Positions 1-64,000 of a stretch of DNA of 64,000 bases are shown one piece after another (positions within the stretch are counted from its first letter, which is position 1; every line of letters starts with the position of its first letter). Location of the stretch: positions 1 through 64,000 of the forward strand of contig JAHDWP010000001.1 of NCBI GenBank assembly GCA_023382715.1, written 5' to 3'. This stretch comes from Anaerolineae bacterium (lineage in GTDB: Bacteria > Chloroflexota > Anaerolineae > Aggregatilineales > Aggregatilineaceae). Under the pieces are notes generated by a model. It was given only the letters and a program-made list of their open reading frames with translations. It was not told the origin of the DNA and did no database searches. The translations under genes and the position numbers were made by a program.

Positions 1-19
1 GAGAGCTGCTTGAAGTCAG

Positions 20-55
20 AGTCGGGGCGCCCGGATTTGAACCGGGGGCCTCTTG
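20..55. repeat. Distal attachment-site copy (tRNA-Pro 3' half)
   Basis: These 36 bases are identical to 1959-1994 inside tRNA-Pro and diverge immediately on both sides. They contain only the T arm and acceptor strand, so they cannot encode a tRNA. Read as the far attachment site (attL or attR) of the islet. Confidence 0.8.
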
Positions 56-99
56 AACGCTCCTGGATCGTGGCCCAATCCGTGCCACGAACGTGCGTT

Positions 100-324
100 C
101 TAGCACAACAGGGAACCGGCTTCTCGTAGGTCGTTCTCGTCCACGTCCTGGTAATAACTCAACGTGATGGTAATGTCGGAGTGACCCAGATAGGCTTGGG
201 TCACGCGCGGAGCCACGCGCTGGCGGGCGAAGGTCAGCCCGACGCGGCAGGGGTCTTGCTTATAGTGTACAACCGCCAGAACTGACGTTCTGGCTTTTCC
301 CTGCAAATCGGAAACTCGCAACAT
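100..324 (-). pseudogene. Tyrosine recombinase/integrase, C-terminal fragment
   Basis: The last ~50 residues of this 74-residue frame match the C-terminus of phage-type tyrosine recombinases. The segment TQAYLGHSDITITLSYYQDV carries the LGHS motif with its active-site histidine and, downstream, the tyrosine pair that includes the nucleophile. The upstream RHTF-type helix is reduced to a TFARQRV-like stretch, and the N-terminal DNA-binding and catalytic parts, normally 200-300 residues, are missing. The ATG at 324 has no ribosome binding site and abuts the inverted repeat at 331-376. It sits beside the orphan attachment repeat, where an integrase is expected. Read as a decayed integrase of the islet, almost certainly inactive. 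Confidence 0.65.
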
Positions 325-330
325 GTATCT

Positions 331-409
331 GCAAGTAGTATATCATAATTATAGTGAGCGTACCAATACTACTTGCTTGATGCCTTGACGGTTTGGGCTT
401 ATACTACTT
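331..409. repeat. Iteron/operator-like ATACTACTT repeats
   Basis: A perfect 11-bp inverted repeat (GCAAGTAGTAT at 331-341, ATACTACTTGC at 366-376) is followed by a third partial copy, ATACTACTT, at 401-409 in the same orientation as the second. The copies start about 35 bp apart. They lie between the integrase fragment and the ribbon-helix-helix gene. They could be arm-type integrase sites, or an operator for the small DNA-binding protein encoded just downstream. Confidence 0.6.
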
Positions 410-437
410 CTGAGTTGCGCAACCAGCTGGAGGGATT

Positions 438-677
438 ATGGAAAAGGAGAGATCGATCCAGCGGTCTATCGCGTGGCCGGCGTCCTGGTACAAGGCTCTC
501 ACGCGGCAGGCAAAGCGGCGCGGGGTGCCTATTTCCGCCTATGTACGCTATGCGGTCGAGAAACAATTGCGCGAAGACGGCGAGCGTGTCAGCGGGAACC
601 TAATGTGGGGCGGGTATCGGTATGCGCCCCAGGACGACGAAGACGAGGGGCAGCAAGTGGCCGTCGCGGTGGGATAG
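438..677 (+). CDS. Ribbon-helix-helix (CopG/Arc-like) small protein
   Basis: A 79-residue protein. Its first ~50 residues have the ribbon-helix-helix pattern: a short strand (SIQRSIAWP), a helix with a basic face (WYKALTRQAKRRG) and a second helix (ISAYVRYAVEKQLRED). Such proteins dimerise and bind operators or plasmid and phage control sites. A GGAGGG ribosome binding site lies just before the ATG. The tail is acidic (DDEDEGQ) and probably disordered. The gene follows the ATACTACTT repeats directly, so it may regulate itself or the islet through them. No toxin partner is evident next to it. The fold call comes from the sequence pattern; the role is inference. Confidence 0.6.
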   Translation: MEKERSIQRSIAWPASWYKALTRQAKRRGVPISAYVRYAVEKQLREDGERVSGNLMWGGYRYAPQDDEDEGQQVAVAVG

Positions 678-693
678 CGTCGCGACGGCCTGA

Positions 694-718
694 CCGCCCC
701 TGGAGAGGCCAGGGGCGG
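694..718 (+). terminator. Stem-loop after the ribbon-helix-helix gene
   Basis: A 10-bp perfect stem (694-703 with 709-718) around a 5-nt loop lies 17 nt after the stop codon. No T-run follows, so it may be a weak terminator or a transcript-stabilising hairpin. Confidence 0.45.
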
Positions 719-749
719 ACAAGTCTCAGTATAGCAGGGGGGGACAGAT

Positions 750-998
750 ATGAAAAAGCGCCGAAACTTTTATCAGGGAGCCACTCTGATCAATTTGGTT
801 TTCGTGCTTGCTCTGGCGGTTTTCATCATCTCGAATAACGGAGACTTATCTTCGGGTTGTCTTCCGCTTGCTCTCACCGCCGTCATCTTGCCAATCCTGC
901 TGGCGTGGCGCTGCGACATGCGGCTCCGCGAGGAGCGCCGGCACGAAGCGCTGATGAAGGCGCTGCTGGCCATTCACAGGAAGCTGGGTGAGAGTTAA
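750..998 (+). CDS. Small two-helix membrane protein
   Basis: An 82-residue protein not recognised as any known family. It has a basic N-terminus (MKKRRNF), hydrophobic segments at about residues 12-28 and 37-53, then a charged amphipathic tail (RCDMRLREERRHEALMKALL). This looks like a small two-helix membrane protein with a cytoplasmic coiled tail. A run of seven G's serves as ribosome binding site before the ATG. A strong hairpin follows the stop codon. It shares strand with the ribbon-helix-helix gene, 72 bp downstream. Small two-helix membrane proteins in islets are sometimes holin-like or toxin-like, but nothing specific supports that here. Confidence 0.55.
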   Translation: MKKRRNFYQGATLINLVFVLALAVFIISNNGDLSSGCLPLALTAVILPILLAWRCDMRLREERRHEALMKALLAIHRKLGES

Positions 999-1002
999 AA
1001 CG

Positions 1003-1035
1003 AAAGGCCGATTGTCCCTCGGATGATCGGCCTTT
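1003..1035 (+). terminator. Hairpin after the small membrane protein gene
   Basis: A 10-bp perfect inverted repeat (AAAGGCCGAT at 1003-1012, ATCGGCCTTT at 1026-1035) begins just after the stop of the 750-998 gene. It ends in TTT, consistent with an intrinsic terminator. Confidence 0.6.
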
Positions 1036-1119
1036 GCATGAGGTGGGTGCGCGATGGGGAACCTTCCTCATCGTCGCTAAGGTTGAACTGTTAAGAACGA
1101 TGCACGGACAGAACGTTCG

Positions 1120-1128
1120 TGCTAGAAT
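1120..1128 (+). promoter_or_regulatory. Possible extended -10 box upstream of the 1310 gene
   Basis: TGCTAGAAT fits an extended -10 (TGnTATAAT). It is the best promoter-like signal in 1036-1309, but no clear -35 is visible and the leader to 1310 would be about 175 nt. Confidence 0.3.
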
Positions 1129-1166
1129 GAGGGGGAGGGGTAGGGCCGATGCCGTAGGCCCCGACC

Positions 1167-1289
1167 TTAGCCCACCGACTTGATGCCTTTTCCTTTATCG
1201 GGTTTTTGGTTTGGCTTTGGCGGGGGGGGTGGTGGTTTCGGTGAACCTTCCCCGCGATCCTTTTCTGATGATTTCGGCTTGTCGGACAT
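1167..1289 (-). CDS. Possible 40-residue polyproline peptide
   Basis: A 40-codon frame on the minus strand: basic, Ser/Lys-rich start (MSDKPKSSEK), six consecutive prolines at residues 19-24, then a Lys/Gly-rich tail. The ATG has an excellent GGAGGAG ribosome binding site. That site lies in the palindrome 1294-1305, which on the other strand serves the divergent gene at 1310. Only 20 bp separate the two start codons, so a promoter would have to lie inside the 1310 gene. The frame may therefore be chance. The codon pattern is plausible and the SD is strong, so it is listed with low confidence. Confidence 0.3.
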   Translation of the reverse strand: MSDKPKSSEKDRGEGSPKPPPPPPKPNQKPDKGKGIKSVG

Positions 1290-1309
1290 GATCTCCTCCG
1301 GAGGACTAG

Positions 1310-1855
1310 ATGGACGAGGAATCCACAAGGGCACTCAACATCCAAAGACTCAGGCAAGCGGTCGAATGGCTCAGGGTGCACCACGAAACCAAGATGAAGA
1401 ACGGCGAAGAGATCGAGAAGAAGGCCTGGCAGGTACTCAGTACCGGGAGCACCATCTTCGCCGTGGTGTCGGTTCTGCAAGCGAACGCGCTCAAAGACGG
1501 AGACGCGCCACTCCTGTTCTGGATCGTGCTGATCATCGTGCTGGGCCTCTATCTCAGCATGGCCTTCCACGTTCTGCGGGTCATCAGGCCGATCGTCCAC
1601 ACCACTGCCGGGAGCGTTCCAGGTGAGACCATGTCCTATCCGGACTGGCGCGCCCGCTACGTCGAGTCGGACGAAGAGGACTATCTCGAACAGATGATCC
1701 TCAACTACGCCGGCGACGACGACGTTTCAGGTGTCATCCAGGACGAGGAAGCGATCAACCAAACCAAGGCCGCCACGTTGCAGCGCGCCATCTGGTTCCT
1801 GGTGACCACGATCTGCGGCCTGGTCGGCCTGGCCATCGCTGCCGCGGTCGGATAA
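1310..1855 (+). CDS. Three-helix membrane protein, possible SLATT/Pycsar-TM-like effector
   Basis: A 181-residue protein with an N-terminal amphipathic helix (residues 5-38), membrane segments at about 39-58 and 67-90, an acidic linker (about 105-150) and a last membrane helix at about 157-178. Two membrane stretches begin with a similar Lys-Ala motif (EKKAW and NQTKA). A helical N-terminus, a membrane pair and a soluble acidic insert before a C-terminal helix loosely resemble the membrane effector modules of nucleotide-signalling anti-phage systems (SLATT, Pycsar-TM). No cyclase or sensor gene is adjacent, so this is resemblance only. A GGAGG ribosome binding site lies 6 nt before the ATG. 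It is the largest gene of the islet and sits beside the tRNA. Confidence 0.55.
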   Translation: MDEESTRALNIQRLRQAVEWLRVHHETKMKNGEEIEKKAWQVLSTGSTIFAVVSVLQANALKDGDAPLLFWIVLIIVLGLYLSMAFHVLRVIRPIVHTTAGSVPGETMSYPDWRARYVESDEEDYLEQMILNYAGDDDVSGVIQDEEAINQTKAATLQRAIWFLVTTICGLVGLAIAAAVG

Positions 1856-1960
1856 AGCGCATGGCCCGGAGGCGACACTCCGGGCCATGCCAGGCACCTT
1901 ACCAATCGAATATCCCAGACCGTGAGTGCCTAACTGATCCAATTGGCGGTTAGGTACCAG

Positions 1961-2035
1961 TCGGGGCGCCCGGATTTGAACCGGGGGCCTCTTGCACCCC
2001 ATGCAAGCGCGCTAGCCAAGCTGCGCCACGCCCCG
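1961..2035 (-). tRNA. tRNA-Pro (GGG)
   Basis: Read on the minus strand, the gene starts CGGGGCGTGGCGCAG and ends with the pairing acceptor strand CGCCCCG (1962-1968) plus discriminator A at 1961. The anticodon stem CTTGC/GCAAG encloses the loop ATGGGGT, giving anticodon GGG. The T arm has GGTTCAAATCC. CCA is not encoded. The 3' half lies inside the 36-bp repeat of the islet, so integration regenerated an intact gene. Confidence 0.95.
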
Positions 2036-2107
2036 TTGACTGACTGTTATGGTAGCGGGTGAGGGGGCGGATGTCAAGGATGGTTTTGCGCTCTCCGCCC
2101 TTCCCGT

Positions 2108-3124
2108 TCAGGCGTCCTCGCGCAGGAACTGCTCCGCTTTCTCCACCAGGTCGCGGCTGCCCATGAAAACCGGCACACGCTGATGCAGGTTTTCCGGCTG
2201 GATGCTGAGGATATCGCGCGCGCCATCCGAAGCGTACCCGCCAGCCTGGGCCGCGATGAAGGCCAGCGGCTGCGCCTCGTAGGTCAGGCGCAGCTTGCCA
2301 CTGGGCTGGCCGGTGTCGGCGGGATACAGAAACACGCCGCCGCGCAGCAGGTTGCGGTGGAAATCGGCGATCATGCTGCCGATGTAGCGCAGGCCGAGCG
2401 GCTCGCGCCCTTCGTCATCCAGACCTTGCAGCCAGGCTACGTAGCGCTGGACGCCGCGCGACCAGTGTTTCTGCCGCCCCTGGTTGACGCTGTAATACTT
2501 GCCAGTCGAGGGGGTACGAATATCCGGGTGGCTGAGCAGGAATTCGCCAATGCTCGGATCTAACGTGAAGCCATGCACACCCTGCCCTGTGCTGTAGACC
2601 ATCATCGTGCTCGACCCATAGATCACGTAGGCGGCGGCGACCAGCCGCGAACCCGGCTGAAGCACGTCTTCCAGGGTGCCGTGCCCGTCGCCAGGGGTGA
2701 TCCTGTGGTGGATGGCGAAGATAGTGCCGATAGAGGCGTTGACATCAATGTTTGATGAGCCGTCCAGCGGATCGTAGATCAGCACGTAGTGGCCGGGCGG
2801 GTAGCGTTCGGGGATGTGCAGCAGATCGTCGTGCTCCTCGGACGCCATGACGCACACGCGCCCGGTGTGGTCGTTCATGCGGAAGATCACCTGGTCGGCG
2901 TAGACATCGAGCTTCTGCTGGATTTCGCCGTGTACGTTCTGCCCGGATGTGATGCCGAGCACGTTGGCGATGCCCGCGCGTGTGGTTTCGCGCGCGATCA
3001 GCTTGGCCGCCAGCGCGATGTCGTAGAGCAGGCTGGTCAGGCGGCCTGTTGCGCCGGGGTGCTGCCCCTGGTTATCGAGGATATGGCGTTCGATAGTTAC
3101 GACTTTGGACAATGACGAAGGCAT
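2108..3124 (-). CDS. fbp: Fructose-1,6-bisphosphatase, class I
   Basis: Class I FBPase (338 residues, close to the usual length), the committed step of gluconeogenesis: it removes the C1 phosphate from fructose-1,6-bisphosphate in the cytoplasm. The metal-binding signature [12 protein letters not shown] is at residues 118-129, with an upstream acidic SEEHDD motif at 95-100. The start is the ATG at 3124, which has GGAGG 7-8 nt upstream; an in-frame ATG at 3157 has no ribosome binding site. The gene stands alone, with a tRNA on one side and a 343-bp gap upstream. No allosteric motif could be judged from the sequence alone. Confidence 0.95.
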
Positions 3125-3403
3125 GGACTGTTCCTCCGTGTGTCTGACCGTTGACATGAGCCGGCGCGCTGCGCCCTGGCCTGATCTCGCTGCCCGGCTT
3201 GTTCTCTCTTCGCGACGCGGCTTGCCGAGTTCGCGCAGATACCAGGGCCGGCCACAGGGATGGGCCTGCGAACCAGCCCTTGCGAGGGCGCTTCGAGCGG
3301 CAGGATACCCTGGCTAATTTCTTAAAGAGCGCGAATGGAGAGCAATGAGGCGCGTTAGCGCCGGATGGGGGTGCGGTCTGTCCCCATTCTGGCACAAACC
3401 GGC
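3125..3403. other. Intergenic spacer upstream of fbp
   Basis: The region holds the fbp leader and ends at the terminator of the parvulin gene. No reading frame with a convincing start was found, and no clear promoter boxes could be picked for fbp. Confidence 0.5.
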
Positions 3404-3442
3404 AAAAAACAACAGCGGCACACGTCATGAGCGTGCGCCGCT
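3404..3442 (-). terminator. Intrinsic terminator of the parvulin gene
   Basis: Read on the minus strand, an 11-bp stem with one mismatch (3432-3442 with 3414-3424) and a 7-nt loop is followed by TTGTTTTTT. It starts 25 nt after the stop at 3468 and probably ends the rpsF-ssb-rpsR-parvulin transcript. Confidence 0.75.
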
Positions 3443-3467
3443 GGGGCAGTGCTGTGTATGAGCCGGA

Positions 3468-4880
3468 TCAGCCGAGCGGCAGGATGTCGCCGAGCAGGCT
3501 GTTGTACGACGGGTCTTTGGGGATGCGATCCAGCCAGTCGTCGCGCCGCTCGATGGAGGCGGCGGCCTTCTGCTCGTCCAGCCACGTGGTGAAGGTCTCG
3601 TTGCGGCGAGCGTCCAACTGGCTCGCCGTCAGCGGGCGAACTTCGCGGGCGTGCACCTGGATGATATGGTAGCCGTACTCCGTCTCGATCGGGCCGACGA
3701 TGTCGCCGATGGCCGCGTTGAGCACCGCGTCCTTGAAGGCGGGCACGAAGGTGTCTGGGCTGGACCAGCCCAGCTCGCCGCCGCTCGCCGCGCTGCTGTC
3801 GTTCGAGACGGCTTTGGCCAGGTCTGCGAACGGCTCGCCATCCTGCAGGGCGGCCAGGGTCTCTTCGGCGCGGGCCAGGGCTGCGGCTTTCTCTTCATCG
3901 GTGGGAGGCAGCGTCTGCCCCGCCGGCAGGTTGGGGTTGAACGAGATCAGAATATGCCGCGCGTTGACCTGTAGCTCTTCTGCCGAGAAGTCTTTGGTCA
4001 GCTCTTCCAGGACGGCCTTGCGCAGTGCGTCATAGTAGAACAACTGGCGCACGGCAGCGCGGTCGGCGCCAACGGCTTTCTTGGCGTCCTGATAGAAATC
4101 ACCGGCGACGCTTTCCACCGTTGCGGCGATGACCGCCGGCTCCCAGGTCGCTGTCGGCGAGGGGATCGGTGTCTCGGTGGGGATCTCGGTCGGCGTGGCC
4201 GTCGGGGCGGGCGTCGTGTCTTCGGCGGGCGTGGCGGTTGGCAGCGGCGTGGCCGTCTCGGTGGGACGCGGCGTATTGCTGGGCGTGGGTGACACGAGCG
4301 GCGTCGGCGTGATAGTCGGCTCGGTGGTGGGCGTCGGCGTCTCGTCGGAGGGCAGGGCGAGGCCCACGCGCTGGGCCATATACCCGTCCACCTGGGCGTC
4401 CACTGCGGCCTCGTCTATGGTGATGCCCAGGGCTGCCGCGGCCTGCTCGATCACCCGCTCTTCTTCCATCTCGTCGAGCACCTGGCTGCCCATGATCTGG
4501 GGGAAGCGCAGGTTACTGATCTGCTCGCCGGCATACTGCTGGATGGTTTCCAGGTTGCCGCCGGTGAGGAAATAAAAATCGCGAATCTGCTCTGCCGTCA
4601 GCCAGCGCATCAGCCGCACGCGCTCTTCAAAGTCGCGCGTGGCGATCTCGTCACCATTCACCGTGGAAATGGCCTGGCCAGGCCGGATGATATGTTCGAA
4701 GGCCAGCGCGCCAATCAGCATGACAACGCTGAGGCCGATGAGCGCAGCGGTGATGGTGAGGACACGGCGCTGCCACAACCGGTCGCGTTCGGCGCGCGAT
4801 CGGTATTCGCGGCGACGCTTGAGGTCGGCCTCGGTCACGCGGCGCGTGCGGGGTCCGCCGATGGTGCCTTTCTTAGCCAT
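3468..4880 (-). CDS. Membrane-anchored SurA/parvulin-type peptidyl-prolyl isomerase
   Basis: A 470-residue foldase acting outside the membrane. It has a basic cytoplasmic N-terminus, one membrane anchor (about 40-60), a SurA_N-like helical domain (about 65-175), a Thr/Pro-rich linker (about 180-246) and a parvulin PPIase domain (about 305-415) with the start motif ARHILISF and the later GELGW and GYHIIQV motifs. It probably helps exported proteins fold by proline isomerisation. The linker interrupts the chaperone part and resembles a surface spacer. A GAGGAG ribosome binding site precedes the ATG. The gene lies downstream of rpsR on the same strand, 158 bp away, with a terminator after it. 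Confidence 0.85.
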   Translation of the reverse strand: MAKKGTIGGPRTRRVTEADLKRRREYRSRAERDRLWQRRVLTITAALIGLSVVMLIGALAFEHIIRPGQAISTVNGDEIATRDFEERVRLMRWLTAEQIRDFYFLTGGNLETIQQYAGEQISNLRFPQIMGSQVLDEMEEERVIEQAAAALGITIDEAAVDAQVDGYMAQRVGLALPSDETPTPTTEPTITPTPLVSPTPSNTPRPTETATPLPTATPAEDTTPAPTATPTEIPTETPIPSPTATWEPAVIAATVESVAGDFYQDAKKAVGADRAAVRQLFYYDALRKAVLEELTKDFSAEELQVNARHILISFNPNLPAGQTLPPTDEEKAAALARAEETLAALQDGEPFADLAKAVSNDSSAASGGELGWSSPDTFVPAFKDAVLNAAIGDIVGPIETEYGYHIIQVHAREVRPLTASQLDARRNETFTTWLDEQKAAASIERRDDWLDRIPKDPSYNSLLGDILPLG

Positions 4881-5038
4881 ATAAGACTATTCTCCTCGCA
4901 ATGACGTATCGCTCAAGGTGAGACCGCTGGCTGCAAGAGCGGCCTGGCGCGCGACAGAGGGCAGCGCGCAGCCAGGCCACTGCAAGTCTCTAGCCAGGAT
5001 CGGCGAGGCACAAGGCGTGCTGCTCGCGCACCAGGCCC

Positions 5039-5353
5039 CTAGCCGCGCGTCTGCTCATCCGTGAAGGGCAGCAGCGCCAGATGGCGGGCGCGCTTGATCT
5101 GGCGGGCCAGCAGGCGCTGATTCTTCGACGTGAGGCCAGTCTGGCGGCGGGGCCGAATCTTGGCTCGCTCAGTGATGAAGCGCCGCAGCGTGTCCACATC
5201 TTTGTAGTTGGGCACGGTATTGCTGGCGTGGAAGTAGTCTTCTTTGCGGCGGCGACCACGGCGCGGGCCGCGCTCGCGCGATGATCCCTCATCCTGTTCC
5301 AGATCGAGGGCATCGTCGTCTTCAATGTCATTCAGGTTTCGTCTGTCGGCCAC
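5039..5353 (-). CDS. rpsR: 30S ribosomal protein S18
   Basis: A small-subunit protein that pairs with S6 on the ribosome platform. The S18 core occupies about residues 38-104, with the typical DYF start, the segment [13 protein letters not shown] and the [21 protein letters not shown] stretch that binds 16S rRNA. The N-terminus is extended by about 35 residues, first acidic ([14 protein letters not shown]) and then arginine-rich. The GTG at 5353 has AAGGAG 8 nt upstream. The gene is third in the conserved rpsF-ssb-rpsR order. Confidence 0.96.
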
Positions 5354-5493
5354 CTGAATATCTCCTTATCTCGCTTGATTTCGCTCATCTGTGGTGTGGC
5401 GCGCAGCGGGGCGCGCCAGCGGGTTCATCTTCCGGCCTGCCCGGCAATCGCCGGGCGCAGCAGGCGGCAGTGCCGCCCAGGCCGGCGCATGGT

Positions 5494-5895
5494 CTAGAAC
5501 GGGAAGCTGTCCTTGTCGTCCTCGTCGAACGGCTCGCCATCGTGCATTTCCTGGGCCGGGTGTCGGTCGCCCAGGAGGATCATCTCGTTGGCGACCAGCT
5601 CGGTGCGGAAATGGCGCGTGCCATGATCATCTTCCCAGCCGCGCGTCTGCAGGCGGCCCTCGACGTAGACCTGCTGCCCCTTGGTCAGGTGCGTTTTGCA
5701 GATTTCTGCCAGGTTGCCCCAGGCCACGACGTTGAACCACTCGGTTTCTTCGCGGCGGTCGCCGTCGGACGAAGTCCAGGTGCGGCTGGTCGCCACGCTG
5801 AAGCTGGCGACAGGCCGGCCGCTGGGGGTATAGCGCAGCTCAGGGTCGCGCCCCAGGACGCCGATGATCATGACTTTGTTCAATCCTCGGCCCAT
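5494..5895 (-). CDS. ssb: Single-stranded DNA-binding protein
   Basis: A 133-residue SSB with one OB fold: it opens with LNKVMIIGVLGRDPELRYTP and includes the TEWFNVVAWGNLAE and VYVEGRLQTRGWED segments. The acidic C-terminal tail ends DKDSFPF, a variant of the usual DDDIPF tip that recruits replication and repair partners. The linker before the tip is short, which is common in deep-branching bacteria. GGGAGGAG precedes the ATG. It lies between rpsF and rpsR, the widespread arrangement that couples SSB supply to ribosome synthesis. Confidence 0.96.
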   Translation of the reverse strand: MGRGLNKVMIIGVLGRDPELRYTPSGRPVASFSVATSRTWTSSDGDRREETEWFNVVAWGNLAEICKTHLTKGQQVYVEGRLQTRGWEDDHGTRHFRTELVANEMILLGDRHPAQEMHDGEPFDEDDKDSFPF

Positions 5896-5940
5896 GACGC
5901 TTCGCTCCTCCCGCAGCCGGCGCGCGCCGGCAGGCGCTGC

Positions 5941-6231
5941 TTACTCGTCCAGCCGGACGACGAGATGCCGGATCACGCGGTCGCTCAGCAGCAGGTTGCG
6001 CTCCAGCTCGTTCACCCTGGCAGGTGGGAAGTTCATGGCCAGAAAGACGTAGTAGCCTTCCCGGTAGTCGTCAATGATGTAGGCGAGACGGCGGCGGCCC
6101 CAATAATCAACATTGGTGACCTCGCCGCCGAAATCGGCGATCCATCCCTTGACGGTGTCAATAACCGCCCGCGTGTCAGTCTCCGACACGTTGCTGGGGA
6201 TGATGAATCCTAACTCGTAGGCACGATTCAT
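5941..6231 (-). CDS. rpsF: 30S ribosomal protein S6
   Basis: A 96-residue S6, first gene of the rpsF-ssb-rpsR cluster. It has the family's opening strand (YELGFIIPSN), the GGEVTNVDYWGRRRLAYIIDD segment and the final VIRHLVVRLDE strand. It binds 16S rRNA together with S18. AAAGGAG lies 12 nt before the ATG, and a near-consensus promoter lies at 6342-6370. In many bacteria an S6:S18 complex represses this operon through its leader; no such structure was modelled here. Confidence 0.96.
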   Translation of the reverse strand: MNRAYELGFIIPSNVSETDTRAVIDTVKGWIADFGGEVTNVDYWGRRRLAYIIDDYREGYYVFLAMNFPPARVNELERNLLLSDRVIRHLVVRLDE

Positions 6232-6341
6232 GCGTGGAACTATCTCCTTTCCCTGGGTTTGCCCGTCGGCAGCGGCGGGCGCCGCGCGGACGAGCGGAAA
6301 GCCGCCCCGCGTGTCGTTGAGGGGGCGAACAGGCGGTCAGT

Positions 6342-6370
6342 ATACTACCGCAGGCACGCATGTTTGACAA
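6342..6370 (-). promoter_or_regulatory. Promoter of the rpsF operon
   Basis: On the minus strand, TTGTCA (6365-6370) and TAGTAT (6342-6347) are separated by exactly 17 nt, a near-consensus vegetative promoter about 110 nt upstream of rpsF. Confidence 0.7.
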
Positions 6371-6476
6371 GGCTCGATTCGGTGCCGGGGGGCGCCAGCG
6401 CCGAGCAGGGATGAGGTCGAGAGGGGCGCTGCCCTGCTGCGCCCCCCCGACGCCAGACTCTGGAGCAAAGGATCGC

Positions 6477-6536
6477 CGCAGAGGCGCAGAGGAAAGCAAA
6501 GCATATGCTCTTCTCTATGCCCTCTGCGTCTCTGCG
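6477..6536. repeat. GCAGAGGCGCAGAG palindrome, copy 1
   Basis: Imperfect 16-bp inverted arms (CGCAGAGGCGCAGAGG at 6477-6492; CCTCTGCGTCTCTGCG at 6521-6536) surround a 28-nt centre. Two related copies lie at 34599-34671 and 52948-53025. The rest of 6371-6687 holds no other feature besides the leader of the next gene. Confidence 0.8.
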
Positions 6537-6687
6537 ATCCCAGAATTGGGGGTAAAGACCGGAGGCTGCGGGAAGAGGGGGGATTTGCCATACTCTGATC
6601 AAAGATTTTCCGGTTAGCACAATCTATAGTAATCTTCTAGCACACTGATCGCTGGAGATCCGCGCAAGCGGCAAGGAGATGCCCTCG

Positions 6688-9600
6688 ATGACACGCATGA
6701 GACGATCAATCCGAAGCCTGTGGGTTATCGCCCTGGTGGTGACCCTGTTAGCGCCCGTTCTTCCAGCGGCGCAGGCTGGTGGGCCGGGCCTGTCTGGATC
6801 GGATGCGAGCCGCGCCTTGCGGCATTCGGTGACGCCCGCTGAGCTAGAGTCCAGATACGAGCGAACTGCTGCCTGGCTGGCCGACTGGATGCGCACGCGC
6901 CCATCGCGCCCGCCAGTTGATCCGGTTCAGCAGATGCAGACGGTGGCCGAGTGGACGGTGCTGGTGCATATTGCTGCCGACAATAACCTGGAGTTGGCCG
7001 GGCTGGCCGATCTGAACGAGATGGAAGCGGTGGGTTCCTCATCGCAGGTCAATATCGTTGTGCAGATTGATCGCTCAGCAGACTATGTGACACTGGACGG
7101 CGACTGGACGGAAACGCGACGCTACTACGTCCAGCAGGACCAGGATCCAGACAAAATCACCTCGCCCATCGTGGATAGTCCGGGCGAGCTTGACACCGGC
7201 AACGCCGACTCGATCGGCGACTTTGCCACCTGGGGCATCCAGACGTACCCTGCGAACAAATATATGCTGGTGCTGTGGGATCACGGCGGCGGATGGCGCA
7301 GCCATTCCAGCGATGAGTTGTCGGGCAGCGACATCAACCTGCCGGATACGGTCGCTGTGCTGGAGCGCATCGTCGCCGAGACGGGCATCGGTCAGTTCGA
7401 GGTAGTCGGCTTCGACATGTGCCTCATGGGCCAGCTTGAGGTCTACCAGTCCATCGCCCCGTTCGCCCGTTTCGGGATCGGGTCGCAGGAGAACGAGCCG
7501 GGCGTCGGATGGTTCTACGTGTTCCTGGACGAGCTGGTGCGCAATCCGGCGATGGATGGTGGGCAGCTTGGACGGCACGTGGTGGACTACTTCATGTACT
7601 TCCTGCGCGAGGTGATCGGCGATCGGGACGTATACGGCCTGGCGGCGGTGGACCTGGGCCAGGTGACGCCGCTGGTCAACGCCCTCAATCAGTTCGTGGA
7701 CACTATCGAGGCCAACCCGCAGCGCGCGCTCAGCTCGATCGGCGACGCGCGCAATAACACCATCCAGTATGGCGGCTTTGACGACCCACAGGTGCAGGGC
7801 TATTGGTCTTCTATAGACCTGTATCGTTTCATGGAGCTGTTGAACGACCTCGCGCCTGCGCCGGAGGTCGCGCAATCAGTGTCCGGGGTGATGCAGGCCG
7901 TGCGCCAGTTCGTCATCTACGAGGATCATGTGACGGCGCTGGACGGGTCGAACGGTGTGTCAGTCTACTTCCCGATGACCCGGAAAGCGTACAAGCTGGG
8001 CGGGAACAACGAGCGTTATCCCATTGCGGTGCCCCAGGAAATGAATCGCTGGGTGCAGTTCATTGATATCTTTCACGGCACGGCCACAACGGTTGCTGAA
8101 AACGCCCCAGGCGTGAACATCCTCAGCACCTACCCGGATGTGGCGAGCATTTACCAGCCAGCGATTGTGACGATGGAGGTATCTGGGCGCGACATCCTGC
8201 GCGTCAACTACGCCGTGACGTATCTCAAGGGCGAGAACGAGCGCATCGTGCTGGACTATGACTACCTCGTGTCGCGCACGACGACCGCCAGCGGCGCGAA
8301 CATCATTGACTGGTCGGACGGCGTGACGCAGCGCACCTTCGTCTGGGAAGCTGAAGTGCCTGTGCTCACCGACGGGACAACTTCCACTTACGCGCTGTTG
8401 ATCCCCAACAGCGACAACCCGAACCAGGCGTTGGTCAACGGCCTCTATACGCCCGCCAGCGGCGATCCGCCGTTGCAGGCCCAGCTTCTCTTCGACCTGG
8501 CCCAGCGGCAGTCCACCGCGCTGTGGGGGCTGAACGAAACGGCCAGCGGCAACCTGCAACCGTTCCAGATCAACGTGGTGTCCGGCGACACGTTCCAACC
8601 GCAGTGGCTGACGCTGGACGCGAACAACGAGCTGGTCAGCACCAGCCTGGGCGAGACGCTGACGCTGATGAGCGCGCAGTCCATCACCTTTGAGAAGGTG
8701 CCCGCGCCGCCGGGCCGCTATGCGATCAGCTTCGTGGCCGAGAACGTGGCCGGGGTCAACAACCTGAGCGAAGCGATCATCGAGGTCAACAACGAGGGGC
8801 TGAACCCGGCCCTGCGCGGCTACACCGACCTGACCTATGGCGTCAACTTCCAGTATCCGTCGAACTGGATTCGCCCGCGCTTCACGCCGGACGGACAGCG
8901 CCTGTTCACCGGCGACGAGGCGACCGGCACGCTGCTCAGTCTGTATCCTTACACGAATGTGTCTTCTGCCGAGGAGACGGACGCGGCCATCCGCGCGAGC
9001 TGGAACCAGCTCACTGACCTGGTGATCCAGCAGCAGCGCCAGGTGGAGATCAGCGGGCTGCCCGCTTATGTGACCGACTACACGTACACGTTCAACGGAG
9101 AGGCGCGCGTGGGGGCGGTGATCGCCATCTACGTGCCGAGCCAGAATGTCGGCTATGCGTTCGACCTGGACGCGCCCGCCAGCAACCCCGCTCCGGCGCA
9201 GCAGGCGCTACAGGCGCTGGTGAACAGCATCAACTTCTTCGATGTGGGCGCGGTATCGGGCACCAGCGCGTGGCAGACGGTGACGGTGGCCGACGGCCTG
9301 GTCGCGTTCCCCGTCCCAGTGAACTGGACGCCCGATCAAAGCGATGGGTGGATGCTCTATGGGCCGGTCGGAAACGATGCGGTGTTCGTCGGCGCGAGCG
9401 CGGTGGCCGCGACAGGCCAGACGAACGCTGACATCGCCCAGTTCTGGGTGACGCAGCTTGAGTCCAGCTTGCAAAACCTGGAGGTCCTCGCCTCGGAACC
9501 GTTCTACATCGGCGGGAAGGAGTGGCACGTGGTGGTCTTCACCTATGATGGTGCGGTGAAGATGGCTGGGGCGTTCTTCACGCTGGCCGGCATCGGCGGG

Positions 9601-9702
9601 CAGGATGTGACGTTCTGGATCGAAGCGCCAGACGCCGACTTCGACCAGTTGTATGCCGATGTCTTCTCGGTGATCCTGGGCGGGTTCGCGCTCGGCGGGT
9701 GA
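6688..9702 (+). CDS. Secreted clostripain-family (C11) cysteine protease
   Basis: A large exported protease of about 1004 residues. A signal peptide (basic start, hydrophobic stretch about 11-28, AQA cleavage site) is followed by a C11 catalytic domain. It has WTVLVHIAADNN at its start, the catalytic histidine in VLWDHGGGW (about residue 199) and the catalytic cysteine in FDMCLMGQ (about 245). The C11 domain continues to about residue 450. The second half is beta-rich and ends in two PsbP-like modules (about 715-850 and 860-1004), perhaps for surface attachment. AAGGAG lies 9 nt before the ATG at 6688; an ATG at 6679 abuts that site and is too close. C11 enzymes cut after Arg or Lys. Confidence 0.88.
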   Translation: MTRMRRSIRSLWVIALVVTLLAPVLPAAQAGGPGLSGSDASRALRHSVTPAELESRYERTAAWLADWMRTRPSRPPVDPVQQMQTVAEWTVLVHIAADNNLELAGLADLNEMEAVGSSSQVNIVVQIDRSADYVTLDGDWTETRRYYVQQDQDPDKITSPIVDSPGELDTGNADSIGDFATWGIQTYPANKYMLVLWDHGGGWRSHSSDELSGSDINLPDTVAVLERIVAETGIGQFEVVGFDMCLMGQLEVYQSIAPFARFGIGSQENEPGVGWFYVFLDELVRNPAMDGGQLGRHVVDYFMYFLREVIGDRDVYGLAAVDLGQVTPLVNALNQFVDTIEANPQRALSSIGDARNNTIQYGGFDDPQVQGYWSSIDLYRFMELLNDLAPAPEVAQSVSGVMQAVRQFVIYEDHVTALDGSNGVSVYFPMTRKAYKLGGNNERYPIAVPQEMNRWVQFIDIFHGTATTVAENAPGVNILSTYPDVASIYQPAIVTMEVSGRDILRVNYAVTYLKGENERIVLDYDYLVSRTTTASGANIIDWSDGVTQRTFVWEAEVPVLTDGTTSTYALLIPNSDNPNQALVNGLYTPASGDPPLQAQLLFDLAQRQSTALWGLNETASGNLQPFQINVVSGDTFQPQWLTLDANNELVSTSLGETLTLMSAQSITFEKVPAPPGRYAISFVAENVAGVNNLSEAIIEVNNEGLNPALRGYTDLTYGVNFQYPSNWIRPRFTPDGQRLFTGDEATGTLLSLYPYTNVSSAEETDAAIRASWNQLTDLVIQQQRQVEISGLPAYVTDYTYTFNGEARVGAVIAIYVPSQNVGYAFDLDAPASNPAPAQQALQALVNSINFFDVGAVSGTSAWQTVTVADGLVAFPVPVNWTPDQSDGWMLYGPVGNDAVFVGASAVAATGQTNADIAQFWVTQLESSLQNLEVLASEPFYIGGKEWHVVVFTYDGAVKMAGAFFTLAGIGGQDVTFWIEAPDADFDQLYADVFSVILGGFALGG

Positions 9703-9744
9703 CGTCTCCCGGCGCGCCCGATCTCCAGACAGACGCTCTGACAC

Positions 9745-9777
9745 AGACTTCCGAAGTCGCGCAGGCTTCGGAAGTCT
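9745..9777. repeat. AGACTTCCGAAGTCT-type palindrome, copy 1
   Basis: Inverted arms 9745-9758 and 9764-9777 with one mismatch, followed by TGTTGTTG. It lies 42 nt after the protease stop codon and may act as its terminator. Related copies are at 31471, 50183, 56393 and 59637. Confidence 0.75.
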
Positions 9778-9924
9778 TGTTGTTGGGCGCGGCGAGGATG
9801 GGGGCGTTCAGCGGGCGTTACCGGACTTCTCCTGGCGGAAGGCGGTGCGTGCCCCTGGCGCTGCGTCGAGGTTGCAGCGCGCCCCGAACTTGGTCACAAT
9901 ACATGCTCCCAATGCAGCAGGGAA

Positions 9925-10824
9925 GTGGGAAAAGTCATCGTGCGCATTGCTATCATCTCGGACATTCACGGCAACCTGCCGGCGCTGGAAGCTGTGCTGT
10001 GCGACCTGGTTCAGGTGCGGCCCGATCGCGTGTACGTCAACGGAGACGTGGTCAATCGCGGGCCGCAGAGCAAGGAATGCCTGGATCGCGTGCGGGCGCT
10101 CGGCTGGCCGGTCGTCTTCGGCAATCACGAAGAATACGTGCTCAAGTGTCGGCTCGGCGCGCCGGGCGAGGACTGGACTTCCCCGTTCTGGTTGCCCGTG
10201 CGCCACCTGGCCGAGGACGAGCTGACCGCCGATGACATCGCTTTTCTGAAGACGCTGCCGCGCTCGCGCCTGATCGCGCTGCCGGGGCTGCCCGCCATCC
10301 GCCTGGTGCACGGCAGCCTGCGCGCGCTCAACGAGGGCCTGGGCTTCTGGATGACCGACGACGAGCTGCTGGCGGCAGTGGCCAGCGCGCCGGAGCCGGT
10401 GGTGATCGGCGCGCACACGCACCGCACGTACCAGCGCCAGGTCAGCGGGCGGTGGGTGCTCAACAGCGGGGCGGTGGGCGCGCCCTACAATGGCGACCCG
10501 GCGGCGCAATACCTGCTGCTGACCGGGCGCGATGGCGCGTGGCAGGCCATGTTCCGCGCTGTGCCCTACGATCGCGCGCCAGTCTATGCGGCCTGGGCGC
10601 GCAGCGGCTTTCTGGAAGTGTCCGTCGCCGCCCGGCTGATGCAGTACGAACTCCAGACGGCGACCTACCACTTCGGCCCCTTCTTCGATTTCTGCGCCGC
10701 GCACGGTTACGACAGCAACGATGCCGCCGCGTTCGAGCAGTACGTATTCATCTCGCGCGACGTTGTGCCGGGCCGCTCGCTGCACGACGATCCCCGGCAC
10801 GACAGAACTTCCTGGGGCGGTTAG
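9925..10824 (+). CDS. Calcineurin-like metallophosphoesterase (YfcE/PP family)
   Basis: A 299-residue two-metal phosphoesterase. The motifs appear in order: DxH in ISDIHGN (about 11-17), GD in VNGDVVNRGP, GNHE at about 70-73, and the late GAHTHR with a following LNSGAVG. This is the pattern of the PF12850/YfcE-like group, which hydrolyses phosphodiesters or phosphomonoesters; the substrate is unknown. About 100 C-terminal residues extend beyond the metal core. The start is a GTG (9925), with a GTG at 9940 as an alternative. It ends 3 bp before the trmB-like gene and is probably co-transcribed with it. Confidence 0.85.
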   Translation: MGKVIVRIAIISDIHGNLPALEAVLCDLVQVRPDRVYVNGDVVNRGPQSKECLDRVRALGWPVVFGNHEEYVLKCRLGAPGEDWTSPFWLPVRHLAEDELTADDIAFLKTLPRSRLIALPGLPAIRLVHGSLRALNEGLGFWMTDDELLAAVASAPEPVVIGAHTHRTYQRQVSGRWVLNSGAVGAPYNGDPAAQYLLLTGRDGAWQAMFRAVPYDRAPVYAAWARSGFLEVSVAARLMQYELQTATYHFGPFFDFCAAHGYDSNDAAAFEQYVFISRDVVPGRSLHDDPRHDRTSWGG

Positions 10825-10827
10825 CGC

Positions 10828-11487
10828 ATGGCCAGGCTCAAGTTGCAACGGTTTCGGGCCAGCGAACCGCCGGACGACGTTCAGGCGCGCTACATCCGCG
10901 TCTACAAGGGGCGCGATCTGCATGACCACCCAGGGACACTGCCCCCTATCTCCGCCGAAACGCTATTCGGCGTCAGCGCGCCGCTGGTGCTCGACCTCGG
11001 CTGCGGGCGCGGCGAATTTCTGGTGGAGCAGGCGGGGGCAAACCCCGATCGCTACTTCGTCGGAGTTGAGTGGCACATCAAGTCGGTGTGGGATGCCGCC
11101 AATCGCGCGCACGCGGCTAAGCTGGACAACGTGCGCATCGTCCGCGCCGACTTGCGCCTGGCGCTGCCCATTGTGCCGGACGGCGCCGCCGCAGAGATGC
11201 TGCTGCTCTTCCCGCCGCCCAAGCTGGCTCCCGGCGAGCGCAAGGACGACCTGCTGAACGAGGCTATGCTGCACCAGATGCACCGCGTCCTGCTGCCTGG
11301 TGGACTGCTCCACTTCGTGACCGACCACGCGGCTTACTTCGCTGCCAAGCGCGCCCTGATTGAGGCGGGCGGCCTGTTCGCGGTGCAGGGGGAATCGAGC
11401 GCTTTCGAGGGCGGCCTGACCCGCTTCCAGCGCATCTGGGAGGCGATGGGCATTGCCTCGCAGCGATTGGAGTGCCGCAGGCTCTAG
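10828..11487 (+). CDS. trmB: TrmB-like tRNA (guanine-N7-)-methyltransferase
   Basis: A 219-residue SAM-dependent methyltransferase. The SAM-binding loop DLGCGRGEF is at about 56-64, followed by FVGVEWHIKSVWDAANRA, which matches the TrmB region that reads FIGIE. TrmB makes m7G46 in tRNA variable loops. The family's FPDPWPK motif is altered to FPPPKLAP here, so an atypical substrate is possible. The late MHRVLLPGGLLHFVTDH segment is well kept. The TAG stop lies inside the CTAG that begins the repeat at 11484-11666. The gene begins 3 bp after the phosphoesterase. Confidence 0.75.
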   Translation: MARLKLQRFRASEPPDDVQARYIRVYKGRDLHDHPGTLPPISAETLFGVSAPLVLDLGCGRGEFLVEQAGANPDRYFVGVEWHIKSVWDAANRAHAAKLDNVRIVRADLRLALPIVPDGAAAEMLLLFPPPKLAPGERKDDLLNEAMLHQMHRVLLPGGLLHFVTDHAAYFAAKRALIEAGGLFAVQGESSAFEGGLTRFQRIWEAMGIASQRLECRRL

Positions 11488-11666
11488 TACGGGCTGGCGG
11501 AAGTCCGCCGGCAGTTGCTCGCTGCTCCCCTCCAAACCCCTCCCCCGCAAGAAGGGAGGGGCTTAAGGCCGGCGCGCTGCTCCCTTCCCCTCTCGTGGGG
11601 GAAGGGCCGGGGATGGGGGGCTGGACCAGGCCAAACCGTATGCTCATTTCTGCTCTGGCATACTAG
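11484..11666. repeat. CTAG-bounded GC-rich repeat, copy 1
   Basis: A 183-bp segment begins and ends with CTAG and contains two nested hairpins of the types CCCCTCCC..GGGAGGGG and CCCTTCCCC..GGGGAAGGG. Its left CTAG provides the TAG stop of trmB and its right CTAG the TAG stop of the convergent gene at 11663. Related copies lie at about 15884-16013, 28936-29085 and 32236-32342, with a partial copy near 23672-23716. It probably also terminates transcription from both sides. Confidence 0.75.
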
Positions 11667-13135
11667 ATGGGCGCGCGCTGCGCGTCATCGGCGGCCAGGC
11701 GCACGGCAGCCAGCGCCAGGCCGAGCAGCAGCCAGACGAGGGTCATCGTCGCCTGGAAGAGGTCAATCTTGAAATAGAAGTGATCGAAGACGCCGCCCGC
11801 CAGCGCGCCCACCAGCGCGCCCGCCAGGCCCAGCCACACGTCGTCGAGCAGGGGCGCGGCGCGGATGGCCCGGTAGTGGGCGGCGCTGTAGAGGAAGGGG
11901 CTGCCCATCATCAGCAGGTAGGCGGCCAGCCCCACCAGCCCCATGTGCGAGGCGATGGTCAGGTAGGTGTTGGCCACGCCGAGATACAGGTCAATCTCCG
12001 GGGTGCCCGAAAAACCCACGCCGATGACCGGGTGGCGACCGATCAGGGCCAGCGCGTCCTTGTACTCGCCGAAGCGCATCTGCGTCTCGATGTCCTGGTT
12101 GGTCAGGCCCGCCTCGATCTTGCCGATGTAGCGTTGTGTCACCGGCAGGAAGAGGGCGATGACAACGGCCAGGGCCATGATCAGCAGCAGCTTGCGATAG
12201 CGCAGGGCGGCGATGAAGACGAGCGCCGCGCTCAGCGAGAGCATCGCGCCGCGCGAGTCTGTCAGGAACAGGGCGATGACGACCAGCCCCAGCACGCCCA
12301 GTGCAGCCGGGCGCGGCAGCACGGGGCGGGCGCTGAACACCTGCGGGACGGTCAGCGCGCCGATCATCAGCAGGAAGCCGCCGAAAGCGTTGGGGTCAAT
12401 CCAGGTGCCGATGGCCCGCTCGTTGAGCACGCTGGCGTAGTCCTGGCGATAGCGCAGCACGCCGCCGACCGGGTACTCGAAGCGGCCCAGGCGGTTGAGC
12501 AGGGCTTCGGCGCTGGGATCGGGCAGTGCCCACAGCGCGATGCCAATCAGCGCGGACAGCCCGCCGAGGAGCATGATCGCTGCGGCAAGACGGCGCAGCA
12601 GGCGCGCGTCGCGCACCACGTCCACCAGCACCTGCACCAGCAGCAGCCCGGCGACTGTCTCGGCGACGGTGCGCAGCGTGCGCGGCTCCAGCGGGGCGTG
12701 GCGCAGACCCATCAGGTAGGCGAAGAGGACGAGTCCGGCGAAGGCCAGGGCGAGGAGCGCCGCCGGGACGCTGCGCAGCAGGCGGCGCTGGCCGCTCATC
12801 CATTGCAGCAGGTACACGGCCAGAAAGCCGAGCAGCGCCCCGTCGAGGAAGGTGGGCGAGGGTGAGAAGCCAGCCGGCACCTTGCCGAAGGGGATCAGGG
12901 CGATCACGGCGACCATGACGAACAGCGCGCCGTGCAGGCTGGCCAGCACATAGAGCGCAGTCGCCAGGCCGAGCACTACGCCGAAGGCCAGCACCGGGCC
13001 GAGCAGCACGACCAGCAGGGCCAGCAGCCCGCCGCCCAGGCCCAGCGCCGCGCCGACGAGCGCGGCAACGGGGCGACGGTCGGGGGAATAGAGCAGCATA
13101 TCACGCATGGCGGTGTTTCTGGTGAGATGGCTCAC
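11663..13135 (-). CDS. O-antigen ligase-like (Wzy/WaaL) membrane protein
   Basis: A 490-residue protein with about a dozen membrane segments. The Wzy/WaaL-type region is at about 330-420, where FLTDSRGAMLSL is followed by HPVIGVGFSGTPEIDLYLGVANTYLTI-type sequence and then GLVGLAAYLL. Such proteins polymerise glycan repeat units or transfer them to an acceptor on the outer face of the membrane. The GTG start overlaps the stop of the upstream gene by four bases (GTGA), so the two are translationally coupled. The TAG stop is supplied by the repeat at 11484-11666. It belongs to the glycan block that continues to 23.6 kb. Confidence 0.8.
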   Translation of the reverse strand: MSHLTRNTAMRDMLLYSPDRRPVAALVGAALGLGGGLLALLVVLLGPVLAFGVVLGLATALYVLASLHGALFVMVAVIALIPFGKVPAGFSPSPTFLDGALLGFLAVYLLQWMSGQRRLLRSVPAALLALAFAGLVLFAYLMGLRHAPLEPRTLRTVAETVAGLLLVQVLVDVVRDARLLRRLAAAIMLLGGLSALIGIALWALPDPSAEALLNRLGRFEYPVGGVLRYRQDYASVLNERAIGTWIDPNAFGGFLLMIGALTVPQVFSARPVLPRPAALGVLGLVVIALFLTDSRGAMLSLSAALVFIAALRYRKLLLIMALAVVIALFLPVTQRYIGKIEAGLTNQDIETQMRFGEYKDALALIGRHPVIGVGFSGTPEIDLYLGVANTYLTIASHMGLVGLAAYLLMMGSPFLYSAAHYRAIRAAPLLDDVWLGLAGALVGALAGGVFDHFYFKIDLFQATMTLVWLLLGLALAAVRLAADDAQRAPI

Positions 13136-13425
13136 TCTGGTATGCGCTCGGCGATGACGAGGCCGGCGATGAACAGCAGCCCGGCGATCAGCAGTGCAAA
13201 CGACCCGCGCAGCTCGCCGGAATAAGTGTAGAAGTAGTACGAGATGAAGACCATCATCAGCGAAAGCAGGAAGAAGATGCCCGCCACGCGCGCTCCTCGC
13301 TCGCTGGTGGTCATATTCGGAAGCTGGCCCCGCACCAGGCCGCTCCAGGCCAGCACAACGTTGACCAGCACGGCGAGCAGCAGGCCGATGAACAGCGGTG
13401 ACGTTGGCTCAGAGGTGGTGAACAT
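13132..13425 (-). CDS. Small membrane protein of unknown function
   Basis: A 97-residue protein with three predicted membrane segments (about 11-27, 48-66 and 75-91). No family is recognised. The start is the ATG at 13425, preceded by AAAGGAG; an in-frame ATG at 13470 lacks such a site. Its stop overlaps the start of the O-antigen-ligase-like gene by four bases, and a YfhO-like gene ends or begins nearby on the same strand, so it probably works with the glycan machinery. Confidence 0.65.
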   Translation of the reverse strand: MFTTSEPTSPLFIGLLLAVLVNVVLAWSGLVRGQLPNMTTSERGARVAGIFFLLSLMMVFISYYFYTYSGELRGSFALLIAGLLFIAGLVIAERIPE

Positions 13426-13479
13426 GGCAGCCTCTCCTTTCTGGGCGCAGACCCAGAAGGACTCCCCCACATGCAGCGT

Positions 13480-15777
13480 TCACGAGCGCGACGGCTGTGC
13501 CCCGGGGCGCGCCTGGCGGCGGTCGCGCAGCGCGGCGGCGAGCAGATAGACTATCAAACCGGCTAGCGCGACCGCTGAGAGCGCGCCGCCGGCGATCAGC
13601 GACCCCGGCAGGAAGCGCAGCGTCACCTTCTGCGCCGCGCCCGCCGGCACCGGCACGCCAATCAGCCCGGCGTAAGTATCCACGATCTCGGCTGGCTCGC
13701 CATTAATTTCCGCCCGCCAGCCGGGGTAGTTGGCCAGGGCCAGCGTCAGCAGGGCGGGGGCGCTGGTGGTGACTTCCATCTCCAGGTATTCGGGCATGAC
13801 CATCCTGAAGGCGCGCACCTCCGCGTCGGGCGGGCGCTCGCCGGGCAGGTCGAAGGGCAGCGGCTCGCTCACCACGCCGATCTCGCGCAGATCGATCCAG
13901 GGTTCGAGCAGGATCTCCCGCGCGCCGTCCTGCCCGTCGTCCGAGAGGCGGGCCTGGTAGACCAGGTGGGCGAAGGGGCGCGGGTTTTCCAGCTCGTAGA
14001 GCGTGTACGGCTCGCCGTCGTAGTTGACGCCCTCGCCGATGGCCTGCACCGGCACATTGTCCGGCACGTCGGCGATCATCGTCGCGTAGCGCACGGCGAA
14101 GACCTCCCAGCGCCGATCCACGCGGATGCGGCGCAGCTTCTCCAGCGTCGCCAGGCGGAAGGGGCCGGTGCCGTAGATGTCGGGGATGCGCCAGTAGGTG
14201 CCGTAGGTCTGGATGCCCGCCGCGCCGTCCACGTGCCACTGAATATCCGCGACTGGCTGGCGCAGCAGGTCATAGTTGTCGGGCGGCTGGATGCGCTGGT
14301 CAGGCGTGTTCGGCACGAAGTTGGGCGAGTTCACGCCGAGCGTGAACAGGTCGGCCACGATGAGTGCCAGCAGCGTACCGCTCACCACGAGACGCTGGTC
14401 GCGAGCGCGCCAGGCCAGCCAGCCGCTGAAGAACAGGCTGACCAGGGCGACGAAGGCGAAAGTGTTCGGCGTGATTTCCTTCACGTCGTCGCCGCGTAGC
14501 TCGGTGACCAGGGCGACCGCCAGGAAGGCGCTGCTCGCCAGCGCCAGGTGACCGCCCGCCAGCCAGCGCAGCCGCCGCCCGTCCGCTCCGGCCAGGGTGT
14601 CGCCGGGGCGCAGCAGCGCGGCCAGCCCATCCGCAGCGAGCACAACCAGGGCGAAGACGGCCAGCGAGGCGGCACGTTCCTGCTGGCGGAAGAAGCTGAA
14701 GCCCGGCGCGACGAGGTAGAACAGGTCGTAGACGATGCTGTTGCCGCCGAAGGAGAGCCACAGCCCAACGACGATCACACCGATCCAGAAGACGTGCTGC
14801 TTCTTGGGGCGCAGCAGGGCGTTGAGCGCCAGCAGCAGGCCGGGCACGCCCAGGTAGAGCGGCCACCATTCGGCGTCGTACAGGCGCGGCCAGATGAACT
14901 GCGTCAGCTCGGTGAATGAGAAGCCAACCGACTTGTCCAGATAATGGTAGTCCTCGGTGCGGAACGAGCGCGCGACCAGCTCATAGGCGGGCAGAAGCTG
15001 CACCGCCGCCAGCGCCGCGCCCAGCCCGCCAAAGACGGCGATACGCCCCAGGATACCCCGCCGCGACACAGCGCGCCGCCAGCCCTCAAAGGCCAGGTAC
15101 GCGGCAGTGAGGTAGGTTATCTGCAAGGTGGTCTGCGTGTGCCCGCCGAAGAACGACAGGGCGAACATGACGCTGGCCAGCAGCACACCGCGCACGCGCC
15201 ACCAGGGGCGTGTCAGGCTGAGATGCGCGCCGAGCAGCATCAGCGGCAGCCAGGCGATGGCCTCCAGAATGCTCGGCTGGAGCATCGGATAGCCCGTCAG
15301 ATAGCCGCCGTAGGTCCACAGGGCGCTGCCGAACAGCGCCGGGTCCAGCAGCCGGCGCGGGCGCTCGCCGAGCAGGACGCGCAGGAAAGCGTACATCATC
15401 AGGCTGACCAGCCAGTAGTGCGCGGCGACTTCGAGTTGCAGCGCCTCGATACCCCAGCCGCCGCGCCCGGCCAGCAGCGCCGCGATCCAGCGCGGTGGGT
15501 ACCACACCGCCCACTGCACGTTGGCCGCGAAGGGATCGCCGCCGTAATTGTAGGGGTTCCACAGGGGAATCTCGCCCTGCCACATGCGCTCGACCTGGTA
15601 ATCGCTGTACGAGAAATAATGCAGGGGGAAGTCGCCTTTGGCGAAGAGGGCGCGGTCGGCTTCAGTGGGAGTGAGAAGCTGCCAGAAAAAGAGCGCCCAC
15701 AGCGCCGTGAGCACGACGACCGCTACCACGGCTGGCCCTGTGGCGCGCGCTGGCAGTCGGGGCTGGGAGCGGATCAC
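13480..15777 (-). CDS. YfhO-like multi-span membrane protein (GT-C type)
   Basis: A 765-residue integral membrane protein of the YfhO kind, known from lipoteichoic-acid and glycolipid decoration and structurally similar to GT-C glycosyltransferases. An N-terminal helix is followed by a luminal loop with acidic residues (FAKGDFPLHYFSYSDYQVER) and WNPYNYGGDPFAANVQ, a conserved YfhO signature. About 12 membrane segments follow, then a soluble beta-rich region (about 520-720) and a final helix at about 733-752. It probably moves a sugar from a lipid carrier onto an exported glycan or protein. No ribosome binding site is obvious at the ATG. Confidence 0.8.
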   Translation of the reverse strand: MIRSQPRLPARATGPAVVAVVVLTALWALFFWQLLTPTEADRALFAKGDFPLHYFSYSDYQVERMWQGEIPLWNPYNYGGDPFAANVQWAVWYPPRWIAALLAGRGGWGIEALQLEVAAHYWLVSLMMYAFLRVLLGERPRRLLDPALFGSALWTYGGYLTGYPMLQPSILEAIAWLPLMLLGAHLSLTRPWWRVRGVLLASVMFALSFFGGHTQTTLQITYLTAAYLAFEGWRRAVSRRGILGRIAVFGGLGAALAAVQLLPAYELVARSFRTEDYHYLDKSVGFSFTELTQFIWPRLYDAEWWPLYLGVPGLLLALNALLRPKKQHVFWIGVIVVGLWLSFGGNSIVYDLFYLVAPGFSFFRQQERAASLAVFALVVLAADGLAALLRPGDTLAGADGRRLRWLAGGHLALASSAFLAVALVTELRGDDVKEITPNTFAFVALVSLFFSGWLAWRARDQRLVVSGTLLALIVADLFTLGVNSPNFVPNTPDQRIQPPDNYDLLRQPVADIQWHVDGAAGIQTYGTYWRIPDIYGTGPFRLATLEKLRRIRVDRRWEVFAVRYATMIADVPDNVPVQAIGEGVNYDGEPYTLYELENPRPFAHLVYQARLSDDGQDGAREILLEPWIDLREIGVVSEPLPFDLPGERPPDAEVRAFRMVMPEYLEMEVTTSAPALLTLALANYPGWRAEINGEPAEIVDTYAGLIGVPVPAGAAQKVTLRFLPGSLIAGGALSAVALAGLIVYLLAAALRDRRQARPGAQPSRS

Positions 15778-15883
15778 GGCTGGCGGTCTCCTCGCTGATC
15801 GGTGCTGTCGGAGGTCATTATAGCGCGAATCGGCGTGGCACAGTGGCGCTTGGGCGGCGCTCGCCTGATGGGGTACAGACTCT

Positions 15884-16013
15884 CGCCAGGGCGGGCTGGC
15901 AGAAGTCTGCGGTGACTGCGCGCCGCTCCCTTCCCCCCTCGTGGGGGAAGGGCTGGGGATAGGGGGGCTGGACCAGGCCAGACTGTATGCTCATTTCCAC
16001 CCTGGTGCGCTAG
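15884..16013. repeat. CTAG-bounded GC-rich repeat, copy 2
   Basis: Shares the hairpin CCCTTCCCCC..GGGGGAAGGG and the flanking segment GCTGGACCAGGCCA with the copy at 11484-11666, and ends in CTAG at 16010-16013. That CTAG again supplies the TAG stop of the adjacent minus-strand gene. The left boundary is approximate. Confidence 0.7.
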
Positions 16014-18205
16014 GGCAGGCCGCTGCCGCCCGGCCAGCGGTTGGTCACGCGGACGGGGAGAGTCAGCGCGTCGTCCGGCTGACCGGGCAGCGGCACGCGC
16101 GCGCCGCTCTGCCAGTCGTACCAGCCGGCGACGAGCGTATAGACGCCGGGGGGCAGGTCGGGCGGGAGCGCGATCTGGCGCACGTCCACGATGGCTTCGC
16201 CGCTCGCCCAGCCCGACGCCGGGCGCGACCCATTGCGCGGGGGGCCGTCCGCCTGCGCCCAGACGCGCCCGCTGGAGTCAGCCAGGTGCAGGAAGACGCT
16301 GTAATCCTGTTCCGCCGCGCCGAGCGCCCCCCAGTGCAAGGCGACTTCCAGCGAGCCGCCCGCCCAGGTCTCTGCGCCCTGTGACAGGGCGACGCCGCGC
16401 AGTTGGGCGAACTGGCCCCACCTCACTGGTGGATTGAGGGGTGTATAGCCGGGCGCGCGGGTCACTGGCTCCACCCGGATCGGGCCGCTCAGCGTTTGCT
16501 CGCCGCAGGTCAGTTCCCAGGTGTAGCGGCCCGGTGGGGCGTCGAGCGGCAGCGCGATCTGCTCGACCAGCGTCTCGCGGCCCAGCGCGCGCGGCGCGGG
16601 GTACTGGCCCCACAGGAACGGGTGCGCCGTCTCGCCGATCACCGCGCCGGACTCGTCGCGCAGGCGGGCGCGCGTCTCGGCGGGCAGCGCCGCGCCCGGC
16701 CCCAGCGTCACCGTGCAGGTCAGCGGCAGGTCGAAGCCCTGGGGCAGTGCAGGGGACGGCGCGAGGTCGAGGCGGCGGCGGAAGACGGTCATCGGGCTGA
16801 ATTCCGCGTCGCCGGGCGTGCTGAGCTGGGCCAGCGGCGCGTAGTAGGCGCGGAACCAGCTCTGGGCGACGAGACGCTGCATCTCCCAGTACTGAGTGGT
16901 GAGGATGAAATCCGTCTTGTACTTGGCGGCGGCGTAGGCGTCGCTGACGACATGCAGATCGGGCACGATCAGCCCGAAGGAGTCGCGGGTGTGGCGCTGC
17001 GCGTAATAGCCGACGATGCCCAGGTCTTTGACCAGCAGCGTGGCGTCAGGATCGGTGTGGGCGGCGATCCACTCGCCGGCCAGCCGATAGGTGGCCATGC
17101 GCGGCGGCGGGGCGTGGTAGTCCCAGGCGCGCGCAGCGGCCAGCGCCGCGCTGACCAGCACCAGCAGCCCGGCCAGCGCTGCGACGAGCGACCACCGCCA
17201 GCCTGCCCGCACCAGGCGGCGGGCCAGCCAGTCGCCGCCGAGCGCGGCCAGGGCGGCCAGGACGACGAGCAGCGGCGTGTAGTACCAGAAGGCGGTCACG
17301 TTCAGCGCCAGGTAGCCGGCGAAGTAGAGCGCGGGCCACAGGGCCAGCGGGCGCAGACCTGGCGCTCGCCCGGCGCGCCATGCGCCCAGCGCGATCAGGG
17401 GGACGGCCAGCAGCGACAGCGGGTTGCTGCCGTAGAACGAGCGCCACCAGCCCACACCGTCGTCCCAGAACTTGACGCCCTGGAACAGCTCCTCTTTGGC
17501 GCTGAAGGTCTGCGGCAGGGGCGCGCCAAAATAGACCCAGGCGAAGAGGAGCCAGGGCGCAATGCCGCCCAGATAGACCAGCGCCAGCCGGAACACAGCC
17601 GCCAGCGAACGCCGGAGATCGCCCCGACCGGCGCGGAAGTCGTTCAGGGCATCAGCGGCGGCCAGCAGGCCCAGCGTCGCCGCCAGCACCAGGCCGTCGG
17701 CGCGCGTCCAGGTGAGGGCGGCGGCGACCAGCAGGGATGCCGCCCGCCGTCCGCGCGCCCAGAGCCAGAATCCGCCCGCCAGGATCGCGCAGTAGAACAG
17801 CGTCTCCATGCCGAAGCTGACGTAGACCAGCGGTGAGGCGGCCAGGGTGATCGCCAGCGCGCTCGCTCCCAGGCGCGAGAGCGTGGGCCGCAAGGCGATC
17901 ACCAGCAGGACGATGGTCGCCAGGGCGAACAGGCCGCTGAGCAGGTTGCCGGCGTGCAGCAGGTCGGGCGTGACGGCGTACACGGCGGCCATGAGCAGCG
18001 CGTAGAGGGGGGTGGTGGTGCCCTGCACGCGCTCGCCGGGGTTGAAGACGAAGCCTTCGCCGCTGGCGATGTTGCGGCTGTAGGCGAAGGTGATGAACAC
18101 GTCGTCCTGGGTGTAGTCCCAATAGGCCGCTGTAAGCAGGACGAGCAGGGCCAGCGTCACCCCGATCCAGGCCCGCCCGGTCGTGACACGTCGCAGCACA
18201 CGCAT
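16010..18205 (-). CDS. GT-C family glycosyltransferase with C-terminal beta-sandwich
   Basis: A 731-residue membrane protein. The first ~430 residues hold 10-12 membrane spans. The first luminal loop, YWDYTQDDVFITFAYSRN, has the acidic DD pair typical of GT39/ArnT-like enzymes, followed by GFVFNPGERVQGTTTPLY. The last ~270 residues are soluble and beta-rich, with two repeats of the kind LHWGALGAAEQDYSVFLHLAD that recur in Chloroflexota glycosyltransferases. It probably transfers a polyprenyl-phosphate-linked sugar outside the cell. Its ATG overlaps the TAA of the upstream gene by one base (TAATG). The stop is provided by the repeat at 15884-16013. Confidence 0.8.
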   Translation of the reverse strand: MRVLRRVTTGRAWIGVTLALLVLLTAAYWDYTQDDVFITFAYSRNIASGEGFVFNPGERVQGTTTPLYALLMAAVYAVTPDLLHAGNLLSGLFALATIVLLVIALRPTLSRLGASALAITLAASPLVYVSFGMETLFYCAILAGGFWLWARGRRAASLLVAAALTWTRADGLVLAATLGLLAAADALNDFRAGRGDLRRSLAAVFRLALVYLGGIAPWLLFAWVYFGAPLPQTFSAKEELFQGVKFWDDGVGWWRSFYGSNPLSLLAVPLIALGAWRAGRAPGLRPLALWPALYFAGYLALNVTAFWYYTPLLVVLAALAALGGDWLARRLVRAGWRWSLVAALAGLLVLVSAALAAARAWDYHAPPPRMATYRLAGEWIAAHTDPDATLLVKDLGIVGYYAQRHTRDSFGLIVPDLHVVSDAYAAAKYKTDFILTTQYWEMQRLVAQSWFRAYYAPLAQLSTPGDAEFSPMTVFRRRLDLAPSPALPQGFDLPLTCTVTLGPGAALPAETRARLRDESGAVIGETAHPFLWGQYPAPRALGRETLVEQIALPLDAPPGRYTWELTCGEQTLSGPIRVEPVTRAPGYTPLNPPVRWGQFAQLRGVALSQGAETWAGGSLEVALHWGALGAAEQDYSVFLHLADSSGRVWAQADGPPRNGSRPASGWASGEAIVDVRQIALPPDLPPGVYTLVAGWYDWQSGARVPLPGQPDDALTLPVRVTNRWPGGSGLP

Positions 18206-20505
18206 TATTGCACCTGAATCCAGCTCAGCCAGACGTAATCCACCGACTGCGCGCCCGCACCCCCGCGCACGCGCAATGCCCCCGCCGGGTCGCCCGCCGG
18301 GTAGACGCGCACCAGCAGGCGGTAGCGGCCCGGCGGCGCGTCGGCGGTGATGGTCAGCGTCCGCGCGTCGGCGACGGGCGCGCCGGGCGTCCAGGTGGTG
18401 ACAGGCGGATCGGGCGGCGCGTCGAGCTGGGCGGCTTTGCGCAGGCGGGCCGGGTCGGGGTCAATGATCTGCACGGAGATCACGTAGTCCGTCGCCAGGC
18501 GCTCGCGCGCTTCCCAGTGCAGGGTGACAGTGGTCGTCTCGCCGGGGTGCAGCGCCCGCCGCGTGACCTCGTAGCCGCGCAGGACGAGCGCCCCGCCGAA
18601 GTCAGCGTTGACGGGGTTGGGGAACGCGCCCGGTGGCGGCTCCAGCGTGACGCGGCCCAGCCACAAGCGATCCGCCTGGGTGTCGGCGTCCGCGCCCAGG
18701 GGAGTCATGCGCTCGAACGTGCTCAGATCGTAGAAGCCCAGGTACACATCGAGCGACTGCGGGGCATAGACCGTCTCCGAAATGGGCACGGCGACCAGGT
18801 TATTCCAGGAGTCTCCGGCTGGCAGGTCGGAAGCTGCCAGCAGCCCGCCGCCGGGATATACGTCGCGCTGCGCCTCGATGGTGCCGTCGGCATTGACCAG
18901 GTGCACGAAGAGGCTCCAGTCGCGGGCCAGGGGCGCTTTGACGGTCATGGTCGGGGCCAGGTAGAGGGCATCGCCAGGCCGCAGCGTCCCCTCAACGTGC
19001 CGGTAGGCGACGCACAGCGCTTCCTGCGCCGCCCCCGGCTCGCGGAAGCACGCCGCCCGATGCGCGCCGCGCTCCAGCGTGGCAAAGGGCCAGGTCGCGT
19101 CGCGGTCGAGGGTGTAGGCCGGGCGGATGGTCACCCAGGGTTGCAGCGCGGCAATGCCGGCGAAGAGCAGGGCGGCAGCGCCCAGGCTTGCCGCCTGCGC
19201 TTTCGGCGCGCGCGGCAGCCACGCGGCGATGCCCGCAGCCAGCCAGACGTTGAGCGCGGCGATGGCGCTGAACCACAGCCGCCCCTGCGAGGCCCAGGTC
19301 TGGCGCGTCCAGGTCAGCAGCGAGACAAAGACGAGCGCCGCCCAGAGCGCGGTCAGCGCACGCGCGGCGTAGAGCGCGCGGTCGGGCGGGCAGGTGCGTG
19401 TGCGCGCGCGCAGGGCGAGCTTGCGGGCCAGGGCCAGCAGCAGCCCCAGGGCGCTGATCCCGGCCAGCAGGTTGAACAGGGCGTAGACTCCCTCGCGCAT
19501 GGGCACGTTGACCCCGCCGAAGAAGCCCCAGAAGGCCATCATGAACGTCTCGCGCTCTGTCCAGAGCTGCGACAGGTCGGCAGGGACAGCGCGCCGCCCC
19601 ACAATATCCAGAAAGACGTTGATGCCGGTCGCGTCGCCATAGAGATCGTAGTTGCGCCAGTACCACCAGCCGGCGATGAGCACCGTCAGCCCGCCGGAGA
19701 TCAGCCCGCCGAGGACAACCGGGCGCCAGTCGCGGGCGCGCAGCGAGATCGCCAGCAGCAGCAGGGCGATCAGCGGCAGCATGAGGCCGATCTGGAACTT
19801 GGCCAGCATCCCCAGCCCGGCCACGATGCCGAGCCAGACGTAGGCCCGCAGCGAGGGCGGGCTGGCCCAGCGGCGGGCCAGCCGCACGAGCATCAGCAGC
19901 AGGGCGCTGGCCAGCAGGGTGGAGAGGTTGTCGTTGTTGATCACCCCGCTGATGAAGAGGAACATCGGATTGAAGGCGGTGAAGGCCGCTGCGCCCAGGG
20001 CGATGGCCGGCGCTGCCGGGAACAACTCGCGGCCCAGGGCGTAGGTCAGCAGCACCGTGCCCAGGCCCATGAGCACCGACAGGAAGCGCACCAGGCGCAT
20101 AGCCAGGGCCGTGCCGCGCCAGGGGAATGACTCGCGCCCGGCGTCGTGGACGACCATGTTGGCATTGCCGTCCGGCACGACCACGCCGATGTCGGCGTGC
20201 GGGTTGATGCGGCGCAGCGTCTCCAGGTCGGACGTGTCAAGCCAGCGGGTGAGCAGCGCGCCCAGGTAATAGTAAAGCGGGGGCTGGCCGCCTTCTTGCC
20301 GCCAGGGGCCGGGGTTGGCCGGATTCTGCACAGGCAGGCCGAAATTGTGGTCGGCTGCGTACTGGACCATCGGATAGTGCCACAGCTCGTCGGACGCTTC
20401 GAACAGCGGCGTGACCAGGCTGTAGAGGACGGCCAGCAGCGCGTAGCCGCCCAGGATGAGCGCCAGCAGCGCGCGCTGACGAGGAGACGTTTGGGGCATG
20501 AGCAT
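18205..20505 (-). CDS. GT39-like glycosyltransferase with C-terminal beta-sandwich
   Basis: A 766-residue membrane protein paralogous in plan to its downstream neighbour. About 12 membrane spans come first; the first luminal loop, PLFEASDELWHYPMVQYAA, contains the acidic residue expected of PMT/ArnT-type GT-C enzymes, followed by QPPLYYYLGAL, a common GT39 motif. A beta-sandwich tail (about 500-766) includes VTLHWEARERLATDYVISVQ. Expected to use a polyprenyl-linked sugar donor at the outer membrane face. Its stop overlaps the next start (TAATG), implying coupling. A second in-frame ATG lies two codons downstream (20499). Confidence 0.82.
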   Translation of the reverse strand: MLMPQTSPRQRALLALILGGYALLAVLYSLVTPLFEASDELWHYPMVQYAADHNFGLPVQNPANPGPWRQEGGQPPLYYYLGALLTRWLDTSDLETLRRINPHADIGVVVPDGNANMVVHDAGRESFPWRGTALAMRLVRFLSVLMGLGTVLLTYALGRELFPAAPAIALGAAAFTAFNPMFLFISGVINNDNLSTLLASALLLMLVRLARRWASPPSLRAYVWLGIVAGLGMLAKFQIGLMLPLIALLLLAISLRARDWRPVVLGGLISGGLTVLIAGWWYWRNYDLYGDATGINVFLDIVGRRAVPADLSQLWTERETFMMAFWGFFGGVNVPMREGVYALFNLLAGISALGLLLALARKLALRARTRTCPPDRALYAARALTALWAALVFVSLLTWTRQTWASQGRLWFSAIAALNVWLAAGIAAWLPRAPKAQAASLGAAALLFAGIAALQPWVTIRPAYTLDRDATWPFATLERGAHRAACFREPGAAQEALCVAYRHVEGTLRPGDALYLAPTMTVKAPLARDWSLFVHLVNADGTIEAQRDVYPGGGLLAASDLPAGDSWNNLVAVPISETVYAPQSLDVYLGFYDLSTFERMTPLGADADTQADRLWLGRVTLEPPPGAFPNPVNADFGGALVLRGYEVTRRALHPGETTTVTLHWEARERLATDYVISVQIIDPDPARLRKAAQLDAPPDPPVTTWTPGAPVADARTLTITADAPPGRYRLLVRVYPAGDPAGALRVRGGAGAQSVDYVWLSWIQVQ

Positions 20506-20800
20506 CCGCTTGCGGACTGCGATCCTGCGCGAAATCCAGCGGCGGAGTGTACCGGATTGGGCGCGGGTTGGCCAGAGGAAGGCGCTCTGGGTGTGCGCAA
20601 AGGTTGACAGCGACGTGCCGGGCGCAGGGCAGTGACCTCACCCCCAGCCCCGCTGCGCTCTTGGAGGGGCGCCCCTACGGAAGCATTCCGCCAACAGAAT
20701 CGCTTGCGAGGGAAGGGGCAGGGATTACGACCCTGCTCTGGTGAGAATTTTCTGCGAGAGAGGCGGCAGGTGCCGGGATTGGAGAGAGCAGCGCGCCCGG
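20506..20800. repeat. Intergenic repeat region with CTCACCCCC-type element
   Basis: A 295-bp spacer. At about 20590-20735 it holds a segment that matches other intergenic sites: GTGTGCGCAAAGGTTGACAG, then CCTCACCCCCAGCC, then the short palindrome AGGGGCGCCCCT at 20665-20676. No gene is supported. Confidence 0.6.
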
Positions 20801-21961
20801 TCAGCGGGGCGTATCCAGAATCTCCGCGTAGTAGGCGGCGGTCTGGGCAGCGATGGCTTCCCAGGCGAAGTGCGCCGACAGTGCGCGCACATTGCGCCCC
20901 ATCTCTTCGCGCAATTCGGGGTTGTCGGCCAGGTCTTCGATGGCGATGGCCAGGGCGGTGGGCGAATCGGGCGGGATCAGGCGCACGTGGACATCCTCGA
21001 CCAGCTCGGGCACGTCCACCTGGGGATGCGTGGTGATGATCGCGCAGCCGTGCGCCAGGGCGGCCATCAGGCTGCCGCGCCGGAAGGAGACGCCATCGCG
21101 GAAGGGCAGGGCCAGGATGTCGCAGGCGGCCAGGTGCCCGCTGACGGCGGCGCTGTCTACGAAGCCCGTCCAGCGAATGTGGTCGTGCAGGTCGAGGTCT
21201 TCCACCATCGCGTCCACTTCGCGGGCATAGACGATGTTGGCCGGGTCGCTGGTGCCGGTGCGCCCGCCGATCATCAGCAGCTTGGCGGGCAGGTTGTTGT
21301 TGCGGGTGATGCGCAGGGCCTGCAGCAGCGTGTCAATGCCTTTCGAAGCGTTCAGAAAGCCGAAGTAGCCCACGACGACATCGTCCGGCTGGAAGCCGAG
21401 CGCCGCCCGCCAGACCGAGCGATTATAGTCCGGGGCCAGCTCTGGCCTGATGTTGGAGCCGATCGGGATGTGGCGCAGGCTGGCGACGGTCTTCTCGGAA
21501 GCCAGGCGGCCCTCGTCACCGCGATTGGTGACGATCACGCCGTCGCTGCTGCGGGCGAGGGTCAGCACGGCCTGGTAGCGCAGCGGCCCCGCCTTCGGGA
21601 ACAGGTAGGGCACGAGCAGGTCGTGAAACGTGGTGACGACGCGGGCGCTGTCCAGGCGCAGCGGCAGGATGTGGATGAACGCAGCCATGTTGAAGGCGGC
21701 GGCCTGGTACTGGATGTTGACAATGTCGAGCTTCTGGGCCTGCGCCCAACGGCGAATGCGGCTGAGTGTCCCCCAGCCCCACGAATGAGCGTCCGCCGTG
21801 ACCTGTGCCGGATCGCTTGTGGCGGGCGGGGCGGCGCGATGATCGGTGAAGACGTACACCTCGTGGCCGAGCGCGATCAGGGCGCGCGCCAGTTCCTGCG
21901 TGAACGCGCCCACGCCGCCCTGCATGGGGGGATATTCGCCTGTGATCTGCCCGATGCGCAT
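20801..21961 (-). CDS. GT4-family glycosyltransferase
   Basis: A 386-residue cytoplasmic GT-B enzyme. The N-terminal domain opens with ITGEYPPMQGGVGAFTQELA, the Gly-rich acceptor-side loop of family GT4. The C-terminal domain has YFGFLNASKGIDTLLQAL and a late region with PFRDGVSFRRGSLMAALAHG, the position of the usual E-x7-E motif; here the first glutamate appears to be replaced, since the segment reads DGVSFRRGSL. It transfers a sugar from a nucleotide donor to a growing glycan. AGGAAG precedes the ATG at 21961. With gmd/rmd 5 kb away, GDP-rhamnose is one possible donor; that is a guess. Confidence 0.88.
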   Translation of the reverse strand: MRIGQITGEYPPMQGGVGAFTQELARALIALGHEVYVFTDHRAAPPATSDPAQVTADAHSWGWGTLSRIRRWAQAQKLDIVNIQYQAAAFNMAAFIHILPLRLDSARVVTTFHDLLVPYLFPKAGPLRYQAVLTLARSSDGVIVTNRGDEGRLASEKTVASLRHIPIGSNIRPELAPDYNRSVWRAALGFQPDDVVVGYFGFLNASKGIDTLLQALRITRNNNLPAKLLMIGGRTGTSDPANIVYAREVDAMVEDLDLHDHIRWTGFVDSAAVSGHLAACDILALPFRDGVSFRRGSLMAALAHGCAIITTHPQVDVPELVEDVHVRLIPPDSPTALAIAIEDLADNPELREEMGRNVRALSAHFAWEAIAAQTAAYYAEILDTPR

Positions 21962-22005
21962 GATCGCTTCCTGATCGTCCTGCCGGGGCTACTCGCGCGC
22001 CCACA

Positions 22006-23010
22006 CTAGCCGCGCGCCAGCGCGCGGATCACCGCCCAATAGGTGCACACGCGCGCGCGGCGCAGCGCCCGCTTATGACCGAGCGCGCCCTTTGCCCCTT
22101 CGAGCGCCATCTGCAGCCCGTAGCTTACCAGCAGAAACAGGCGCAGTGCAAGGGCCAGCGCGCGCCCGTGATAGGTTCGAAAGTAGCGCAGTTTGCTCTG
22201 CTGAAAGTGAATATGCTTGCGCGTTTCCACCTGGGCGGTGCTCTGGCCGCCGTAATGCGTGATGCGCGCCGCGCCGACATAGGCGACGCGCCAGCCGGCG
22301 TCTTTGGCGCGGCGGCACCAGTCCAGCTCTTCGGAGAACATGACGTAGCCTTCGTCCAGGCCGCCGATCTGCTCGTAGACGGCGCGGCGAGCGATCAGCG
22401 CGCAGCCCTGCACCCAGTCCACCTCGAACGTGCCATCGTCGGGCAGGTCGGCCACGTAGAAACGGTCGAGCAGGCGGCGCGGCGCGTACCCTTGCAGCCA
22501 GGTGCTCTCGAAGAAGGCGGTCAGCGCGGTGGGGAAACGGCGGCGTGTGGACTGGGTGGTGCCGTCAGCGTTGAGCACGCGCGGCCCGGCGATACCCACC
22601 TGCGGATGCGCGTCCAGATAGGCGACCAGCGTGGGCAGCGCGTCGTCGTGAACGACTGTATCGGGATTCAGCAGCAGCAGGTGGCGCCCGCGCGCCGCTG
22701 CCAGGGCCAGGTTGTTGCCGCGCGTGAAGCCGACATTCTCGCCCGGGGCGAACAGGCGCACCCAGGGGAACTGCTCCGCGACCAGCGCAGGCGTGCCGTC
22801 GCTGCTGGCCGAGTCCACGACGATGACCTCAGCGCACAGCAGGTCGCCGTCGCCGGGCGCGGTGCCACCCGGCGCGACGAGCGCCAGCGGGCTGGCAGCG
22901 ATGCTCTCCAGGCAGGCGATGAGCAGATCGCGCACATTCCACGAGACGATGAGGAGCGACAGGTCAATGGCTGGGATGGCGGCGGACACGGCAGGCGAAT
23001 GCTCGGTCAC
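22006..23010 (-). CDS. GT2-family glycosyltransferase (rhamnosyltransferase-like)
   Basis: A 334-residue GT-A enzyme. Motifs: LSLLIVSWNVRDLLIACLES at the start, VVDSASSDGTP for the nucleotide site, NVGFTRGNNLALAAARGRHLLLLNPDT with its metal-binding region, and the acceptor segment GYVMFSEELDWCRRAKDAGW with the catalytic ED-type acids. This is the WcaA/rhamnosyltransferase subgroup of GT2. A C-terminal hydrophobic helix (about 290-312) may tether it to the membrane. The GTG start overlaps the upstream stop by four bases. It probably adds a sugar, perhaps a deoxyhexose, to the surface glycan. Confidence 0.9.
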   Translation of the reverse strand: MTEHSPAVSAAIPAIDLSLLIVSWNVRDLLIACLESIAASPLALVAPGGTAPGDGDLLCAEVIVVDSASSDGTPALVAEQFPWVRLFAPGENVGFTRGNNLALAAARGRHLLLLNPDTVVHDDALPTLVAYLDAHPQVGIAGPRVLNADGTTQSTRRRFPTALTAFFESTWLQGYAPRRLLDRFYVADLPDDGTFEVDWVQGCALIARRAVYEQIGGLDEGYVMFSEELDWCRRAKDAGWRVAYVGAARITHYGGQSTAQVETRKHIHFQQSKLRYFRTYHGRALALALRLFLLVSYGLQMALEGAKGALGHKRALRRARVCTYWAVIRALARG

Positions 23011-23558
23011 GGGTCGGGTTCCTCAGAGGCCGGCTCGATGCTCAGCAGCGTGCGCGCCGGCCCGTAGTACGCGCAATAGCGGCCAGGATAGGCGGCGCTC
23101 AGCCGCTTCCAGCGCCGGTAGGAGATGCGCAGCGCCACACTGTTGACGGTGATCGCCGGGTGCGACGGATCGCCGGCGCGGCGCAAGGCTCCCGCTGCGA
23201 TGTGGACAGTGGGGCGCGCCACGCCGCGCGCGGCGGCCAGCCACAGGAGGCCCAGCGCCAGCCACAACACGCAGACGCCGATCCACAGGGCACGCTGCCA
23301 TGCGGTCTCCGCCAGTGGCGAGATCGCTGCGCTCAGCACCGCGCCGCCCAGCAGCATGGTCGCGCCGCGCACCAGGTGCCCGATGCTGCGATAGCGCAGG
23401 TCCTGGCGCTGGCGATCGCTGAGCCGACCGGCGCGATTGGCGTCCAGCGCGTCCGGCGCGAAGCCGAACATCCCGGCGAGTTCTTCCGCGCTGAGGGGGC
23501 GCCCTGCTGGGCGCGGCTGCTCCGCCACGTCTGCGCTGCCTCTGCTCACTGCCGTCAT
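23007..23558 (-). CDS. Two-helix membrane protein, unknown
   Basis: A 183-residue protein with an N-terminal soluble part containing a short predicted helix (SAEELAGMFGFAPDALDANR), two membrane helices (about 66-82 and 91-110) and a C-terminal domain with basic residues (LRISYRRWKRLSAAYPGRY). No family is recognised. The ATG at 23558 is preferred over an upstream TTG at 23612, whose extra residues are encoded by dispersed-repeat sequence. It is coupled by a GTGA overlap to the GT2 gene, so it may assist that enzyme at the membrane. Confidence 0.6.
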   Translation of the reverse strand: MTAVSRGSADVAEQPRPAGRPLSAEELAGMFGFAPDALDANRAGRLSDRQRQDLRYRSIGHLVRGATMLLGGAVLSAAISPLAETAWQRALWIGVCVLWLALGLLWLAAARGVARPTVHIAAGALRRAGDPSHPAITVNSVALRISYRRWKRLSAAYPGRYCAYYGPARTLLSIEPASEEPDP

Positions 23559-23599
23559 TGTACCAGGATTCTGCGGCCCGGCAGAGGGCGGGATGCTGT

Positions 23600-23716
23600 A
23601 GGGTGCGTGCAAAGGTTGCCAGCGACTCGCCGGGCGCCGGGCAGTGGCCTCACTCCCAGCCTCGCTGCGCTCTGCTCCCTGCCCCTCGTGGGGGAAGGGT
23701 CGGGGATGGGGGGTAA
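23600..23716. repeat. Intergenic dispersed-repeat region
   Basis: Holds GTGCGTGCAAAGGTTGCCAG (shared with 20590 and 39988), CCTCACTCCCAGCCTCGCTGCG and a partial CCCTTCCCCCACGAG-type hairpin (about 23672-23716). No gene is supported between 23559 and 23911. Confidence 0.6.
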
Positions 23717-23781
23717 AAAGCAGGCGCGCGGCTTCCCAACCGGCCTCAGAGTTGCGCCGGCAGCGCTCACGGGGGCGGGCA

Positions 23782-23800
23782 TTTTACAGGAATTTTACAG
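23782..23800 (+). promoter_or_regulatory. TTTTACAG direct repeat, response-regulator-like site
   Basis: Two TTTTACAG copies (23782-23789 and 23793-23800) are spaced 11 bp, one helical turn, as for tandem OmpR/PhoB-type regulators. They lie 112 bp before the gene at 23912. A GATAAT at 23842-23847 could be its -10 box. Confidence 0.4.
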
Positions 23801-23911
23801 CCTGAACGCAGTTCGGACATGAATGGATAACACCTGGGTCTGATAATGGGGGCAGAGGTGAGGAGTTGTCCGCGCATTGTCTGTTGAGCAGATGAATGGA
23901 GGGAATACCCG

Positions 23912-24742
23912 ATGACCACATGGAGCAAGCGAGCGATAAGCGTGAGTCTGGCGCTGGTGATCGCGCTGGGGGCGGTGGGCTTCGCCGCTGCCCAGGGGCC
24001 GGCGCAGCCGGACTATCCCCGTGCCTACCGCGTCCGCTTCGTGGAGACGCTGATGCAAACTGTCCAGGAAGTGACCGGGCTGGCGTGGAGCGATCTGCTG
24101 CCGGAACTGCGCGCCGGCCAGACGCTGACGGAAGTCCTTGAGGCGAACGGCGCCGATCCCCAGGCAGCGCGCGACGCGGTGAGGGCTGCGGTCACTGTCG
24201 AGATCGAGGCGGCCCTTGCCGAGGGGACGCTGACCCAGGCGCGGGCCGATGCGCTGCTCGAACAGCTTGACACGGCGCTGGAGCGCGCGTTCACCAGCGC
24301 CCACCCGCTGGCCTTGCGCGACCGCCTGCGCGACCGCCTGCACGATCGCTGGCAGCAAACGCTGGAAACAACGTTGATCGGCGTGATCGCGGAGATGGCG
24401 GACGTTGAAGCGAGCGACCTGCTACGCGAGGCGCTGCTGCCCCCGACGCTGGGCGAGATCGCGCAGGACTATGGGCTGGACGCAGAGGCTGTCAGCGCGG
24501 AGGCCCAGGTGCGCATCACAGAGGCGATCAACGAGCGCGTCGCTGACGGCACGCTGACGCAGGAGCAGGCGGACGAGCTGCTGGCGGCGCTGCCCGACTG
24601 GCTGGCGAATCGCTTCGACGCACCGTTCTGGTTCGCCCAGCCAGGGATGCGCTCCGGGATGGCAGCGCACTATTCCGGCGGCTTCCATCACCGGGAGCCG
24701 GGGCGCTTCGATGGCCGGGGCGGGGGCATGAGAGGGTGGTAG
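23912..24742 (+). CDS. Secreted helical protein with Gly/His-rich tail
   Basis: A 276-residue exported protein. A signal peptide (about 1-27, FAAAQ cleavage) is followed by a helical body containing two similar segments, EGTLTQARADALLEQLD at about 108-125 and DGTLTQEQADELLAALP at about 210-226. Repeats of this form occur in DUF2680-like and other secreted proteins of unknown role. The C-terminus is rich in Gly, Arg and His. GGAGGG lies 8 nt before the ATG. A TTTTACAG direct repeat upstream suggests control by a two-component regulator. A metal-binding or stress role is possible but unproven. Confidence 0.7.
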   Translation: MTTWSKRAISVSLALVIALGAVGFAAAQGPAQPDYPRAYRVRFVETLMQTVQEVTGLAWSDLLPELRAGQTLTEVLEANGADPQAARDAVRAAVTVEIEAALAEGTLTQARADALLEQLDTALERAFTSAHPLALRDRLRDRLHDRWQQTLETTLIGVIAEMADVEASDLLREALLPPTLGEIAQDYGLDAEAVSAEAQVRITEAINERVADGTLTQEQADELLAALPDWLANRFDAPFWFAQPGMRSGMAAHYSGGFHHREPGRFDGRGGGMRGW

Positions 24743-24792
24743 CCCGGCTCCACCTTCCAGGGCCGGACGCCAGGCGATGATGCGAATCACTC

Positions 24793-24822
24793 AGGGGGCG
24801 CATGGGCAGCCGTGCGCCCCCT
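24793..24822. terminator. Hairpin between convergent genes
   Basis: A perfect 10-bp stem, AGGGGGCGCA/TGCGCCCCCT, around a 10-nt loop lies between the genes ending at 24742 and 24848. It is placed to end both transcripts, but no T-run is present. Confidence 0.5.
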
Positions 24823-24847
24823 CGACAGGCTGCCACCTAGGGACGCG

Positions 24848-25609
24848 CTAGCCGTCGGTGGCCCCGGCGCGCTGTACGGGGCGAGCAGGGAGGCGCTGAC
24901 GCTGCTCGACCCACTGCCGGCGCCAGACCAGCGCGCTGAAGCCCAGCAGGCCGAAGGACAGCCAGAATTCGATAGATTCGCCGTAAGCGGTGATGGTGAA
25001 GCCCGACTTGCGCCAGATGAGCAGGCGGAGCAGGCGGTAGACGAACACCACGAAGAAAGATGTCGCCAGAAAGAGCGGCGGCACCAGCAGGGCATCCGCC
25101 CCGCTCCAATACTGCTCAATGTGCACTGCCTGGTTGGCGAGAAAAGCCACCGAGCCGAATAGCCCAATGACCATCATCGCTGCTTTGAACAGGCTGAGTG
25201 TCTCGCCGATGTTGTGCAGGGTGAACTCTTCCTGCTTATTGATGTCCAGCAGTTCGGCTGGCGTCTCGAAGCCCACCACGCGCTGCCCCCAAGAAATCTC
25301 TTCTCCAGCGGCGAAGATCATCATCGCGGCGAAGAGCAGGTACAACGCAGCCGCCCAGCGGTTGCCGGCGCGGCGCTGCGACTGGGCAATCGCCAGCCCG
25401 ACCACTCCACCGAGCGCGAAGCAGGCGAATGTCGCCCACTCGAAGACCTGGTCTTCGTCCAGCAAGAACTTGTACACGGCCTTGTCGAAGCGCAGTGGAA
25501 TCAGAAGCAGGCTGACGACAAGCGGGGCAAGGAATATCACGGTGGCCATGCGCACCGGCACATGCCATTCACGGGCGGATTTGGCGATCAGGCGGTTGAG
25601 CGGTTGCAT
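24848..25609 (-). CDS. Six-span membrane protein with EEISWGQ motif
   Basis: A 253-residue membrane protein with six or so hydrophobic segments. Between the third and fourth lies the conserved-looking AGEEISWGQRVVGFETP followed by KQEEFTLHNIGE. The acidic, Trp, Gln and His residues at a membrane boundary look like an active or metal site. The function of this family is unknown to me. GGGGGAAA precedes the ATG. It converges on the secreted protein gene at 23912 and is transcribed alone. A membrane-embedded hydrolase or lipid enzyme is one idea, without direct support. Confidence 0.65.
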   Translation of the reverse strand: MQPLNRLIAKSAREWHVPVRMATVIFLAPLVVSLLLIPLRFDKAVYKFLLDEDQVFEWATFACFALGGVVGLAIAQSQRRAGNRWAAALYLLFAAMMIFAAGEEISWGQRVVGFETPAELLDINKQEEFTLHNIGETLSLFKAAMMVIGLFGSVAFLANQAVHIEQYWSGADALLVPPLFLATSFFVVFVYRLLRLLIWRKSGFTITAYGESIEFWLSFGLLGFSALVWRRQWVEQRQRLPARPVQRAGATDG

Positions 25610-25907
25610 GAGTTTCCCCCATCACTGCGAACAAAGCGATCATCGCTGGCAAGTGAGGCGAGCTGTCGGCGGCAGGCTGATCCCCCGTGATCCGGTCGCG
25701 GCGGCGGCTGGCTTTTTGCGCGCTAACCTGAACTGATGCCGATTTGGGGAGCGTCCCCGAACCAGTGCCTGCTGCTCGTGTGCCCCGACACGCGAGCGCC
25801 CCATGTGCTTCGCCCCATTTTATCCGTAATTGATGCAAATGTAAATATTAATATCTATAAAAAAGCCGATTGACCAGTGTGTAAGACATGGCACGCACCC
25901 GGCGATC
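25610..25907. other. Intergenic spacer with AT-rich patch
   Basis: About 298 bp without a supported gene. Positions 25826-25870 are strikingly AT-rich for this genome (ATGTAAATATTAATATC) and could hold promoters for the minus-strand tatD-type gene's neighbour or be a decayed element. Confidence 0.4.
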
Positions 25908-26708
25908 TCACGCCCCGCCCAAATGCGCGAAAAGTCGCTCGGCATTCGCGGTCGTCTGGGCGGCGAAATCGTCGTAGGGGATGGCGCGCAGGGCGGCCAG
26001 CCGCTCGGCGACGAAGCGCACGTAGGCGGGGCGATTGGGGCGGCGGCCCCGGTAAGGATGCGGGGTGAGGAAGGGGCCGTCCGTCTCGACGAGCAGGCGG
26101 TCGGCGGGGACGCGCGCGGCGATGTGGCGCAGGTCGTCCGCGTTCTTGAAGGTCACCGGGCCGGTGAAGCCCACGTAGAAGCCGAGCGCCAGCCCACGCT
26201 CTGCGGCGCTCTGCGGCGCGGAGAAGGAATGAAGCACGCCGGGGCGCTCGCGCAGCGCGGCGGGCAGCGCCGCGGCCCACGCGCCGAGGACGGCCAGCAC
26301 GTCGTCGCTGGCGTCGCGGTTGTGGATGATCACGGGCAGTCCCAGCGCGGCGGCCAGGTCTAGCTGCGCCTCGAAGGCGGCCCACTGCACGTCCTTCGGG
26401 GAATCGTCCCAGTAGTAGTCCAGGCCGATCTCGCCGACGGCGACCACTTTCGGGTGCGCGGCCAGGTCGCGCAGCGCGGCGAGATGGGCGGGGGAGAAGC
26501 CGGCGGTGCTGTTGGGGTGCACGCCGACCGCCGCGTAGACGCCAGGGTACGTCTCGGCCAGCGCGATGGCGGCGCGCGAACGGTCGAGGTCGGTGCCGGG
26601 GTTGATGATGCGCGTCACACCGCTCGCCGCTGCCTCGGCCACGATCTCGTCGCGCAGGCCGTCGTAGGCGTTGAAGTCCAGGTGGCAGTGGGTGTCAATG
26701 AGGGGCAT
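25908..26708 (-). CDS. tatD: TatD-family metal-dependent hydrolase
   Basis: A 266-residue TIM-barrel hydrolase. The family motifs are present in order: DTHCHLDF (residues 5-12, metal-binding histidines), GEIGLDYYWD, IIHNRDASDD, the HSFSAP segment and VETDGPFLTPHP. TatD enzymes are Mg-dependent DNases or exonucleases linked to DNA repair and turnover. Length is normal. The ribosome binding site before the ATG at 26708 is weak. A repeat-bearing 159-bp gap separates it from gmd upstream. Confidence 0.93.
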   Translation of the reverse strand: MPLIDTHCHLDFNAYDGLRDEIVAEAAASGVTRIINPGTDLDRSRAAIALAETYPGVYAAVGVHPNSTAGFSPAHLAALRDLAAHPKVVAVGEIGLDYYWDDSPKDVQWAAFEAQLDLAAALGLPVIIHNRDASDDVLAVLGAWAAALPAALRERPGVLHSFSAPQSAAERGLALGFYVGFTGPVTFKNADDLRHIAARVPADRLLVETDGPFLTPHPYRGRRPNRPAYVRFVAERLAALRAIPYDDFAAQTTANAERLFAHLGGA

Positions 26709-26717
26709 GGGGGTGTC

Positions 26718-26858
26718 AGTGATCGGTGATCAGTTGTCGGTTATTGGTTGTTGGTTGTTGGTTCTGGGTGGTGCGAGAGTTACGCCGCACCGCAGGCAGG
26801 CCTGGCTGCGGGGGCCGCTCGCCGACCTGCCGCCCCGCTGATCGCTGACCGCCGATCA
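26718..26858. repeat. Imperfect inverted repeat flanking GGTTGTT tandem
   Basis: GTGATCGGTGATCAG near 26719-26733 and CTGATCGCTGACCGCCGATCAC near 26838-26858 face each other across the tatD-gmd gap, with a short TTGG/TTGTTGG tandem tract at about 26740-26763. It may be a small MITE-like element. Confidence 0.4.
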
Positions 26859-26867
26859 CCCCTCACG

Positions 26868-28837
<1,970 letters not shown>

Positions 28838-28935
28838 GGGAGCGCTCCAGGTTCTGGAGAGAGCGCGCTGGCCCTATGCCGCGCGCCGCCTGAGTGCGGC
28901 GATTATAGCACGGGACGGGGGTGGGGCAAGCGCTG

Positions 28936-29178
28936 CTAGGTGCACCAGAGCGGAAATGAGCATCCGGTCTGGCCTGGTTCAGCCCCCCATCCCCGACCCT
29001 TCCCCCACGAGAGGGGAAGGGAGCAGAGTGCAGACCTTAAGCTCCTCCCTCCGTGTGGGGGAGGGGTTTGGGGTGGGGGGGGGGCTGCTGCAAAACCTCA
29101 CCCCCTCAATCCTCCTCTCCCGCCGAGCTTGAGAGGGGGACAGGCTGAACGCAGCGAAGTCAGAAGATGAGGTCAAGG
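28936..29178. repeat. CTAG-bounded GC-rich repeat copy 3, then CTCACCCC element
   Basis: CTAG at 28936-28939 starts an inverted copy of the repeat seen at 11484 and 15884 (segment CCCCCATCCCCGACCC, the CCCTTCCCCCACGAG hairpin and a CCTCCCTCCGTG hairpin, to about 29085). A second element, CCTCACCCCCTC..GATGAGGTC, follows at about 29097-29178. The whole 28838-29224 gap holds no supported gene. Confidence 0.65.
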
Positions 29179-29224
29179 CTCTGTGCGCCGAGGCGTGATG
29201 CGATTGCCCTGAGCTGGTCCGCGC

Positions 29225-31384
29225 TCAGCGGCGATGAGCGACCAGCACGGCGCGCACACCCTGCCCGCTCGCGTCTGGCAGCAGGAGCAGCTCGTAGGCA
29301 GTGCGCGGCGCAAGCGTGACCGTCAGCGCCCCGACTTCGCGCGCGCTGACGCGCTCCACGATGTGCAGCTCGTGCGTCCCGGCGGGGACGAGCGCCGGGT
29401 CTACGATCAGGCGGAAGTCAATGCTGTCCAGCAGGATGTCCGGGACAGGCCCGATTTCCTCCTTCTCGCCGGCGGGCAGACTGGTCTCCGGGAGCGGCGC
29501 TGTGGGCGTCGGCGCGCCCGGCGATGCCGGCGGCGCAGGCGATGGCGTGGGCGTCGGCGCGGGCGAGGGGGCGCGCAGCACGCGCAGCGCAGGTGCGCCC
29601 GGCGCGGCGTGGAACACGCGCAGCAGGGCATAGCCGTCCGGGACCTGGAGCGCGCGCTCGGTCGCTGCCTCGAAACGCACGGTCTGGCTGTCGCGGTAGA
29701 CATAGAGGGTGAGGTACGTCCCCTCTGGCGCAGGCGGCAGGCTTATCGCATCGCTGAACAGCACCGTGCCGTTCGCCGACTGGCGGATTTCCAGGTGATC
29801 TGGCGATGCGCCGAGATCGTAGTAGGCGGTGGCGCTGTAGGGACTGACGGACTCAAAGATCGGCACACCATCGGCAAGCAGATCAACGGGCGCCTCGTCG
29901 GTCAGCGCGTTGACCAGGCGAATGGCGAAGACGCGCGCGCCCGGCCCCCAGCCGCTGGCGCTGGGCGGGGCGCTCTCCAGCGGCACCACGCCCTCGGCGG
30001 CCAGCATCGTATCGCCGACGCCCGTCTCGGTCTCCAGCACGACCGGCGGCGCGTCGGGCATATTGGTGATAATCACGGCGTAGGCTGTGCCCGCCTGCCA
30101 ATTACGCTCTGGCAGCCGGTCAATTTCGCGCGGGGAGTCGGCGCTGCCCGTCTCGATGACGAAGGCGCTGATCCCGGCGGGATACACCAGGGGGTGGCTC
30201 GCCGCGCCGAACGGCACCGAGCGCAGACCGGGGACTTCGCCGCTGTAGGTGCTCACCCGGACGCTGATGACATCGGGGGCCGCGTTGACGAAGAGCAGCC
30301 GCGTCGCGTTGACCGGCGTAGGACTCAGGTCTTCGGTGACGGCGGTGACGCGCAGACGGTCTTGTGTGCCGAGCAGCACCAGGCTCACCGTCTCGTCGGC
30401 GCGCAGGGCGATCTGCTTGACGAGAATGGGCGCGGCGTCCGGCTCCTCGGCGGGCAGCAGGCGAAGCTGGTAGGTGGCGGCGCGCTGAGTCGTCCATACG
30501 CTGGCCGTGCGATAGGCCACATTTTCCGCAAGAGAGACGGCATCGAGGTACACGTCTACCGGCGGCAGGTCCGGCGAGGCGTGCATCACGCGGACCTGCG
30601 CCTCGTCCTCTACACGGCTGCGCAGCTCGACGCGGGCGACGCCGCCCGGCTCTGCGCTGGCCTCTGGGGCGGGGAACAGCACGATGGTGTAGGCGTAGCG
30701 GGCCAGGCCATAGAACTCGAACTCGGCCAGGGCTGCGTCCCCGGCCAGCAGCGCCAGGTCGTGCCCTTTCTCAGCCAGGGTCAGAGCTTCGCTGACCTCG
30801 CCGAAGGCCAGGGCGCTGAGGAGCGTGCGCTGACCATCCTGCACGGTGAGCGTCCCGGCATCGGGCAGGGCGTTGATGACGCGCAGGCGCGCCGTCGCTT
30901 TGGGCAGCGGTGAGGTGTCTTCGCTAGCGACAATCAACTGGTGATCGCCGGCGCGCCCAGCCAGGACGAGTACCTGCGTGCTTCTGGCGGGCAGACTGAC
31001 TGGCGCTTCGAGCAGGGCGGGCGCGGACTTGTCGTCTGTCGGCGCGATGCGCAACACTCTGTCTCCGGCGGGCACCTTCTGCGGCGATTGCTGGTAATCG
31101 CCAGGGCGCAGGGCCGCGACGACGAGCAGATCGTCCAGGTATACGGAGACGCGCGATAGCTCTGGGCTGGCATTGACGATGCGCAGCCATGCTGTCTCGT
31201 CTGGCGCGAGAGCCAGCCCGGCCACGGTCTGAGCGAAGGGGGTCGGGGTGGGCTGGGCTGTCTCAGTGGGGGCCGGAGGAGGCGGCGTTGGCGATGGGGC
31301 CGGGGTGTCCTTGTCTCCCCCACACGCCGCGAGGCTGAGCGCCAGCGCGGTCAGGGCGAGCGGCAGAGAGAGGAAGCGTCGCAT
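29225..31384 (-). CDS. DUF4397-repeat lipoprotein
   Basis: A ~719-residue surface lipoprotein. The signal peptide has the lipobox LAAC, followed by a Pro/Thr-rich tether. Then come about six DUF4397-like beta modules, each opening with a motif such as LRIVNASPE, LRVINALPD, VRVMHASPD, LLFVNAAPD, IRLVNALTD or LRVFHAAPG. A second Pro-rich region lies near 610-640. DUF4397 modules are extracellular and of unknown ligand. The ATG at 31384 is chosen because GGAGG lies 6 nt upstream; an in-frame TTG at 31390 overlaps it. A larger relative with SH3b domains is at 44002-46671. Confidence 0.8.
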   Translation of the reverse strand: MRRFLSLPLALTALALSLAACGGDKDTPAPSPTPPPPAPTETAQPTPTPFAQTVAGLALAPDETAWLRIVNASPELSRVSVYLDDLLVVAALRPGDYQQSPQKVPAGDRVLRIAPTDDKSAPALLEAPVSLPARSTQVLVLAGRAGDHQLIVASEDTSPLPKATARLRVINALPDAGTLTVQDGQRTLLSALAFGEVSEALTLAEKGHDLALLAGDAALAEFEFYGLARYAYTIVLFPAPEASAEPGGVARVELRSRVEDEAQVRVMHASPDLPPVDVYLDAVSLAENVAYRTASVWTTQRAATYQLRLLPAEEPDAAPILVKQIALRADETVSLVLLGTQDRLRVTAVTEDLSPTPVNATRLLFVNAAPDVISVRVSTYSGEVPGLRSVPFGAASHPLVYPAGISAFVIETGSADSPREIDRLPERNWQAGTAYAVIITNMPDAPPVVLETETGVGDTMLAAEGVVPLESAPPSASGWGPGARVFAIRLVNALTDEAPVDLLADGVPIFESVSPYSATAYYDLGASPDHLEIRQSANGTVLFSDAISLPPAPEGTYLTLYVYRDSQTVRFEAATERALQVPDGYALLRVFHAAPGAPALRVLRAPSPAPTPTPSPAPPASPGAPTPTAPLPETSLPAGEKEEIGPVPDILLDSIDFRLIVDPALVPAGTHELHIVERVSAREVGALTVTLAPRTAYELLLLPDASGQGVRAVLVAHRR

Positions 31385-31470
31385 GGTCAACCTCCGGTCT
31401 GAGCAATGGGTGAATCACGCCCCATTGTACAGGGGATGCGCTCGGAGGGACAGCGGACGCGAAGTACAGC

Positions 31471-31504
31471 AGACTTCCGAAGTTCTCGAAAACTTCGGAA
31501 GTTT
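31471..31504. repeat. AGACTTCCGAAGTCT-type palindrome, copy 2
   Basis: Arms 31471-31484 and 31491-31504 (AGACTTCCGAAGTT / AACTTCGGAAGTTT) around a 6-nt spacer, between the lipoprotein gene and hsp20. Could end hsp20 transcription. Confidence 0.75.
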
Positions 31505-31640
31505 GTTGGGGGCGCCCTATAACCTCAACCCCCGGCCTCGCCGCGCCCGGCTTGCCCCTGCTCTGCGTTGGAGAGGAGGCGGGCAAGGGGATAGGGGCGC
31601 ATGGCCACGCCCCGACTACGCCCCTCACCGGGGGCGGCTA

Positions 31641-32081
31641 TCAGCCGCTCTTGACGGCGATCTGGCGTGGCTTGACCGCTCCCGCTTTGGGCAGAGTGAG
31701 CGTCAGCACGCCGTCCTTGAAGCTGGCTTCCACGTTGTCGTGATCAATGGGCACGTTGATGTTCAGCGTGCGCTCGAACTTGCCGGTTGGGCGTTCCAAC
31801 AGGACGTATTTGCGCTGGCTGTCCTCTTCGCGCTGGATCTCGCCGCGAATGGCCAGCGTGTCGCCTTCCAGGGTGATTTCGATTTCCTCTGGCTTGATGC
31901 CCGGCACATCGGCGCGGATGATGATGGCCTCGCCCGTGATGTAGGCGTCCATCGGCAGCAGCCACGCGCCCGTGCCGCGCGTTTCGCTGCCCCGCGCGAA
32001 CGTTTCATCCAGCATCCGGTCAACGGCCTGGCGCATGGTGATCATGTCGCGCAAGGGGTCCCAACGAGTTACACGTGCCAT
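31641..32081 (-). CDS. Hsp20/alpha-crystallin small heat-shock protein
   Basis: A 146-residue sHSP that holds unfolding proteins in a refoldable state. The short N-terminal region (VTRWDPLRDMITMRQAVDRM) is typical of bacterial class A sHSPs. The alpha-crystallin domain is at about 43-135, with AIIIRADVPGIKPEEIEITL and ending in GVLTLTLPKAG, followed by a short tail with an IAV motif (the IxI/V oligomer tip). The ATG at 32081 has AAGG upstream and is preferred over one at 32096. A short ACTGT/ACAGT inverted repeat at 32119-32131 lies in its leader and could be an operator. Confidence 0.92.
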   Translation of the reverse strand: MARVTRWDPLRDMITMRQAVDRMLDETFARGSETRGTGAWLLPMDAYITGEAIIIRADVPGIKPEEIEITLEGDTLAIRGEIQREEDSQRKYVLLERPTGKFERTLNINVPIDHDNVEASFKDGVLTLTLPKAGAVKPRQIAVKSG

Positions 32082-32235
32082 CTGCCTTGTCTCCATACAC
32101 TAGTTTCCGATCACTTCGACTGTACAACAGTTGCGCTAGAAAACCGTTAAAGGAGTGTAGAGGTTGCATCAGCGGTCGGCATCTGCCCGGCCTGCCAGTG
32201 CACCCCCAGGCGGCAGTTTGCGAAGTCGCGCGCCG

Positions 32236-32342
32236 GCCTTGGCCCCCCATCCCCGACCCTTCCCCCACGAGGGGGGAAGGGAGCAAAACGCGCCCGCTAA
32301 GCCTCTTCCCCGCAAGGAGGGAGGGGTTTGGAGTGGGGGAGG
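32236..32342. repeat. GC-rich double-hairpin repeat, copy 4
   Basis: CCCCCATCCCCGACCCTTCC, a hairpin with GAGGGGGGAAGGG, then CCTCTTCCCCGCAAGGAGGGAGGGG. Same order as at 28983-29085 but without the CTAG ends. The rest of 32082-32534 is AT-richer promoter sequence with no supported gene. Confidence 0.65.
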
Positions 32343-32456
32343 AACCCAAATGGTCTCTGAATAGATACTCCCACAGACGGCGGTCGGGATTCGTGGTCGG
32401 TTCTGGGGCGGAGACTCAATACCGTCACTAAGTGTCCCCTATAATTTAATAAGCAA

Positions 32457-32487
32457 TTGCCTCACAGGGCGGTTTCTGCGTTACAAT
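32457..32487 (+). promoter_or_regulatory. Candidate promoter of the HAD gene
   Basis: TTGCCT (32457-32462) and TACAAT (32482-32487) are 19 nt apart, about 48 nt before the start at 32535. A TATAATTTAAT stretch lies just upstream at 32440-32450. Confidence 0.45.
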
Positions 32488-32534
32488 AGAGTCACTTGCC
32501 TGCACTGGCCCCCGAAACAGCCCGGAGAGTCGTG

Positions 32535-33170
32535 ATGCGCTTCGATCATATCATCTGGGACCTGGACGGCACTCTATTCGACACCTATCCGCCCTTGATC
32601 ACATCTATCGAGCGAGCGCTGGGCGAGCTGGAAGTCGCGGTTCCGCGCGCAGACCTGGTCCGGCTGCTGAACGACACGTTGGCCACGTGCATGGACGAGA
32701 TCGCCACGCGCCATGCCCTGGACGCGCTCGTCTTGGAAGCGCGGGTGGCCTATTATCAGCGCCAGGTGACAGAGCGCGACCAGCCGCCTTTCGACGGGGT
32801 GATCTGCCTGTGCGAGCGCTTCCTCAAGGCCGGCGGGCAGAACCTCATCTTCACGCACCGCTCGCGCGAATCTGCTATGAGGCTGCTGGACTGGTACCGC
32901 GTCGAGGGGCTGTTCGCCGAGTGTCTGACGGTGGAAGATGGCTATGCCCGCAAGCCCGATCCGGCTGGCTTCAACGCGCTGATCGAACGCCATGCTCTGC
33001 CGCGCGGGCGCGTGCTGGCCGTTGGCGATCGGGCGCTGGACATCGTGGCGGGCCAGCGCGCCGGGATCCGCACGTGCTTGTTTCGCGGCGAGCCAGACCC
33101 CGCCTACCCGCCCGACTTCACGATCACCGCGTTCGACGAACTGCGCCCGATTCTGCACCTGCCTGTGTAG
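32535..33170 (+). CDS. HAD-superfamily phosphatase (phosphoglycolate-phosphatase-like)
   Basis: A 211-residue HAD hydrolase of subfamily IA plan. Motif I is DLDGTLFDT (residues 9-17) with both aspartates. A small helical cap follows, then motif II in LIFTHRS, a conserved lysine near YARKPDPAGF, and the last motif GDRALDIVAGQRAG with its acidic residues. Such enzymes act on small phosphate esters; the substrate is unknown. The ATG at 32535 has GGAG upstream; an in-frame TTG at 32496 and a GTG at 32532 are less likely. It stands alone, with repeats on both sides. Confidence 0.85.
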   Translation: MRFDHIIWDLDGTLFDTYPPLITSIERALGELEVAVPRADLVRLLNDTLATCMDEIATRHALDALVLEARVAYYQRQVTERDQPPFDGVICLCERFLKAGGQNLIFTHRSRESAMRLLDWYRVEGLFAECLTVEDGYARKPDPAGFNALIERHALPRGRVLAVGDRALDIVAGQRAGIRTCLFRGEPDPAYPPDFTITAFDELRPILHLPV

Positions 33171-33357
33171 GGCGTTGTCTTCGCGCGCGTCCAGCAGGGG
33201 CCTCTCCCTTCTATGGTCCTCGTACTCAGCGCGGCGGGCAGTTCGCGACGCCCGGTGAGTACCTGTTCACCTGGTTGCCCAACTGAGAGACCTGTCCCAC
33301 CGGCCCCGGCCCAGCCCTCACCAGGGCTGTCGCCTCACAATCTGCCGCACCCCCTTG

Positions 33358-33449
33358 ATCTCACCCCCGCCCGGCGCTGACGCGCCGCGCCGCCCCCTCT
33401 CCACGCGCGGAGAGGGGGTAAGCCGAACGCGGCGAGGCTGAGGGGTGAG
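33358..33449. repeat. CTCACCCC..GGGGTGAG long inverted element, copy 1
   Basis: Opens CTCACCCCCGCCC and closes GAGGGGTGAG, with an inner hairpin CCCCCTCTCC..GGAGAGGGGG at about 33391-33418. A close copy lies at 35866-35963. No gene is supported in 33171-33618. Confidence 0.7.
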
Positions 33450-33504
33450 ATCAATGCCCTGCGCCCGGCGAGTTGCGGTCAATCTCGGCCCACACTCCAC
33501 GTAC

Positions 33505-33534
33505 TTGGTCAGCCGTGCCAATCCGTCGTATAGT
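33505..33534 (+). promoter_or_regulatory. Candidate promoter of the 33619 gene
   Basis: TTGGTC (33505-33510) and TATAGT (33529-33534) with an 18-nt spacer, 85 nt before the start codon. Confidence 0.45.
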
Positions 33535-33618
33535 AGGGGGCGACCGGGTCCGCCCGCAGGGCTGGGGGGCGCGGCGGGCCATAACCGGCTGGATCAGGCC
33601 GGAAAGTGAGGGCCACCG

Positions 33619-34557
33619 ATGATTGACGAAACGCTGATCGCCGGGCTGAGTCACGCCAGCGCAGCGGCGCGCCTGGACGTGGTGCGCGTGCTGGGCATGG
33701 TGGAGGAGACGCGCGCGCTCGACGCCCTGCGCGCGCGCTACCCGACCGAGCCTGACGAGACGGTGCGCCGGGCGATGGCCTGGGCGGGCAGCCGCCTGTT
33801 CCAGGCGCAGCGGAACGGGCACACGACGGTTGATGCGGTCTGCCGATACTTCGGTGTGGATCGCGCGCTGGAGAACACGCCGGACGCTGTGGAGGCGGAA
33901 CTGCTGCGCAAGCTGCAGGATCAGTTTGACCGCGACCTGCTGAACATGCAGGAGCAGCAGAACGTGCGCCGGGCGGGCACGGCCCTGGCGGCGGGCCTGG
34001 GCGGCGCGATGCTCGGCGGGGCGTCGCTGGGCGCGATGGCGATGGCCGGGGCGATGCTGAGCGGCGCAGGATCGCCCTCGTCGGGGCTGGAGGGAAGACC
34101 GGGCGGCGGCAGCGCGCGCACGCCCGCGACCAAGCCCTCCGACGCTTCTATCGAGGTCTGGGTGCGGCGATTGCGCGAGAGCACCTCACCGGAGCAGCGC
34201 GCCCAGGCGGCGCTGGAGCTGGCGCAACTCAACAACCCGCGCGCCCTGCCGCACCAGGCTGCGGCGTTCCTCGGTGATACGTCGGCGCTTGTGCGCGAGG
34301 CGGCAGAGCGGTGCGGCAAGGTGCTGTACTGGAGCATCATCTATTGGGAAATGGAGCAGAGCGGCGCGCTGGTCCAGGAGATGGAGCGGCGCGCGCAACG
34401 GCTGGGCAAGTCGCTGCCGCGCGGCGCGGTGCCCGCGCCGCCGACCGCGCCCGCTGTCCAGGCAGGGCCGCCGGTTGACCCCGCGCCGCTGGATGTGGGG
34501 GAGATTCTGCGCAAAGCACAACAGGAGCGCGACGAGCGCCGACGCAAGCAGCAATGA
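33619..34557 (+). CDS. HEAT-like/helical protein of unknown function
   Basis: A 312-residue soluble helical protein. Two HEAT-like stretches are seen: about 1-60 (LSHASAAARLDVVRVLGMVE) and about 175-235 (SPEQRAQAALELAQLNNPRA with AAFLGDTSALVREAAERCGK). Between them a Gly/Ala/Met-rich segment (about 118-150, GGAMLGGASLGAMAMAG) is either a flexible linker or a membrane-like region, followed by a Gly/Pro-rich linker. The tail is charged (KAQQERDERRRKQQ). HEAT repeats usually bind partner proteins. No catalytic motif is seen and the family is not recognised. GAGGG precedes the ATG. Confidence 0.65.
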   Translation: MIDETLIAGLSHASAAARLDVVRVLGMVEETRALDALRARYPTEPDETVRRAMAWAGSRLFQAQRNGHTTVDAVCRYFGVDRALENTPDAVEAELLRKLQDQFDRDLLNMQEQQNVRRAGTALAAGLGGAMLGGASLGAMAMAGAMLSGAGSPSSGLEGRPGGGSARTPATKPSDASIEVWVRRLRESTSPEQRAQAALELAQLNNPRALPHQAAAFLGDTSALVREAAERCGKVLYWSIIYWEMEQSGALVQEMERRAQRLGKSLPRGAVPAPPTAPAVQAGPPVDPAPLDVGEILRKAQQERDERRRKQQ

Positions 34558-34598
34558 TGCCCGGCGCGATCTACTGGGGCGGGAGGTAAAACCTCACT

Positions 34599-34671
34599 GC
34601 AGAGGCGCAGAGCGCGCGGAGAAGAGCAAAGAGTTTCCATAGTTCTTCTCTGCGCCCTCTGCGTCTCTGCG
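34599..34671. repeat. GCAGAGGCGCAGAG palindrome, copy 2
   Basis: Arms TGCAGAGGCGCAGAG at the left and CCTCTGCGTCTCTGCGG at the right, with a centre that includes GGAGAAGAGC and TTCTTCTC. Matches 6477-6536 and 52948-53025. Confidence 0.8.
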
Positions 34672-34720
34672 GTTTAGGGAAACCCGCTCCCAAGTCCTGT
34701 GTGTCCCCCGGCAGACGCGG

Positions 34721-34749
34721 TTGACGCGGGCCGCCTGAGCGACTAGACT
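34721..34749 (+). promoter_or_regulatory. Promoter of mtnA
   Basis: TTGACG (34721-34726) and TAGACT (34744-34749) are spaced exactly 17 nt, 38 nt before the mtnA start. Confidence 0.65.
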
Positions 34750-34787
34750 TGGGCGCGTCTGGCGCTGTGGGCTGGGAAGGAGCACTG

Positions 34788-35834
34788 ATGCGAACAGTTG
34801 AATGGACGGATGCGGGGCGCGTGCGCATGATCGATCAGCGCCTGATCCCCTGGGAACTCGCTCACGTCGAATACGACGATTACCGCGCGGTCGCCGAGGC
34901 GATCACGGCGATGGTCGTGCGCGGTGCGCCGGCGATTGGCGTGGCGGCGGCGTTCGGCATGGCGCTGGCGACGCGGCAGTCGCCGGCGCTGGCGCTACCG
35001 GCGCTGCACGGCGATCTGGAAGCGGCGGCGCGCGTCCTCAAGGACGCTCGCCCGACGGCGGTCAACCTGGCCTGGGCGGTGGATCACATGCTGGAAGTGG
35101 CGCAGGATGCGCGCCTTGACAGCGCCGGGGCGGTCCGCGTGGCGCTGCTGGACGAGGCGCAGCGCATGGCCGATGAAGACGTGGCGACCAACAAGCGCCT
35201 GGCCATGCACGGAGCGGCGCTGCTCAAAGACGGCGACACGGTGCTGCATCACTGCAACACCGGGATGCTGGCCACGGTGGATTACGGGACGGCACTGGGC
35301 GTGATCCGCATGGCCCACGAGCAGGGCAAGCGCATTCACGTGCTGCTCGACGAGACACGCCCGCGCCTGCAGGGGGCGCGCCTGAGCGCCTGGGAATGCG
35401 AGCAGCTCGGCATTCCCTACGACATCCTGCCAGACACGGCGGCGGGCTATTTCATGCGGCGCGGCGAGGTGAGCGTCGTCCTGTTCGGTGCGGATCGCGT
35501 GGCGGCCAACGGCGATGTGGTCAACAAGATCGGCTCGTACCAGATCGCTGTGCTGGCCCGCGAGAACGGCATCCCGTGCTACTCCGTCTTCCCGATCTCG
35601 ACAGTAGACCTGAACACGCCCACCGGCGACGATGTGCCGATCGAGGAGCGCGACCTGGCCGAAGTGCGCGCGCCCTACGGCTGCGAGCTGGTGCCGGCGC
35701 ACTACCGGGCGCGCAACCCGGCCTTCGACGTGACGCCGCACCGCTACCTGTCCGGCCTGGTCACGGAGGTTGGCGTGCTGCGCCCGCCCTTCGCGCAGAG
35801 CCTGGCGGAGGCGGTCGCACAAGGGGGGCGGTAG
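34788..35834 (+). CDS. mtnA: S-methyl-5-thioribose-1-phosphate isomerase
   Basis: A 348-residue member of the eIF2B-like fold. It converts methylthioribose-1-phosphate to the ribulose form in methionine salvage from methylthioadenosine. The motifs are all there: VVRGAPAIGVAAAFGMAL near the start, HHCNTGMLATVDYGTALG with the catalytic cysteine, ETRPRLQGARLSAWE, and LFGADRVAANGDVVNKIGSY with the catalytic aspartate. The ATG at 34788 has AAGGAG upstream; an ATG at 34749 adds 13 residues without a site. No other mtn genes are next to it. SAM by-product recycling is also represented by ahcY at 46950. Confidence 0.95.
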   Translation: MRTVEWTDAGRVRMIDQRLIPWELAHVEYDDYRAVAEAITAMVVRGAPAIGVAAAFGMALATRQSPALALPALHGDLEAAARVLKDARPTAVNLAWAVDHMLEVAQDARLDSAGAVRVALLDEAQRMADEDVATNKRLAMHGAALLKDGDTVLHHCNTGMLATVDYGTALGVIRMAHEQGKRIHVLLDETRPRLQGARLSAWECEQLGIPYDILPDTAAGYFMRRGEVSVVLFGADRVAANGDVVNKIGSYQIAVLARENGIPCYSVFPISTVDLNTPTGDDVPIEERDLAEVRAPYGCELVPAHYRARNPAFDVTPHRYLSGLVTEVGVLRPPFAQSLAEAVAQGGR

Positions 35835-35836
35835 CG

Positions 35837-35963
35837 GGGGCGTATCGCAATACGCCCCTGGTATCTCACCCCCGCTCGGCGCTGACGCGCCTCGCCGCCC
35901 CCTCTCCGCAGCGGAGAGGGGGAAAGGCCGAGCGTAGCGAGGCCAGGGGATGAGGTCTGTGGT
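35837..35963. repeat. GGGGCGTAT palindrome plus CTCACCCC element
   Basis: GGGGCGTAT/ATACGCCCC (35837-35845, 35850-35858) is followed by a CTCACCCC..GGGGATGAG element with a CCCCTCTCCG hairpin (35866-35963), close to the copy at 33358. Confidence 0.7.
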
Positions 35964-36015
35964 CGGCGTCAAGCCATTCGCCAACGACCTCTGCGTGCCT
36001 TCGTTAGCGGGCTGA

Positions 36016-38556
36016 TCAGGGCGCGGCAGGCGGCGGGCACGCCGTTGGCAGGGCGGCGATGGGCTGGACGATCACCTGGGCCAGCACGTTCTGAGCGGGG
36101 TCGGGCAGGATTTCGCCGGGGATGAAGCCCAGCGCGAACGAGGCCCGCGCCCCGCTTTCGCTCACTGTCAGCAGCACGTCCTCTTCGCGCGCGCCCTGCC
36201 GCAGGCGCAGGGGCAGCGCCAGCCGGTATGCGCCCGGACCGTCCGGGCAGAGCCGCACTTCAATGCCGGACTCCTGTTCCGACCAGTACAGCGTGTAGCG
36301 CGGAATCCCGGCCTGCAACAGCCATTGCCCAAAGAACCAGGCCAGGTCCTGGCCGCTGACGCGCTCGGCCAGCCGCCACACGTCGAGTGTGCTGGTCGGG
36401 CGGTCGCGGAACTGCCGGGCGTAGGTGCGCAGGAAGGTGAAAAAGGCGTCGTCGCCAATGACGCCGCGCAGCATGTGCAGCAGCCAGGCTCCCTTGTTGT
36501 AGCTGGCCGTGCCGAAAAGCTCTTCCGGCAGCGGGTAGGCCAGCGGGGTGGCCCGCGTGTCGGCCAGCAGTGATTGCTCGGCGGCAGTCCGCGCGGCGAT
36601 GCCCGCCTCTGCGCTGAGCCGGTTTTCGCGGGCCAGCCACTCGATGTAGGTGGCGAAGCCCTCGTTGAGCCAGATGTCGCCCCACGATCCCAGCGTCACC
36701 GCGTTGCCGAACCAGCTATGGGCCAGCTCGTGGGCCAGCAGCGGGAACACGTCCAGCTCGGACGCGGCGAGCGTCGCGTCTGGCATGGCGGTCATCGTCT
36801 GCGTTTCGAGGGCCATGCTGTTTTGCGGCACGACCACGTGCCCGTAGGAGCTATAGGGGTAGGGACCGAGTATGTCGGCCAGCGCATCGAGAACTTCGCC
36901 GGTGTGGCCGAAGACTCGCCGGGCGTCGTCGGCCCTGTCTGGATAGACGTAGTGCTGGAGCGGGATGCCGCCCGCCGTGCGCCCTTTGATGGCGAGATAG
37001 TCCCCCACCACGACCAGGGCCAGGTAGCTGGCCATCGGCTCGGTCATGCGCCAGACGAAGGAGCGCGTCCCGTCGTCGTAGCGCACTGTCTTGACGAGCT
37101 GTCCGTTGGCGACGGCGATCAGCGGCGCGGGGACGGTCAGGCGAAACTCGTAGGTGGCGCGGTCGCTGGGGTGATCGTTGCCGGGGAACCAGGTGCGCGC
37201 GCCATCCGGCTCGCTGAGCGTGAAGACCTGATTGCTGGCGAAGAACATGCCGATGTCGAAGAAAGGCATGAAGCGACTGCGGAAAGGCTGCGGTCGGGCG
37301 TCGTAGGCGATCTCGGCGCGAAACTGAGTCCCGTAGTCCAGCGGGGCGGGCAGCGCGATGATGAGCTTGTCTCCCTCAAGCGTAAAGAGGGCGTCCTCGC
37401 CGTTCACCAGCACGCGCTGGATGTTCAGGCTGTGCGCATCCAGCGCGAAGCTCGCCAGGCGGTGCATGGTCGCGCGGATGGCGAGGACCGCGCTGCCCTG
37501 CAGGGTGCCCGCGCGTGGGTCAATGACCAGATCGAGGGCGACGTGCTGCACATCAATGCCGCCGTTGCCCAGGTCGGGCGCGAGCGGGTCGCCGCGCGTC
37601 AGCGGCCCGGCCACCGGCACGGTGACGGCGCGGCTCAGCACGGCGGCCAGGGCTGTGCTGAGCAACTCGTCATTGGCCGCGTAGAGCGTGTGCAGCCATA
37701 CGGCGGCAGGCGTGACCCAGGTGCCGGGCGTGTCGAGAGAATCGGCGGGCCGCCAGGCCAGCCCGATCACATCGCCTGTCTGCGCGTCCAGGATCGGCGC
37801 ACCGTCGAGGATGCTGTTGGCGGCGAGCAGCACGCTGGGCACGCGCCAGGGAACGCCCAGGCTGGAAACCTCAACGGACGGGCGAAGCGCGGGCGCACCA
37901 ATGGCGAGCGTGTACTGCGCGATGACCGGGCGCTCGCCGGCGCGGCGCGTGGGGGCGAGCACGGGCTGCTCCGCGCGGGTTGGCTCGGCGCTGAGGCGGG
38001 CGGGCGCGATGCCCAACCCGGCCAGGACATCGGCGTCAACGGCCAGCAGCGCGATGTCGTGTTCGCGGCTGGCGTAAATGAGGCGCTTCACGGGCACGGA
38101 GGAATCGTTGACTCCCTCAGCGGCCAGCGGGAAGACGACTGCTGCGCCGCTCAGCCGGGCGAAGGGTGTGCAGGTGGAGTCCGCCTGGGTCAGCGGCAGC
38201 CAGCGCCCGGCACAGTCGGCCAGCCTCAGCAAGTCTTCGCCGGGATCGCGCCGCCCGTCGTGGTCGTAGGTCGTCACCTGGCGGCTCGGCGACAGCGGCG
38301 AGTCCGGATTGGTGTAGCGGTCGCCGTCGAGCGTCCAGGCGTGCCAGGTGGTCAGCAACAGCCCGTCGCCCAGGTAAACGCCGTAGTGGGCCGGAGTGCC
38401 CGTCGCGCCGGGGAAGACGATCGCTGCCAGCGCGCTCAGCGAAGGGGCGGGTTCCTGGGCGCGGGCGGACGACGGCGAGGTGACGGGTGGCAGCAGCGCG
38501 GCGAGCAGACTCGCAACAACGAGCGCAGCGAGAAGGCGGCGGACGGCAGGTGGCAT
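36016..38556 (-). CDS. M1 aminopeptidase fused to a degenerate trypsin-like domain
   Basis: An 846-residue exported protein. After a signal peptide (about 1-34) the first ~290 residues look like a trypsin-fold domain: GDGLLLTTWHAW with the catalytic-type histidine (about 72), HDIALLAVD with the aspartate (about 167), and a SILDGAPILD stretch where GDSGGP is expected, so the serine appears lost (Asp 251). The rest is a gluzincin M1 domain: the N-terminal beta domain begins around 335, the MALETQT stretch is near 581, zinc motif HELAH at 609-613 and third ligand in NEGFATY at 632. It probably trims peptides at the cell surface. The ATG at 38556 is chosen over 38601 because GGGAGA precedes it. 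Confidence 0.85.
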   Translation of the reverse strand: MPPAVRRLLAALVVASLLAALLPPVTSPSSARAQEPAPSLSALAAIVFPGATGTPAHYGVYLGDGLLLTTWHAWTLDGDRYTNPDSPLSPSRQVTTYDHDGRRDPGEDLLRLADCAGRWLPLTQADSTCTPFARLSGAAVVFPLAAEGVNDSSVPVKRLIYASREHDIALLAVDADVLAGLGIAPARLSAEPTRAEQPVLAPTRRAGERPVIAQYTLAIGAPALRPSVEVSSLGVPWRVPSVLLAANSILDGAPILDAQTGDVIGLAWRPADSLDTPGTWVTPAAVWLHTLYAANDELLSTALAAVLSRAVTVPVAGPLTRGDPLAPDLGNGGIDVQHVALDLVIDPRAGTLQGSAVLAIRATMHRLASFALDAHSLNIQRVLVNGEDALFTLEGDKLIIALPAPLDYGTQFRAEIAYDARPQPFRSRFMPFFDIGMFFASNQVFTLSEPDGARTWFPGNDHPSDRATYEFRLTVPAPLIAVANGQLVKTVRYDDGTRSFVWRMTEPMASYLALVVVGDYLAIKGRTAGGIPLQHYVYPDRADDARRVFGHTGEVLDALADILGPYPYSSYGHVVVPQNSMALETQTMTAMPDATLAASELDVFPLLAHELAHSWFGNAVTLGSWGDIWLNEGFATYIEWLARENRLSAEAGIAARTAAEQSLLADTRATPLAYPLPEELFGTASYNKGAWLLHMLRGVIGDDAFFTFLRTYARQFRDRPTSTLDVWRLAERVSGQDLAWFFGQWLLQAGIPRYTLYWSEQESGIEVRLCPDGPGAYRLALPLRLRQGAREEDVLLTVSESGARASFALGFIPGEILPDPAQNVLAQVIVQPIAALPTACPPPAAP

Positions 38557-38602
38557 AGGGTGAGAGTCTCCCAGGTTGGGTGAGGCGGGACGAGCGCGCA
38601 CG

Positions 38603-39916
38603 TTACCCCCAGAAACCCGGCGGCAGATCGAGCGGATGCGCCGATCCGTCGCCGGTCAGCGCCCACCCTTCTCCCTCGGCGGCGAGCAGCGGGCGCAGCG
38701 CCAGCTCGTTGTTCTGGGCCTGCCATTCCGCGAGGAACGCCAGGCGAACCGATTCCCCGACTCTGGACAGGGCCGCGACGAAGGGCAAGCGGGTGCTGAT
38801 GGCGCGGTGCAGGTGCGCCGCGCCTATGGCGGGCTGCGCCCGGCGCAGGAGCATGGTCAGGGCGCTGCGCAGACGATCGGGCTGAGCGGGCGCGCGCAGC
38901 GTCCACAGGCAACGCGGCGCGGGTTCGGCGGTCAGCGCTGCCCACAGGGCGGGCGCTTCGTCCGCGCCGATCTCGTCAATCAGCAGCCAGTCGGGGGCTG
39001 CCCCCAGCGCCGCGCGGACGCTCTCGGCGAAGTCGGCGGCGGGCTGGTCGGGCGCGGGCTGGGCCGGACAGAAGCGGGCCGCTTCTGGCGGCAGGGGCAG
39101 CTCGCCGGCGCGCTCGGCAGCGGCGATGCGCCCGGCGAGTTCGGGCAGCAGCGCCCCAGCCAGCGTTGTCTTGCCCGTCCCCGCGTCGCCGGCGATGAGC
39201 AGGCCGTGTCCCGCCGCTGCGATGGCGCGCAGCAGCGCAATTCCGGCAGGGGGCAGGGCGCCGCACGCTTCTAGATCGGCGAACGCCAGCGGGCGGGGCG
39301 GATGCAGGCGCAGGGTCGCCGTCAGCGCGGGACTCAGCGGCGGGCCGATGGCGCTGAGGCGGGCGCGTCGCCCGCGCAGCGTAATGCCTGTTTCGAGGAA
39401 GGGGGCGGACTCCGTCAAGGCCGCGCCCGAACCCGCCAGCAGGCGGGCGAGAGTGACAGCCAGGTGCGCGCCATCGTCGAAGCGGTGGGGGGCGGAGCGG
39501 GGCGGCTCGCCCCTGCGCCGGAAGCGCACCTCCGCCGGGCCACTGATGCTGATCTCGGTCACAGTCTCATCGCGCAGCAGGTCTTCCAGCGGGCCGAAGC
39601 CAAAGAGGTTGCTGTGCACGCGATCCAGGATGATTTGCCTGTCGGCGGCAGTGGGGCTGACCGCTTCGACGGCGAAGACGTATTCGGCGACTTCGCGCAG
39701 GGCGGTGCGTTGGCTGGCTTCCGTGTCCAGCTCGGCCAGGATGTCGGCGCGGCCCGCCGTCTCTTCGTGGAACTGGCGCTCGACGCGCTCGCGCAGCGCT
39801 TCCAGCGAGAAGCTGGGTCGCCCGGAGCGCCCCGGCACCAGCGGCGAGAGGCGCGGCTCGACGTTCGGGTCGTCGTCAAGGGGCGATGAGTCGCCCAGGC
39901 GATGCAGGATGGGCAA
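38603..39916 (-). CDS. CpaF/TadA-like secretion ATPase, orphan
   Basis: A 437-residue ATPase of the type II/IV secretion family. The N-terminal domain includes IILDRVHSNLFGFGPLEDLL and VTEISISGPAEVRFRRRGE, a CpaF signature. Walker A is GDAGTGKTT at 243-251 and Walker B LLIDEI at 311-316. The usual Asp and His boxes appear weakened, and the LHPPRPL segment replaces the usual RKF. CpaF powers tight-adherence pili, but no tadB/tadC or pilin genes are nearby. The start is a TTG at 39916 with GGAGG 8 nt before it. An accessory or decaying pilus motor is possible. Confidence 0.75.
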   Translation of the reverse strand: MPILHRLGDSSPLDDDPNVEPRLSPLVPGRSGRPSFSLEALRERVERQFHEETAGRADILAELDTEASQRTALREVAEYVFAVEAVSPTAADRQIILDRVHSNLFGFGPLEDLLRDETVTEISISGPAEVRFRRRGEPPRSAPHRFDDGAHLAVTLARLLAGSGAALTESAPFLETGITLRGRRARLSAIGPPLSPALTATLRLHPPRPLAFADLEACGALPPAGIALLRAIAAAGHGLLIAGDAGTGKTTLAGALLPELAGRIAAAERAGELPLPPEAARFCPAQPAPDQPAADFAESVRAALGAAPDWLLIDEIGADEAPALWAALTAEPAPRCLWTLRAPAQPDRLRSALTMLLRRAQPAIGAAHLHRAISTRLPFVAALSRVGESVRLAFLAEWQAQNNELALRPLLAAEGEGWALTGDGSAHPLDLPPGFWG

Positions 39917-40046
39917 GTGTCGGTCCTCCGGCGCGCGATTCTCTGGAAGGATAACCGAATCCTCTCTATGCGCAAAACCTCATCCCTGTTCGGGGTGCGT
40001 GCAAAGGCGGTCGGCGGCTCACCGGACGTCGGGGCGTTGACCTTAT

Positions 40047-40186
40047 CCCCAACCTCGCTCCGCTCAGTTTGCCTTCTCTTTACACGCGGAGAGAGGGCGG
40101 CGAGGCACGCTAGCACCGGGCGGGGGTGAGGTCAGCCAGGGGCGCAGCAGGGCAGTGCTCCCGCCTGACAGGTCTCGCACCTGCTC
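40047..40186. repeat. Dispersed intergenic repeat
   Basis: CTTATCCCCAACCTCGCTCC..CGGGGGTGAG (about 40047-40130) runs into GTGAGGTCAGCCAGGGGCG..CCGCCTGACAGGTC (40124-40180). The latter is shared with 59521-59580 and, inverted, 63336-63380. No gene is supported in the gap. Confidence 0.65.
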
Positions 40187-40189
40187 AGC

Positions 40190-41518
40190 TTATGCTCCGC
40201 TTGCCTCGGTGATTGTGCCGTAGAATGCAGGGGGCGGCTGCGGCGCTTCGTCGCTCAGCGATGGCGCGCCGGCCAGCACCGTCAGCGCCCGCGCCAGTTG
40301 ATTCTCGTCGCTGGCGTGCACGGTGAAGAGGCTGTCACCCGTCTCCACCCGGTCGCCGATTTTCTTATGTACCACGACGCCCACCGCCGGGTCAATGGTG
40401 TCGGTCTTGCGCGCACGGCCTGCGCCGAGTTCCAGCGTGGCCTGGGCGACGGTCAGCGCATCCATGTGGGCCACCCACCCGCCGCGCTCTGCCCGCACCG
40501 TCTCGCGCAGGCGCGCCGCGGGCAGCCTGTCCGGGTCGTCAATCTGGCGCACGTCGCCGCCTTGCGCCGCCACCAGCTCGCGGAACCTGGTCAGCGCGGC
40601 GCCGCTATCCAGCAGGGCGGCCAATTCCTGGCGGATCGCGTCGAAGACGCCGGGCTGCGCCTCGCGCCGCCCCAGCCGGACCATGTGCGCGGCGATTGTC
40701 AGGCAGTGTTCGCGCAGGTCGGCAGGGCCGCCGCCGCGCAGCGTCTCGATGGCCTCGCGGACTTCCAGAGCGTTGCCCACTGCGCAGCCGAGCGGCTGGC
40801 TCATGTCCGAGAGCAGCGCGACCATGGCCCGCCCGGCCCCCAGGCCGATGTCCACCATCGCCTGGGCCAGGGCGCGCGCTTCGTCCACCGTTTTCATGAA
40901 CGCGCCCGCGCCCACCTTGACATCGAGGACGATGGCCTGCGCCCCGGAAGCCAGCTTCTTGCTCATGATGCTGCTGGCGATGAGGGGCAGGCTGGGCACG
41001 GTGCCGGTCACGTCGCGCAGCTCGTACAGCGCGCCGTCGGCGGGGGCCAGGTGCTTGGTCTGCCCGCACAGCACGATTCCGATCTCGCGCACCTGGCGGA
41101 GGATTTCTTCGTCGCTCAGCTTGACCCGATAACCGGCGATGGACTCCAGTTTGTCCAGCGTCCCGCCGGAGAAGCCCAGTCCGCGCCCGCTCATCTTGGC
41201 GACGGGCACGCTCGCCGCCGCCACCAGCGGCAGCGCGACCAGCGTCACCTTGTCGCCCACGCCGCCGGTCGAGTGCTTGTCCACCGCGTAGGCGATGGCC
41301 GGCGACAGGTCAAGCTGCTCGCCGCTGGCGGCCATGGCCAGCGTCAGGTCGAGCGTCTCGCGGCGGGTCATGCCGCGCAGGAAGACGGCCATCAGCCACG
41401 CCGCCGCCTGATAATCGGGGATTTCGCCATTGGTGAACCCGCTGATGAACCACTGAATTTCTGCGGCGCTCAGCTCGTCGCCGTCGCGTTTTTTTTCAAT
41501 GATGTCGGTCGCTCGCAT
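40190..41518 (-). CDS. Pyrimidine-nucleoside/thymidine phosphorylase
   Basis: A 442-residue enzyme that splits pyrimidine nucleosides with phosphate for salvage. Motifs: the substrate site KHSTGGVGDKVTLVALPLVAA and KMSGRGLGFSGGTLDKLES, plus LALDVKVGAGAFMK-type phosphate residues (VLDVKVGAGAFMK). The ATG at 41518 is right for the family's length; the open frame continues about 117 codons upstream without similarity. Codons 8-10 carry a run of eight A's, a possible slippage site. deoA and pdp differ in substrate range, which cannot be told from the sequence alone, so no symbol is given. Confidence 0.9.
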   Translation of the reverse strand: MRATDIIEKKRDGDELSAAEIQWFISGFTNGEIPDYQAAAWLMAVFLRGMTRRETLDLTLAMAASGEQLDLSPAIAYAVDKHSTGGVGDKVTLVALPLVAAASVPVAKMSGRGLGFSGGTLDKLESIAGYRVKLSDEEILRQVREIGIVLCGQTKHLAPADGALYELRDVTGTVPSLPLIASSIMSKKLASGAQAIVLDVKVGAGAFMKTVDEARALAQAMVDIGLGAGRAMVALLSDMSQPLGCAVGNALEVREAIETLRGGGPADLREHCLTIAAHMVRLGRREAQPGVFDAIRQELAALLDSGAALTRFRELVAAQGGDVRQIDDPDRLPAARLRETVRAERGGWVAHMDALTVAQATLELGAGRARKTDTIDPAVGVVVHKKIGDRVETGDSLFTVHASDENQLARALTVLAGAPSLSDEAPQPPPAFYGTITEASGA

Positions 41519-41772
41519 ACACGCAATCCCTGTTGGAAATATCCTGTCAGCGGCTCTTTTTCTGGCAGTATACCACAGCGCTCGCGCGCTGCGAGACTTC
41601 GTGGGGGGCTTGGAAGCGAAGATGTCGCCATACGCCCGCTCAGCGAGCACAGCGGAGCAGCGCCTTCGGAGGGCGGGGCGCTGAAGGAGACTGGCGAAAC
41701 CCTCGGAAACTGCGGAAGTCCGGCGCGGGGCAGGCGCGACCGGGCAGGAGCTGCATACGCCCTGCGCGCGGC
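41519..41772. other. Intergenic spacer between divergent genes
   Basis: Between the phosphorylase and the first DsbA-like gene, no reading frame or element is supported apart from the imperfect CGGAAACTGCGGAAG tract near 41707 and the promoter at 41773-41800. Confidence 0.4.
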
Positions 41773-41800
41773 TTGACACACTCTGCCGATGCGGTAGAGT
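41773..41800 (+). promoter_or_regulatory. Promoter of the first DsbA-like gene
   Basis: A consensus TTGACA (41773-41778) and TAGAGT (41795-41800) with a 16-nt spacer, 56 nt before the start at 41856. Confidence 0.6.
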
Positions 41801-41855
41801 CGGGCCAATTGTGATAACCGTCTCAAGCAGTTTCAATGGCGAAAGAGGATCTGTC

Positions 41856-42770
41856 ATGCCGAGCCGCACCCAACATTCTACTCAGTCACGCTTCGGCTTC
41901 CCCTGGGGGCAGCGCGCCGTCTACGAAGTTGGCAAGTCTCGCCACCAGCGCGCAATCCAGTTGCGCACTCAGACGAACGTCCTGCTGATGACGGTGCTCG
42001 TCTCAGCGATCGCGGTGGGGGTGTTCATTTTCTTCAACTGGCGGGGGGCAGCCAGCGACTCCAAAGCGGTGAGCTGCGCGGATTACCCGGAGTACTGCGT
42101 GCCTTTTGTGGGCGGGCTGGAAGAGGACGCTCAACTCGCGCTGGCCGAGGCTTCTGGCGCGCGAGCGCTCGATGAAGAGTCGCATGGGGCGGAGGGGGTG
42201 GTGCGCGGCTTCACGGCGGACATGATGCCCTTCATCGGCGATCCAGACGCGCCGATTCATTTTCGCGCCGTGTTCGATTTCTCCTGTAGCCACTGCAACC
42301 CCTATCACACGGTTGACCTGCACGAATTCGTCAAGGATTACGTGCTGTCCGGCCAGGCGACGCTCAGCGTCGCCATCCTGAACGGCGTGGGGGGCGAGTA
42401 TTCGCTCACGGCGGCGCAAGCGGCGTTGTGCGCGGGCGAGCAGGGGGCCTTCTGGGAGATGAGCGACGAGTTGTTCCGCCTGTCGCGCCTGCAAGGCATC
42501 CAGAACGCCTACAGCCTGTCCACCGTCGAGCAATCGGCCAAAGAGATGGGGTTTGACGCGGGCGCGCTGACGACCTGCATTCTCTCCCGGCGCTACAAAA
42601 CCGTTCTGAATGCACAGCAGCTCTTCGCCACCGATAACGGTGTGCGCGGCACGCCGACCCTGCTCGTCAGCTATGGCGATTCCGGCACGTGGACTGCGCT
42701 GGATTACTCGCAGCGCGGCTACAGCAACATGGCCGAGATGACACGCGCCGCTCAGCCTGTTGGCGAATAA
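41856..42770 (+). CDS. Membrane-tethered DsbA-like thioredoxin-fold protein (CSHC)
   Basis: A 304-residue protein: a basic cytoplasmic N-terminus, one membrane helix (about 41-60), then an extracytoplasmic thioredoxin-fold domain of the Thioredoxin_4/DsbA kind. The redox centre is FDFSCSHCNPY (cysteines about 144 and 147). A late cis-proline loop GTPTLLVSYGD and the GEQGAFWEMSDELF helix agree with the family. Extra cysteines sit at about 74 and 81, near the anchor. It probably oxidises or isomerises exported proteins. GAGG lies upstream of the ATG. A close paralog follows at 43035, so a gene duplication is likely. Confidence 0.85.
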   Translation: MPSRTQHSTQSRFGFPWGQRAVYEVGKSRHQRAIQLRTQTNVLLMTVLVSAIAVGVFIFFNWRGAASDSKAVSCADYPEYCVPFVGGLEEDAQLALAEASGARALDEESHGAEGVVRGFTADMMPFIGDPDAPIHFRAVFDFSCSHCNPYHTVDLHEFVKDYVLSGQATLSVAILNGVGGEYSLTAAQAALCAGEQGAFWEMSDELFRLSRLQGIQNAYSLSTVEQSAKEMGFDAGALTTCILSRRYKTVLNAQQLFATDNGVRGTPTLLVSYGDSGTWTALDYSQRGYSNMAEMTRAAQPVGE

Positions 42771-42798
42771 TCCGGGGCGCTGCTCTGTTGCGGCCTCT

Positions 42799-42828
42799 CG
42801 TAGGGGCGTATGGCCATACGCCCCTACG
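42799..42828. repeat. 30-bp perfect palindrome (GGGGCGTATGG type)
   Basis: CGTAGGGGCGTATGG (42799-42813) meets its exact reverse complement (42814-42828) with no spacer. Related shorter copies are at 35837-35858 and 63390-63405. It could extrude as a cruciform or act as a terminator for the first DsbA-like gene. Confidence 0.85.
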
Positions 42829-42973
42829 GGGGCATTCGCCAACAGTCTCCCTTGTGGAAGAAGGGATTTGGGCTGGGGAGAAGCGGTTTCTCAAACGGCT
42901 TCCTCTCTATGAACGGACCGTGACTTTTCGTGGAATGCGCCTGTTTCGCCCCAGAGTGTGCCATCTGCCCTGC

Positions 42974-43001
42974 CAATGGTCTATAATTTCAACGACCATT
43001 G
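42974..43001 (+). promoter_or_regulatory. Promoter with operator-like inverted repeat
   Basis: A TATAAT box (42982-42987) sits between 8-bp perfect inverted arms CAATGGTC (42974-42981) and GACCATTG (42994-43001). The placement would let a dimeric repressor block the promoter of the second DsbA-like gene at 43035. The -35 is weak (TGCCAT, 17 nt away). Confidence 0.6.
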
Positions 43002-43034
43002 ACTTAATCCGCGCAGGAGTGGACGGCTCTCACT

Positions 43035-43922
43035 ATGACCGCACAACAAAGACCCGAACAGACTGGTGCTGGCTTGTTTCCCTGGGGCGCGCGCGCCACT
43101 TTCAGCCCCGGCAAGACTCGCCGCCAGCGCCAGGAGCAGTGGCAACAGCAGACGACGATCCTCGTGGCTGTCCTGGCCGTGAGCATCATCGCCAGCGCCG
43201 TGTTCATCGTCGCCAACTGGCGGCAGATCGGCGGCGCCAAAGCGGTGAGCTGCGCTGCTTTTCCCCAGTTCTGCCTGCCCCATGCCGGCGGCTCGACGAC
43301 TCTGCCCGCCCTGGAAGCGGCGGGCGTGCGCCAGCTTGACGGCCAGAGCAGCGGCGTGCCTGGGGTGGTGCGCGGCGTAGATGTCAACGGCATCCCAACC
43401 CTGGGCGATCCGTCGGCGCCAGTGCACTTTGTGACCGTCTCGGATTACGCCTGTCCGCATTGCCAGAACTACCACGAGACCGACGTGCCGCGCTTCATCG
43501 AGGATTACGTCCTCACCGGCCAGGCGACCTTTGGCATTGCGCTGGCGACCGGCACCGGCCAGTTCTATTCGGAGACGGCTTCGCAGGCGGCGCTGTGCGC
43601 GGGCGAGCAGGGCGCGTTCTGGGAGATGAGCGAAGAGATGTTCCGCCTGGCGCGCACCCGGCAGCTTGCATCCGCGTTTTCTCTTGACCAGATTCGAGAC
43701 TCGGCCAGGGAGATGGGCCTGGACGCGCAGAAACTGGTCGAGTGTGTAGCCTCTAACCGCTATGCGCAGTCGCTGCGCCAGTTCCGCGTCTTCGCCGGCG
43801 ATCACGGCGTCAGCGCTACGCCGACCGTGCTGGTCAGTTATGGCGACTCCAATGTCTGGACGATCGTGCGCCGCGACTATGAGTCGCTCAAGCAGCTCAC
43901 CGAGGCGGCGCATCGCCAGTAG
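43035..43922 (+). CDS. Membrane-tethered DsbA-like thioredoxin-fold protein (CPHC)
   Basis: A 295-residue paralog of the protein at 41856, with the same layout: basic start, membrane helix (about 41-61), cysteines 73 and 80, then a DsbA/Thioredoxin_4 domain with redox centre SDYACPHCQNY (140, 143). AALCAGEQGAFWEM and VSYGDSNVW agree closely with the paralog. CPHC is the classic DsbA centre, strongly oxidising. It has its own promoter with an operator-like inverted repeat and a strong terminator, so it is regulated apart from its neighbour. It is likely to make disulfides in exported proteins. Confidence 0.88.
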   Translation: MTAQQRPEQTGAGLFPWGARATFSPGKTRRQRQEQWQQQTTILVAVLAVSIIASAVFIVANWRQIGGAKAVSCAAFPQFCLPHAGGSTTLPALEAAGVRQLDGQSSGVPGVVRGVDVNGIPTLGDPSAPVHFVTVSDYACPHCQNYHETDVPRFIEDYVLTGQATFGIALATGTGQFYSETASQAALCAGEQGAFWEMSEEMFRLARTRQLASAFSLDQIRDSAREMGLDAQKLVECVASNRYAQSLRQFRVFAGDHGVSATPTVLVSYGDSNVWTIVRRDYESLKQLTEAAHRQ

Positions 43923-43948
43923 CTGCGCACGGGCACGCGGCAGACAGA

Positions 43949-43976
43949 AAAGCCCCCTCCGCTGGGAGGGGGCTTT
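43949..43976. terminator. Bidirectional terminator
   Basis: A perfect 12-bp stem AAAGCCCCCTCC/GGAGGGGGCTTT with a 4-nt loop lies between the convergent genes ending at 43922 and 44002. The A and T ends suit both strands. Confidence 0.85.
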
Positions 43977-44001
43977 GCGTTGCTCTGAGAGCGCCCGGCG
44001 C

Positions 44002-46671
44002 TCAGCCGCTCATGGCATCTTCTTCGCCGGTGAGAATGGGCAGGTTGCGCACATCGTAGGCCTGCCCGGCGCGCGTGATGATGAGGTGCTGCGCCGCTAC
44101 CCAGCCGTCCAGGTCGCCGGTCGGCGAGGTGTAGGTCACCTGCACCCAGGTGCCGTCACCGCTGCGCCCGTTGATGACCATGCTTTCGCCGCCTGGGATG
44201 CCCACCACGACGCGCCCATCAGCGCTCGGACGGTCGCGCAGGTTCAGGTTGACGCCGGGATTCACGTTCACGGTGCCGACCACGTTCTGCATTTCCGCCG
44301 GGATGACGGGGGTGACGCCCGGCGCTTCATAGTAACCCGCCTCTTCCGCGTCCACCACCACCAGATCGGTCATGGCGTATGGACGACCCCAGCGGGACAG
44401 CGAGACGTACTGCACCGACACCCAGCCGACAGTTGCGCTGCCGTCTTCCTGACGGTAGCGGACGAACAGCCAGTTGGGATCGGTGGGCTGGCCGACCAGG
44501 CCTTCGCTCGGCGCTTCGGCATAGCCAAGCACTTCAAGCTGAGCCTGCGAAGGCACAAGCGCCAGTGACTCGGCATCTGTCCGGGGGTTGCGACGAAGCT
44601 GAAGGCTGACCCCCGGCTGGGTGTTGACGGTGGCGATGACCGCGTCGAAGCGCGGGGTGGGCGGGGCGACGTCCGTATCCACCGCCTCGCCCGGCTCGTT
44701 GAAGGGCACTTCGGGCAGCTCCAGCAGCTCGTCAAGCTCATCGAGCAGGCGGCCCCGCCACTCGACGCGCAGGTACTCCACAGCTACCCAGCAGCGCAGG
44801 TACCCACCCGACGGCGGATCCCAGCGCACCGACAGCCACAGGTCCGCCATCTGCTCGACGACCGGCGTCGGCTCAGGCGTTGCCTCGCCGGTCTCAGGCA
44901 CCAGCGGCTCGCCCGGACGACCGAGCACGATCAGCGTGGAACCGCTCGGAATCAGGCCGAGCGAGCGTTTGTCAGCACCGGGCAGCTCGCGGCAGTGCAG
45001 ATTCGCGCCGGGATCGAGCACGACGTAGGCCACCGGCCCCGGCGCCGCCGTCACCAGTGGAGCGGGGGTGGCGGGTGGCGCGGCCTCGGTGGGCTGGGCT
45101 GCGACAGCCTGATCCGGCGACTGGACAAGCTCGGTGTCGGTCACGGCGGGCGCTGCTTCAGCGGGCGTCTCCTGAACCAGCTCGCTGCTCGTTTCGGCGG
45201 CTGCCTCAGTAGACACAGCTTCCTGGGTTGGCTCTTCGGTTGGCTGCGGCTCAGCGGTCTGCTCTGCGTCCGCCGCTGTTTCCGCCGGGGCGGGCGTCTC
45301 CGCCAGCGCGACGACGGCAGCGGATGCGGGCCTGGGCAGGCTGCTGGCGGTGACATTCACTTCGGTCCCGGCCACGCGCGCGTCAAATGGCACACCCGCC
45401 GCGCCGCCCCCAAAGACGAGCACGGAATAGTACATGCCGCCGTTGTAGGTCTCGGCGGGCACCACCAGGTCCACCGGCGACTCGACGCCGGCGATGCTGA
45501 CCATGATCATGAACTCGCCCGCCGACACGTTGGCTGTCGCGCCCTGCGCGCCGAAATCCAGCGCCGACACGAGCGCGGTGCCGGATTCGTCGGCGAGCGT
45601 CGCGCTGACGGTCGCCCCCGGCACGCCGTTGATCACGGCCAGGCGCGCCGATCCGGGCTGAATGTCTGCCACGTTGTCGGGGAAGACGCGCAAGGCCAGC
45701 GTCCCGTCGCCAAGCTCGCCGACCGCGGCCACAGTCAGGGCGGGGGCCGCCGGATCAAGCGTCACGTTCGCCGAGAGCGCCGGCTCATCTGCCGCCGGGC
45801 TGCCTGCCGGGCGCAGCGCCAGAGTGGTGCTGCCGGCGGGCAGAGGGATGTGTCCGGTCATCTCGCCCAGGGTCAGCGCAGGGACGATCAGCGTGTCGTC
45901 TGCGTACACGTCCACTGCCGGAACGTCCGGGCTGGCGTGGGCCACCCGCACACGCACAGAGTTTTCTTCGCCATTGACCGGCGTGGCCAGCACCAGCGCC
46001 GAGGGCGACACATCACCTTCGAGCGTGCCCAGCGCCACAAAGGTGTAGAGCGTCCCGCTGACCAGCGATACGTCGCCGATGGTGATGACGGCGCTCTCGA
46101 CCGCGCCGCCTGCCGGCACCATGACCAGGCTTTGCAGCCCGGCCCCGATGTTGACCGTGCCGAACTGCGCGCCGTAGCTCACGCCTTGCAGCAGCGGCCC
46201 GCCCGCTGTGGTCAGCACGTCGAGCGGCGGGGCGTCCGCAATGGCGCTGATGGCGGTGAGCCGCGCCATGCCGGGGTCAATCGGGTCCAGAATGTCTTCG
46301 TAGAGCGCGGCTTCCAGCGCGTTCGCCGTGCCCTGCACCACGACGGTGAAGGCCAGGCTGGGCACCAGCGGCACGGCCACTTCCAGCAGCGCCGGGGAGT
46401 CGCTGGCAGCGCCAGCGAGGCGCAGCGCGACCTGGTGCTCGGCTCCGGGCACGTTCAGGTGCGGCGTCACGTCTCCGAAGGCCAACCCGGCGACAACCGC
46501 CGCGTCGTCCACGTAGACGTCCACCGCCGGCGCCCCCGGCACGGCGTGCAGGAAGCGCACGCGCGACTGCGCGCTCTGCGCCAGTGCTTTCCCGCCGGCC
46601 AGCGGCGCGGCCAGCGCCAGCACAATGGCGACCAGCAGCAGGGCAGTCAGTCTCCAGTTATGACGGTTCAT
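44002..46671 (-). CDS. Large secreted DUF4397 + SH3b protein
   Basis: An 889-residue exported protein. The signal peptide (about 1-32) is followed by four DUF4397-like modules, opening VRFLHAVPG, TAISAIADA, VRVAHASPD and LAVINGVPG. A Glu/Pro/Thr-rich spacer (about 455-560) leads to three SH3b-like domains at about 560-640, 695-775 and 805-885, each with a pattern like NVNPGVNLNLRDRPSADGR. SH3b modules often bind cell-wall glycan or peptide stems. A ligand for DUF4397 is not known. The start is the ATG at 46671, with a GGAG-type site. A DUF4397 lipoprotein at 29225 is a relative. Confidence 0.8.
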   Translation of the reverse strand: MNRHNWRLTALLLVAIVLALAAPLAGGKALAQSAQSRVRFLHAVPGAPAVDVYVDDAAVVAGLAFGDVTPHLNVPGAEHQVALRLAGAASDSPALLEVAVPLVPSLAFTVVVQGTANALEAALYEDILDPIDPGMARLTAISAIADAPPLDVLTTAGGPLLQGVSYGAQFGTVNIGAGLQSLVMVPAGGAVESAVITIGDVSLVSGTLYTFVALGTLEGDVSPSALVLATPVNGEENSVRVRVAHASPDVPAVDVYADDTLIVPALTLGEMTGHIPLPAGSTTLALRPAGSPAADEPALSANVTLDPAAPALTVAAVGELGDGTLALRVFPDNVADIQPGSARLAVINGVPGATVSATLADESGTALVSALDFGAQGATANVSAGEFMIMVSIAGVESPVDLVVPAETYNGGMYYSVLVFGGGAAGVPFDARVAGTEVNVTASSLPRPASAAVVALAETPAPAETAADAEQTAEPQPTEEPTQEAVSTEAAAETSSELVQETPAEAAPAVTDTELVQSPDQAVAAQPTEAAPPATPAPLVTAAPGPVAYVVLDPGANLHCRELPGADKRSLGLIPSGSTLIVLGRPGEPLVPETGEATPEPTPVVEQMADLWLSVRWDPPSGGYLRCWVAVEYLRVEWRGRLLDELDELLELPEVPFNEPGEAVDTDVAPPTPRFDAVIATVNTQPGVSLQLRRNPRTDAESLALVPSQAQLEVLGYAEAPSEGLVGQPTDPNWLFVRYRQEDGSATVGWVSVQYVSLSRWGRPYAMTDLVVVDAEEAGYYEAPGVTPVIPAEMQNVVGTVNVNPGVNLNLRDRPSADGRVVVGIPGGESMVINGRSGDGTWVQVTYTSPTGDLDGWVAAQHLIITRAGQAYDVRNLPILTGEEDAMSG

Positions 46672-46949
46672 AGTCTCTCCGCTCCTCACTAACGGCCCCC
46701 TGCCTGAACTGGCGCGGAGCCGCCTCCATTCTAACCCGCTCCCGGCGAACTACCCAACGCCGAGCCAACGCCTGGCCATCGCGCAGCCTGTCTGCACAGA
46801 GATGCAGCAGAACAGCGCCCGCGCGATAGGGGTCGAAAAGTGCATAACACGCGCTAGTAGTTCGCCAGACTTCATTTGTGGGATGTGGTGACTCCGCCCC
46901 CGCGCTCCCACCCAGGGCAATGCCCCGTCAAAATCGGTTTGGTCGAGTA

Positions 46950-48215
<1,266 letters not shown>

Positions 48216-48301
48216 TCAGTGCTCCTTTATCGTCTTCTCTGTCTATAGATCACGCAGCCGTTGCTGATTGTAGCACAGCGCAGGCGCAGTGGGATGGGCG
48301 A

Positions 48302-49093
48302 TCAGTCCCGGCGCAGGGCTGGCCCTTCCAGGAACAGGGCATGGCGCCGGAAGCCGAGCTTCTCATAAATGTGAATGGCCGGCGTGTTGTGCCGCCGCAC
48401 ATTGAGCACGACCGTCTCGATCCCGGTTTCCCGCGCGGCTTCGATCACCGCTGTCGTGCAGCGCGTGGCATGGCCGCAGCCCCGGTGCGCGGGGTGGGTG
48501 AAGACGTTGCCAATGGCGGCGACACTCTCCTGGCGCGACCAGACGTGCGTGCCCGCCGTCGCCACGAGCGCCCCGCCGGCCCAGACGCCGAAGAATGCGC
48601 CGCGCGCGATCTGCGCCGGGCTGAAGGCGACGACCTCTTCGCCGGGGCTGGCTGCGTGCTGGTAGAGGGCGGCCAGCGCGCCGGCTTCGTGCGGCGCGAT
48701 GCGGCGCACACCGTCCGGCGGCGGGGCGCTGAAGCGCGCCCAGTCCAGCGCCATGCGCCATTCCTCTTGAGCGTGGGGCCGCTCGTAGCGCGCCGAGAGC
48801 AGCGGCTCGTGCTCTGGCGGCCAGAGGTAATAGACCTCGCCGGGCAGGTCAGCGCCCGCCAGCAGCGCCGCGATCCCCTCGCCCGCGCCGAACGCCGTCA
48901 GCACGGCTGGTTCCAGCCCCCAGTAGAGCAGCAGCACAGCGATCAGCGCGCCGCTGCGCCGCGCGCCGTAGAAGGCGCTCTCCGGCCACAGGGCATCGTC
49001 CAGGTCGCCCAGCGCGTAGGCGGTGAGCGCCCGATCCTGGCTCAGATAGGCGCGGATCTCGTCGCGGTCGGTCAGCCGCTCGACGGTGATCAT
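48302..49093 (-). CDS. GNAT-family acetyltransferase
   Basis: A 263-residue protein. The C-terminal half (about 140-255) is a GNAT acetyl-CoA fold, with IGNVFTHPAHRGCGHATR as the pyrophosphate loop and TVVLNVRRHNTPAIHIYEKLGF as the closing motif. The N-terminal half is a degenerate GNAT-like repeat, as in two-domain acetyltransferases. Its substrate is unknown. It starts 13 bp after the PfkB gene on the same strand and is followed by ahcY 86 bp away, so the three may be one transcript. Confidence 0.82.
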   Translation of the reverse strand: MITVERLTDRDEIRAYLSQDRALTAYALGDLDDALWPESAFYGARRSGALIAVLLLYWGLEPAVLTAFGAGEGIAALLAGADLPGEVYYLWPPEHEPLLSARYERPHAQEEWRMALDWARFSAPPPDGVRRIAPHEAGALAALYQHAASPGEEVVAFSPAQIARGAFFGVWAGGALVATAGTHVWSRQESVAAIGNVFTHPAHRGCGHATRCTTAVIEAARETGIETVVLNVRRHNTPAIHIYEKLGFRRHALFLEGPALRRD

Positions 49094-49106
49094 CGGTACG
49101 ATGCGC

Positions 49107-50069
49107 TCAGTCTTTCAGCCAGGCGTCCAGCGCGCCTTCGTCGTCGAAGACGGTGCGGAAGCGCGCCACGAACCCGGCCAGCGTGAAATGATGATTCTGC
49201 GTGCCGCGCTGTTCCAGGACGTAGGCCGCGGCCAGCGCCGCGATCCGCCCGCTGAGCGGCCAGCCGAAGCCACAGGCGATGCCCTTGAGCAGCCCGGCGC
49301 GATAGGCATCACCGACGCCGGTCGGGTCGGCGACTTTCTCGACGGGGAACACGGGCACCGCATAGTGCTCGCCGCCGGCGTGGATGTGCGAGCCGTCGTT
49401 GCCATGCGTGACGATCACCGTCTTGCCCTCCCGCACCAGGTCTGGCAGGGTCAGCCCGGTCTTCTTGGCGATCATTTCCCACTCGTAGGCGTTGACGATC
49501 AGCAGGCGGCAGCGGTCTATGCCGTGCCGCAGAAAGTCGCCACCCAGCCAGATGACCTGCTGACTGGGATCGAACAGGAAGGGATAGCCGCTCGCCTGGC
49601 ACTCGTCGGCCATCTCGGTCATGGCCGTCGGGTCGCCAGGCGAGATCACCACCAGGTCGGGCGGATCGCTCAGCGCCTCGGCCAGCGTGTATCCCTTGGA
49701 GTAGGCCATCGCCCCGGTATAGAACGAGCCGATCTGGTTGTTCTCGCTGTCGGTGTTGGCGAAGAACGACGCCGTGTAGACCTCCGGGATGATGCGCACC
49801 GCCGACGTATCCACGCCGCGCTCTTCCAGCAGGGCGCGGTACTCGCCGAAGTCGCGCCCAACGGTGCCCATCAGAATGGGGTGCTCGCCGAGCAGCGCCA
49901 GGCTGTAGGCAATGTTGGCAGCGACTCCGCCCCGCTCGCGCACCATGTCTTCCACCAGGAAGCTAACGCTGATCCGGTCGAGCTGGTCGGCGATCAGATG
50001 ATCGCGGAAGCGCCCCGGAAAGCGCATCAGGTAGTCGTAGGCAATCGAGCCGGTCAGGACGATCTTCAT
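49107..50069 (-). CDS. PfkB-family kinase, probable adenosine kinase
   Basis: A 320-residue ribokinase-fold kinase. It has the N-terminal substrate glycine motif (RERGGVAANIAYSLALLG), the VNAYEWEMI segment and the anion-hole DPTGVGDAYRAGLL with catalytic aspartate. Adenosine kinases of this family are known from actinobacteria and thermophiles, and a role in removing the adenosine released by ahcY next door fits. That assignment rests on context; it could act on another sugar or nucleoside. The ATG at 50069 has GGGGGG 7 nt upstream, and an in-frame ATG at 50093 does not. Confidence 0.75.
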   Translation of the reverse strand: MKIVLTGSIAYDYLMRFPGRFRDHLIADQLDRISVSFLVEDMVRERGGVAANIAYSLALLGEHPILMGTVGRDFGEYRALLEERGVDTSAVRIIPEVYTASFFANTDSENNQIGSFYTGAMAYSKGYTLAEALSDPPDLVVISPGDPTAMTEMADECQASGYPFLFDPSQQVIWLGGDFLRHGIDRCRLLIVNAYEWEMIAKKTGLTLPDLVREGKTVIVTHGNDGSHIHAGGEHYAVPVFPVEKVADPTGVGDAYRAGLLKGIACGFGWPLSGRIAALAAAYVLEQRGTQNHHFTLAGFVARFRTVFDDEGALDAWLKD

Positions 50070-50182
50070 CAACAGCCCCCCGTGTACGCGCATCAGGTGA
50101 CAAAACAGGCGGAGTATACCACCAATTCAGCGGCCCGGAAGATGGAATTGAGACGGGCGCGGGGCGGCAAGATCACAAGGCA

Positions 50183-50217
50183 AGACTTCCGAAGTCTGCG
50201 AAAGACTTCGGAAGTCT
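50183..50217. repeat. AGACTTCCGAAGTCT palindrome, copy 3
   Basis: AGACTTCCGAAGTCT (50183-50197) and its exact complement AGACTTCGGAAGTCT (50203-50217) with a 5-nt spacer. It lies between the PfkB and six-repeat genes. Confidence 0.85.
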
Positions 50218-50282
50218 GAAAGAGGGGCCGGAATCCTGACCACAGCGGGCGAAGCCAGAGCATACGCCCCCGCGACGAGCCG

Positions 50283-52274
50283 TTACGGGCCAAAAGGCTC
50301 GATGAAGTAGTTGCCCACCACGCCCTCGGCCATCCAGCCGATGATGCCCGTGCCCGTCTGCACCGACCACCACCAGTACGGCTCAGCACAGACCGGGCCG
50401 CCGGTCACGTAGAAGATCGTACCTTCGGGCAGCAGGGTCAGGATCGCGTTGCCCGTCCCTGGCCCCGTGCGCACGCGCACCGGCTCGCCTGTCGAGAAGG
50501 TCACGCGCCCGATGTGATTGACGATCATGCGCGGCGGCGGGGCGCTCGCGCAGGGCGGCAACATCGGCGTGGGCGTCGGGACGGGCGTCGGCAGCGGGCT
50601 GGGCGCGGGCGTGTCGCGCAGGTACGTGTGCACGTAGCGGCTGCGGTCGGGGCGGGTATTGTCGCGCCCGATGTAGCAGATCAGGGTGTGGGCGAGCATG
50701 GCCTGTCGTGCGGCGTCGGCGTCCGCCTGCGTGTCCATCAGCAGGATGCTGTGCGCCCCATCCAGCACGTACCAGCCATTCGCGCCGCCGTCCGCCAACG
50801 TCAGGTTGGCCGGGTCGTAGCTCAGGCAGTCGTCCAGCGGCGGCTCCAACCCCAGCCCGGAATCGCCCTTCCAGTACTCAAAAATATAGGCGTAGCGGTC
50901 GGGTCGCGTGTTGTCGCGTCCCACGAAACACTGCTGGGTGTGGGCCATCGCCACGTTCGCTGCCAACTGCGCGTCGGGCAGATCGTCCAGCAGCATCATG
51001 CTGGACGTGCCATCGGTCAGAATCCAGCCGAGCGCGCCCTGGTCGCTCAGCGTGAGGGCGAACGGGTCGTAGGCCAGGCAGTCTTCGCCAGCGGGCATCA
51101 CCGGCGGTGGGCCGAGCATCACCGAGTGGCGCAGGTAAGTCATGATGTAGGCATAGCGATCGGGCCGCGAGTTGCCGCGCCCGATGTAGCAGTTCTGGTC
51201 GTAGCCGGCCATGATGCCGTGGGCGAGCAGTGCGTCTCCCTGCGTGTCGAACAGCTTGATGGCGCTCGCCCCGTCCGTCACCAGCCAGCCGCTCGCGCCC
51301 TGGTCTACGACGCTCAGCGTCGCCGGGTTGTGAGTCAGACAGTCGTTGTCCGGCAGGACGATGCCCAGCCCGGAGTCGCCCTGCCAGTATTCCCAGATGT
51401 AGCGGCTGCGGTCGGGGCGCGTGTTACTCCGCCCGATGAAGCATTGCTGGGTGTGCGCCTGGGCCACCTGCAGGCCAAGCTGCGCGTCTGCCTGGGTATC
51501 GAACAGGCGCATGGCCATCGTCCCATCGGTCAGCAACCAGCCGTTGGCCCCCTGGTCTATGATGGACAGTGAAGCCGGGTTATAGGGGATGCAGTCTTCG
51601 GCGGGGATGGCGACGGCAGGCGGCAAAACTGGCTCCGCCGGGAAGACGGGCAGCAGCGGCTCCACTGGCTCGACCGGTACCAGAGGCCCCAGCGGAACCA
51701 GCAGTTGTACGTCCGCATACAGATAGGTCATGATCTTGCCGGTGCCGCGCCCGATATAGCACACGCGGTCATAGTTCTTCAGCAAGTCCAGCCCGGCCTG
51801 GGCGTCGGCCTGGGTGTCGAACATCTTGATGCGCGACGTGCTGCTGGTCAGCACCCAGCCGTCCGCGCCCTCATTGGCGATGGACAGCGAGTCGCGCTCG
51901 TAAGGGATGCAGTCGTTGGTTGGCAGCGTCCCAGGCAGGCCCGAACTGCCCTTCCAATAGAGGAAGATGTAGCGGCTGCGATCCGGGCGGGTGTTACCCC
52001 GCCCAATGAAGCATTGCTGGGTATACAGACGCGCCACCTGCAAGCCAAGCTGGGCGTCCGCCTGGCTGGCAAACATCTGCAAGCGGGATGACCCGTCGGT
52101 GAGCAGCCAGCCGCTGGCCCCCTCGTTGACAATCGTCAGGGTCGCCGGGTTGTAGGAAATGCAGTCTTCAGCCAGCATGGGGGACGCCCAGGTTACTCCC
52201 GGTGCATTCCCCAGCCAGCCCGCGCTCAGCATGATCCCGCTGAGTAGAGCCACGAACCAGACACGCAGTCTCAT
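50283..52274 (-). CDS. Secreted protein with six ~80-residue repeats and an SH3b domain
   Basis: A 663-residue exported protein not recognised as a named family. A signal peptide (about 1-33) is followed by six repeats (about 37-118, 120-190, 226-308, 310-390, 397-479, 481-556). Each opens DC(I/L)xYxP, includes GWxLTDG and the DTQADA-type helix, and closes with a second Cys in QQCFIGR..NTRPDR. Odd and even copies differ (FIGR..YWKGDSG versus YIGR..TYLR), as if a pair was duplicated. The second lacks the RPDR part. A Pro/Thr linker leads to an SH3b domain (about 583-663). Each copy has two cysteines that could pair. GGGAGG precedes the ATG. Confidence 0.75.
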   Translation of the reverse strand: MRLRVWFVALLSGIMLSAGWLGNAPGVTWASPMLAEDCISYNPATLTIVNEGASGWLLTDGSSRLQMFASQADAQLGLQVARLYTQQCFIGRGNTRPDRSRYIFLYWKGSSGLPGTLPTNDCIPYERDSLSIANEGADGWVLTSSTSRIKMFDTQADAQAGLDLLKNYDRVCYIGRGTGKIMTYLYADVQLLVPLGPLVPVEPVEPLLPVFPAEPVLPPAVAIPAEDCIPYNPASLSIIDQGANGWLLTDGTMAMRLFDTQADAQLGLQVAQAHTQQCFIGRSNTRPDRSRYIWEYWQGDSGLGIVLPDNDCLTHNPATLSVVDQGASGWLVTDGASAIKLFDTQGDALLAHGIMAGYDQNCYIGRGNSRPDRYAYIMTYLRHSVMLGPPPVMPAGEDCLAYDPFALTLSDQGALGWILTDGTSSMMLLDDLPDAQLAANVAMAHTQQCFVGRDNTRPDRYAYIFEYWKGDSGLGLEPPLDDCLSYDPANLTLADGGANGWYVLDGAHSILLMDTQADADAARQAMLAHTLICYIGRDNTRPDRSRYVHTYLRDTPAPSPLPTPVPTPTPMLPPCASAPPPRMIVNHIGRVTFSTGEPVRVRTGPGTGNAILTLLPEGTIFYVTGGPVCAEPYWWWSVQTGTGIIGWMAEGVVGNYFIEPFGP

Positions 52275-52567
52275 CGCTGCCTCCCTCTGTCAATGCCGTA
52301 CCTTCATCTTACACTTGTTTTGTCTGCCGCCGAAAGCAATAGACGTGAATCGCGCGCAACGGGACGCGGCGCTGTGCGTACAGTCTGCTAGAGATCGTAA
52401 ACGGCGGTGACTGGCAACCAGGTGCGCCGCCAGAGGGGGTGCCGGGCATGGGCATCGTGGGAGCGTTCAATACTATTGGCAGGGTGATGCAGGCGCTCAC
52501 CGTCGTGGAGGGCGTGACCAGGCTGGCGGAAGCGCGCCAGACACAAGCACAGAACGAGGAGCCAATC

Positions 52568-52870
52568 ATGACTGAGAAGAACAAGCGCACGGTGATGGAG
52601 GAGATCGAGGTCGAGGGGCAGAATCTCATTGAGCGCATCAAGGAACTGCTGCGCGAGGGCAATGTGCGCCGGCTGCGCGTCAAGGACGCCAAGGGCAAGT
52701 ACCTGCTCGAAGTGCCGCTGACTTTCGGCGTGGTGGCCGGTGGCGTTTTCATGCTCGCTGCGCCGACGCTCACTGCGCTCGGCGCGCTGGCGGGGCTGGT
52801 CGCCAACGTCCGCATCGAGATCGTCCGCGAGGTGGACGACGACGAGGGCGAAGGGGGCGGCGAGCCATAG
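52568..52870 (+). CDS. DUF4342 domain protein
   Basis: A 100-residue protein with the DUF4342 pattern: MEEIEVEGQNLIERIKELLR, GNVRRLRVKDAKGKYLLEVP, then a hydrophobic stretch (LTFGVVAGGVFMLAAPTLTALGALAGLV) and a final strand ending in an acidic Gly-rich tail. The role of the family is not known; it is often in membrane or nucleoid-linked contexts. GAGGAG precedes the ATG at 52568. The frame stays open upstream to 52439, and a start at 52448 (with a GAGGGGG upstream) would add an N-terminal helix, so a longer form is possible. Confidence 0.75.
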   Translation: MTEKNKRTVMEEIEVEGQNLIERIKELLREGNVRRLRVKDAKGKYLLEVPLTFGVVAGGVFMLAAPTLTALGALAGLVANVRIEIVREVDDDEGEGGGEP

Positions 52871-52947
52871 GATGCAGACGCATCCAGCAGAAACGGGCGA
52901 TCCGCACGGTAAGGGATCGCCCGATTCCTTCTGGTAGAAGAACATCA

Positions 52948-53025
52948 CCGCAGAGGCGCAAAGGATGCGGAGAAGAATTGCTACCCTCTCTACTTCTTTT
53001 CTCTGCGCTCTCCGCGTCTCTGCGG
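52948..53025. repeat. GCAGAGGCGCAGAG palindrome, copy 3
   Basis: CCGCAGAGGCGCAAAGG at the left and CGCGTCTCTGCGG at the right, centre with GGAGAAGAA and TTCTTTTCTC. Lies between convergent DUF4342 and mltG. Matches 6477-6536 and 34599-34671. Confidence 0.78.
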
Positions 53026-53079
53026 CTCAAGAATCCAGCTCCGAGCTGACATGCCCCCAGGCAGCGCCGCAGACGACGA

Positions 53080-54258
53080 TCACGGGCAGGTGATTGCGCT
53101 GTGCTCGGCCAGCGACGTGGTGAACACGTGGCGCAGGTTGTCGCACGAGCGGAAGTAGAGGTATTCGGTCTGCGCCGGGTTGAGCACGGCGTTGATCGCC
53201 GTCAGTCCGGGCGAGCAGATGGGGCCGGGCGGCAGCAGCTCGGCCAGCGGCGCGCCGTCCCGCTTGAGGTAGGTGTTGTACATGTGGTTGGGCTGGGCGC
53301 TCTCCAGCGCGTAGTAGTCCGCTTCGCCGGTCAGGTTGGGCCACCAGCGCCCGTCGCGCATCCCGATGGCGTACTGCACGGTCGGGTCGGCATCGAGCTT
53401 CATGCCCCGGCGCAGACGGTTGAGATACACCGAGGCGATGAGCGGCGCTTCGTCCAGGGCGACGGCCTCGCGCTGGACGATGGAGGCCAGGGTGAGCGCC
53501 TGGTATAGGGTCAGCCCCTGGCCGGCTGCCCCCTGGATCATAGCGTCGGTGATGGCGTTGTTGAAGCCCGTCAGCAGCGCCTCGACCAGGCTTGCCGCGC
53601 TCGCGTCCGGCGGCAGCTTGTACTCGCCGGGGAACATGAACCCTTCCAGCGAGGGTGGGCGCCCGTCGCTGAGCAGGTCAGGGATGCCGAAGCGCGCTTT
53701 GAAGGCGGGCGGGATCGCCGTGCCGGGACTGACGACAGCCATGAAGTCGGCAGAGCCGAAGCTGAGCAGCGGATTGCCGCCGACCGCGTTCTGGGCGACC
53801 TCTTCCAGGCGCCAGCCGGGCAGGGTGCCGAAGGTGATCGAGGCGGCGCTGGCGTCGGTGAGGGCGTAGGCGATCTGCTCCAGCGTGCTCGTCTGCTGCA
53901 GGAAGTACGTCCCCGCTTCCAGATCGTCGTCCAGGCGGTGATAGCGCACGTAGTCCACGAAGAGGTCGGCGTCGCTGATCAGGCCGGTAGCGTCCAGGTT
54001 GGCGGCAATGGTGTAGGCCGTGTCGCCGGGGCGCACCTCGAAGCGGCGGTACTGCGGGTCGCTGCCAGCGGGCGCAGTGAGGGCGTCTTCGTGGCGCATC
54101 AGGCTGATACGCAGGCGGATGGCCGTCAGCGGACTCAGCCCTTCCTGGCGCGCCCACAGGTAGACGCCCCCGCCGACCACGCAGGCGATGAGCAACACGC
54201 CGAGGGTGCTGGCGAAGAGGACGGCGAGGATGCCGCGTGTGATGTCGCGCTGCTGCAT
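53080..54258 (-). CDS. mltG: Endolytic murein transglycosylase MltG
   Basis: A 392-residue membrane-anchored enzyme that cuts nascent glycan strands. One membrane helix (about 9-35) is followed by a LysM-like part (FEVRPGDTAYTIAANLD) and the YceG domain with LEGFMFPGEYKLPP, ASIVQREAV with the catalytic glutamate, SVYLNRLRRGMKLDADPTVQYA and the final LLPPGPICSPG motif. The ATG at 54258 has GGAGG before it. It is followed by no known partner but preceded by ruvX and the baseplate-J-like gene. Confidence 0.94.
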   Translation of the reverse strand: MQQRDITRGILAVLFASTLGVLLIACVVGGGVYLWARQEGLSPLTAIRLRISLMRHEDALTAPAGSDPQYRRFEVRPGDTAYTIAANLDATGLISDADLFVDYVRYHRLDDDLEAGTYFLQQTSTLEQIAYALTDASAASITFGTLPGWRLEEVAQNAVGGNPLLSFGSADFMAVVSPGTAIPPAFKARFGIPDLLSDGRPPSLEGFMFPGEYKLPPDASAASLVEALLTGFNNAITDAMIQGAAGQGLTLYQALTLASIVQREAVALDEAPLIASVYLNRLRRGMKLDADPTVQYAIGMRDGRWWPNLTGEADYYALESAQPNHMYNTYLKRDGAPLAELLPPGPICSPGLTAINAVLNPAQTEYLYFRSCDNLRHVFTTSLAEHSAITCP

Positions 54259-54366
54259 GAGAGCCTCCGCAGTGGGCCGGACACTACTGCGCATTATAGG
54301 CGTATTTGGGCGACGGTCAAAGGTGCGCGCCCGCCGCTCGCCCTGCGCACGGGCGGCGGATGCGGA

Positions 54367-54846
54367 TCATGCGCTTTCTTCGCTGGCGGGGATCACCGGT
54401 TCCGGCCAGGGCGCGCCCTCGTCGCGCAGCGCATCCAGGAAAGATTGCAGGATCACGGCGGCGGCGACCGCGTCCACACGCTCCGGCTGACCCCGACCGG
54501 CCTCGGCCAGCAGGTCGGCGGCTTCCTGCGACGAATGGCGCTCATCCCACAGGTAGACGGGCACGGAGACAGCCGCCGCCAGGCGCGATGCCCACAAGCG
54601 CACGGTGTCCGCCTGGGTGTGGGCGGTGATGTGCGGCGGCGAGAGCGGCAGCCCGACCACGACAGCGACCGCGCCCTGCTCGGCGATGGTGCGGGCGATG
54701 GCGGCGAAGTCGGCGCGGCGGGAGGTGCGGCGCAGCAGATGCAGCGGGCGGGCGATCAGCCCGGTCGGGTCGCAGACGGCCAGCCCGATGATCTTCAGCC
54801 CATGATCGATCCCCAGCAGCCGCCCCGGAAACGGCGTCGCGCTCAC
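54367..54846 (-). CDS. ruvX: RuvX/YqgF putative Holliday-junction resolvase
   Basis: A 159-residue RNase-H-fold nuclease. Motifs: LLGIDHGLKIIGLAVCDP at the start, VVGLPLSP, WDERHSSQEA and ERVDAVAAAVILQSFLD, with the acidic residues of the active site at each. YqgF-family proteins process 16S rRNA ends or resolve DNA junctions. The GTG start overlaps the upstream stop by four bases. It is part of alaS-J-ruvX-mltG, in the same order as in other Chloroflexota as far as I recall. Confidence 0.92.
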   Translation of the reverse strand: MSATPFPGRLLGIDHGLKIIGLAVCDPTGLIARPLHLLRRTSRRADFAAIARTIAEQGAVAVVVGLPLSPPHITAHTQADTVRLWASRLAAAVSVPVYLWDERHSSQEAADLLAEAGRGQPERVDAVAAAVILQSFLDALRDEGAPWPEPVIPASEESA

Positions 54847-56381
54847 GGCAGGCGCACCTCAACTGAGATGCGCACCGGCAGCACGGGCATGCGCGGGTAC
54901 CAGTCGGGCCAGGTGGCAATGCGCGGGGGATGGGCCGGGTCGAGCAGCAGCTCGGCTTCCAGGCGGCGGCGCGCCTCGCTCACGCTGGTGCCGCGCGTCC
55001 GCGCACGCACGTATTCCTGATCAATGGCGACGGCGACGCTGCCACTGACGGTCATCACGAAGCCCACGCGCCCGTCCTCGGCGATGCTGAGGATGTCGCC
55101 GCGCGCGAACGACAGCGCTTCCGGCGCGATTTCCAGACCGGGCTGGGCGTAGGGGGCCAGGCTCGCATAGGCGATCTGGCGCGCCTGGTGCTCGTCCACG
55201 ATGACCGCCTGCACATCGGCGCGCAGATCGAGGGTGACGCTCTCGGCGGCGTCGCCCACGTAGGCGCTGAAGACCGTCCATTCCGGGCGCTCGGCGCGGA
55301 TGGTGATCGAGCCGGGCACCAGGAACTGGTCGCCGGCAAGCTGGTAGAGCAGCGTGTCGCGCGCGCGCTGGAGCACCTGCTGGCGGCCCAGCACGAGCAA
55401 TCGCTGGTGATCGTCGGCGGTGACGACGCTCCGTTCCTGGAGCGCGCCGCCGAAGGTGGCATTGGGGTTGGTCACGGCAACCTGCCCGGCCAGGTCACCC
55501 TCGACGCGATTGATCGCGCCGGGGCTGACATTGCCCACCGTGCCGGAATGCTCCGGCAGCGCGCGGATGGGCACCTGGACGCTGGCTCGGTCGCCGCCGG
55601 GCAGCGTGGCTTCGGCCACCGTCTCGAAACGGACGGGGTAGGTGTCGCTGGTGGCGACGATTGTGCTATAGGGGATGAGCAGCGGGCTGCCGGTCAGGTT
55701 GGTGAAGGTGGCCAAGCCCTGGGCCTGGCTCGCGCCCGCTGACTCGCGCCCCGACGAGGCGATGGTGACGCGGCTGGTCGCCTGCAAGGTGACGACCGTG
55801 GCGGGCATCCGGCGAGCCTCGATGTCAATGTCGGTCAGGGCGGGGTCGGCGACGATCTGCACCGTCTCGAACACCTGACGACTGGCCGGCGCCAGGGTGA
55901 TGGTGGCGCTGGGGGCGGCCACGAAGAAGCCCACAAGCACGGCCAGCACGCTGCTCAGGAAGGCGATCCAGCGAATGAGAGTGTTGCGCTGCGCCTGGGC
56001 GGGCGGCAGCGAGGCGCGCTGCTGCAGGATGGCGTCGGCCAGCTCAACGCGGGCGAAGTCGTCGGGCGGGGGGACGAAGACGCGCTCGCGCGGGCGGTGC
56101 CAGGTGGCGCGTTGGGCGGCTTCGACGCTGGCGAAGACGGAGATGTGCAGATCGCGGGCGTGCTCGATCACCGCGCTGTTCGCCGTGACCAGGGCCAGGC
56201 GCATCCCCAGGCGCGTCGCCTGGCGCAGCACGAGCAGCAAGTCCAGCTTGCGCGGCAGAATCGCGGCGGAGGCGGGCCAGACGAGCAGCACGCGGCGGGC
56301 GCGGACGAAGCTCAGCCGGTCGCGGACGGTGACCGAGTCGTCGTCCGGCTCCAGGTGGAGGATGTGCAGATCGGATGGCAT
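54843..56381 (-). CDS. Membrane protein with baseplate-J-like domain
   Basis: A 512-residue protein. The N-terminal ~110 residues form an alpha/beta domain reminiscent of a receiver or STAS fold (VLLVWPASAAILPRKLDLLL). A basic patch and one membrane helix (about 136-156) follow, then a large extracytoplasmic beta-rich part containing a baseplate-J/gp47-like region (about 210-400, with GTVGNVSPGAINRVEG). Such J-like proteins are seen next to alaS or ruvX in several phyla without a phage. Their role is unknown, perhaps envelope or cell-division related. GTGA overlap with ruvX indicates co-translation. Confidence 0.75.
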   Translation of the reverse strand: MPSDLHILHLEPDDDSVTVRDRLSFVRARRVLLVWPASAAILPRKLDLLLVLRQATRLGMRLALVTANSAVIEHARDLHISVFASVEAAQRATWHRPRERVFVPPPDDFARVELADAILQQRASLPPAQAQRNTLIRWIAFLSSVLAVLVGFFVAAPSATITLAPASRQVFETVQIVADPALTDIDIEARRMPATVVTLQATSRVTIASSGRESAGASQAQGLATFTNLTGSPLLIPYSTIVATSDTYPVRFETVAEATLPGGDRASVQVPIRALPEHSGTVGNVSPGAINRVEGDLAGQVAVTNPNATFGGALQERSVVTADDHQRLLVLGRQQVLQRARDTLLYQLAGDQFLVPGSITIRAERPEWTVFSAYVGDAAESVTLDLRADVQAVIVDEHQARQIAYASLAPYAQPGLEIAPEALSFARGDILSIAEDGRVGFVMTVSGSVAVAIDQEYVRARTRGTSVSEARRRLEAELLLDPAHPPRIATWPDWYPRMPVLPVRISVEVRLP

Positions 56382-56392
56382 CGCCCGTTCTC

Positions 56393-56426
56393 AGGCTTCC
56401 GCAGCCCGCGCAGACTGCGGAAGCCT
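56393..56426. repeat. AGGCTTCCGCAG palindrome (variant of AGACTTCCGAAGTCT)
   Basis: A perfect 12-bp inverted repeat (56393-56404 and 56415-56426), between alaS and the baseplate-J gene. May attenuate or trim the transcript between them. Confidence 0.7.
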
Positions 56427-56436
56427 TCTGTTTGCG

Positions 56437-59397
56437 TCAGGCAGCGCCAAGCGCCGCCACGATCAGGTCGTGCGCGTGCTGCAACGCCTCGTCGAGCCGG
56501 GCCGCGTCCTTGCCGCCCGCCTGGGCCAGGTCGGGCCGCCCGCCGCCCCCGCCGCCGACGATCTGCGCGGCAGCCTTGATGATATTGCCGGCGTGCACGC
56601 GCCTGGTCAGGTCTTTGCTGACGGCGGCGATCAGTTGCGGCTTGCCGCTCTCGGCGACCATGCCCAGCACGACGACACCGGACTCGACTCTGTCGCGGAA
56701 CCAGTCGGTCATCTCGCGCAGCGTGTCGGGCGCGGTCGGGCTGACGCGAGCCACCAGCACGGAGACGCCGCTCATCTCGCGGACGCCGCTTGCCAGCAGC
56801 CCCTCGAATTCCAGCCGGGCGGCGCGACGGCGCAGGCGGGCGTTCTCGTGCTGCTGCTCGCGCAATTCGTCCTGCAGGGCGACCAGGCGCGCGCTGACGG
56901 TGTCGGGCGTAGTGCCCAGGCGCGCCGCTGTTTCACTGAGCTGGCGCAGGCCGCGCCGGATGTAGGCTTCGGCCCCGCGCCCGGTGAGCGCCTCGACGCG
57001 GCGGATGCCCTGGGCGACGCTGCCTTCCGCAGTGAAGACGAAGGGGCCGATGACGCCCGTCTGGTCTACGTGTGTGCCGCCGCACAGCTCGTAGCTGATG
57101 CGCTGGCCGTCGTGCGCCCAGATGTTGACGGTGCGCACCTCCTCGCCGTACTTTTCGCCGAAGAGGGCCATCGCGCCCTCGCTCTTGGCTGTCTCGCGAT
57201 CTTTCCGCTCGGCAGTGACCGGCAGGTTGGCCAGGATCGCTGCGTTGATATTGCGCTGGATCAGGTCCAGCTCGTCCGGCGAAAGGGGCGCGTCGTGGCT
57301 GAAGTCGAAGCGCAGGCGGTCCGGCGCGACGAGCGAGCCGCGCTGGTGGACGTGCGCGCCGAGCACGGCGCGCAGTTGGGCATGGAGCAGGTGGGTGGCC
57401 GTGTGGTTGCGCATGATGTCCAGGCGACGCTCAGCGTCCACCATGACCAGGCAGGCGTCACCGGCGGCGGGCATCCCTTCGACGACTTCGCCGCTGTGCA
57501 CGATCAGGCCGCCGACAGGCTGGCGCGCGTCCTCGACATCCACCGTCCAGCCATCGCCCTGGATGGCCCCCGTGTCGCTGACCTGGCCGCCTGATTCGAC
57601 GTAGAACGGCGTCTGGTCGAGCACGATCTCGACCCGGTCACCGGCGCTCGCCCGCTCGACAAGATCGCCGTCGCGCAGGATGGCCAGCACATGCGCCTGG
57701 CGGCTGAGCGGGCCGTACTGATCCTGGCGCACGCCGTCGGCGAGCAGCCCCTGCTGGCGCAGGGAAGCCAGCGCGCGGCGATAGGCTTCGCCCATGTCTA
57801 TCGCGCCGAACGCGCCGCCGTCCTTGCCCCGGCTGATCGCCTCGTGCGCTCTCTGCGCCGCGCGGAAGCCCACTTCGTCCACCGTGAAGCCGCGCTCGTG
57901 GGCGATGTCGCGGGTGATCTCCAGGGGCAGGCCCTTTTCGGCGTGCAGGCGAAAAGCCTGGTCGCCGGGAAGCTGGCCCGCCAGGGTCAGCGTATCGCGC
58001 ACGTCGCTATCCGGAGCGAGCGCGTCAAGGATGTCGCTCAGTCTCACGCCCTGGCCCAACTGGTCAAGCAGGCCGCCGAGCACTTTCTGTGCGCCGGAGG
58101 CGGCGATCATCTGGTCAATCTGGGCGATCTGCGCGGAGAAATCGTCGCCGCCCGGCTCGGCGGGCAGGGCCGGCCTGCTGCCGCCGAACAGCGGCGCGAG
58201 CAGGTCGTTGAGCGCCTGCCTGGCGCTTGCAGCGAGGTTGGCGAGCATGGCATCCAGCTCGTCCAGCGCGCGATCCATCGCCCGGCGGAAGCGCACCTCT
58301 TCGCTGGTGATGATGCGGCGGATGGTCTCGCGGGCTTCGTCGAGTTCCGGGTAGGCGCTGTGCATGGTGTCAATCACCGCGTCGGCGACTTCGGCCAGGA
58401 AGGGGCCGCTGAAGCCGAGCTTGGTGCCGAAACGCACGGCGCGGCGGATGACCATGCGGCAGATGTAGTCGCGCCCGGTCGCGCCGGGGCGCACGCCGTC
58501 GGCGATGAGGAACGTCGCCGCGCGCATGTGGTCGGCGATGACACGATAGGGGACGATATTGGCGTCGCGCTCGGCGTCGGAATGGCCGGTCAGCTCCTGC
58601 GCGCGGCGAATGATCGGCATGAACAGATCGGTCTCGTAATTCGCGCCCACACCCTGCACCACGCTGACGAGGCGCTCCAGCCCTGCGCCCGTGTCCACGC
58701 CGGTGGCGGGCAGCGGCTCGTCCCACTGGCCGCTGTGCTCGGGGTCGGGCTGGGTGCGGTTGTACTGCATGAAGACCAGGTTCCAGATCTCCAGGAAGCG
58801 GTCGCTTTCGGCTTGCAGTGCGGCGATGATCGTCTCTGTACCCTCTTCGGGGCGCAGATCGAAGTGCACTTCGCTGGTGGGGCCGCAGGGGCCGGTCTCG
58901 GCCATCTGCCAGAAATTGGTCTTGGGGCCAAGCCGTGCCACGCGCTCCGAGGGGACGCCGATCTCCTTCGTCCAGATGTCGTAGGCTGCTTCGTCGCTCT
59001 CATACACGGTGAAGACCAGGCGGCTGGGCGGCAGCTCGTAGACGCGGGTCAGCAGGTCGTAGGCATAACGGATGGCGTCGCGCTTGAAGTAATCGCCGAA
59101 GCTGAAGTTGCCGAGCATCTCGAAGAAAGTGTGGTGGCGCGGCGACGGGCCGACATTCTCCAGGTCGTTGTGCTTGCCGCTGACGCGCATACACTTCTGG
59201 GCGGTGGTGGCCCGCGTGTAGGGGCGCTTGTCCAGGCCGAGAAAGACATCCTTGAACTGTACCATGCCGGCGTTGGTGAAGAGCAGGGTGGGGTCGCTGC
59301 CGGGCACGAGCGACGAGGAGGGCACGCGCTTGTGGCCCATTTCCTCGAAGTATTCCAGAAAAGCCTCGCGCACTTCGGCGCCGGTCATTCTTCTCAT
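56437..59397 (-). CDS. alaS: Alanyl-tRNA synthetase
   Basis: A 986-residue class II synthetase charging tRNA-Ala. The catalytic core is at the N-terminus (motif 2 near KCMRVSGKHNDLENVG, motif 3 in GAGLERLVSVVQG). The editing domain has HTATHLLH and CGGTHVDQTG with the zinc ligands. The C-Ala/DHHA1 end has GGGGGGRPDLAQAGGKD. It is about 110 residues longer than E. coli AlaRS because of an extra ~80 residues (about 385-475) between the core and the LPGDQAFRLHAEKG segment. A strong promoter lies at 59448-59476. Start at 59397 or 59388 (ATG). Confidence 0.95.
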   Translation of the reverse strand: MRRMTGAEVREAFLEYFEEMGHKRVPSSSLVPGSDPTLLFTNAGMVQFKDVFLGLDKRPYTRATTAQKCMRVSGKHNDLENVGPSPRHHTFFEMLGNFSFGDYFKRDAIRYAYDLLTRVYELPPSRLVFTVYESDEAAYDIWTKEIGVPSERVARLGPKTNFWQMAETGPCGPTSEVHFDLRPEEGTETIIAALQAESDRFLEIWNLVFMQYNRTQPDPEHSGQWDEPLPATGVDTGAGLERLVSVVQGVGANYETDLFMPIIRRAQELTGHSDAERDANIVPYRVIADHMRAATFLIADGVRPGATGRDYICRMVIRRAVRFGTKLGFSGPFLAEVADAVIDTMHSAYPELDEARETIRRIITSEEVRFRRAMDRALDELDAMLANLAASARQALNDLLAPLFGGSRPALPAEPGGDDFSAQIAQIDQMIAASGAQKVLGGLLDQLGQGVRLSDILDALAPDSDVRDTLTLAGQLPGDQAFRLHAEKGLPLEITRDIAHERGFTVDEVGFRAAQRAHEAISRGKDGGAFGAIDMGEAYRRALASLRQQGLLADGVRQDQYGPLSRQAHVLAILRDGDLVERASAGDRVEIVLDQTPFYVESGGQVSDTGAIQGDGWTVDVEDARQPVGGLIVHSGEVVEGMPAAGDACLVMVDAERRLDIMRNHTATHLLHAQLRAVLGAHVHQRGSLVAPDRLRFDFSHDAPLSPDELDLIQRNINAAILANLPVTAERKDRETAKSEGAMALFGEKYGEEVRTVNIWAHDGQRISYELCGGTHVDQTGVIGPFVFTAEGSVAQGIRRVEALTGRGAEAYIRRGLRQLSETAARLGTTPDTVSARLVALQDELREQQHENARLRRRAARLEFEGLLASGVREMSGVSVLVARVSPTAPDTLREMTDWFRDRVESGVVVLGMVAESGKPQLIAAVSKDLTRRVHAGNIIKAAAQIVGGGGGGRPDLAQAGGKDAARLDEALQHAHDLIVAALGAA

Positions 59398-59447
59398 GGG
59401 TGCTGTCTTTCGGTAATGGCTGTGAACGGACTTGTCGGGACGGTGCG

Positions 59448-59476
59448 ATTATAGTGAAGCGGTGGGCGCTTGGCAA
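59448..59476 (-). promoter_or_regulatory. Promoter of alaS
   Basis: On the minus strand, TTGCCA (59471-59476) and TATAAT (59448-59453) with a 17-nt spacer, about 50 nt before the start of alaS. Confidence 0.75.
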
Positions 59477-59520
59477 TGCTGGGGCGGCGTGTGAAGGCTG
59501 ACAGCGACTCGCCGGGCGGG

Positions 59521-59580
59521 GGTGAGGTCAGCCAGGGCGCAGCAGAGCAGCGCCCCTACCGCCTGACAGGTTTTGCACGC
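59521..59580. repeat. GGTGAGGTCAGCCAGGG dispersed repeat
   Basis: Matches 40124-40180 and, inverted, 63336-63380, sharing the ends GTGAGGTCAGCC and GCCTGACAGGT with variable middles. Confidence 0.65.
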
Positions 59581-59636
59581 ACCCGGTGCGGCGTGTGTCA
59601 GAGGGTTATGGGGCGGAGCGCATACGCCGGTGAACA

Positions 59637-59669
59637 AGACTTCCGAAGTCTGCCAGACTTCGGAAGTCT
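59637..59669. repeat. AGACTTCCGAAGTCT palindrome, copy 4
   Basis: AGACTTCCGAAGTCT (59637-59651) and AGACTTCGGAAGTCT (59655-59669) with a 3-nt spacer, just before the DnaA-box cluster. Confidence 0.85.
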
Positions 59670-59683
59670 GACCGGAGGCTGCC

Positions 59684-59722
59684 TGTGCATAACCTGTGGA
59701 TATGTCAATAAGCTGTGGATAA
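59684..59722 (+). promoter_or_regulatory. Cluster of three DnaA boxes
   Basis: TGTGGATAA (59714-59722) is a perfect DnaA box in reverse; TGTGGATAT (59695-59703) and TGTGCATAA (59684-59692) each differ by one base. All three face the same way within 39 bp. They lie upstream of the extended -10 at 59752 and of the gene at 59850. They could be a DnaA-regulated promoter, a titration site or part of an origin; no dnaA, dnaN or AT-rich unwinding element is seen here. Confidence 0.6.
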
Positions 59723-59751
59723 CTCACCGGGCGCGGCGCGCGCGCAGTGTG

Positions 59752-59760
59752 TGGTATGAT
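59752..59760 (+). promoter_or_regulatory. Extended -10 promoter upstream of the 59850 gene
   Basis: GTGTGGTATGAT contains TGGTATGAT, an extended -10, about 90 nt before the start codon. It needs no strong -35, and the DnaA boxes lie 30-70 bp upstream. Confidence 0.4.
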
Positions 59761-59849
59761 TCGCCCCACTGGGGACCTCAGCAGTGGCTGGATGGTGCAC
59801 CGGAGATCGCGCGCGGGCGAAAGGATTGGAGCGTAGAGGGGGAGAGCGC

Positions 59850-60503
59850 ATGACAGTACAAGTGACGCTGCGCGGGCCGCGCGCTGCCGATCTGTTCGGC
59901 TCCTATGCCGAGGCGTTTGCCCGCTGCTTTGGGCGCGGCGAGCGATGCGCGCCGCCGCCGCTGGCGGACGTCTGCGGGCGCGTGCTGCGCGGAGTCCGCG
60001 ACGAGGATTTTCTCACGCTGAGTGACGACCTGGCGCGCCGGGTGGTGTTCATGCTCGACGCGCAGGCGCTCGGCGACCTGCTGGGGCGTGACGGAGCGGA
60101 CGTGCTGGCCCAGATCGGCTACGCGCCGGGCGAAGTGCGCGCTCTGGTGGGGCGAGGTGTGCGCTTCCGGCTGGTGTTGGTGCCGCAGGTCGAAATGGTC
60201 CGGGCGACGTGGGATGCGCTGCTCGACCTGGTGGCGGCTGAGTACCCGGAGTGGGGAGATCGTATCCGCGCGGCGCAGGCGACGCTCAAGGCGCGGCCCT
60301 ACGCGCAGGCCATGGCGGGCGGCGGCGAGGCTGCCGAAGTGCGCGCCTTTCTGGAGAGGGCGCTGCACGTCAGCCCGCTCTTCGCCGGCGACGGATTCAC
60401 GCGCCGCGACGGGCGCGCCGTCTACGCGGAGTACGCCTGCCGCAACCGCCCGTTGAGCGAGTTCGCGAGCTGGTGCCTGATCGAGTTTCCGGTGACCGGG
60501 TGA
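59850..60503 (+). CDS. Protein of unknown function
   Basis: A 217-residue protein. It opens with a strand (MTVQVTLRGPRAADLFGSY) and a Cys-containing helix (AEAFARCFGRGERC), then an alternating helical pattern with RVVFMLDAQALGDLLGRDGADVL and later LERALHVSPLFAGDGFTRRD. A final ACRNRPLSEFASWCLIEFP stretch contains paired cysteines. No family is recognised and no membrane segment is predicted. GGGGGAGAGC precedes the ATG at 59850. It is the only gene downstream of the DnaA-box cluster; a role in replication or cell cycle would be speculation. Confidence 0.6.
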   Translation: MTVQVTLRGPRAADLFGSYAEAFARCFGRGERCAPPPLADVCGRVLRGVRDEDFLTLSDDLARRVVFMLDAQALGDLLGRDGADVLAQIGYAPGEVRALVGRGVRFRLVLVPQVEMVRATWDALLDLVAAEYPEWGDRIRAAQATLKARPYAQAMAGGGEAAEVRAFLERALHVSPLFAGDGFTRRDGRAVYAEYACRNRPLSEFASWCLIEFPVTG

Positions 60504-60590
60504 TCATCCGGGGAGTGAGCGGTATGTGAGACCGGAGTCTGACACGCGAAGAAGCTCTCTCCCCAGGACTCCCGACTCAGGCCCCGCTCC

Positions 60591-61850
60591 TCACGACTGC
60601 TCCTCTTTCCCGCTGCGCAGACGGTTGATCTGCTCGCGGCGGCGGCGCAGGTAGGCGCGCGCCATGAGAATCCACGTCGTCGGCGAGAGCAGCATCAGCC
60701 GTCGCCAGCCGCGAACCAGCGGGCGGCGCACCCCGGCGTAGGCGTAGGCCCCCTGGCGGCGGCCCCAGGTGAGCGAATACGACGGGCGCGAAGGCACGGC
60801 GGTCCACTCGATGACCATCGCCGCCCACGACAGCCCGCCACCGAAACCCACCAGGGCGATCACGTCGCCCGGCTTGATGCGCTCCTCTTCGACCGCCTCG
60901 GCCAGCGCGATCGGGATCGAGGCGGCGGAAGTGTTGCCGTAGCGGGCGATGTTGCTGTAGATGCGGTTCTCTGGGATTTTGAGCGCCTTCGCCGCGTGGT
61001 CAATGATGCGCTGGTTGGCCTGGTGCGGGATGACCAGAGAAAGGTCGTCTGGGGTGAGGCCGGCCTGGGTCAGGGCGTCGCGGATGCTGTCGCCGATGAC
61101 GCGCGCGGCGAAGCGGAACACACCGCGCCCGTCCATATAGATACGCCCCTGCTGGTGCGCCCCGTCTTCCAGGTAGGTGTCGCGGCTGTTGGCCGTGGGC
61201 AGGGTGAGCATGTCCCAGCCGGAGCCGTCGGAGCGCAGCACCGAGCCGAGCACGCCGCCGGGCGTGTCGCTCCCCCCAAGCACAACCGCGCCCGCCCCGT
61301 CGCCGAAGAGGATGCACGTGCCCCGATCCGTCCAGTCCACCACACGGCTGAGCGTCTCCGCGCCGATGACCAGGGCGGTGTTGATCGCGCCGGTCTGAAT
61401 CTTGTTCACAGCCATATCCAGGCCGTAGACGAAGCCGGAACAGGCGGCGCTGAGGTCGAAAGCGCCGGCGTTGGCCGCGCCCAGATAATCCTGCACCAGG
61501 CTGGCTGTGCTGGGAAAGATGTGTTCCGGCGTGGCTGTGGCGACGATGATCAGGTCAATGGCGCCGGGCAGCACGTCGGCCACGTCGAGCGCTTTTTGCG
61601 CGGCGCGGGTGGCCAGGCTGGTGGTCGTTTCGCGCTGGGCGGCGATGCGGCGCTCCTTGATGCCGGTGCGCGTGGTGATCCATTCGTCGTTGGTCTCGAC
61701 GATGGCTTCCAGGTCGCTGTTGGAGAGCACCTGTGAAGGTACCTCCATGCCCCAGCCGATGACGTGCGCGTAACGCAGCGAGCGCGGTCGCCTGGCGGGC
61801 GCGGCCCGGCCCCAGAACAGCCGGCGCGAGCGCGGGATCGTGTCAATCAT
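60591..61850 (-). CDS. fabH: 3-oxoacyl-[acyl-carrier-protein] synthase III
   Basis: A 419-residue KAS III that starts fatty-acid synthesis by condensing acetyl-CoA with malonyl-ACP. The catalytic triad is visible: Cys in LSAACSGFVYGL, His in IPHQANQRI and Asn in YGNTSAASIP. FGDGAGAVVLGG and GFGGGLSWAAMVI agree with the family. It is about 90 residues longer than usual, with a basic ~25-residue N-terminal extension and a basic ~69-residue tail (RRREQINRLRSGKEEQS). The ATG at 61850 has AAGG before it; earlier in-frame starts lack support. It follows fabF with a 52-bp gap. Confidence 0.93.
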   Translation of the reverse strand: MIDTIPRSRRLFWGRAAPARRPRSLRYAHVIGWGMEVPSQVLSNSDLEAIVETNDEWITTRTGIKERRIAAQRETTTSLATRAAQKALDVADVLPGAIDLIIVATATPEHIFPSTASLVQDYLGAANAGAFDLSAACSGFVYGLDMAVNKIQTGAINTALVIGAETLSRVVDWTDRGTCILFGDGAGAVVLGGSDTPGGVLGSVLRSDGSGWDMLTLPTANSRDTYLEDGAHQQGRIYMDGRGVFRFAARVIGDSIRDALTQAGLTPDDLSLVIPHQANQRIIDHAAKALKIPENRIYSNIARYGNTSAASIPIALAEAVEEERIKPGDVIALVGFGGGLSWAAMVIEWTAVPSRPSYSLTWGRRQGAYAYAGVRRPLVRGWRRLMLLSPTTWILMARAYLRRRREQINRLRSGKEEQS

Positions 61851-61902
61851 ATGCGGACCTTGCTGGCGAAGCGCGCGCGGGTCGAAACCCGGCGACGCCC
61901 GC

Positions 61903-63147
61903 TCATCCTTCGTATTTGCTGAAGACCAGCACGGCGTTGTGCCCACCGAAGCCGAACGAGTTGCTCATCACATGCTGGATGGGCGCGGCGCGGCCCACAT
62001 TGGGCGTGTAGTCCAGGTCGCACTCCGGGTCCGGGGTGTGCAGGTTGATCGTCGGCGGGACGAACTGCTCGATGAGGGCTTTGATGCTGAACACGGCCTC
62101 GATACTGCCCGCCGCGCCCATCAGGTGGCCGGTGACCGACTTGGTGGAGCTGATCGGGACCCGGTAAGCGTGGTCGCCGAAGACCGCTTTGATGGCGCGC
62201 GTCTCGCTGACATCGTTGAGCGGTGTGCTGGTGCCGTGCGCGTTAATGTAGCTGATGTCCTGTGGGACCAGGCCGGCGCGATGTATGGCGCGGCGCATGG
62301 CTTCCTGCGCACCTTCGCCGTGCTCCATCGGCGCGGTGATGTGAAAGGCGTCGCAGGTGCTGCCGTAGCCGGACAGCTCGCAGTAGATGCGCGCGCCGCG
62401 CGCCTGGGCGTGCTCCAGCTCTTCGAGCACGAGCATGGCCGCGCCTTCGCCGACGACGAAGCCGTCGCGGTCGGCGGCGAACGGGCGGGACGCACCCTGC
62501 GGGTCGTCGTTGCGGCGCGAGATGGCGCCCATGTTGGACAGGCTGGCGATGGTCAGGCTGAGCAGCGCGGCCTCTGAACTGCCGGCGAGCATGGCCAGCG
62601 CCGCGCCGCGCCGGATCATCTCGTAGGCTTCGCCGACGCTGTTGTTGCCGGTGGCGCAGGCGGTGCTGATGGACATATTCGGCCCGCGCAGCCCGAAATC
62701 AATGGCGATCTTCCCGGCTGGGCTGTCGGGGAGCATCATCGGCAGCAGCAGCGGGCTGACGGTGCTGTGCCCTTCCTGCATGAACTTCTCGATGCCGTTG
62801 AACAACGTCGTAAAGCCGCCGATGCCCGTGCCAACGACCACGCCCACGTCCCAGGCATTGTGCTCATTGACGACCAGGCCAGAGTCCTTGAGAGCCTGTT
62901 GGCTGGCGTAGTGGGCCACCTGTGTCAGCGGATCGGTGCGGCGCAGGTCACGGCGGTTCAGGTGCTCGGCGGGGTCGTAGTTCTTCACGGGCGCGCCGAA
63001 GGTGACCTTGAGACCCAACTCTTCGAACTCTGGCATATGCTGCGCGCCGGAGACGCCATTGGCCGCGTTGCGCCAGGCTTCTTCCGGCGAATTTCCGACG
63101 GGGCAGAGGATGCCCAGGCCGGTGACGACGACACGTTTGAAGTCCAC
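61903..63147 (-). CDS. fabF: 3-oxoacyl-[acyl-carrier-protein] synthase II
   Basis: A 414-residue KAS II elongating fatty acids. Catalytic Cys lies in ISTACATGNN, His in INAHGTSTPLND and His in SVTGHLMGAAGS, the Cys-His-His set of FabF. The C-terminal SNSFGFGGHNAVLVF glycine-rich motif is present. The GTG at 63147 has AAGGAG upstream. fabH is immediately downstream, so initiation and elongation condensing enzymes are made together. acpP is not in the window. Confidence 0.96.
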   Translation of the reverse strand: MDFKRVVVTGLGILCPVGNSPEEAWRNAANGVSGAQHMPEFEELGLKVTFGAPVKNYDPAEHLNRRDLRRTDPLTQVAHYASQQALKDSGLVVNEHNAWDVGVVVGTGIGGFTTLFNGIEKFMQEGHSTVSPLLLPMMLPDSPAGKIAIDFGLRGPNMSISTACATGNNSVGEAYEMIRRGAALAMLAGSSEAALLSLTIASLSNMGAISRRNDDPQGASRPFAADRDGFVVGEGAAMLVLEELEHAQARGARIYCELSGYGSTCDAFHITAPMEHGEGAQEAMRRAIHRAGLVPQDISYINAHGTSTPLNDVSETRAIKAVFGDHAYRVPISSTKSVTGHLMGAAGSIEAVFSIKALIEQFVPPTINLHTPDPECDLDYTPNVGRAAPIQHVMSNSFGFGGHNAVLVFSKYEG

Positions 63148-63239
63148 AGATCGCTCCTTCGATTTGCTGGTACCGCGCTGCCCGCGCGCAGAGCGGTGAG
63201 GGTGCTCGCAAGGCGGGCGGGTTCACCGCCCAGCCGTCC

Positions 63240-63245
63240 ATTATA
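63240..63245 (-). promoter_or_regulatory. -10 box upstream of fabF
   Basis: TATAAT on the minus strand, about 93 nt before the fabF start. No good -35 lies at the expected distance. Confidence 0.35.
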
Positions 63246-63335
63246 CCGCATGTCCGGGCGGCGAGGGGGCACCGGCATGAACTATAACCCTGCGGGCGGA
63301 TCGGGGTTGCTCTGCGGCAGCGAAACTGGTCTGGG

Positions 63336-63412
63336 GGTGCGTGCAAAACCTGTCGGGCAGGGGCGCTGCCCTGCTGCGCTCCCGTAGAAGCGTATTGTAA
63401 TACGCCCCTCCG
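63336..63412. repeat. Dispersed repeat with GCGTATT palindrome
   Basis: GGTGCGTGCAAAACCTGTCG..CTGCTGCGCTCCC is the inverse of the repeat at 59521 and 40124. It is followed by GCGTATT/AATACGC (63390-63405) of the GGGGCGTAT family. No gene is supported in 63148-63510. Confidence 0.6.
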
Positions 63413-63458
63413 GGACTTCATCTCACCCGGCATCAAGCGAGTCGCTGGCAGGCGGGGC

Positions 63459-63491
63459 TTGGCATGCCAGCGGCGCGATATATAATCGCGC
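63459..63491 (+). promoter_or_regulatory. Promoter with palindromic -10 for the 63511 gene
   Basis: TTGGCA (63459-63464) and TATAAT (63481-63486) are 16 nt apart. The -10 lies inside a perfect inverted repeat GCGCGAT-ATATA-ATCGCGC (63473-63491), 20-38 nt before the start codon, which could be a repressor site. Confidence 0.65.
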
Positions 63492-63510
63492 AGCGGAGGC
63501 AAGGGCAACT

Positions 63511-64000
63511 ATGATCCTGGTGACCGGGGCATCCGGGCTGGTGGGCCGGCAGCTTGTGCCGCGCTTGCACGCGGAAGGGCTGCCCGTGCGCGCCTACGTG
63601 CTGCCAGCGCGCGGCGCGCGACTGTCGCGCTTCGACTGGCCACTTGAGGTTGAGGTCGTGGCCGGGCGGCTGGACGATGCCCAGACCCTCTATCGCGCCA
63701 TGCAGGGCGTGCATACGGTGATTCACCTGGCCAGCGCCCAGTGGTGGGGCACCTCCCGCGACCTGCGGCGTGTGGACATTGAGGGCACGCAGCACCTGAT
63801 CGTCGCTGCGCGCTCGGCGCGCATCGGACGCCTGGTTGCTCTGAGCCAGCTTGGGGCGGAGCCGGCATCGGCCTACGAGCTGCTGCGCGTCAAGGGGCAG
63901 GTGGAGACGCTGGTGCGCAACAGCGGCATCGCCTATACGATCATGCGCTGCGGGGTTCTCTTCGGCCCGGAAGACCGCTTTGTCAACGGGATTGCCATGC
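63511..64000 (+). CDS. Atypical SDR/NAD(P)-binding epimerase-like protein (partial)
   Basis: The first 163 residues of a Rossmann-fold protein that runs off the window. It opens MILVTGASGLVGRQLVPRL with the TGxxGxxG nucleotide loop. Next come VVAGRLDDAQTLYRAMQGVHT and VIHLASAQ, then VDIEGTQHLIVAARSARIG and a late RVKGQVETLVRNSGIAYTIM segment, as in NmrA or NDUFA9-like atypical SDRs. AAGGGC and GGAGG lie before the ATG. Its product could modify sugars or lipids, or assist complex I assembly; the rest of the gene is needed to say. Confidence 0.8.
   Translation, partial: MILVTGASGLVGRQLVPRLHAEGLPVRAYVLPARGARLSRFDWPLEVEVVAGRLDDAQTLYRAMQGVHTVIHLASAQWWGTSRDLRRVDIEGTQHLIVAARSARIGRLVALSQLGAEPASAYELLRVKGQVETLVRNSGIAYTIMRCGVLFGPEDRFVNGIAM

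Follow-up and report, generated by a model that had tools for sequence, protein, structure and literature searches.

MITEPsy1 of Pseudomonas syringae, an IS5-type MITE of 100 bp with six genome copies, inserts at CTAG or YTAA and duplicates 4 nt, and ISPsy2 has been proposed as its partner (PMC3189936). IS5 follows the target rule YTAR, with CTAG as the commonest sequence (15/24) and CTAA and TTAG also used, and generates a 4-bp duplication (PMC5493358). A preference for CTAG as target is also attributed to IS630, of the Tc1/mariner family, in the title of a reference cited in PMC2170065. GTAG REP repeats are dispersed palindromes whose termini are often located at the TAG stop of flanking ORFs, and the Chloroflexi are among their reported hosts (PMC3733652).

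The CTAG-edged repeat analyzed here is a new family of CTAG-targeting MITE, of a known kind and with an apparently IS5-like target rule, and its landing site is the stop codon. It shares with MITEPsy1 a short non-coding sequence, imperfect terminal inverted repeats and insertion at CTAG, with a target duplication that is most likely also of 4 bp, but differs in its length of approximately 185 bp, its copy number of at least 40, its unrelated inverted repeats and its many insertions on stop codons. With IS5 it has the CTAG target in common, and the minor target variants of IS5 resemble the edge variants of this MITE (CTAG dominant, TTAG, CTAA and CTAT minor, and GTAG at one site, compared with the YTAR rule of the IS5 family); however, IS5 encodes its own transposase, whereas no IS sharing the inverted repeats of the present element turned up in the genomes searched. 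Like the GTAG REPs, it is a dispersed repeat with termini on the TAG stops of adjoining ORFs, although REPs measure 20-40 bp and carry the GTAG tag at one end of a single palindrome, while this MITE has inverted CTAG ends and a target duplication. The repeat is very probably a MITE with imperfect terminal inverted repeats, mobilized in trans by a transposase that cuts CTAG-like tetramers and duplicates its target. It would work like an IS5-type MITE and is a candidate derivative of the IS5 family.

Table 1. Copies of the MITE, related repeats and adjoining genes in the window (the whole stretch of DNA analyzed, 64,000 nucleotides).
Feature	Position	Strand	Basis or remark
MITE copy 1	11484..11666	+	183 bp including both flanking CTAG tetramers; genome-wide copy alignment
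Left CTAG edge of copy 1 (target-site duplication)	11484..11487	+	holds the trmB TAG stop; trmB CTAG/TAG the same in congener G001, which lacks copy 1
Left terminal inverted repeat of copy 1, with subterminal hairpin GGCGGAAGTCCGCC	11488..11513	+	copy alignment
G+C-rich double-hairpin core of copy 1	11532..11622	+	core also in differently ended repeat families and in congeners
Right terminal inverted repeat of copy 1	11638..11662	-	subtype consensus TGCACCAGAGCGGAAATGAGCAT
Right CTAG edge of copy 1 (target-site duplication)	11663..11666	-	the convergent Wzy_C gene stops here (TAG)
MITE copy 2	15886..16013	+	128 bp, complete apart from an internal deletion; edges CCAG (left) and CTAG (right)
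MITE copy 3	28936..29078	-	right-end CTAG 28936-28939, one extra G after CTAG; other end truncated
trmB, tRNA (guanine46-N7)-methyltransferase-like	10828..11487	+	PF02390; TIGR00091 is the best NCBIfam match but under its cut-off
O-antigen ligase (Wzy_C) gene, convergent with trmB	11663..13135	-	Pfam PF04932
731-aa gene with its stop in the right CTAG of copy 2	16010..18205	-	family unconfirmed
Core-only relative (double hairpin) without CTAG ends	32232..32343	-	core shared with repeats of unrelated ends
Short core fragment	23665..23724	+	core shared with repeats of unrelated ends

Within the window, copy 1 starts and finishes with CTAG, and its two tetramers coincide with the stops of trmB and of the convergent O-antigen-ligase-like gene, exactly as an earlier sequence-only reading of this DNA had described. 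The right CTAG of copy 2 (16010-16013) is likewise the TAG stop of the minus-strand gene beside it, as had been stated, while the assignment of this gene to a GT family is unconfirmed, the 731-aa product having no Pfam match above cut-off and no NCBIfam match. The third copy had been described as beginning with CTAG at 28936 without touching a gene; no gene is contacted by this CTAG, and the description is amended in that this is a minus-strand copy with an additional G after CTAG and with its other end missing. The agreement goes beyond chance: CTAG is scarce in the window, where base composition predicts 193 occurrences and a Markov estimate 71 but 27 are observed, and the edges of the copies account for four of the 27. 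Further dispersed repeat families (GGGTGCGTGCAAAGGTTG.. and ATCTCACCCCCGC..) are dense in the window at 20589-23641, 33358-40134 and 59483, and repeat elements are nested within each other, for example at L013 and L015.

The genome, a 3.88-Mb draft, contains at least 40 copies of the CTAG-edged repeat, 43 BLAST matches, with 282 initial candidates and 40 scored, being complemented by further ends found by end patterns, so that the repeat has the short, non-coding and multi-copy character of a MITE. A transposase ORF is absent from every copy, and Rfam returned no match to the repeat. In the copy alignment the imperfect inverted repeats follow the pattern CTAG-TRCAnnnnGGCGGAA. The left end common to the aligned copies reads CTAG-TRCA-nnnn-GGCGGAAGTCCGCC, where GGCGGAAGTCCGCC is a 14-nt hairpin, and the right end, reversed, reads CTAG-YGCACCAGAGCGGAAATGAGCAT in one subtype or CTAG-TGCATCGAGGCGGAAATAGG in a second. 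In the second subtype a clear inverted repeat is formed, CTAGTGCAT and GGCGGAA being common to the two ends; CTAGTGCATnnnGGCGGAA is found at both ends in one subtype, the terminal inverted repeats of other subtypes being imperfect. Counted without mismatch, the end pattern CTAGnnCRnnnnGGCGGRA has 24 occurrences in this genome and 30 in the congener G001. It is also present in G013, G014 and G022, the last being more distant, and control matches number at most two in each of these five genomes; related ends are thus found in other members of the order. Copies at contig ends in G022 are MITEs of 187-195 bp where complete.

The interior consists of a pair of G+C-rich hairpins, of which the minus strand folds better than shuffled sequences (z -4.1). 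Other repeats of this genome and of congeners, with ends quite unlike these, have the same interior; it is therefore exchangeable, and membership of the family is set by the ends. The double-hairpin core is present in repeats whose ends are unrelated (CAGAGACC..TTTGAGAAG) at the two core positions listed in Table 1 and at L025, L028 and L082-L091, and the core is also present in G001, G004 and G005. This genome also has a second CTAG-edged repeat family, recognized by its end CTAG-AGCnTGTTATGCACTTTCAACCCC and shared with relatives (window position 46854; L032:2153-2190; L076, L088, L090 and L042).

For the comparison with empty sites, the flanks of 16 copies from this genome were joined and searched in the congeners G001 and G004, and the flanks of 11 G001 copies were joined and searched in this genome and in G004. 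At junctions where the two flanks both align, two tetramers at the filled site correspond to exactly one in the relative, in most cases a TAG stop that the gene already had; CTAG is therefore the duplicated target and not a cargo of the repeat. The empty site is GTAG in both G001 and G004 for L079 (filled CTAA/CTGA) and for L005 (filled GTAG/CCAG), while in G004 it is a single CTAG for copy 2 of the window (L172, filled CCAG/CTAG), ATAG for L008 (filled CTAG/CCAG) and TTGT for L019 (filled CTAT/CTAT). Among the G001 copies, L213 (filled CTAG/CTAG) corresponds to an empty CTAG in G004, and for L226 the empty site reads CTAG in G004, with CTAA in this genome. The alignment at L006 shows a 6-nt gap ending in GTAG, a departure from one tetramer that arises because the left edge is displaced by two bases. 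L012, L027, L003, L014 and L084, which have one-sided alignments or other junction sequences, were left out of the sizing of the duplication.

In G001 the trmB gene likewise ends in CTAG/TAG, directly followed by a different repeat; this comparison is one-sided, and the G001 contig ends there. In other congeners, where the repeat is missing at this locus, trmB stops with TAA (G004) or TGA (G002 and G003). The repeat that directly follows the trmB CTAG stop in G001 is of the AGCnTGTTATGCACTTTCAACCCC-ended family. Wherever this could be tested, the TAG stops are older than the insertions. The family is also present at the same CTAG gene end in this genome (L023, G000:C47:1908) and in G001 (L225, G001:C344:114), with an empty CTAG in G004, which is apparently an old insertion shared by the two congeners.

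Regarding the size of the duplication, left and right edges agree in non-consensus letters at position 4 beyond what permutation yields (p = 0.0044), as in the CTAT/CTAT and CTAA/CTGA copies, and position 1 shows no such coincidence. Where the site in a relative reads GTAG or ATAG, the edges in this genome still mostly begin with C, and at L005 a 4-bp duplication requires two changes where a 3-bp duplication of TAG requires one. By analogy with IS5 and MITEPsy1, a duplication of most likely all 4 bp is favored. A MITE of the IS630/Tc1-mariner type, in which TA alone would be duplicated within a preferred CTAG and the outer G and C would be the tips of the element, is improbable: a preference of IS630 for TA within 5'-CTAG-3' has been reported (Tenzen and Ohtsubo, a title cited in PMC2170065) and the L005 site, with position 1 unchanged, fits such a scheme, but IS630 duplicates TA only, and a longer duplication is favored by the non-G fourth base that the two sides share. 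Furthermore, transposases of the PF13358 type are absent from this genome; relatives have two, neither of which has these ends.

CTAG is the most frequent edge on both sides of the aligned copies; a hand count in this genome gives CTAG at 23 of the 38 left ends that can be read, and at about 14 of 30 on the right. The proposal that the element was inserted at CTAG, with this tetramer as the conserved edge of the genome copies, is in agreement with this alignment and with the single tetramer of the empty sites. Most of the remaining edges differ from CTAG by one or two changes (CCAG, CTGG, TTAG, CTAA, CTAT and GTAG). Coding edges were assigned by ORF length and third-codon-position G+C, without a gene caller, and were listed by hand; the coding call uses the upstream frame irrespective of the codon at the edge, so that a decayed stop would be detected. 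On this assignment the stop is retained at 15 of 15 coding edges, compared with 36 of 63 non-coding edges that read as a stop codon (p = 0.0008); edges on the stop side are kept and the other edges decay, mostly to CCAG.

Right CCAG edges of the copies in this genome are followed by G in eight of nine cases, and right CTAG edges mostly are not. Dcm/Vsr-like repair of CTAGG to CCAGG was considered as a source of the CCAG edges and set aside, left CCTAG edges being unconverted, and a literature search found no paper on such an origin. Some targets may have been CCAG: in the copies L002 and L017, nested inside another repeat, the right edge is CCAG, and empty copies of the host repeat mostly read CCAG.

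The unequal edges also bear on a REP/REPIN-like or IS200/IS605-like element moved by a Y1 enzyme (RAYT/TnpA), in which one tetramer would be the target, the other would belong to the element and no duplication would occur. The 14-nt hairpin near the left end and the at least six copies with CTAG on the left and CCAG on the right, few being reversed, are in keeping with it; against it, the two ends are inverted repeats of each other, the CTAT/CTAT copy implies a duplication, and the asymmetry is largely explained by the side on which the coding stop lies, copy 2 of the window being reversed with its CTAG, the stop, on the right. The REP layout of a GTAG tag with a single end palindrome is absent, since the edges are CTAG and inverted, with a hairpin at one end only, and this reading is very unlikely. 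The same asymmetry had suggested CTAG as an intrinsic sequence of the element, which was rejected, the kept side following the coding stop and one copy having CTAT on both sides.

Returning to the CTAG-targeting MITE, a coding stop is located at an edge in 11 of the 27 copies of this genome with two readable edges, or in 14 of 39 with G001 included. Of the 23 CTAGs of the window outside copy edges, seven are coding stops, and compared with the 11 of 27 copies (p = 0.56) an enrichment of stops beyond CTAG targeting is not significant and was rejected. CTAG targeting in a CTAG-poor genome is enough to account for the gene-end position if combined with the selective loss of insertions within genes, the latter being the part we infer. 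Because CTAG contains TAG on both strands, insertion at a stop, or at a CTAG shared by convergent genes, spares the stop of every gene. The trmB/ligase site was probably once a single CTAG common to both stops, as its present arrangement suggests. In one copy, L019 (C12:36270 in G000), the target CTAT lay four codons before the stop and the C-terminus is altered, hence the reshaping of gene ends that had been proposed does happen, in this one copy, while elsewhere the stops predate the repeat where testable.

That CTAG is instead the repeat's own edge, by which it gives the genes it touches new stops, reshapes their ends and terminates transcription, is scarcely credible: the repeat edges do coincide with stops, L019 does alter its gene and flanking ORFs are reported often to take their TAG stop from GTAG REP termini (PMC3733652), but congeners without the repeat have the same stops, an outcome named beforehand by the sequence-only reading as contrary to its claim that the repeat supplies them, and no terminator-like site was found. 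The scan of the element revealed neither a terminator nor a promoter, the strand folding well and a T tract being absent, and the idea of transcription termination is without support here.

Under the CTAG-targeting MITE reading, a transposase acting in trans would cut CTAG-like tetramers, with CTAG preferred, CTAT used once and some sites reading GTAG or ATAG in relatives, and the target, most likely all 4 bp of it, would be duplicated to leave CTAG on each side. Insertion into a stop of the form C-TAG, or into a CTAG common to two convergent stops, would leave each gene with an intact stop. With CTAG nearly purged, about a third of the window CTAGs being gene stops, and with insertions inside genes selected away, the element would come to lie at gene ends, where the edge serving as a stop would afterwards be held by selection and the opposite edge would drift, mostly to CCAG. 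It is conceivable, if rather doubtful, that in a CTAG-purged lineage a CTAG-specific element is in effect gene-end-specific, with stops, including convergent shared CTAGs, as a safe harbor that two unrelated repeat families may use, a CTAG-edged repeat of another kind coming after the trmB stop of G001.

There is a simple and checkable reason why some bacterial repeats lie exactly on stops, namely that the stop is the target and is preserved by the duplication, and the empty-site test may also be needed for repeats reported as providers of stops, such as the GTAG REPs. As a marker the family is of use, since its edges begin identical and then diverge according to the dependence of the gene on them.

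An IS5-type transposase with a 4-bp stagger, together with selection against insertions within genes, is what we infer to underlie this distribution. An autonomous element with these inverted repeats was not found near PF13358 (DDE_3) in six genomes or near PF01609 (DDE_Tnp_1) in eight draft genomes, and the IS5-like IS of this genome, L289, has ends different from those of the repeat. L289 (G000:C2:15486-15938 and flanks) comprises a DDE_Tnp_1 gene, with an open frame of 217 aa, between the inverted ends GGCGTGTTTGCAAA, and is flanked by CTAG and TTAG, that is, by an IS5-like target in the same genome.
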